The position numbers and the translations under genes were made by a program. The notes beneath the pieces were generated by a model that was given only the letters and a program-made list of their open reading frames with translations, did not search any database and was not told the DNA's origin. Below are positions 1 through 20,273 of a DNA stretch of 20,273 nt, in pieces. This DNA comes from a virus. Each line of letters opens with the position of its first letter. Position 1 is the first letter of the stretch. The stretch spans positions 1 to 20,273 of the IMG/VR virus record IMGVR_UViG_3300019360_000113, one strand, 5' to 3'.

Positions 1-119
1 CCCGTCTTCGCAAGGATCTTCGTGATCGCTGCCGTCAGCGATGTCTTGCCATGGTCCACGTGCCCGATCGTCCCGATGTTGCAGTGCGGCTTGTTCCGCT
101 CAAATTTGCTCTTCGACAT
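1..119 (-). CDS. tuf: Elongation factor Tu, N-terminal part (runs off left edge)
   Basis: EF-Tu is the GTPase that brings aminoacyl-tRNA to the ribosome. Only the first 39 codons are in view. They begin [14 protein letters not shown] and contain the G1/P-loop GHVDHGKT at about residues 19-26, followed by [10 protein letters not shown], which is diagnostic for bacterial EF-Tu. The start ATG (complement of 117-119) has a GAGG 9 bases upstream. The gene follows tRNA-Gly on the same strand with about 75 bases between, the tRNA-Tyr/tRNA-Gly/tuf order found in many proteobacteria. The residue pattern around KPHCN fits alphaproteobacteria; this is recalled similarity, not a search result. Confidence 0.96.
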
Positions 120-141
120 GGTCTAGTGCCTCGATCAGATC

Positions 142-157
142 ACGGCCTAGCGGCCGT
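142..157. other. Small stem-loop between tRNA-Gly and tuf
   Basis: A perfect 6-bp stem (ACGGCC / GGCCGT) with a 4-base loop. On the plus strand it is followed by TTTT, so it could end a plus-strand transcript. On the minus strand it would lie in the tuf leader, between the tRNA 3' end and the start codon, and may help processing of a tRNA-tuf cotranscript. The function is inference. Confidence 0.35.
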
Positions 158-194
158 TTTATCCCTGGTTGGCGGCGATGATGTTGCCGCGGAC

Positions 195-268
195 TGGAGC
201 GGGTGATGGGAATCGAACCCACGTAGCCAGCTTGGAAGGCTGGTGCTCTACCATTGAGCTACACCCGC
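195..268 (-). tRNA. tRNA-Gly (anticodon TCC), with encoded CCA
   Basis: The reverse complement folds as a full tRNA. The acceptor stem is GCGGGTG (262-268) with its partner at 199-205, the anticodon stem CCAGC/GCTGG encloses the loop CTTCCAA (anticodon TCC at 234-236), and the T arm carries GGTTCGATTCC. The 3' CCA is encoded at 195-197 after discriminator base T. It reads GGA glycine codons. It lies on the same strand as the downstream tuf gene. Confidence 0.97.
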
Positions 269-297
269 AATCCCACCCCGTCGGCCGGCAGGGTTCG

Positions 298-351
298 TGG
301 TGGAGGGGGAAGGATTCGAACCTTCGTAGGGCGAACCCGGCTGATTTACAG
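298..351 (-). pseudogene. tRNA-Tyr(GTA) 3' fragment, cut at the anticodon loop
   Basis: The reverse complement gives the 3' part of a class II tRNA-Tyr: loop CTGTAAA with anticodon GTA (347-349), 3' anticodon strand TCAGC, long variable arm, T arm GAAGGTTCGAATCCTTC, acceptor strand CCCCTCC, discriminator A and encoded CCA (298-300). Upstream of the loop (352 onward) the sequence no longer pairs: the 5' anticodon strand should be GCTGA but reads ACAGC, and no D arm follows. The missing 5' half is expected at the other end of the prophage, joined to a phage copy of this segment to give a working gene. Confidence 0.88.
298..351. other. Prophage attachment site (att) core in tRNA-Tyr
   Basis: Host sequence (tuf, tRNA-Gly, 3' tRNA-Tyr) changes to phage sequence at the tRNA-Tyr anticodon loop. 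Tyrosine integrases commonly cross over at a tRNA anticodon loop and duplicate the 3' half of the gene. The identity block to look for at the far end of the prophage is all or part of 298-351. The exact crossover bases cannot be fixed from one end. Confidence 0.8.
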
Positions 352-574
352 GCTGTTGGCGTCGACGAATTCGCAAAGAAAATCAACGCCTCCAGTCTAA
401 CGTGAGCCACGGTTTCCCGTCGAAAGTCTAACGCTTCTCCCCGCCTTTGGCCGGCGGCGTTTCTAAGGCCCTTTTTAGCCCCGTACAAGAGGCATGGCGG
501 TTGAATCATCAAGCGGCCGACGCGACGGCCGACAGCGCTATAGTCCCCGCCGGCGTCTCTCCCAACGCCGGAAT
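352..574. other. Non-coding prophage end next to att; integrase-arm-like repeats
   Basis: About 220 bases lie between the tRNA fragment and the last phage gene. I see no convincing gene. ORFs here have no ribosome binding site and one runs through the tRNAs. The nonamer AGTCTAACG occurs twice in direct orientation, at 394-402 and 425-433, 31 bases apart (about three helical turns), as integrase arm-type or excisionase sites often are. A possible weak minus-strand promoter (TTGTAC, 17 bases, TAGAAA) lies near 452-491 and could drive tRNA-Gly and tuf after integration. Confidence 0.45.
550..571. terminator. Stem-loop just past the last late gene; possible terminator
   Basis: A perfect 7-bp stem (CCGGCGT / ACGCCGG) with an 8-base loop starts 3 bases after the Rz1-like stop codon on the minus strand. 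It is in the right place to end the phage late transcript before host DNA. There is no U-run on the minus strand, so a classical intrinsic terminator is not supported; it could stabilise the 3' end or act with Rho. Confidence 0.35.
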
Positions 575-787
575 TTACTTGCCGCAGATCCGGCGGATGA
601 CTCTGGCATTGGCCAGGGTCTGGCGGGCCTCGTCGAACGACATAGCGTCGATCGCCCTCGGCGAGTGACGGACGCCGGCCAGGCTGCTGCAGGGCACGTG
701 CGGTTCAGTCGGCGTCGGGCCGGCCGAAGTCGCGCCGCAGCTCGCCGTGAGGATCATCGCTGCGCAGAGCACGATCGCGTTCCGCAT
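575..787 (-). CDS. Rz1-like outer-membrane spanin lipoprotein
   Basis: A 70-aa product with a basic start (MRN), a short hydrophobic signal of about 14 residues and a candidate lipidation cysteine at residue 17 (LTAS-C), followed by a Thr/Pro-containing stretch (GPTPTEPHVP). This fits an o-spanin, the small lipoprotein that bridges to the i-spanin to disrupt the outer membrane in the last step of lysis. The lipobox is imperfect (Thr at -3). The start lies inside the upstream 84-aa gene in another frame, the overlapping Rz/Rz1 arrangement known from many phages. A generic small lipoprotein is the alternative. It is the last gene of the late operon. Confidence 0.62.
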   Translation of the reverse strand: MRNAIVLCAAMILTASCGATSAGPTPTEPHVPCSSLAGVRHSPRAIDAMSFDEARQTLANARVIRRICGK

Positions 788-959
788 CCGCCTTCTCCTT
801 GACCCGTCGATTGCGCTCGGCCTGGGCGGCCCGCTCCAGTGCCTTACCGGCGCCCGTCCAGCGTAGTTTGAGGCGCGCCAGGGCGATGATAGCCGCCCCG
901 ATCAGCGCCAGTTTCCAGTTAGCCCGCAGCCAGGCGAGCACGGCCAGCAGCGCGGTCAT
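705..959 (-). CDS. Rz-like inner-membrane spanin
   Basis: An 84-aa protein with one N-terminal membrane segment (about residues 15-30, LALIGAAIIALARL) followed by a strongly charged, probably helical region rich in Arg, Lys, Glu and Ala. This is the topology of an i-spanin: anchored in the inner membrane with a periplasmic helix that contacts the lipoprotein partner. It is shorter than classical Rz proteins (about 140-150 aa). The start ATG overlaps the upstream stop as ATGA (956-959), and the last 83 bases of its reading frame overlap the Rz1-like gene. The assignment rests on topology and gene order, not on sequence similarity. Confidence 0.6.
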   Translation of the reverse strand: MTALLAVLAWLRANWKLALIGAAIIALARLKLRWTGAGKALERAAQAERNRRVKEKADAERDRALRSDDPHGELRRDFGRPDAD

Positions 960-1147
960 AGGCCGTCGACCGCCGCGACCAGGCTACGCACGGCGCCGAT
1001 CGCCCGAGCTGCCGCCCGGATGCCCTGCAGAGCGCGGGCGCGCCGGGTGTAGCCCTCGCTGTGCGCCAGGGTGCGGCCGTTGCGGGCGCGCAACCGCCAA
1101 TACCATTGGCCGTCGCGATGCGACCGCCACAGGTTGAATGGCTTCAT
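956..1147 (-). CDS. DUF1508 / YegP-like small protein
   Basis: A 63-aa protein with one DUF1508 (UPF0339) repeat: FNLWRSHRDGQWYWRLRARNG, then a short turn, then SEGYTRRARALQGI. The pattern is aromatic-rich strands, NG turn, SEGY and a helix. The domain is common in bacteria as single or tandem copies; its biochemical role is not established. I chose Met at 1145-1147 because AAGG lies 8 bases upstream and the upstream gene ends at 1167; a start at 1186 would add 13 unlike residues. It sits between the muramidase-like and spanin genes, so it is probably expressed late in infection. Confidence 0.75.
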   Translation of the reverse strand: MKPFNLWRSHRDGQWYWRLRARNGRTLAHSEGYTRRARALQGIRAAARAIGAVRSLVAAVDGL

Positions 1148-1166
1148 GGGGCGAGCCTTTCCCTGC

Positions 1167-2039
1167 TCAGGCGATCTCTGCCGCATGCATCTGCCGGCGC
1201 CGCTTCTTCACGCTGCGGAACTTCCAGTCGGTCCGGACGCCGGCGATGACCACGATCGTGAGCACCACCGCAAAGATCCCGATCAGCCGCCAGTCGAAAC
1301 CCTGCAGGCTGGTCATCAGCGTAGCAGCGCCGCCAATGCCGGCGCTGCTGACAGCGGTCTGAAACCAGTTGGCTTTTTGGCCGGCATTGGCGTCCCTGAT
1401 GGTCCCGGACTGCTTGATGTCGGCACGTTTGACGTTGCCGTCCTCGCCGCGCACGTAGCCGGCCGGTACACCGAGGCGCTTCTGGATGCCAGCGCGCACC
1501 TGGTCGTCGGTCACGGTGGCGCCGCCCGCCTCGACCAGGTTCATCCCCCGGATGATGCGGACCAAGGTGTCGCGGTCGTCGTCATCCGCCGCGCTGGTGG
1601 CGATCCAGGCGATGCTGTAGCCGGCCTCGATGCCCGCGTAGCGGCACACGCTGTCGAGGTACGCCTGCGTGTGGTTGGCCATGTGCGGGTCGTTGGGCGG
1701 TGCCCAGCGATAGATCACGTCGTGCATGGTGTGCACGCCCTGCAGGACGTAGCTGCGCAGGTTCTGGACGGCGGCCGATACGCCGTCCTCGGGCGCCGCG
1801 AACTTGCAGAACGATCCCGACGCCGCGTACGTCGATACGCCGACCTGGCCGTTCCAGCGCTGGCCGCCGGGCAGCGGCCGGATGTTGAGCGGGTTGTTGT
1901 TGAGCGCCGCCGGCGTGCGCAGATGCCGCGGTGTCGACGGCTCGACCAGCGCGATCGGCGCCGGCGGCACCGCCTCGAAATCGACGATGCGGTGCACCGG
2001 AAAATACAGGTTGTCGACCTGGACCATATCGAGGGGCAT
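1167..2039 (-). CDS. Putative peptidoglycan hydrolase with C-terminal membrane anchor
   Basis: A 290-aa protein. Residues about 45-137 carry the pattern NNNPLNIR (47-54), WNGQ, FCKFAAPEDGVSAAVQNL, then YRWAPPND and a tail like TQAYLDSVCRYAG. This pattern is shared by phage proteins usually described as structural or lysozyme-like, thought to act on peptidoglycan. A membrane segment (about 251-268, RLIGIFAVVLTIVVIAGV) and a basic tail (KKRRRQ) end the protein. The ATG at 2037-2039 has AAGGA 8 bases upstream, so the longer reading from 2138 is not needed. It lies 16 bases after the holin-like gene. It is probably the endolysin of the lysis cassette; a virion-bound hydrolase is the alternative. 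No catalytic residue can be assigned with confidence. Confidence 0.68.
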   Translation of the reverse strand: MPLDMVQVDNLYFPVHRIVDFEAVPPAPIALVEPSTPRHLRTPAALNNNPLNIRPLPGGQRWNGQVGVSTYAASGSFCKFAAPEDGVSAAVQNLRSYVLQGVHTMHDVIYRWAPPNDPHMANHTQAYLDSVCRYAGIEAGYSIAWIATSAADDDDRDTLVRIIRGMNLVEAGGATVTDDQVRAGIQKRLGVPAGYVRGEDGNVKRADIKQSGTIRDANAGQKANWFQTAVSSAGIGGAATLMTSLQGFDWRLIGIFAVVLTIVVIAGVRTDWKFRSVKKRRRQMHAAEIA

Positions 2040-2055
2040 GAGGGGGTTCCTTTTT

Positions 2056-2394
2056 TCAGTGCTTGGTGGTGAGTTGCGGCAGCAGGACCAGCACCAGCGC
2101 CCCCACGATCTGAACCAGACCGAGGATGATGGAGACACAGACGCTGATGATGATCGCGTTGATGCGCTTGTTGGTCTTGGTGACGTCGTCGCGCACCAAC
2201 AGGAAGCCCTGCGCCTGGTCCTGGTGCAGCCGGTCGCGATGCGAGGCGCCGGCGGCGAGCTGGTCTTTCACAGCCTTGGAGCTCTCGCTGCAGGCGGCGA
2301 TGTGGGCGGACAGCACGCTGTTCAACACGGAATGGTCGTCACGCAGCTTATCGATCGCGCGCCACTGTTCTTGACGGCCGCTGCTACCGAACAT
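2056..2394 (-). CDS. Holin-like protein: helical domain plus C-terminal membrane segment
   Basis: A 112-aa protein: an N-terminal two-thirds that is charged and probably helical (RQEQWRAIDKLRDDHSVLNSVL...), then one long hydrophobic stretch (about residues 79-106) and a short TTKH tail. The ATG at 2392-2394 has AGGGGG 6 bases upstream, which excludes the longer reading from 2547. Its position as the first gene of the lysis cassette, directly before the hydrolase, suggests a holin or lysis regulator. A single membrane span with a large soluble domain could also be an antiholin-type or unrelated membrane protein. It is transcribed away from the methyltransferase cassette. Confidence 0.58.
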   Translation of the reverse strand: MFGSSGRQEQWRAIDKLRDDHSVLNSVLSAHIAACSESSKAVKDQLAAGASHRDRLHQDQAQGFLLVRDDVTKTNKRINAIIISVCVSIILGLVQIVGALVLVLLPQLTTKH

Positions 2395-2421
2395 CGCCGG
2401 CCCCCTGCGACTGGAGGCCGT

Positions 2422-2451
2422 TTGACAGCTGCCTGTCAGGACGGGCAGCAT
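2422..2451 (+). promoter_or_regulatory. Promoter candidate for the methyltransferase cassette
   Basis: A perfect -35 hexamer TTGACA (2422-2427) is followed after 18 bases by a weak -10 match CAGCAT (2446-2451), 28 bases before the methyltransferase ATG. The region is an 85-base divergent gap between minus-strand lysis genes and the plus-strand cassette. The weak -10 means it may need an activator or a non-sigma70 polymerase. Confidence 0.45.
2423..2438. promoter_or_regulatory. Operator-like inverted repeat over the -35 box
   Basis: TGACAG-CTGC-CTGTCA is a perfect 6-bp inverted repeat with a 4-base centre. It begins inside the TTGACA -35 element, so a dimeric repressor bound here would block polymerase. 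The binding protein is unknown. It does not match the alphaproteobacterial LexA direct repeat. Confidence 0.45.
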
Positions 2452-2461
2452 TCGGCCCGTC
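2440..2461. promoter_or_regulatory. Second inverted repeat (hairpin) upstream of the methyltransferase
   Basis: GACGGGC and GCCCGTC form a perfect 7-bp stem with an 8-base loop. The repeat covers the proposed -10 and the start-site region and ends 6 bases before the ribosome binding site. It may be a second operator, or a 5' UTR hairpin that affects translation. Confidence 0.4.
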
Positions 2462-2479
2462 AGGCTGAGGAGGTTGAAT

Positions 2480-3127
2480 ATGTCGCGTGGGTTGGAGAAG
2501 GTCGTCGCCGACGAGGCAATGCTTTGGGGCGACGCCGTCGCGGACAATTACCACGCGATCGCGGCCAGTCACATGGATCCTCAATGGCGGGACATGATCG
2601 TGCCGGCGCTGGCCGGGATCGACATCGACATGAGCCAGTGCGCCGATTTCGCCTGCGGCCGGGGACGCAACACCGTCAAGCTGCTGAAGGAAGGCGCGGG
2701 GCACGTCACAATGATCGACGTGAACCCGCAGAACATCGATTATGTGCGGGCGCACGTGTGCGTGCCGGGGAAGGCCACCGCAGTGCTGACGAACGGCCTC
2801 GACCTGGCGCCGCTTGAGGACGGACTGTTTACGTTCCTCTATACGTTCGACGCGATGGTCCACTTCGATGTGGAGATCGTGTTCGCCTACATTCGCGAGT
2901 TCCACCGGGTGATGCGTCCCGGGGCAGTCGCCCTCATGCATCATTCCAACTTCGACGGGCGTCCCGGCAGCGATTTTCGCGACAATCCGCACTTGCGCAA
3001 CTACATGACAGCAGCGCTGTTCAGGCACGTGGCCACGCGACGCGGTTTCGACGTGCTGCGCCAGAACGTGTTTTCCTGGGGTGAATTGACGGACGGTGAC
3101 TGCATCACCGTCATGCGAAAGGTTTAA
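2480..3127 (+). CDS. Class I SAM-dependent methyltransferase (phage moron candidate)
   Basis: A 215-aa protein with the class I fold. Motif I is ADFACGRGRN (55-64, a variant of DxGCGxG), strand 2 ends in the acidic D80 (VTMIDVNP), motif IV region is FLYTFDAMVHFD (119-130), and the post-motif is FHRVMRPGAVALMHHSNF. This resembles small-molecule or glycan methyltransferases more than DNA methylases; no NPPY or DPPY motif is present. The ATG at 2480 has GAGGAGG 6 bases upstream. The gene is opposite in strand to the late operon and sits between tailspike and lysis genes. Local GC is near 52% (31 of 60 bases at 2821-2880) against 85% at 7501-7560, a sign of separate origin. The substrate cannot be told from sequence. 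Confidence 0.85.
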   Translation: MSRGLEKVVADEAMLWGDAVADNYHAIAASHMDPQWRDMIVPALAGIDIDMSQCADFACGRGRNTVKLLKEGAGHVTMIDVNPQNIDYVRAHVCVPGKATAVLTNGLDLAPLEDGLFTFLYTFDAMVHFDVEIVFAYIREFHRVMRPGAVALMHHSNFDGRPGSDFRDNPHLRNYMTAALFRHVATRRGFDVLRQNVFSWGELTDGDCITVMRKV

Positions 3128-3130
3128 AGG

Positions 3131-3310
3131 ATGACCGATATCGAACGAGAGATTGCCGAGGTCGAGGCGCTGCTCATCGAGACCCGCAAGCGACATGCCG
3201 GGGAGATCGCGGCCCTGCAACAGCGCCTCGACGCGCTCCGGCCATCGGGCATGGTCGACATGCTCCACGGCGACCTGCGGAATTCGCTGCGGTTGCGGCG
3301 GCATCAGTAG
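3131..3310 (+). CDS. 59-aa coiled-coil protein, coupled to the methyltransferase
   Basis: A short ORF starting ATG 3 bases after the methyltransferase stop (AAAGG directly before it, so translation is probably coupled) and ending TAG at 3308-3310. The product MTDIEREIAEVEALLIETR... is a heptad-patterned helix over about residues 3-36, then RPSGMVDMLHGDL and a basic end (RNSLRLRRHQ). It has no recognisable family. Its last 7 bases overlap, tail to tail, with the end of the tailspike gene on the other strand. It may be a partner or regulator of the methyltransferase; this is inference from position. Confidence 0.6.
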   Translation: MTDIEREIAEVEALLIETRKRHAGEIAALQQRLDALRPSGMVDMLHGDLRNSLRLRRHQ

Positions 3311-5424
3311 CTCCGGCTGGTTTCACGCCACACGTTTCCGTCGCGGCGGTAGCGGAGCATGGCGCCGTTGGGCGGCGTCGCGTCGACAAAGCCTTTCGAG
3401 ATGATGGTGGCGTTGTGCTTGATCGTGGTGTTGGCATCGTTCACCAGCAGCTCGAACACCTGCCCATTGAAGCCGCCCAGGAAGTCCGTGATTATTGTCG
3501 CGATCGAATTGTTCGTCCTGAACATGCTGGCGTAGGTTGGCGCCAGCGACGGGGTGGCCGCATTGGCGGCCAACTGGACGACGATATCGGACGTAAGGCT
3601 GTAATTGTTCCGCACCGTCGCTGCCGCCGGCACGTTCTGCGCGAAGGCGCCGACGCTTGAGTAGCGGTTCTCCTCGACCACCATGTTTGAATTGGTAGCG
3701 AGGTTCACGCCGACGTCGAAATCCGTGAAGCGGTTATCTTTAATGGCACCATGACTGCTGACGGCGTCCACAAAAACGTCGTCCGTACGATCTGTCGGAT
3801 CGATGACGTAAGCAAAGTTATGCGCGATATCGACGTCACCGCAGCTTTGAAGTTGGAAGACCTTGTACTGCGCTGCCGCGGGTTCGCCTGGCGCGCTGTC
3901 GCGTTTGTAAAACGTGTTGCCGCGCGCAAAGAACTGCGCGATGCCCTGCGCCCACACACCTCCGATGAAGCATTGCGCGTGATTGTTGATGATCTTGAAG
4001 TCCGGGCCGTTCGCGACATTGAGGCTAGCCAGTAGGTTCGTCGCGACCACGTCGCAATCATCGATCAAGAGGCCCTCGATCACGGAAACGCCGATGTCGG
4101 TGAACACCAGGGCGTTGCCGCAGACCTGCCGGCAACGCCGGACAGTCACTTCTTTCGATCCAGAGCCGGCGAGGTAGATCAGGATCGCGTTGGTCGTGAG
4201 TTTCTTGCCATTGATCTTGCAGTTGTCGACGAGGGCGCGGAAAGCGTTGGTCAACTGCATGCCGAACGAGAACTGATCGTTGTTCTGATTGGCGCCATAG
4301 ACCGAGACGTTCTTAATCTTCGCTCCGACAGAATGCTCCTCGGCACCAGGCACCCAAGTCGGATATGTGATCCGGATAGCGCTATTGGGATTGTTAACGC
4401 CCTGCGCGATGATTGTGAGGTCGTTCACCTCAGTCGCCCAGGCTGAAGCCGCGTGATTGAAGGTGAACGGCTCCTGCACGGCATGCGTGAACAGGATCTT
4501 GGACACTTCGTCGCCGAAGCCATCGATGCGCACGTTCTTGTTGGAGATCGCAGCCAGGCCAGTCGCCATCGGAACATTGCCGACCGGCCATTTTACGCAC
4601 CCACCACCGGAGGGCAGTCGCGCGACCGCCGCGTCCATATACGCGGTCCAGTTACTCGACACAGGGTCCAGCACGTCATCGTAGGCATTGACCCACGTCT
4701 CGCGGACTTTGATCCATCCGGCCGGGACGGCCTTCTGCGTGCTGTCGGTCTTCGCCGGCGTCGGCACCGTTGGGTTCAGGTTGAACGCATGCTGCCCGGT
4801 CCATGTCGGCGCAATGGCTTGCGACAGCGCCGGCGCCGCGTCGGAGCGCAGGGCGGTCGGGGCGACGCCGTTGACGGGGGCAAGTCCGATCGTGCCGGTT
4901 GGGTCGGCAAACGGCAGCACGCCGCCGACCGTACCATAGGCGACGGCCTCGGGATCGCCGGTGGTGCCATTGAAGCCCAGCAGGGCGCCCGAGCGGGTCG
5001 CCTTGCGCGGCAGTTCGGCCACCGACGGCTCGCGCGTGGGCACGCGCAGCGCGCGCCCGAGCCGGGTGTTGACTTCCTGCAGCGAGGCAATCCCGCGATC
5101 CCAATCCGCCATCTCCGCCGTGGCCGGACGGGAGACAAAGTCGGACAGGTTCGACTGCTGCAGGCGCGTCGTATCGCGGAACGCCTTGACCAGCGCCAGG
5201 GTGATCGGCGGCGGCGTGGTCCAGGTGATGAGGCCGCCGGCGGGATTGGCAATGCCGGTGATGCTGGAAATCGACGGCAACAGATCGTTGCGCTCCACGC
5301 CGGCGGTGTCCCAGCCTTTGATCACGATATCGTTGGCCGACAACACCAGGTTGTCGAAGTTCAGCGTGTTGGTCACGCCGTTGGGCACCATGGTCCATTC
5401 GGTCGTCTGGACATTGACCGTCAT
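3304..5424 (-). CDS. Tailspike: T7 gp17-type N-terminus plus beta-helix
   Basis: A 706-aa receptor-binding protein. Residues about 1-125 (TEWTMVPNGVTNTLNFDNLVLSA..., LVKAFRDTT..., then a helical WDRGIASLQEVNTRLGRAL) fit the T7 tail-fibre N-terminal adaptor that docks to the tubular tail proteins. A Gly/Ala/Pro-rich linker follows. From about residue 240 (WVNAYDD..., LPSGGGCVKWP) a pectate-lyase-like right-handed beta-helix with repeated N-N and IxxN turns runs to about 630. The C-terminal 70 residues form a probable trimerisation domain ending RRDGNVWRETSRSY. The protein likely binds and perhaps cleaves surface polysaccharide. Its ATG overlaps the upstream stop (ATGA, 5421-5424). GC drops in the beta-helix part (31 of 60 at 4201-4260). 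Confidence 0.85.
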   Translation of the reverse strand: MTVNVQTTEWTMVPNGVTNTLNFDNLVLSANDIVIKGWDTAGVERNDLLPSISSITGIANPAGGLITWTTPPPITLALVKAFRDTTRLQQSNLSDFVSRPATAEMADWDRGIASLQEVNTRLGRALRVPTREPSVAELPRKATRSGALLGFNGTTGDPEAVAYGTVGGVLPFADPTGTIGLAPVNGVAPTALRSDAAPALSQAIAPTWTGQHAFNLNPTVPTPAKTDSTQKAVPAGWIKVRETWVNAYDDVLDPVSSNWTAYMDAAVARLPSGGGCVKWPVGNVPMATGLAAISNKNVRIDGFGDEVSKILFTHAVQEPFTFNHAASAWATEVNDLTIIAQGVNNPNSAIRITYPTWVPGAEEHSVGAKIKNVSVYGANQNNDQFSFGMQLTNAFRALVDNCKINGKKLTTNAILIYLAGSGSKEVTVRRCRQVCGNALVFTDIGVSVIEGLLIDDCDVVATNLLASLNVANGPDFKIINNHAQCFIGGVWAQGIAQFFARGNTFYKRDSAPGEPAAAQYKVFQLQSCGDVDIAHNFAYVIDPTDRTDDVFVDAVSSHGAIKDNRFTDFDVGVNLATNSNMVVEENRYSSVGAFAQNVPAAATVRNNYSLTSDIVVQLAANAATPSLAPTYASMFRTNNSIATIITDFLGGFNGQVFELLVNDANTTIKHNATIISKGFVDATPPNGAMLRYRRDGNVWRETSRSY

Positions 5425-8399
5425 CGCACTGCCTCCCTCGGATCGCGGAAGTAGCCGCGGCCTTCATCGCGCTGCGTGCGCGCGACCATGCGGCGTGTGA
5501 AGCCCGGCGACAGGTGCTCGTACCAGGGGTAGAGCACCAGCTGGTCGAGGCCGGGACGGATGAGGAAATGGCTGGCGAACGGCGTGTTGCTGACCAGCAG
5601 CCGCGAGGCGGCCATGGCCTTGCCGTCGCCCTGCTTCCAGCCGTGGAAGACTTCCATGATGTCGTCGAGCTGGCCGAACGTGGGACCGGCCAGCGAGGAG
5701 AGCGCGCTGCGGCCGAAGCGGCTGTACTCGCCCCAGATGAAATCGCCGTACAGCCCCATGCCGCCGCCCTGGGCGATCGCGGCCATGGCCGTCTTGGGGT
5801 CGACCGGATCGCGCGGCTCCTTGCCCTTGATCAGGTCCTTGGCCAGCATCGACAGGTAGCCCATGGCCGACAGCTCGGCCATCAGGGCGCCCATGCGCAC
5901 CACGGCCGACGCGGTGATCGGGCCGCCGTTGATCTCGCGCCCCAGCACGCGCGTCATCATGGCGATGGGGAAGCCCTTGAACTGCATCACGAAGCGCAGC
6001 GCCTCGCCGGTGACGGTGCCGCGCTCGGTGCCGTAGTTCATGCGCGCCCGCTCGCGCGCGCCGGGCGTCGGCACCGCGAAGTCGGTGCGATCGACGATCA
6101 GCGCCTGGAACGCCGTGGCAAGGCGGTCGCGCGCGTCGAGCAGCCAGCGCTCGGCCGGCACGACGGCGGCATTGCGGTCGGTCGCCAGCGCATAGAACTC
6201 GCCCAGCGGGATCTGGTGCACCTGGTCGGGCGTCATGAACGTGGTGCCGTCCTCGGCCCGGCGCACGGCGTGCGCGCGCAGCAGCTCCCAGCGCTCGGTG
6301 TCGATGCCGTATTGCGCCAGCACCTTGCGCGGCGCGTCCGGCAGCGCATCGAACGCGCGATCGGCGAGGCTGGCGTAGTGGCGCGCAAGCATCAGGCCGA
6401 CCGTGGTCTTGTGCGTATCGGTCCACCAGTTCAGCCCGTTGTAGCGGAAGAAGAGTTGCAGGGTCTTGGCGATCCTGCCGGGCGCGCCGTCCGTGCTGTG
6501 ATAGCGGCTCTGGATGAGGCCGGTCAGCGCCTCGAAGCCGACGCCGACCAGGTCGGCGAATTCACGCCGCTCGCCGCGACGCACGCCCTTGAGCACCCCG
6601 CTCCAGGCTTCGCGGTAGCTGTCGAAAACACCGACGCCCTGGTAGCGGAGTTCCGACGCCAACGTGGCAACGTCGCCGAAGCTGGAAATCGTCGCCATGC
6701 CCAGCTTGGCCATCGACTGCACGGCGCGGATGGCGCCGGCCCAATGGGCGAGCGTCGGATTGCTCGCCTGCCGCGTGGTGCCGTCCAGCTCGGCGAATTC
6801 CCAGCCGTGATAGCCCTTCTGCAGTTCCCGCGCCGTCCTGGTGTCGCCGGTGTCCTGCGCCTGGCGCAGCGCCTCGACGATGAAGCGGTCATGATTGGCC
6901 TTGGCGTTGGGGCCGAACGCCTCCATCAGCGCCGTGGCGCGGGCGCTGTGCTCGAATTCGCCTGATATATTCTCGGCCAGGCCGCCCTGGCCGAACTTGC
7001 GGGCGTAGGCCAGCTCCGACGCGGCGTCACGGAAATGCAGCTCGCGGTGCCCGCTGCGCTTCTTGCCGATCGACGCCTGGCCGATCAGCGTGGCGACGCC
7101 GTCGAATTGCGGGCCGTCGCCCTTCATCCACACGTTGGTGATGATCTTGTTGTAGACGCTGCGCAGATAGCGTTCGCGGTCGGTCACCGGCTCGCGTAGG
7201 CGGGTTTCGTACTCGCCGATCCGGTCATGCAGCTCGGTGAGCAAGTCCAGGCCGCGCTCGATGCGGTCATGGGCCGCGATCGCGTCGTCCAGCAGGGCGG
7301 CCGCTGCGTCGGCCGCGTCGCGCTTGGCCATGGCGCCTGACGTGTTGCGCGCGTGCTGGCCCTGCAGCTCCTCCAGGCGCCGCCGCTCACGCGACAACGC
7401 CACGCGGGCCTCGGCCTTGCGCCGGCCGGTCTCGACGCCCTCGCCGGCGTCGGCGCGCGCGGCCAGCTCCATGTAGCGGGCCAGCGCCTCGCGCATCGAT
7501 CGCGTGGCCTCGGCCACCCGGCCCTCAAGCCCGGACTGGCGCGCCTCGGCCCGGCCGGCCTTGGCCTCTTCCTTGGCGGCGCGCGAGGTGAGCGCGTCCA
7601 GGTGGTCGCCCAGCGCCTGCATGTCGGCGCGCGTGGCATTGGCCTGCTGTCCTACGGCGTCACGATCGGCGCGCAGCGCCATCAGCCGGTCGCGGTCTCG
7701 CGCGAACGTGCGCGCCTCGTCCAGCAAAGGCAGGATGGTGTCGCGCCAGGCTTCGTAGCCCGCCTTCATCACGGCGATGGTGTTGTGGCTCTGCCGGCTG
7801 ACATAGCCCTCGATCGCACCGCGCCAGGACCCGGCGCGGTTCTCGCGCAGGCGCCGCTGCTCGCGGAACAGGTTGATGGCCTCGGCGATGCGCTGCGCTT
7901 CCGCCGGCGCTGCCTCGCCACGCAACGCCTTGGCGATCTCGATTTCATAATCGCGATCGAGGAACAGCTTGAGGTGGTCCAGGCCGTGCTCGGCCGTCAG
8001 GCGGCGCAGCGAGGCGAGCAGGCCGCCAAGGCTTTCGGCGAACATCGCCTTGGCGGTGGCATCGACCGACACCCGGCCGCCCGGCACGGGGTCGTTGACG
8101 CCGACGCGCATCGCCTGCAGGGCGTGCGCCGGATCGCCGACCGCTTCGGCAAAGCGGTTCATCGCCTGCCAGGCGGTGCGGTTCAGCAGCACGTTGCGCT
8201 GGGCCAGCGCCTTCTCGGCGCGGATCTCGTCGGCGACGGCGCGCGCGGCGGCCAGCGGATCGTCGGCATAGCCATCGGCGCGCCGGCGCATGCGTTCGTT
8301 CTCCAGCCGCTCGGCGAAAGCCTCGGCCTCGTCCATCGACAGGCGCCGGCCCAGCGCCTCGCCCATGGCCCGCATGCAGTTCTCGAAGCTGCCGGCCAT
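5421..8399 (-). CDS. Giant internal virion protein (gp16-like, second)
   Basis: A 992-aa protein with a helical N-terminus (MAGSFENCMRAMGEALGRRL, FAERLENERM), a long coiled-coil region at about 235-400, the conserved-looking block RYLRSVYNKIITNVWMKGD (about 420-440), and a C-terminal third with hydrophobic segments (GALMAELSAMGYLSMLAKDL) ending YPWYEHLSPGFTRRM. Proteins of this type are the large core or ejection proteins of T7-like phages and prophages, thought to enter the cell envelope during DNA injection. I see no lytic transglycosylase motif such as that at the T7 gp16 N-terminus. Its start overlaps the upstream stop by one base (TGATG at 8397-8401). The function is inferred from size, order and composition. 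Confidence 0.72.
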   Translation of the reverse strand: MAGSFENCMRAMGEALGRRLSMDEAEAFAERLENERMRRRADGYADDPLAAARAVADEIRAEKALAQRNVLLNRTAWQAMNRFAEAVGDPAHALQAMRVGVNDPVPGGRVSVDATAKAMFAESLGGLLASLRRLTAEHGLDHLKLFLDRDYEIEIAKALRGEAAPAEAQRIAEAINLFREQRRLRENRAGSWRGAIEGYVSRQSHNTIAVMKAGYEAWRDTILPLLDEARTFARDRDRLMALRADRDAVGQQANATRADMQALGDHLDALTSRAAKEEAKAGRAEARQSGLEGRVAEATRSMREALARYMELAARADAGEGVETGRRKAEARVALSRERRRLEELQGQHARNTSGAMAKRDAADAAAALLDDAIAAHDRIERGLDLLTELHDRIGEYETRLREPVTDRERYLRSVYNKIITNVWMKGDGPQFDGVATLIGQASIGKKRSGHRELHFRDAASELAYARKFGQGGLAENISGEFEHSARATALMEAFGPNAKANHDRFIVEALRQAQDTGDTRTARELQKGYHGWEFAELDGTTRQASNPTLAHWAGAIRAVQSMAKLGMATISSFGDVATLASELRYQGVGVFDSYREAWSGVLKGVRRGERREFADLVGVGFEALTGLIQSRYHSTDGAPGRIAKTLQLFFRYNGLNWWTDTHKTTVGLMLARHYASLADRAFDALPDAPRKVLAQYGIDTERWELLRAHAVRRAEDGTTFMTPDQVHQIPLGEFYALATDRNAAVVPAERWLLDARDRLATAFQALIVDRTDFAVPTPGARERARMNYGTERGTVTGEALRFVMQFKGFPIAMMTRVLGREINGGPITASAVVRMGALMAELSAMGYLSMLAKDLIKGKEPRDPVDPKTAMAAIAQGGGMGLYGDFIWGEYSRFGRSALSSLAGPTFGQLDDIMEVFHGWKQGDGKAMAASRLLVSNTPFASHFLIRPGLDQLVLYPWYEHLSPGFTRRMVARTQRDEGRGYFRDPREAVR

Positions 8400-10912
8400 C
8401 AGGCGCCTCCCACCTGGCAGGCGGCCAGCGCCTCGATGGCGGCGGCCTGGTCGTCGAAGGTCTTCGCGACGGCGTCGAGTTCATCGCGCTCCTGGTCGCT
8501 GAGCTGATCGCCGTAGCGCGCCATGAACGCCTGCAAGTCGTCCTCAGGCGTCGCCGCCTTTGTCGCCGCGTCGGCCTCGGCCGCGCGCACTGCCTCGAAA
8601 TCGGCATGCAGGTCGCTTTCCGGCGACGACTGGCGCACGACGTGCGTGTCGATGTCATCCGTGGTCAGCGGCGGGGACGCATCGAAGAGATCGGACTGCG
8701 CGCGGGCATCGGCATCGAACAGGCCGCCCGCCGGCGGTGCCTCGCTGCCGCCGCGCAACGGCTGCTGCAGGCGCCGCTCGGCAAGCTCGCGGTCCGTGAT
8801 GCGCTCGGCGCCAGGGACGACGGCCTGAGCGCCGTCCGCCGGCGGCCGGTCTAGGCCGGCTTGTACTGGTCCGGGCTCGCCTTCGGCTCGGACGGTCCGC
8901 CCGGCTCCCGCGCTGCCATCTTCTGGTCGAAGTCCGGCCGGCGCTGCCGCAGCTGCTTGCGCAGGTTGGCCATCGCCAGCGCGTTGGCCAGGCTCATCCG
9001 CGCCGCGGCCGGCATCGACCGTGTCGCCAGCAGGTCCTCCAGCTGGCTCGCGTGGGCTTGCAAGTCTTTCAGCGTCGGCATGCAACCGCTCCAGATCATC
9101 GAGCGTCAGCGGCTGTTGGGTCCGCTCACGGTGCGCCAGGTCGGCGTCTTGTTCAATGGGGCCGCGTTCGGCGAGGGCGGCGCGCGCGGCATCCTCTTCG
9201 GCCAGCATCGCGTCGGCGATCTCGCGATCGAGCATGTCAAGCGCCTCGACCGTCTCGGCCTCGCTGAGGTTGTCGACGCGTCGCGCCAGGGCCTCGCGGC
9301 GCTGGCGCCCCTCGTCCAACGACAAGAGCCAGGCGAGTGTGCGCGGCTCCAGGCGACGAACATCGAGGCCAAGCTCCGAGAGAAGCTGCTGCACACCCTC
9401 GTTATAGGCCCGTGTCTCGGCGGCGCGGATCGCATCGACGTCGTCCTCACGGTACAGCCGGCGGGCGCCTTGCGCGTCGGCGATCAGGTCGGTGATGAAG
9501 GTGTTGAGTTCGACGCTCTCGCCGCTCGCCCGCTCGCGCGGATAGAAGCCCTCCTCCGTGGCGCGGCGCGCCAGGTCGTCGGCGCTGTGACCGGCGACGC
9601 GGTCGGTCGAGACACCGGCATAGCGTTTGCGCTGGGTCAGGAACGAGCGCGGTCCCAGATCCTGCGCGCGCAGCTCGCCCGCTTCCGGGCTCTCGCTGTC
9701 GAGCCCGCCGACCTTGCGCACCCATGCCGCCAGCGATTGGCCCTGGCGCGTCTCGGGCAGCGGCGCCAGCCCACGCTGGATGCGGCGTGCCTCGGCCAGC
9801 TGGTCGACGGTCGGCCGGAAGCCATCGGGCACCGGCGCCGGCGTGAACGCACCGCGCAGCGTCTCGGCGGCGGCGGTCGCGATGTCGCGCGAGGCCGCCT
9901 CCAAGGTCGGCCGGTCGACGCGATCGGCCAGGCGCTGCGGGCTTTCCAGCCGGCCGCGCTGCTCGGCCGTGATGCGCGGCGGGCGCCAGTCCGGATCGGT
10001 GCGCAGGATCGCCTCGACGTCGACGCGCCGATCGGCCCCGAGCTGGCCGATGGCGGCGCGCAGCACCGCCTCGCGCGTCTCGGGCCGCACGCGCTCCAGT
10101 GCCTCGGCCATGGCCTGGCGCGTGCGCGGCTCATCGCCCGAGCCGATGGTCTGCAGCGCCGCCACGACCCGTTGCGTGGCGCGCGCCTCGGTGCGGCGCT
10201 CGAACGCATCGCCGATGCGGCCGCCCAGCCAGTGCAGGCCGCCACCGATCGCACCGCCGAAAGCGATGTTGATCAGGCTGTCGGCGAGGCCGTAGTCCGG
10301 ATCGCTCTCCCGCTTGGCCGACGCATAAATCGGCTCGACCGCGAGCGCGCCGAAGGCACCTTCCAGGGTGCCGGCGATCAGCCGGGCACGGCCGGTGCCG
10401 ACACGGGCGGCGAGCTGGGCGAAGCGCGCCGGACCCATCGCCGGGATGAAGGCGCTGGCGATGTTGGTCGGGTCGGTCGCCGTCAACAGCAGTTCCAGGC
10501 CGCCGGCGGCCAACCACTTCGCCGTGCCGTAGTCGCCGCCCTCGCGCGCGCGCCGGTAGATGAAATCGGCCTCGAGCTGGCGTTCGCGCTCGCCGATGAT
10601 CGACTGCAGGCTGAACGCCGTCATCGGCCGGTCGAAGGACAAACCCAGCCGCTTCACCCGGTCGTTGACTTCGCTTTGCGGCACCAGCGGCGGTGCCACG
10701 TTGTCGGCGCCGAAGAGTTCCGTCAGTTCGGGACCACCAAAGGCCCGCGCCTCGATTTCGGCCTGGTTGCGCGCGGTCTGGCTGGCGATGGTGCGCGTGG
10801 TCTCGGCCGCCATCTCGTCGATGACGGTGCCGAGATATTCGCCCCAGCCGGCCGGTTGGCGATCGAGCGCGATCGGCCGCGTCTCGCGCAGGGGATCGAG
10901 CCACACGCTCAT
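8399..10912 (-). CDS. Giant internal virion protein (gp16-like, first)
   Basis: An 837-aa protein. It starts MSVWLDPLRETRPIAL, with Gly/Ala-rich, moderately hydrophobic segments around residues 120-230 (WLAAGGLELLLTATDPTNIASAFIPAMGP..., LINIAFGGAIGGGLHWLGG) that could insert in a membrane, and a helical remainder. The ATG at 10910-10912 overlaps the gp15-like stop as ATGA, so the longer reading from 11332 is rejected. It is the probable ejection or core protein between gp15-like and the 992-aa protein. Odd point: residues about 611-687 (9081-8851) read as a low-complexity Gly/Ala/Pro/Arg stretch with only about 50% GC at third positions, while another frame there has the coding signature (see nested ORF). 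Confidence 0.7.
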   Translation of the reverse strand: MSVWLDPLRETRPIALDRQPAGWGEYLGTVIDEMAAETTRTIASQTARNQAEIEARAFGGPELTELFGADNVAPPLVPQSEVNDRVKRLGLSFDRPMTAFSLQSIIGERERQLEADFIYRRAREGGDYGTAKWLAAGGLELLLTATDPTNIASAFIPAMGPARFAQLAARVGTGRARLIAGTLEGAFGALAVEPIYASAKRESDPDYGLADSLINIAFGGAIGGGLHWLGGRIGDAFERRTEARATQRVVAALQTIGSGDEPRTRQAMAEALERVRPETREAVLRAAIGQLGADRRVDVEAILRTDPDWRPPRITAEQRGRLESPQRLADRVDRPTLEAASRDIATAAAETLRGAFTPAPVPDGFRPTVDQLAEARRIQRGLAPLPETRQGQSLAAWVRKVGGLDSESPEAGELRAQDLGPRSFLTQRKRYAGVSTDRVAGHSADDLARRATEEGFYPRERASGESVELNTFITDLIADAQGARRLYREDDVDAIRAAETRAYNEGVQQLLSELGLDVRRLEPRTLAWLLSLDEGRQRREALARRVDNLSEAETVEALDMLDREIADAMLAEEDAARAALAERGPIEQDADLAHRERTQQPLTLDDLERLHADAERLASPREPAGGPAGDTVDAGRGADEPGQRAGDGQPAQAAAAAPAGLRPEDGSAGAGRTVRAEGEPGPVQAGLDRPPADGAQAVVPGAERITDRELAERRLQQPLRGGSEAPPAGGLFDADARAQSDLFDASPPLTTDDIDTHVVRQSSPESDLHADFEAVRAAEADAATKAATPEDDLQAFMARYGDQLSDQERDELDAVAKTFDDQAAAIEALAACQVGGA
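8851..9081 (-). CDS. Nested 76-aa ORF inside the gp16-like gene
   Basis: An ORF in a different frame on the same strand: starts MPTLKDLQAHASQLEDLLATR, continues helical and Arg/Gln-rich, then KASPDQYKPA and TAG. GGAG lies 7 bases before the ATG. Counting codons, 71 of 76 third positions are G or C, against 38 of 76 in the long frame across the same bases, so codon bias favours this frame. It could be a real overlapping gene translated by internal initiation. Alternatively, two compensating frameshifts could have moved a piece of the larger protein out of frame. No family is recognised. Confidence 0.5.
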   Translation of the reverse strand: MPTLKDLQAHASQLEDLLATRSMPAAARMSLANALAMANLRKQLRQRRPDFDQKMAAREPGGPSEPKASPDQYKPA

Positions 10913-13305
10913 GGCGCGGACCCCGGCGGCAACGGATAGCCGTCGCCACCCAGCATGCGCTGGCGCGCCGGCGCAATCTCCTCGAACACGCTGGTGTTCA
11001 CGCCGGGCGCGAACGGCATGTAGTACGGCCGACCGCCGACCGTGACCGGCTCGCCGGGGGCGGCGAACAGGTACGCGCCGCGATCGTCGGGTGCCGTCAC
11101 CCAGAAGCCGCGCCGGCGCACGGCGTCGACCGTCATCGCCCGGCGCCGCTTTTCGCTCAGGCCCTCCAGGCCGGGCGCCGTGCCGGGGTCGAGCGGCAGC
11201 CTGTCGAGCGCGGCGACCATCTCGCGCTGGCGGTCCTTGATCGTGCCGGGATCGACCAGCGGCGCGCCGTCGACCTTGGGGATGCGCACGCCCGTCGAGA
11301 TGTCCCAGTGGCGGTAGAACACGTCGTTCCACGCCGTGCGGCTGGCCATGCTGTCGTCCATGCCGTGCGACGTGGCATAGAGCCAGGCCAGGCGCTCGGC
11401 CGCCGACTTCAGCGAGGCGAAGTAGTCGGCGCCGCCGGGCGTCGCCCGGAAGATCCGCTGCACGTCATCGCCGCTGCTGTCGACCCGGTCGGTGATGATC
11501 TTGACCCGATCGCGGCCGATGTTCTTTTCCACCTCGCTGCGCTCCAAGGTGAACGCCTGCGACAGCAATTCGCGGGTGCGCGGGTCCGTCGCCGGCAGCG
11601 TGGCCAGGACCTCGACGTCGGGCGGCAGCTTCTTGCCGGCGTCGAGCTGGCGGCGGACCATCTGCCATTCCTCGGGGCCGTAGGCCGCCTTCAGGCGATC
11701 GACTTCGGCGATGCGCGTGCGGCTGTCGGGCGCATTGAGGCGGCCCTCGACCGCGTCGGCCTCGGACTTGGTGAGCAACGCAATGCGGTGCTCCGGAATG
11801 CCCTCTTGGCGCTGCGCATCGATCAGCGCCGCGCGCGCCAGGCGCGCCGTCGCCGCGTCGTTGGCCTCGTTGGCCGTGCGCAAGGTCTCGTCGATCGTCG
11901 GGTAGAAGCGGCGCGCATAGGCTGCCGGGTCCTTGTCGGCAAGGTCCAGCTTCTGCTTCAGCGCCTTGGTGAGCGCGTCGCGTTCCTCCAGGTCCTCGGG
12001 CGTGAGCGAGCCGGATTGGGCGGCCCGCCGCTCGCGATCGATCATCGAGATGCGGCCGGCGAGCGCCGACGCCGGTTCGTTGCCGGCGGCCGCCAGACGG
12101 CTCCAGAATGCGTCGCGATCGCGCACCGACTGTGCCATCGTCGGGCCGCCGTAGTCCTCGGCCCGCTGCAGCAGCTGCGTCAGCTGCGGATAGCTCTCAC
12201 CGCGCGAGCGGTAGCCCTCGAATTCCTTGAACTGGTCATTGAGCTGGCTGCGCGCCTCGCGTTCCTCGGCCGTGAGCTGGCGGCGCACCGAGCGGGCCAC
12301 GGCCGCATCGGGCACGGTGCCGGTCTTCTCGAGATCGCCAACGGCCTGGCGCAACTGTGGCAGGGTCTTGCCGACCGTGTAGCCTTCGACACGATCGTAG
12401 AAATCCTTCATGCGGTCGAAGGACGGACCGAACCCGGCGCCTTTGGCGCGCGTCTGCAGGCGGGCGGTTTCCTCGGGCGAGATGGGCTGGCCGGCCTCAC
12501 GCGCCTGGCGATAGTCCGAGATGTCGGCGCGCAGCTCGGAGCGAGCCTGGGCGCCAAGGCTTTCGCTGCGTTGCTGGGCCTGCAGCATCAGCGACTGGCG
12601 CGACGTGGCGTCGAGGTGGCTGAACTGGTTGGGATCGCGCAGGGCGGCGATCGCCGCCGCCGGGCTGGTGCGGATCAGTTCCGATGCCTCGCCGGCCTGG
12701 AACTTGATCGTGCTCTGCCGCAGCATCGTCGCGGCCATGCGCGCCGGCACAAAGCCGGTGCGCACCGCGTCGTAGATGTTGGTGCGCACCTGGTCGAGGA
12801 GGATTTTCTTTTCCTCAGGCGTGCGGGCAAACAGCGCCTTGTTCAGCGCTGCGTCGTTATTCTGCTGCAACGCCAGCCGGGCATCCTCGATCTCGGCATC
12901 GCGTGCGTCGTGGCGCACGCTGAGCCCGATCGAGCCGGACAGCTGGTTGTAGCGCAGGTGGAACGCACGGCGTGCGTCAGGCGTCGACAGGCCCTGCAGC
13001 TCGCGATCGTAGATCTGCTTGGCCTTGGCCTGGAACTTGACCTCGCGGCCCTTGTAGTCGGCGTCGCCGTCGAGGTTGCGGCGCGTCTCGTCGAGCTCGT
13101 TGGTGACGCGCATCGATGCATCGCTGACCGCGACCGCGTCGCGGGCGTCCTGTTCCCTTTGTGCCCACTTGCCGATCTCTTCGAGCCCCTTGGCCAGGCC
13201 GCCGGCGAAGCCGCCGCCCTGGGCCATGGCGACGTCGAATGACGGTCCCGTGGGCTGGGGCACCCCGCCGCGCACCTGGCCGTAGGAGATGGTAGGCCAC
13301 GCCAT
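10909..13305 (-). CDS. Internal virion protein, gp15-like
   Basis: A 798-aa, mostly helical and charged protein without signal peptide or membrane segment, starting MAWPTISYGQVRGGVPQP. A Gly-rich segment (MAQGGGFAGGLAKGLEEIGKWA) is followed by long helices. T7 gp15 is 747 aa and sits at the same place, between gp14 and gp16; it forms part of the core that is ejected to make the DNA channel. I prefer the ATG at 13303-13305 (TGATG overlap with the gp14-like stop, GAGA 7 bases upstream); a GTG one codon earlier is possible. The assignment is by position, size and composition. Confidence 0.72.
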   Translation of the reverse strand: MAWPTISYGQVRGGVPQPTGPSFDVAMAQGGGFAGGLAKGLEEIGKWAQREQDARDAVAVSDASMRVTNELDETRRNLDGDADYKGREVKFQAKAKQIYDRELQGLSTPDARRAFHLRYNQLSGSIGLSVRHDARDAEIEDARLALQQNNDAALNKALFARTPEEKKILLDQVRTNIYDAVRTGFVPARMAATMLRQSTIKFQAGEASELIRTSPAAAIAALRDPNQFSHLDATSRQSLMLQAQQRSESLGAQARSELRADISDYRQAREAGQPISPEETARLQTRAKGAGFGPSFDRMKDFYDRVEGYTVGKTLPQLRQAVGDLEKTGTVPDAAVARSVRRQLTAEEREARSQLNDQFKEFEGYRSRGESYPQLTQLLQRAEDYGGPTMAQSVRDRDAFWSRLAAAGNEPASALAGRISMIDRERRAAQSGSLTPEDLEERDALTKALKQKLDLADKDPAAYARRFYPTIDETLRTANEANDAATARLARAALIDAQRQEGIPEHRIALLTKSEADAVEGRLNAPDSRTRIAEVDRLKAAYGPEEWQMVRRQLDAGKKLPPDVEVLATLPATDPRTRELLSQAFTLERSEVEKNIGRDRVKIITDRVDSSGDDVQRIFRATPGGADYFASLKSAAERLAWLYATSHGMDDSMASRTAWNDVFYRHWDISTGVRIPKVDGAPLVDPGTIKDRQREMVAALDRLPLDPGTAPGLEGLSEKRRRAMTVDAVRRRGFWVTAPDDRGAYLFAAPGEPVTVGGRPYYMPFAPGVNTSVFEEIAPARQRMLGGDGYPLPPGSAP

Positions 13306-13829
13306 CACGCGTTCTCATAGAAAGTGGCGCCGGACCGCTGGCCGACCGTGTCCAGGGCGCCGCCGCCCCCACCGACGCCACCACCGCCAAAACTGCTGAA
13401 GGCGCTGGTGCCAGCGCGGAACAGCGATCCGGCGGCCTGGCCGAAGGCCTGGGAGCGCCGCACGTTGCCCTCCCAGTGCGCCAGGCGGCCGCGGTTCTCC
13501 AGGCCCACGGCATCGCTCTCGGCTTCCCAGCGCGCCAAGTTGACCCGCCAGTCCACTTCGCGCGCCGTCTCGTTGGCCAGTTCCAGCGGCGAGCCGACGC
13601 CGACATCGACGCCGCTGCCGGAAATCGCCGCCAGCTGCTCGCCGGCGAAGCGCCGGCCTTCCATCAAGGTCTGACGGGCGTTGATCGCGCCCTGCTGCCG
13701 GCGGATCGAGGCCGCCTGGTTGGCCGCCCGTTGCTGGGCGCGGCCGGCACTCGATGCCGCCAGGCCCGACATGACCGAGCTCGCCGCCGATGCGACCGCT
13801 GCCGCGATCATGATGGCTGGCGCGATCAC
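13305..13829 (-). CDS. Internal virion protein, gp14-like
   Basis: A 174-aa protein. The N-terminus is an Ala/Ser-rich hydrophobic helix (MIAAAVASAASSVMSGLAASSAG), followed by an Arg/Gln/Ala-rich helix (AQQRAANQAASIRRQQGAINAR) with a conserved-looking segment GSGVDVGVGSPLELANETAREVDWRVNLARWEAE and a Gly-rich tail (FGGGGVGGGGG). This matches the gp14-type core protein of T7-like phages (T7 gp14 is 196 aa), which goes to the outer membrane at ejection. The start is taken as GTG at 13827-13829, overlapping the upstream stop as GTGA; an ATG at 13809-13811 is the alternative. Confidence 0.75.
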   Translation of the reverse strand: MIAPAIMIAAAVASAASSVMSGLAASSAGRAQQRAANQAASIRRQQGAINARQTLMEGRRFAGEQLAAISGSGVDVGVGSPLELANETAREVDWRVNLARWEAESDAVGLENRGRLAHWEGNVRRSQAFGQAAGSLFRAGTSAFSSFGGGGVGGGGGALDTVGQRSGATFYENA

Positions 13830-14434
13830 GACGCCGTCTCCCGCAGGTCGGCCGCCAACGCCGGGCCGACCACGTCCGGGCACAGCTCGCGCAGCAGCTG
13901 CACGTGCAGCAGGCGCCGGTATTTCTCGACGCGCCGCGGCAGGGCCGGCACGTCGCGATGCCGGGCGTAGACCAGCGACGGCTGGCCGCTGGTGTCGTGG
14001 CCATTGCGCAGGCCCTGGAAGACGAAGCCCAGTGCCATGACCAGGCGGTGGCCCGGTGAGAAGGGGCCGAGGACGTCGGTTTCGATGCACGTCGCGCCGG
14101 CACGGTGCGCCAGCTCCAGCTTCTCGAAGATCGGCCGGATGAAGGGCCGCCACATCATGGGCGTGACCCACGGCGCCGGCGCCACGGCCGCCCAGCAATG
14201 GCGGACCGACGACAGCCATATGAAGCCGCCGACGCCCGCCACGCGCGGCCCCTGCACCGGGTCATGGATCAGCGCAGTCCACGACCACTGCGGATACTTC
14301 AGCATCTGCGCCAGGCCGTCGCGCACGCCGTGCGCATGCACGGCGGGCGGCAGTTCGAGAGCATCGACATGCGCGCGTTCGAGCGCGACCAACTCGGTGC
14401 GGCGCACTGGCGCCGGCATGTGGCCGCCGTCCAT
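13826..14434 (-). CDS. GNAT-like protein, gp13 equivalent
   Basis: A 202-aa protein. It has an N-terminal HVDALELPPAVHAHGVRDGLAQML region, strands ending VAGVGGFIWLSS, then WVTPMMWRPFIRPIFEKLELAHRAGATCIETDV and SPGHRLVMALGFVFQG, which fits the last half of an acetyltransferase (GNAT) fold. T7 gp13 (138 aa) is also considered GNAT-like and is needed for virion assembly, although it is not known to be an enzyme. The ATG at 14432-14434 overlaps the gp12-like stop (TGATG). Position between gp12- and gp14-like genes supports this. Whether acetyl-CoA is bound is not visible from sequence. Confidence 0.65.
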   Translation of the reverse strand: MDGGHMPAPVRRTELVALERAHVDALELPPAVHAHGVRDGLAQMLKYPQWSWTALIHDPVQGPRVAGVGGFIWLSSVRHCWAAVAPAPWVTPMMWRPFIRPIFEKLELAHRAGATCIETDVLGPFSPGHRLVMALGFVFQGLRNGHDTSGQPSLVYARHRDVPALPRRVEKYRRLLHVQLLRELCPDVVGPALAADLRETAS

Positions 14435-16794
14435 CACGGCTGCACCATGGGCGCATAGATGTCGGGCACGACCAGCGCGACGTTGAGCGGCAGCGGCTGG
14501 TGCTGCTCGATGCGCTGCGCCGGCATGCCGGTCCACTCCGTGCCCTGCGTCAGCGGGATGTCGCGCGTATGCGACGCCGGCGGCTGCAGCGGCGGGGCGC
14601 CGGCATCGTACGGCGTGATCTCCTGCATGCTCTTGCGCTTGGTGCCGTAGCGCCCGCCCACGCTGTTGAGCACCCGCATGACGGCGCGCGGCACGCGCTG
14701 GGGCCGGCCCTGCAGGATGCCCGCGGACGGACCGGCTTCGAGCGGCATGGTCCAGTAGCGGCCCGTGTACCGGCGGCCGACGTGGGCGATGCTCACTGGC
14801 TGGGGTAGCGGGATCTGGCCGGCATTGACCGTGAAGTCACCCAGCACCTGGCCGTCGCCGACGACCGTCAGCACCAGGCCATTGAAGGCCGCCAGACCGG
14901 TGAGCGTCATCACCGACAGGCGCCAGTCGCCCTGCGCCAGCGCCGCCGCATCGAAGGGGAAGCTGGGCGAGATGTCGACACGAACCTGCGTGCCCGACAC
15001 GTACTGTACGATCCTGGCCGCGCACCAGCCCCACAGCGGCGGGTCATCGGGGTCCCAGTCCTCGGGGTCGCCCTCGTCAGGCTCGTCGTCCGGCGCCAGC
15101 GCGTAGCCGCGCGTGATCCAACGGCCGACGTCGCCCGGCGCGAAGACGCCGGCTGATGCCGTCACCAGCACGTTGCTGCCCGTCGGCGCGGCCAGCGTCA
15201 GCGCGGCGGACGGCTTGTTGTCGAGCGTGAGGCTCATGTCGAGGTGGCAGCGCTCCCACGGCGGCGTCTCTTTCGGGTCGCTCCACTCCAGACGTTCCAT
15301 CGTACGGAAGTCGACGCCGCCCACGGTGCGCCGCACGCAGGACCAGAGTTCGTCCTGCGTCGGGCCGGGGATGACGCAGATGCTGTCGACGTCGGCACCG
15401 TTGCCGCCCGCCACATCGCCCAGCGGATGATGATGCCAGGCGTTGACGTTCTCCTTGCGCGAGTAGGTGCAGGCGGCCAGGTCGCCGTCGCTGCGGATGA
15501 TCCAGATCAGGCTGACGGGCGTTTCGTGGTAGGCGAGGCCCTTGATGCCGCCCATGCGCAACGGCCCCACGATGTGGTCAGCCAGCAAGGTGAGGTCCTC
15601 GCCGTCATACGCCTGCAGGTCGTTGCTGTAGACCAGCGCCCGCAGCCGGCGGCCCTGCTTGTCGACGAACACGGCGCCGTTGCCGATCAGGATGGGCGGC
15701 ACGTCGGCCGCGCCGAAGCTCGACAGCGGCTTGGCGGAGACGCCTGTCGGCGAGGCCGGCGCCCGGTCGGAGGTCCCGCCGATGCGCAGTTCCTGGCCAC
15801 CCGTGAAGGCCAGCACGTCGTTCAGCGGCAGCAGGGCCTTGATGCGGTCGACCTCGGGCGTGCCGGCGGCGATGCCGATGCCATCGGCCGCCGTGGTGTC
15901 GGGTGAGAAGCGGTCGTAGTTACCGATCACCGAGCTGTCGGCACGATCGGGCGCGATGATGCTGCCGGCGATCCATTGGCGCTGCTCGTGGATGGTGGCG
16001 CAGGCGGGCCAGCCGCGCGCGGCGCTGAACAGACCCAGGCGGAAGCGCTCGCGCGGATTGAAGGCATTGGGACTGAACACCCGCTGGCTGCCCTGCACCA
16101 CGGCCTGGACCGACGTGGGGCCGATGAAAGCGCTGATGACGCACCAGATCCACGCGCTCGACGTGTTGGGGTCGAGGTTGGGGTCGATGCGATCGTAAAC
16201 CCGCAGATGGCGGCCAACGTCGCTTGCCACGAACGATGGCAGGAGCGTCGTGAAGGTGATGGTGCCGGTGCCGCTGGCCGGCGCGAGCGAGATGGAATTG
16301 TCCGGTGCGTTCTCGGCTTCGTAGGGACCATCGAGCATAGCGCGGACGGTCAGCGTCCAGCTCGTGTGCGAAAAGCGGTTGAGCGAGTAGCGCTCGAAGT
16401 TGCGATGGAAGATGTAGAGCCGGTCGGCGCTCTGCGTGAAGCTGAGTTGAAACACCTGGCTCTGGTCCCACGGCGTTGCGAGTTCGATCGGCACGCCGCC
16501 GCCGTCGACGATCAGGCCGCCGTCCTTCCAGAAGCGGACATAGAAATCGCCCCACTCCACCACATACGCCTGCTCGTCGCTGAACTTGAACGGCCAAACA
16601 CGGCAGCGCTTGTCGGCGTATTTCGGCTTGCCCTTGAAGCGATTGCCCTCGCGGTACTCGATCAGGCCGGTGGGGTGGACGATGTTGTTCTGCAGCTTGC
16701 GCGCGCCGCTGCCGTAGCGCACCAGGTCGGGACGGCCGATCACCTTGGACGACAGTTCGCCGGCGGTCGGGCCTGTGAGCGCGACGCGGGTCAT
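14434..16794 (-). CDS. Tail tubular protein B, gp12-like
   Basis: A 786-aa protein (T7 gp12 is 794). It begins MTRVALTGPTAGELSSKVIG, then RPDLVRYGSGARKLQNNIVHPTG and YREGNRFKG, a pattern typical of the nozzle protein N-terminus. The body is beta-rich (WPFKFSDEQAYVVEWGDFYVRFWKDGG; DRLYIFHRNFERYSLNRF) and WIIRSDGDLAACTYSRKENVNAWHHHPLG lies in the middle, a propeller-like motif seen in this family. It forms the distal tail tube to which spikes attach. The start ATG overlaps the gp11-like stop (ATGA, 16791-16794), so the reading from 16998 is rejected. Confidence 0.88.
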   Translation of the reverse strand: MTRVALTGPTAGELSSKVIGRPDLVRYGSGARKLQNNIVHPTGLIEYREGNRFKGKPKYADKRCRVWPFKFSDEQAYVVEWGDFYVRFWKDGGLIVDGGGVPIELATPWDQSQVFQLSFTQSADRLYIFHRNFERYSLNRFSHTSWTLTVRAMLDGPYEAENAPDNSISLAPASGTGTITFTTLLPSFVASDVGRHLRVYDRIDPNLDPNTSSAWIWCVISAFIGPTSVQAVVQGSQRVFSPNAFNPRERFRLGLFSAARGWPACATIHEQRQWIAGSIIAPDRADSSVIGNYDRFSPDTTAADGIGIAAGTPEVDRIKALLPLNDVLAFTGGQELRIGGTSDRAPASPTGVSAKPLSSFGAADVPPILIGNGAVFVDKQGRRLRALVYSNDLQAYDGEDLTLLADHIVGPLRMGGIKGLAYHETPVSLIWIIRSDGDLAACTYSRKENVNAWHHHPLGDVAGGNGADVDSICVIPGPTQDELWSCVRRTVGGVDFRTMERLEWSDPKETPPWERCHLDMSLTLDNKPSAALTLAAPTGSNVLVTASAGVFAPGDVGRWITRGYALAPDDEPDEGDPEDWDPDDPPLWGWCAARIVQYVSGTQVRVDISPSFPFDAAALAQGDWRLSVMTLTGLAAFNGLVLTVVGDGQVLGDFTVNAGQIPLPQPVSIAHVGRRYTGRYWTMPLEAGPSAGILQGRPQRVPRAVMRVLNSVGGRYGTKRKSMQEITPYDAGAPPLQPPASHTRDIPLTQGTEWTGMPAQRIEQHQPLPLNVALVVPDIYAPMVQP

Positions 16795-17390
16795 GCGAAC
16801 CAGTCCCCGCTCTCGCGAGCGTCCAGCCAGGCGTCGGGCCAGATTTCCGGCGGTTCGCCCTCCTGGCCGTCGATCGACTGCATGTCCGACAGAGCGTCCT
16901 TGGCGTCCTTCTTGGCGGCCGCGCGCAACGCCTCGCTGGCATTGAGCGGCTTGCCCACGATCCACGCCAGGCGGGCCGACAGGTAGTCGATGAACCACGG
17001 CGAGAATTTGCCCGGATCGGTCTTGCGCTTGATCGCCCAGATATTGAGCGGTGCCGAGGCGTTGGTGCAGATATAGCCCTCGGCGACGACAAAGGGCCGG
17101 CCGCGCTTGCGGTCGCCGCCGACGCGCAGCACGCGCACGCAGTCGGATGGCACCTTAATGGCGGTCGAGAAATCGGGGCTGGCGTACTCCGACGCATCGA
17201 CGGCGGCCAGGTCCTTGAACCAGCCGGTGGCGAAGTTCCAGGGATGCACCGCCAGCGCCACGTCGAGCTGGACGTCTCGCACGCGCCGCAGATGCTTGGC
17301 GCCGGCAGTCTGCGACGTCTCGGCGTTGTCGATCGGCTCGATCTCGAGGCGCGCGAGCGAGAGGTTGAATATGTCGGTCCAGCTGGCCAT
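16791..17390 (-). CDS. Tail tubular protein A, gp11-like
   Basis: A 199-aa protein (T7 gp11 is 196). It starts MASWTDIFNLSLARLEIEPI and has ETSQTAGAKHLRRVRDVQLDVALAVHPWNFAT, the helical block with Trp-Asn-Phe-Ala characteristic of the gp11/gatekeeper family, then VPSDCVRVLRV, YICTNASAPLNIWAIKR and WFIDYLSARLAW. It forms the ring that joins the portal to the tail nozzle. It begins after a 76-base gap holding the parS-like palindrome; the nearest purine-rich SD-like sequence (AGGA) is 15 bases upstream, so initiation looks weak or depends on the hairpin. Confidence 0.88.
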   Translation of the reverse strand: MASWTDIFNLSLARLEIEPIDNAETSQTAGAKHLRRVRDVQLDVALAVHPWNFATGWFKDLAAVDASEYASPDFSTAIKVPSDCVRVLRVGGDRKRGRPFVVAEGYICTNASAPLNIWAIKRKTDPGKFSPWFIDYLSARLAWIVGKPLNASEALRAAAKKDAKDALSDMQSIDGQEGEPPEIWPDAWLDARESGDWFA

Positions 17391-17399
17391 CGGATGGAG

Positions 17400-17431
17400 C
17401 GCTTGTCCTGAGCGGCAGCGAAGGATCAGGC
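17400..17431. repeat. Extragenic-repeat-like segment beside the palindrome
   Basis: GTCCTGAGCGGCAGCGAAGGA within this segment resembles the dispersed intergenic repeat of the CCTGAGCG...GCGAAGGATC kind seen in several bacterial phyla. This is recalled resemblance. Only one copy lies in the window, so repeat status is unproven. Confidence 0.3.
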
Positions 17432-17461
17432 CGCCGGCGGTTCCACGTGGAACCGCCGGCG
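17432..17461. other. 30-bp perfect palindrome with parS-like core
   Basis: Two 15-base arms, perfectly complementary and without a spacer, meet at 17446/17447. The centre 17440-17453 is GTTCCACGTGGAAC, identical to the core of a well-described chromosomal parS variant (for example in Pseudomonas), the DNA site of ParB. The full consensus, TGTTYCACGTGRAACA, differs only at its outermost bases. As RNA it would also be a very strong hairpin in the late transcript between decoration and gp11-like genes, but no U-run follows on either strand. It could be a partition site, a transcript-processing hairpin, or both. Confidence 0.7.
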
Positions 17462-17466
17462 ATCAC

Positions 17467-17913
17467 TCACACGTGGATGACCCGCGTGGCGAGGCGCAGC
17501 ACGGCGCCGGGTGTCGGCGCGGCGCCGCCGATCGTCACCAGGATGTTGCGATCCTGGTCGACCACGAAGCCCATGCCGGCGTTGGCGGTGATGCCGCCCT
17601 GGCCGGCCGCCGTGCCGGATGCCGCCGCCCGGTAGCGCGCGGCGCTGCCATCATCGCCCACCGCGAACGTCACCGACGCGCCGGCGGCATCCCAATGGAA
17701 ATCCATGCCGACGACGCGCTGGTTCTTGTAGAGACGCCCCATCACGACGACATCGTTCTGGGCGCTGCCGGCACCGGCCGCCGGAATGGTGAACTGATCG
17801 TAGATGATGGCGGGCCGGCCGGCCTGGTCGCCGCCGGCGACCGGCTGCTTGTTGGCCGGCACCAAGGCCGGGTCGAGATACTTGGCGGCGTTGACGCCAT
17901 ATGCGGTAGCCAT
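17467..17913 (-). CDS. Head decoration-like structural protein
   Basis: A 148-aa protein with no membrane segment, starting MATAYGVNAAKYLDPALVPANK. It is rich in Gly, Ala and Val with beta-type alternation (NDVVVMGRLYKNQRVVGMDFHWDAAGASVTFAVGDDG; VVDQDRNILVTIGGA). AAGGAG lies 6 bases before the ATG, the strongest ribosome binding site in the head-tail block, which fits a protein made in large amounts. It lies directly after the capsid gene. No named family is recognised; decoration or capsid-stabilising protein is the best guess. Confidence 0.55.
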   Translation of the reverse strand: MATAYGVNAAKYLDPALVPANKQPVAGGDQAGRPAIIYDQFTIPAAGAGSAQNDVVVMGRLYKNQRVVGMDFHWDAAGASVTFAVGDDGSAARYRAAASGTAAGQGGITANAGMGFVVDQDRNILVTIGGAAPTPGAVLRLATRVIHV

Positions 17914-17946
17914 GAGCGGCTCCTTGGAGAGGGTTGAGACCGGCGA

Positions 17947-17963
17947 CGCGCACGGCGTGCGCG
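17947..17963. other. GC hairpin between capsid and decoration genes
   Basis: CGCGCAC and GTGCGCG form a perfect 7-bp stem with a 3-base loop, 36 bases after the capsid stop. There is no U-run. T7 has a partial terminator just after its capsid gene; this hairpin occupies the same spot and might have the same role. Inference. Confidence 0.3.
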
Positions 17964-17999
17964 CCGCACCCTGGGCGAGACGCGATCAGCGCGGCCGAT

Positions 18000-18941
18000 T
18001 CAGCTCTCGGTGACTTCGATGGTCACGACCATGTATTCGTGGTTGCGCCGGGCACCCACGCTGATGTCGGTCGAGACGCGATAGCGGCGGTAGGATTGCT
18101 CCCACGTCACCACGCCGTTGGCGCTATAGGGCGTCCAGCGCTTGAAGCTCTTGTTCTTGATGAACATGATGAGCTTGCGCACGTTGGGCGAACCGGCCGT
18201 GTAGGGCAGGTAGCGTTCCAGGATGGAACCGTCCTGCTTGTTCGGATCGTACAGATCCTCGACGCGGATGAAGTCGACCAGGCCCATCGACACGATACGG
18301 CCCTTCTCGCGCACCATCATCGAGCTATAGTCGCGCGAGGCGAACTCGACCGCCGTCATCAGGCTCTTTTCCGCCTTGGCGTTCCACAGGCAGATGATGC
18401 GGTCGCCCTCCTGCTCGTCGAACATGCCCTTGGTCTTGAGCATTTCGACGCCGCTGTCGAACTTTGTCGTCGAGAAGCCGGCGCCGCCATGCACGATGTT
18501 CTGGCCGGCCGGGAACGCGATCGGTGTCGTACCGGTCTTGCCCTGGTACATGGTTGCGGTCGACGCGTTGATGACCGTGGCCACCTTCTGGCGGTTGGCC
18601 GCCGCGACCTGTTGGCGCGCGAACGTGCTGCGCGCGTCCGTCATCGTCTTCAGCCGGATCTCGTCGTGCTTCGCGACCGTGGTGTCGTGGTAGTAGTCGT
18701 CGAAATACATCCAGCGCCGCCAGGCATCGATCGGCGTCGTCTGCAGTTCGGTGTCGCGGGTGTTGAGCGGACGCATGATCGCGGTGCCGACGAAATCGTC
18801 GGACATCGCATCGGCGCCCTGGTCGGTGACGTCTTCGACGAGACCCGACAGCAGGTCCCTGTTTTGCTGGCTCAGCACCTGAAGCGTGTCGGCGTAGCGC
18901 GACGACATCAGGGTGGCCATGTTCTCCGATTGAGTTGCCAT
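18000..18941 (-). CDS. Major capsid protein candidate
   Basis: A 313-aa soluble protein, starting MATQSENMATLMSSRYADTLQVLSQQ. It contains TPIDAWRRWMYFDDYYHDTTVAKHDEIRL, ARQQVAAANRQKVATVINAST, and a C-terminal part with MVREKGRIVSMGLVDFIRVEDL and YRRYRVSTDISVGARRNHEYMVVTIEV, which fits an HK97-fold coat protein of the type found in integrated phages. T7 gp10A is 345 aa. It lies after the scaffold and before the tail-tube genes, as expected for the coat protein. GGAG is 9 bases upstream of the ATG. The family is assigned from context more than motif. Confidence 0.75.
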   Translation of the reverse strand: MATQSENMATLMSSRYADTLQVLSQQNRDLLSGLVEDVTDQGADAMSDDFVGTAIMRPLNTRDTELQTTPIDAWRRWMYFDDYYHDTTVAKHDEIRLKTMTDARSTFARQQVAAANRQKVATVINASTATMYQGKTGTTPIAFPAGQNIVHGGAGFSTTKFDSGVEMLKTKGMFDEQEGDRIICLWNAKAEKSLMTAVEFASRDYSSMMVREKGRIVSMGLVDFIRVEDLYDPNKQDGSILERYLPYTAGSPNVRKLIMFIKNKSFKRWTPYSANGVVTWEQSYRRYRVSTDISVGARRNHEYMVVTIEVTES

Positions 18942-19169
18942 TTCGGGTCACTCCGTCGAGGGGGTGGAGCGAACCGGGTTCCTCTTGGTTGACTGCTTTC
19001 CGCCCCGTCCGCCTGCCGGAGTTGCAAGCCGGATTGCCAGTCTGCAGGCGCCGTCGCGGCCCCTGTTCTCGGCGGAAATCGGCCGCCGTGGTCCGCCCCG
19101 GTTCATCGGCACCGGGGAAGCCGATCGCGATGCTCAGGCGCGCGCTTGCCGATCGGCCGCGCGCTTCCT
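18942..19169. other. 228-base gap upstream of the capsid gene; two stem-loops
   Basis: I see no gene. There is a 7-bp hairpin CCCCGGT/ACCGGGG (19096-19117) and a longer-range 8-bp stem GCCGATCG/CGATCGGC (19120-19127 with 19150-19157). This is the largest gap in the late operon and the likely place for a separate capsid promoter or a processing site. No sigma70-type promoter on the minus strand is convincing; a phage RNA polymerase promoter could not be recognised without its consensus. Confidence 0.4.
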
Positions 19170-19388
19170 TCACACCGGCGGTTTCGGGGGCGTGGGCGTG
19201 CCCAGCACCCAGTTGACGTAGCGCTCGGCTTCGGGCTCCAGCGCGTCGAGCTGCTTGTAGCGGGCGGTATCGCGCGCGATCTTCAAGCACTCCATGCGCA
19301 GCGCCATCATCCATGGCATCGGCTCGATGGCGGGCCTGTTGGCCGGCGCGTCGGTGGTCGGGTCGGACTGCGTGTCGCTACGCGCCAT
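19170..19388 (-). CDS. Small hypothetical head-region protein
   Basis: A 72-aa protein: a polar N-terminus (MARSDTQSDPTTDAPANRP), a central helix with PMPWMMALRMECLKIARDTARYKQLDALEPEAERYVNWVL and a Pro-rich end (GTPTPPKPPV). It starts directly after the scaffold-like stop (TAG at 19389-19391) with GGGAG 8 bases upstream. No family is recognised. The position between scaffold and capsid genes suggests an assembly factor; the helix pattern is compatible with protein-protein contact. Confidence 0.6.
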   Translation of the reverse strand: MARSDTQSDPTTDAPANRPAIEPMPWMMALRMECLKIARDTARYKQLDALEPEAERYVNWVLGTPTPPKPPV

Positions 19389-20273
19389 CTATCGTGCTCC
19401 CTGCTGCTGTGGCCCGCGAATGCCGACCTTCATTTCCTGCAGCCGGTCCCATTTTTGCTGGACCGTCTTGTGCTGCGGGTGGTTGGCGTTGGTGAGCGCC
19501 TCCACCATGGACGGGTCGCCCTTCATGCGCCCCAGTTCCTGCTCGGCCTCCTGGGCCGTCGTGATGGTGAAGGTGCTGCCGCCACCGGGATGCGCGCCGT
19601 CCTCGGCCAGCAGATCGGCGAGCTTCAGCAGGCCCTGCATGCCCTTGCTGTAGTCGCCCTCGGCGCGCGCCACGGCGCCCACCGTCTTCTCCGACCAGCC
19701 AAGATATTCGCCCAGCCGGCGCACGGTGGCGACGTTCCTCTCGTAGCCACCCTTCCACTCGGCGCGCAGCTTGGTGTCGTCCTCCTTGGCGGCGGTCGCG
19801 GCGTCGTTCTGCTCCTTGGCGACGACGTCGGACATGAATTTCATCCAGTCCGTCGTCAGGCCGGCGGCGGCCTGGGCCGTCACGCCATGCTTGAGGAAGG
19901 CCGGACCGGCCCACTCGGTCATGCGCGGATCGACGCCATCGCCGGTGGGGAACTTGTAACCCGCGACCTCGCCGGGCACGCCGATCGCCTTGTTGAAGGC
20001 GGCGCGCTGCTCGGGCGTGGCGTTCTCGCCGGGCAAAAGGATGCGGTCCCTGCCCGCCTCGGCCTCCATCTGCAGGAAGCGATCGGCGAACTGATCCACC
20101 GACGTGAAGCCGTGGGTGGCAAGCGCCGTGCGACGGTTGTCGGAGAGCTGGTGCATCCAGCCTGGCAGGCTTCCGCCGCCGGCACCACCGCCAGCACCGC
20201 CGCCGCCAGCAGCACCGCCAGCAGCACTGCCGCCGACACCACCGCCAGCACCGCCGCCGCCAGCAGCACCGCC
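19389..20273 (-). CDS. Scaffold-like protein with Gly/Ala linker (runs off right edge)
   Basis: The visible 294 residues include a Gly/Ala-rich linker, then SLPGWMHQLSDNRRTALATHGFTSVDQFADRFLQMEAEAGRDRI, LPGENATPEQRAAFNKAIGVPGEVAGYKF, and a charged helical C-terminus ending GPQQQGAR. The order (LP-W, KGF-SVDQ-like helix, LPG-E, F-K-GVPxxxxxY) is that of many phage scaffolding proteins just upstream of the capsid gene. The frame stays open to the window edge, so the ATG at 20156 is not necessarily the start; the true N-terminus is probably outside the window. The protein would guide capsid assembly and be absent from the mature head. Confidence 0.75.
   Translation of the reverse strand, partial: GGAAGGGGAGGGVGGSAAGGAAGGGGAGGGAGGGSLPGWMHQLSDNRRTALATHGFTSVDQFADRFLQMEAEAGRDRILLPGENATPEQRAAFNKAIGVPGEVAGYKFPTGDGVDPRMTEWAGPAFLKHGVTAQAAAGLTTDWMKFMSDVVAKEQNDAATAAKEDDTKLRAEWKGGYERNVATVRRLGEYLGWSEKTVGAVARAEGDYSKGMQGLLKLADLLAEDGAHPGGGSTFTITTAQEAEQELGRMKGDPSMVEALTNANHPQHKTVQQKWDRLQEMKVGIRGPQQQGAR
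20183..20273. repeat. 54-bp in-frame tandem repeat (Gly/Ala linker)
   Basis: A 37-base segment at 20183-20219 recurs without mismatch at 20237-20273, a 54-base offset (18 codons). In the scaffold-like frame it encodes units of Gly, Ala and a little Val or Ser. The second copy reaches the window edge, so the array may continue. Length change here would keep the frame. Confidence 0.8.

Follow-up and report, generated by a model that had tools for sequence, protein, structure and literature searches.

The window, which is the whole stretch of DNA analyzed here, spans a complete virus record (20,273 bases). The virion genes, those of a T7-like podophage, lie on its minus strand and include the major head protein, tail proteins, a gp14-like protein and a protein in the gp15-like position. 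The features that matter for this report are the following:

18003-18941, minus strand: major head protein
8399..10912, minus strand: long gene of 837 aa, a gp16-like / large-polyvalent-type internal virion protein with phrog_3003 at its N-terminus
9134..9790, minus strand: "GGI" domain in the long protein, with the pattern SLxxFLxxxGGIxDxxGEL...LDxAxxAAxEAGYF, immediately preceding the nested gene
9089..9092, minus strand: Shine–Dalgarno (SD) sequence GGAG, 7 bases before the nested ATG; its GGAGCGG context also occurs in the relatives L031 and L032
8851..9081, minus strand: very probable nested overlapping gene (76 codons) in the +1 frame of the long gene, starting with ATG and ending with TAG
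8855..9082, minus strand: main-frame reading of the overlap, a little-constrained Gly/Ala/Pro/Arg-rich linker of the long protein
8402..8850, minus strand: C-terminal part of the long protein in the main frame, with the tail FDxxAxAxxALAxC conserved in relatives
5421..8399, minus strand: virion structural protein phrog_684, the next gene downstream, used to fetch relatives

The reading frame of the long gene is open across the nested gene. The length of 837 aa, taken from an earlier note made from the sequence alone, includes the M at 10912, where the alignment of the relatives begins (a small correction). Two other ORFs on the minus strand may be mentioned. A 329-aa ORF at 18325-19314 overlaps the major head protein, but its codon-position GC (0.86/0.59/0.52) is unlike that of coding genes and it is probably spurious; a 323-aa ORF at 1167-2138 has a profile match to phage endolysin / tail-injection transglycosylase (phrog_873, E 9e-24).

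Coding signal of the nested frame

The nested ORF encodes a protein that begins with MPTLKDLQ and ends with QYKPA. Lying in a different frame and having a start and a stop of its own, the ORF fulfils the first criterion for an overlapping gene. The earlier note had claimed that this ORF carries the coding signal where the long frame loses it, and that it is preceded by a GGAG SD sequence; both claims held. The GC content by codon position is 0.71/0.50/0.93 in the nested frame, with G/C at 71 of 76 third positions, compared with 0.93/0.71/0.50 and 38 of 76 in the long frame over the same bases. On either side of the overlap, the GC3 of the long frame is ~0.87. Furthermore, in a codon-usage model trained on the other genes of the window, the switch into the nested frame gained 32 nats, and the best switch points lay at 9066-9084 on the way in (ATG at 9081) and at 8853-8862 on the way out (stop at 8851-8853). 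A few doubtful ORFs had entered the training set behind this gain; a second training set gave a nested-minus-main codon score of 21.7 nats.

Could the signal be mere compositional mimicry, in which a linker rich in Gly, Ala, Pro and Arg yields by itself a high-GC third position in another frame? In favor of this explanation, positions 1 and 2 of the main frame are 93% and 71% GC, and when the long frame was recoded synonymously at random, the +1 frame remained open 88% of the time; therefore, openness alone means little in this GC-rich genome. On the other hand, the main-frame GC3 drops to 0.50, 5,000 such recodings all fell short of the observed codon score (z = 6.6; range over the recoding tests, 6.6–7.3), and distant relatives conserve the amino acids of the nested frame. 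We consider mimicry to be virtually ruled out.

Conservation in the closest relatives

The closest findable relatives, L031 and L032, were found by scanning with aligned sequences of the downstream protein, in which they are 46% identical; in the long protein they are 38% identical to the window. With only three known members, the window's own set is small. Homologues of the nested protein are present in both relatives at the matching place (E 7e-10 and 6e-9, with 42% and 37% identity over the alignment, for L031 and L032, respectively), and both begin with MPTMKELQ. Their nested ORF is again +1 to the long frame, with an ATG start in the context CTGGAGCGGTACT-ATG; the context in the window is CTGGAGCGGTTGC-ATG. 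In the three-member alignment, MPT[ML]K[ED]LQ is followed by a middle helix and then by LRQR[VR]PDFD. The long frame is also continuous in all three, each of which ends in the homologous C-terminal tail.

The substitutions in the overlap track the nested frame. In the L031/L032 pair, through which the suppression of synonymous change was measured for the window's own set, the most variable position in the overlap is the third position of the nested frame, whereas in the flanks it is the third position of the main frame. Of the changed main-frame codons, only 4/41 were synonymous in the overlap versus 65/160 in the flanks (p = 1.6e-4). Two further criteria for an overlapping gene are fulfilled: diverged relatives conserve the ORF, and synonymous change in the host frame is suppressed where the two frames overlap. 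For the nested frame, the sequences show a start, an SD site and a stop, as well as conservation and purifying selection; the long frame is relaxed in the overlap.

The earlier note had left two alternatives, to be decided by aligning homologues: a true overlapping gene, or a part of the long protein whose frame was shifted by one indel and restored by a second, compensating one. A recent double shift would also give normal codon usage in the nested frame and abnormal usage in the main frame. However, in the homologues both frames are open, with the nested frame, its ATG and the GGAG conserved, and L031 and L032 keep the +1 arrangement with ATG, SD and stop even at 38% main-protein identity. 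MPTLKDLQ-like residues, which the indel explanation would place in the main frame of homologues, were absent from that frame in every locus fetched, and, within the overlap, the main frame shows suppressed synonymous change. The homologues thus refute the indel branch, which is as good as excluded, and support the overlapping-gene branch. Separately, the loss of a stop codon between once separate genes was dropped as an explanation, the C-terminal tail being in the same frame in the relatives.

We conclude that the segment 8851-9081 is, very likely, a genuine overlapping gene; its translation is inferred, as there are no expression data.

Nested frames and the GGI domain

A scan with the GGI domain gave 24 loci, the 12 closest of which (L118-L129, alignment A6) form a larger set of phage loci. 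All 12 have a +1-frame ORF just after the GGI-type domain, and the set includes genes of about 1,800-3,000 aa with differing downstream sequence. An aligned ATG is present 56-65 codons ahead of the stop in every member, although the start positions appear variable when the codon score is maximised, and the SD-like sites range from -4 to -10 kcal/mol. In the main frame of the L118/L119 pair, 1 synonymous and 12 nonsynonymous changed codons were found in the overlap, compared with 113 and 47 in the flanks; in the nested frame, the counts were 10 and 4. Pooling of four close pairs gave 12 synonymous and 80 nonsynonymous changed codons for the main frame in the overlap, whereas its flanks had 367 and 283 (p = 6e-16); for the nested frame, the totals were 41 and 54. 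These results show that, in close pairs of the larger set, the nested frame is under selection like a normal gene and that synonymous change of the long frame collapses in the overlap.

Could ribosomes instead enter the nested frame by programmed +1 frameshifting, so that the long protein would be cut short and would end in an alternative C-terminus? In the larger set, the best codon signal begins close to a conserved stretch that codes for IPFF, and the start codons lying furthest downstream differ between loci, as such a mechanism might produce. However, every member of the window's set and each of the 12 loci in the larger one has an aligned nested-frame ATG with an SD-like site. Moreover, Pro is encoded by different codons (CCC, CCT, CCA, CCG) where slippage might occur, and no IPFF-type motif is present in the window's set. 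Frameshifting is therefore highly improbable, and separate initiation within an overlapping gene remains the preferred reading.

Going beyond the earlier note, we found that nested ORFs of this kind go with a single domain across several different polyvalent-type genes. The downstream neighbor was used to retrieve 26 distinct genes; a nested +1 ORF with a positive codon score occurred in 5/5 of those with the GGI domain versus 1/21 of those without it (Fisher 9e-5); the threshold was set after seeing the data. For L032, the best-scoring entry in this count is an overlap with the neighboring gene, and its true nested ORF was identified separately. More candidates lie in bacterial genomes (L151, L153, L154 and L164, with L165 and L167 weaker). 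The domain also occurs without a nested ORF, in 9/12 domain loci from one bacterial order and in the more distant GGI versions L130-L141, L116, L117 and L098. It was not found in a survey of 369 genomes of one class, which was run without a positive control.

The nested proteins of the two sets showed no homology by hhalign (probability 0.2%), and the sets have in common only the frame, the place and the helical character. It is possible that they arose independently; homology has not been shown. Two other +1-frame ORFs, both TAG-terminated, lie inside gp16-like genes in which no GGI domain is detectable (L042:4038-4193 and L052:5466-5645), and these may conceivably represent further nested families.

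Predicted product, possible role and known systems

The model of the nested protein has predicted helices at residues 4-18, 25-47 and 51-57 (mean pLDDT 78). The product is thus likely, on this prediction, to be a soluble helical protein with its own start, three helices and a disordered tail. Foldseek gave a best E-value of only 1.4 for it, no significant family was found in Pfam, PHROGs, NCBIfam or PADLOC, and tblastn against phages and plasmids gave no match; one nested protein of the larger set has a weak match to phrog_1545 (E 0.013). Pattern scans of viral contigs with the nested or long protein alone, which required exact 8-residue matches, returned nothing. The GGI domain likewise has no significant Pfam match, and its model (pLDDT 84) had no PDB match by Foldseek and no Z >= 5 in VIA-align 2, where mostly residues 95-185 were tested. 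It does match predicted viral proteins (BFVD), of which two of the best five are named large polyvalent protein associated domain.

How might the two frames be used? We propose that one frame would be translated into the long internal virion protein, and that a second initiation at GGAG-N7-ATG on the shared mRNA, which is inferred, would yield a separate 76-aa protein in the +1 frame. Over the overlap, the nested frame would be the constrained one, and the long frame would read through as a tolerant low-complexity linker. That the long protein is injected is inferred from its gp16-like position, as is any activity in the new host. The small protein would work with the GGI domain; it may be a dedicated chaperone, an inhibitor or an antidote for a protein destined for packaging and injection. 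Whether it does partner the adjoining domain could go either way; the partnership is inferred from linkage alone, because such ORFs directly follow this domain type in different polyvalent-protein architectures, and nothing measured connects the two in function. A toxin–antitoxin or effector–immunity pairing is likewise an inference resting on association only. A bolder reading, toward which we are slightly skeptical, is that certain domains of injected proteins travel with a +1-frame partner on the same stretch of DNA; if so, recombination could not separate the domain from its antidote or chaperone.

Nested phage genes are already known, for example lambda Rz1 within Rz and B, E and K of phiX174. 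Like these, the present one lies wholly within another gene, occupies a different frame and has a ribosome binding site of its own. Unlike them, it lies in a large internal virion / polyvalent-type gene, its own frame rather than that of the host gene is the more strongly constrained, similar ORFs go with one domain across architectures, and the product looks soluble and helical. Unusually, the constraint falls on the inner gene, and the outer protein merely tolerates the sequence. A conserved, domain-linked nested gene inside internal virion/polyvalent-type genes was not found in the libraries or literature searched, although most subscription journals were outside the coverage. In the paper on large polyvalent proteins (Iyer et al. 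2017, PMC5512222), "overlapping" is absent from the text and "nested" is used only for a hairpin structure. Gene callers usually discard nested ORFs; therefore, small phage proteins of this class may have escaped annotation. The link to one domain of injected polyvalent-type proteins also gives a concrete hypothesis on the means by which phages hold such domains in a harmless or folded state before they are delivered.

The host gene resembles the large polyvalent proteins in being modular with a variable middle, and the GGI-domain matches in BFVD include proteins so named; the criterion for that class, a multi-domain phage protein of variable content, is met by the common C-terminal tail and variable middle. 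It is also like the T7-like gp16 / phrog_342, phrog_3003 internal virion proteins in its N-terminal profile match and in its position between the gp15-like gene and phrog_684, but unlike them in its C-terminal half. The Pelagibacter-type relatives (424 aa) lack both the GGI domain and the nested gene. Elsewhere, the variable middle of the gp16-like protein holds other insertions, which by eye resemble an RNase-type domain (L004:3057-4913) and an ADP-ribosyltransferase-type domain (L005:2541-4913), both ahead of the common conserved C-terminal tail. Finally, the gene in the same position at L042:1982-5704 has a ddrB-like ParB domain (PF18763, E 3e-32), which links a virion gene at the gp16-like position to known polyvalent-protein domains.

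What the first reader, a model, noticed from the sequence alone, without database searches (positions are those of the whole stretch)
17432..17461. parS-like palindrome inside a prophage structural operon
The centre GTTCCACGTGGAAC (17440-17453) is identical to the core of a known bacterial parS variant, and the match extends into a 30-bp perfect palindrome. With equal base frequencies a given 14-mer is expected about 0.00008 times in 20 kb on one strand, so chance is unlikely, although selection for any strong hairpin raises that. Chromosomal parS sites usually cluster near the origin. One in the late operon of a prophage could recruit host ParB (helping a prophage or excised genome segregate, or silencing late genes by ParB spreading), or bind a phage-encoded ParB. 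Alternatively the palindrome acts as an RNA hairpin setting gp11-like expression.
Basis: partly seen in the sequence, partly recalled or inferred. Interest (0 to 1): 0.72.

Follow-up and report, generated by a model that had tools for sequence, protein, structure and literature searches.

The report
Late-operon RNA hairpin resembling parS
A perfect 30-base palindrome between the capsid and tail genes of a prophage is most likely an RNA hairpin of a kind that many related phages have at the same spot, probably to set how much tail protein is made; its likeness to a bacterial chromosome-partition site is probably accidental.

Summary
Window 17432-17461 is a perfect 30-bp palindrome centred on GTTCCACGTGGAAC, the core of Pseudomonas aeruginosa parS1-4. 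It lies 5 nt after a cement-like gene and 41 nt before the tail-tube gene TTPA of an epsilon15/T7-like late operon.

Relatives often have a strong GC hairpin here: 53 of 105 distinct junctions against 21 of 1416 control windows. Of 20 prophages fetched from the inferred host's order, the 10 with the capsid gene close to TTPA all have one; the other 10 do not. Sequence is not kept: 0 of 184 loci found by TTPB similarity hold GTTNCACGTGNAAC. T7 and epsilon15 have terminators in this stretch.

A working parS is unsupported: listed host-family parS are mostly paired GTTTCACGTGAAAC sites, near parA where read, and the window has no ParB_N match. Host ParB might still bind. Complication: one podovirus lineage, found by the motif itself, carries 27-28 dispersed sites of the same 16-mer (10-11 exact), one directly before TTPA.

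The parts
17432..17461 (-). Perfect 30-bp palindrome; in the late mRNA (minus strand) a hairpin of 14 pairs (13 from the palindrome plus one U-G at the base) with loop ACGU and no U-run after it
   Evidence: MFE -32.0 kcal/mol for a 46-nt piece; 0 of 200 shuffles fold as well
17440..17453 (.). 14-bp core identical to the core of P. aeruginosa parS1-4; flanks here are G..C
17467..17913 (-). 148-aa cement/decoration-like virion protein gene, immediately upstream in the transcript
   Evidence: phrog_486, virion structural protein, E 1e-4; position after MCP and before TTPA as in epsilon15 and BcepC6B
18000..18941 (-). Major capsid protein gene
   Evidence: phrog_3437 E 1e-26; PF19821 E 8e-20
16791..17390 (-). 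Tail tubular protein A (TTPA, T7 gp11-like) gene, first gene after the hairpin
   Evidence: phrog_394, E 2e-27
14434..16998 (-). Tail tubular protein B (TTPB, T7 gp12-like) ORF; real start probably near 16770, since the profile match begins at residue 78
   Evidence: phrog_376, E 1e-144
19389..20156 (-). phrog_3742 gene upstream of MCP

Best explanation
The palindrome is the intercistronic RNA hairpin of the late operon, between the capsid/cement genes and the tail-tube genes. Shown: the place, the fold prediction, and the enrichment of strong hairpins at this same junction in relatives. Inferred: as RNA polymerase leaves the cement gene, the 14-pair hairpin forms. It stops part of the transcripts or blocks 3'-to-5' decay, so that much capsid and cement protein and little TTPA/TTPB is made, the arrangement of T7's terminator Tphi between genes 10 and 11. 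The window's hairpin lacks a U-run, so partial or Rho-assisted termination or mRNA 3'-end protection is likelier than classical intrinsic termination. The parS-like centre is most likely accidental.
For: Hairpin (stem 8 or more, 6 or more G-C, loop 3-9) within -8..+62 nt of the cement-gene stop in 53 of 105 distinct junctions without the window, against 21 of 1416 windows inside TTPB and 2.4 expected from shuffles of the junctions; in loci above 60% GC, 22 of 41 against 20 of 567. Other junctions: MCP stop 17 of 113, TTPA stop 6 of 109, TTPB stop 2 of 108. UUCG loops in 10 of the 54 hairpins. Of 20 prophage loci fetched from the inferred host's order, the 10 with MCP less than 800 nt before TTPA all have such a hairpin starting 53-138 nt before TTPA, 6 of them with GCAA, GAAA or UUCG loops. 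Epsilon15's record has rho-independent terminators annotated between gp9 and gp10, after MCP and cement protein and before TTPA. In T7, genes 11 and 12 are expressed only by readthrough of Tphi after gene 10 (PMC5592923, passages). The hairpin folds strongly.
Against: No U-run follows the stem, and one search did not list it as a terminator. Loop ACGU is neither UUCG nor GNRA, and an RNA hairpin does not need a self-complementary loop (chance 1 in 16). The junction had no such hairpin in 52 of 105 relatives, nor in the 10 of 20 host-order loci where the MCP was not found or lay 1.7 kb or more away. My scan also did not pick the terminators annotated in epsilon15, so it does not measure terminators as such. 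No relative is closer than about 40% amino-acid identity, so descent of this very hairpin is not shown. The counts are not corrected for relatedness. A podovirus lineage with the same module has the window's 16-bp centre at this junction as one of many dispersed sites, which accident does not predict.
Confidence: 0.74

Rival explanations
1. It is a working parS: host ParB nucleates on the prophage DNA and spreads, silencing late genes or tethering the prophage to the segregation machinery.
For: Core identical to P. aeruginosa parS1-4, of which parS1/parS4 carry C on one flank. The closest host relative's parS pair contains the half-site GGTTCCAC, and at least one host-family genome uses GTTCCACGTGGAAC (its list of matches is cut). 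Chance of the half-site in a given palindrome about 8e-5.
Against: 0 of 184 loci found by TTPB similarity have the pattern. The listed host-family sites are almost all GTTTCACGTGAAAC, by mnmG and parA in the genomes whose genes I tested. Flanks are G..C; among 81 viral copies of the core 35 are T..A and 2 are G..C, and all 81 extend their symmetry only 0-3 bp beyond the core, against 8 here; but among 99 viral copies with G..C flanks 41 extend 1-6 bp further and one 14. No ParB_N match in the window.
Confidence: 0.08
2. It is a DNA operator of a phage-coded regulator, the same kind as the dispersed GGTTCCAYRTGGAACC palindromes of a podovirus lineage with the same module.
For: Two contigs (39777 and 39074 bp) carry 28 and 27 such sites at up to 3 mismatches, 11 and 10 of them exact, reversed control 0. 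MCP, TTPA and TTPB profiles match in both (PHROGs for the first). In five palindrome-rich contigs checked (L509, L510, L540, L511, L516) a copy lies directly before TTPA, as in the window. The 16-bp core of the first three is identical to the window's.
Against: The window has one site at up to 3 mismatches where that density would give a dozen or so. Sister contigs L511 and L516 have other palindromes. The arms beyond the core differ from the window's. No regulator identified.
Confidence: 0.11
3. It is a bidirectional terminator or a recombination/cruciform palindrome with no role in the late operon.
For: Perfect palindromes occur as terminator-like elements elsewhere (for example 34 bp with A and T runs in L226).
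Against: It lies in the middle of a one-way operon, with no T-run on either strand.
Confidence: 0.07

Closest known systems
T7 late terminator Tphi (between genes 10 and 11)
   Same: Element in the late operon after capsid and before tail-tube genes gp11/gp12, which are made by readthrough (PMC5592923 passages)
   Different: Tphi is the terminator for T7's own RNA polymerase; here a cement gene lies between capsid gene and hairpin, no U-run follows, and the polymerase is unknown
Epsilon15 rho-independent terminators between gp9 and gp10 (NC_004775)
   Same: Same module (MCP, cement protein, terminators, then TTPA/TTPB) in a podovirus record
   Different: Other sequence; one stem-loop annotated on each strand; two more genes (gp9, gp10) in the stretch; annotated in the record, and my hairpin scan did not pick them
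Chromosomal parS of P. aeruginosa
   Same: 14-bp core identical
   Different: Flanks G..C, long extended symmetry, prophage late operon, single copy in 20 kb, no parAB seen in the window
Mycobacteriophage L5-type stoperators (recalled, from no call)
   Same: Only as a comparison for the dispersed palindromes seen in other podoviruses
   Different: The window has a single copy

Membership tests
Late-operon attenuator hairpin (Tphi-like position) | Strong hairpin between capsid/cement and TTPA genes on the late strand | tested here: met
   same place in 53 of 105 relatives
Late-operon attenuator hairpin (Tphi-like position) | U-run after the stem (intrinsic terminator) | tested here: not met
   tail reads CCTGATCCTT; not listed
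Late-operon attenuator hairpin (Tphi-like position) | Partial stop or processing of the late mRNA | not testable with these tools
   needs RNA mapping
Chromosomal parS | 14-bp core GTTNCACGTGNAAC | tested here: met
Chromosomal parS | T..A flanks of the 16-bp site (common, not absolute) | tested here: not met
   G..C here; 35 of 81 viral copies T..A, 2 of 81 G..C; real parS sites with one other flank exist
Chromosomal parS | Near parAB or origin, or kept in related elements | tested here: not met
   prophage structural operon; 0 of 184 relatives found by TTPB; host-family sites by mnmG/parA where read; distance to the host's origin could not be tested
Chromosomal parS | Bound by ParB | not testable with these tools
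   binding assay needed; half-site GGTTCCAC occurs in a parS of the closest host relative
Phage-coded parABS site | ParB gene in the same phage | tested here: inconclusive
   no PF02195 match in the 20-kb window, but the rest of the phage is missing
Dispersed-palindrome operator system | Many copies through the genome | tested here: not met
   1 site at up to 3 mismatches in 20 kb

The most novel reading that the evidence does not exclude
The hairpin is two-faced: as RNA it attenuates the late operon, and as DNA its centre is a selected binding site, either for host ParB or for a phage regulator shared in kind with the podoviruses that carry 27-28 sites of the same 16-mer, so that late-gene silencing in the prophage and attenuation in the lytic cycle use one 30-bp element.
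Probability: 0.1. Interest if true: 0.66.

Novelty: new member of a known kind. Interest (0 to 1): 0.25.

Why it matters
It corrects a tempting but probably accidental parS call, and shows that a hairpin between the capsid/cement and tail-tube genes recurs across epsilon15/T7-like podoviruses and prophages (about half of those checked), with sequence turned over but position kept. If the parS-like centre were real, it would be a direct test of whether host ParB spreading silences prophage genes.

Tried and rejected
Single-protein searches for close relatives with TTPA and TTPB in IMG/VR and with TTPB in genome contigs found none; tblastn of the MCP against phages found none. A search for the 20-mer centre in IMG/VR found none. 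Rfam at its gathering thresholds gave only the tRNA. The terminator scan did not list the hairpin. One search's column of distances to TTPA was computed in local coordinates and is wrong; it was redone. The second fold (L332) was aimed at the wrong place and is not used. The idea that perfect symmetry proves a DNA site was dropped: perfect palindromes of 28-48 bp occur elsewhere in related loci, some with terminator-like A and T runs, and a host-order prophage (L341) has a 22-bp perfect palindrome with another centre between MCP and TTPA. The idea that the 16-mer shared with a multi-site podovirus lineage makes the window a member was weakened by the single copy. A 44-bp palindrome with the same 16-bp centre at a gene end in another viral contig (L365) fits chance on a rough estimate: about one long palindrome per 0.5 Mb times 2e-5, with the size of IMG/VR assumed, not measured. 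Paper searches returned none and 84 returned one review on another subject; I saw the listings, and of three listed papers (PMC4368675, PMC7022226, PMC5592923) passages only. These searches do not show that nothing is in print.

Full report
WHAT IS THERE. The window is a virus record of 20273 bases. The genes named here read on the minus strand and form the late module of an epsilon15/T7-like podovirus: phrog_3742, major capsid protein (PF19821, phrog_3437), a phrog_486 virion protein, then TTPA (phrog_394), TTPB (phrog_376) and further virion proteins. Between the phrog_486 gene (its stop codon ends at 17467) and TTPA (start 17390) lies the palindrome 17432-17461, 30 bp, perfect, with no spacer. 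Its centre GTTCCACGTGGAAC is the core of the P. aeruginosa parS sites: parS2/3 have T..A flanks, parS1/4 T..C (PMC4368675, passages). Here the flanks are G..C and the symmetry goes 8 bp beyond the core on each side. In the late mRNA it is a 14-pair hairpin with loop ACGU, -32.0 kcal/mol in a 46-nt piece, 0 of 200 shuffles folding as well. No run of U follows.

WHERE THE PHAGE LIVES. The left end of the window holds what I read by eye as the start of tuf on the minus strand (1-119; no tool named it), a tRNA-Gly (195-268) and then sequence like the 3' part of tRNA-Tyr. In 385 genomes of the class of G009 (by its record title an Inquilinus MAG) the best match to window 1-400 was G201, 84% over 2-351, and that locus has tRNA-Gly followed by a whole tRNA-Tyr. 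So the record most likely begins in host DNA and the prophage sits in tRNA-Tyr (inferred).

RELATIVES OFTEN HAVE A HAIRPIN, NOT THE SEQUENCE. I took the loci in which capsid gene and TTPA stand in order (127 of 165 sequences, window included; 117 with a gene between them; the other 38 lacked a clear MCP or TTPA, a start codon, or the right distance) and asked for a hairpin of at least 8 pairs, 6 of them G-C, near each gene end, dropping repeats by the first 40 nt and junctions too near a locus end. At the stop of the gene before TTPA it is present in 54 of 106 junctions, at the MCP stop in 17 of 113, at the TTPA stop in 6 of 109, at the TTPB stop in 2 of 108, and inside TTPB in 21 of 1704 windows. 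In one search, without the window and repeats, it is 53 of 105 against 21 of 1416 inside TTPB and 2.4 expected from dinucleotide shuffles; for loci above 60% GC it is 22 of 41 against 20 of 567. Related loci are not independent, so the Fisher values in that call overstate the case, but the contrast with neighbouring junctions of the same loci is large. Stems and loops differ from lineage to lineage; UUCG loops occur in 10 of 54. Half of the junctions have no such hairpin.

THE HOST'S OWN ORDER. Of 76 genomes in the order of G201, 32 have a TTPB relative. I fetched places from 20 of these 32. In 10 the MCP is found less than 800 nt before TTPA, and all 10 have a hairpin starting 53-138 nt before TTPA. 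In the other 10 the MCP was not found in the piece (5) or lay 1.7 kb or more away (5), and none of those has a hairpin within 140 nt of TTPA. The hairpin therefore goes with the capsid-cement-TTPA order. None of the 184 loci found by TTPB similarity (4 + 80 + 80 + 20) holds GTTNCACGTGNAAC.

THE HOST'S parS. Of 41 genomes of G201's family, 39 have GTTNCACGTGNAAC and 31 have exactly two copies; the listed ones are nearly all GTTTCACGTGAAAC (not every match was listed). I read four neighbourhoods. By Pfam, the sites of G370 lie at mnmG, rsmG, parA and parB, those of G201 by mnmG, parA and parB, those of G445 by mnmG and parA, those of G082 by parA (the other genes there were not tested). Fairness requires two points on the other side: G201's own pair includes a site with the half GGTTCCAC, exactly the window's half-site, and G445 uses GTTCCACGTGGAAC itself. 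Host ParB may thus bind this DNA. In 81 copies of the core from 80 viral loci (the scan stopped at its limit), 35 have T..A flanks and 2 G..C, and none extends its symmetry by more than 3 bp. Among 99 copies with G..C flanks in 78 further loci, 56 do not extend beyond the 16-mer, 41 extend 1-6 bp, one 14 bp, and one lies in a contig folded on itself.

HOW IT PROBABLY WORKS. T7's one terminator for its own RNA polymerase lies after gene 10, and genes 11 and 12 are made only by readthrough (PMC5592923, passages). Epsilon15's record marks terminators in the same stretch, though my hairpin scan did not pick them. The simplest account is the same device: much capsid and cement, little tail tube. 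Shown: position, fold, recurrence. Inferred: partial stop or 3'-end protection, and the stoichiometry. The missing U-run argues against a classical intrinsic terminator here.

A LEAD THAT COMPLICATES THE COINCIDENCE. The 16-mer GGTTCCACGTGGAACC has 99 stretches in IMG/VR. A lineage with the same MCP/TTPA/TTPB module carries it over and over: 28 sites in 39777 bp and 27 in 39074 bp at up to 3 mismatches, 11 and 10 of them exact, none for the reversed pattern. Sites counted between genes: 4 of 10 (L509), 10 of 12 (L540) and 4 of 8 (L421) in that lineage, 10 of 14 (L511) and 6 of 8 (L516) in sister contigs with other palindromes, 0 of 1 in L517. In L509, L510, L540, L511 and L516 a copy lies directly before TTPA. 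This looks like the operators of a fast-changing phage regulator; no ParB_N domain was found in four of these records and no clear regulator in the proteins scanned, which were a part of the genes. The window has one copy where a dozen or so would be expected, so I do not count it as a member, but I keep the possibility in the novel case.

VERDICT. A real feature, correctly seen; most likely an ordinary kind of late-operon hairpin with a parS-like centre by accident.

Noticed in passing
L386/L399/L421/L509 (IMGVR 3300038309_000033), L351/L375/L398/L407/L410/L540 (3300038682_000138), L414/L510, L420, L511, L516: Podoviruses with the same MCP/TTPA/TTPB module carry dispersed 16-26-bp palindromes, 27-28 sites per 39 kb in two contigs (GGTTCCAYRTGGAACC at up to 3 mismatches; reversed control 0), many intergenic, some inside genes such as a helicase; sister contigs have other palindromes (GGTGTTCCAYRTGGAACACC, GGTAGTCGGYRCCGACTACC). 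Looks like a stoperator-like system of changing specificity; no ParB_N found in four records.
   Followed up: partly
window 1-366: Host DNA at the left end: tuf start (read by eye), tRNA-Gly, and the 3' part of tRNA-Tyr, so the prophage attachment site is most likely in tRNA-Tyr.
   Followed up: partly
L086-L165: Among 81 copies of GTTCCACGTGGAAC in 80 IMG/VR loci (scan stopped at its limit), 35 have the parS flanks T..A (5 expected at 1 in 16), so full parS sites seem common in contigs classed as viral, phage-borne or host-derived.
   Followed up: no
L365:10892-10935: A 44-bp perfect palindrome centred on the same GGTTCCACGTGGAACC overlaps the end of a 108-aa ORF in a 97-kb viral contig.
   Followed up: partly
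G398 (family of the inferred host): One genome has 25 copies of GTTTCACGTGAAAC on many contigs, some at 81-base spacing, where 31 of 41 family genomes have two matches; a parS-rich element or a mixed assembly.
   Followed up: no
window 10909-13308, 3304-5424, 2384-3304: Large ORFs on the late strand (799, 706 and 306 aa) with no PHROG or Pfam match at E 0.001.
   Followed up: no
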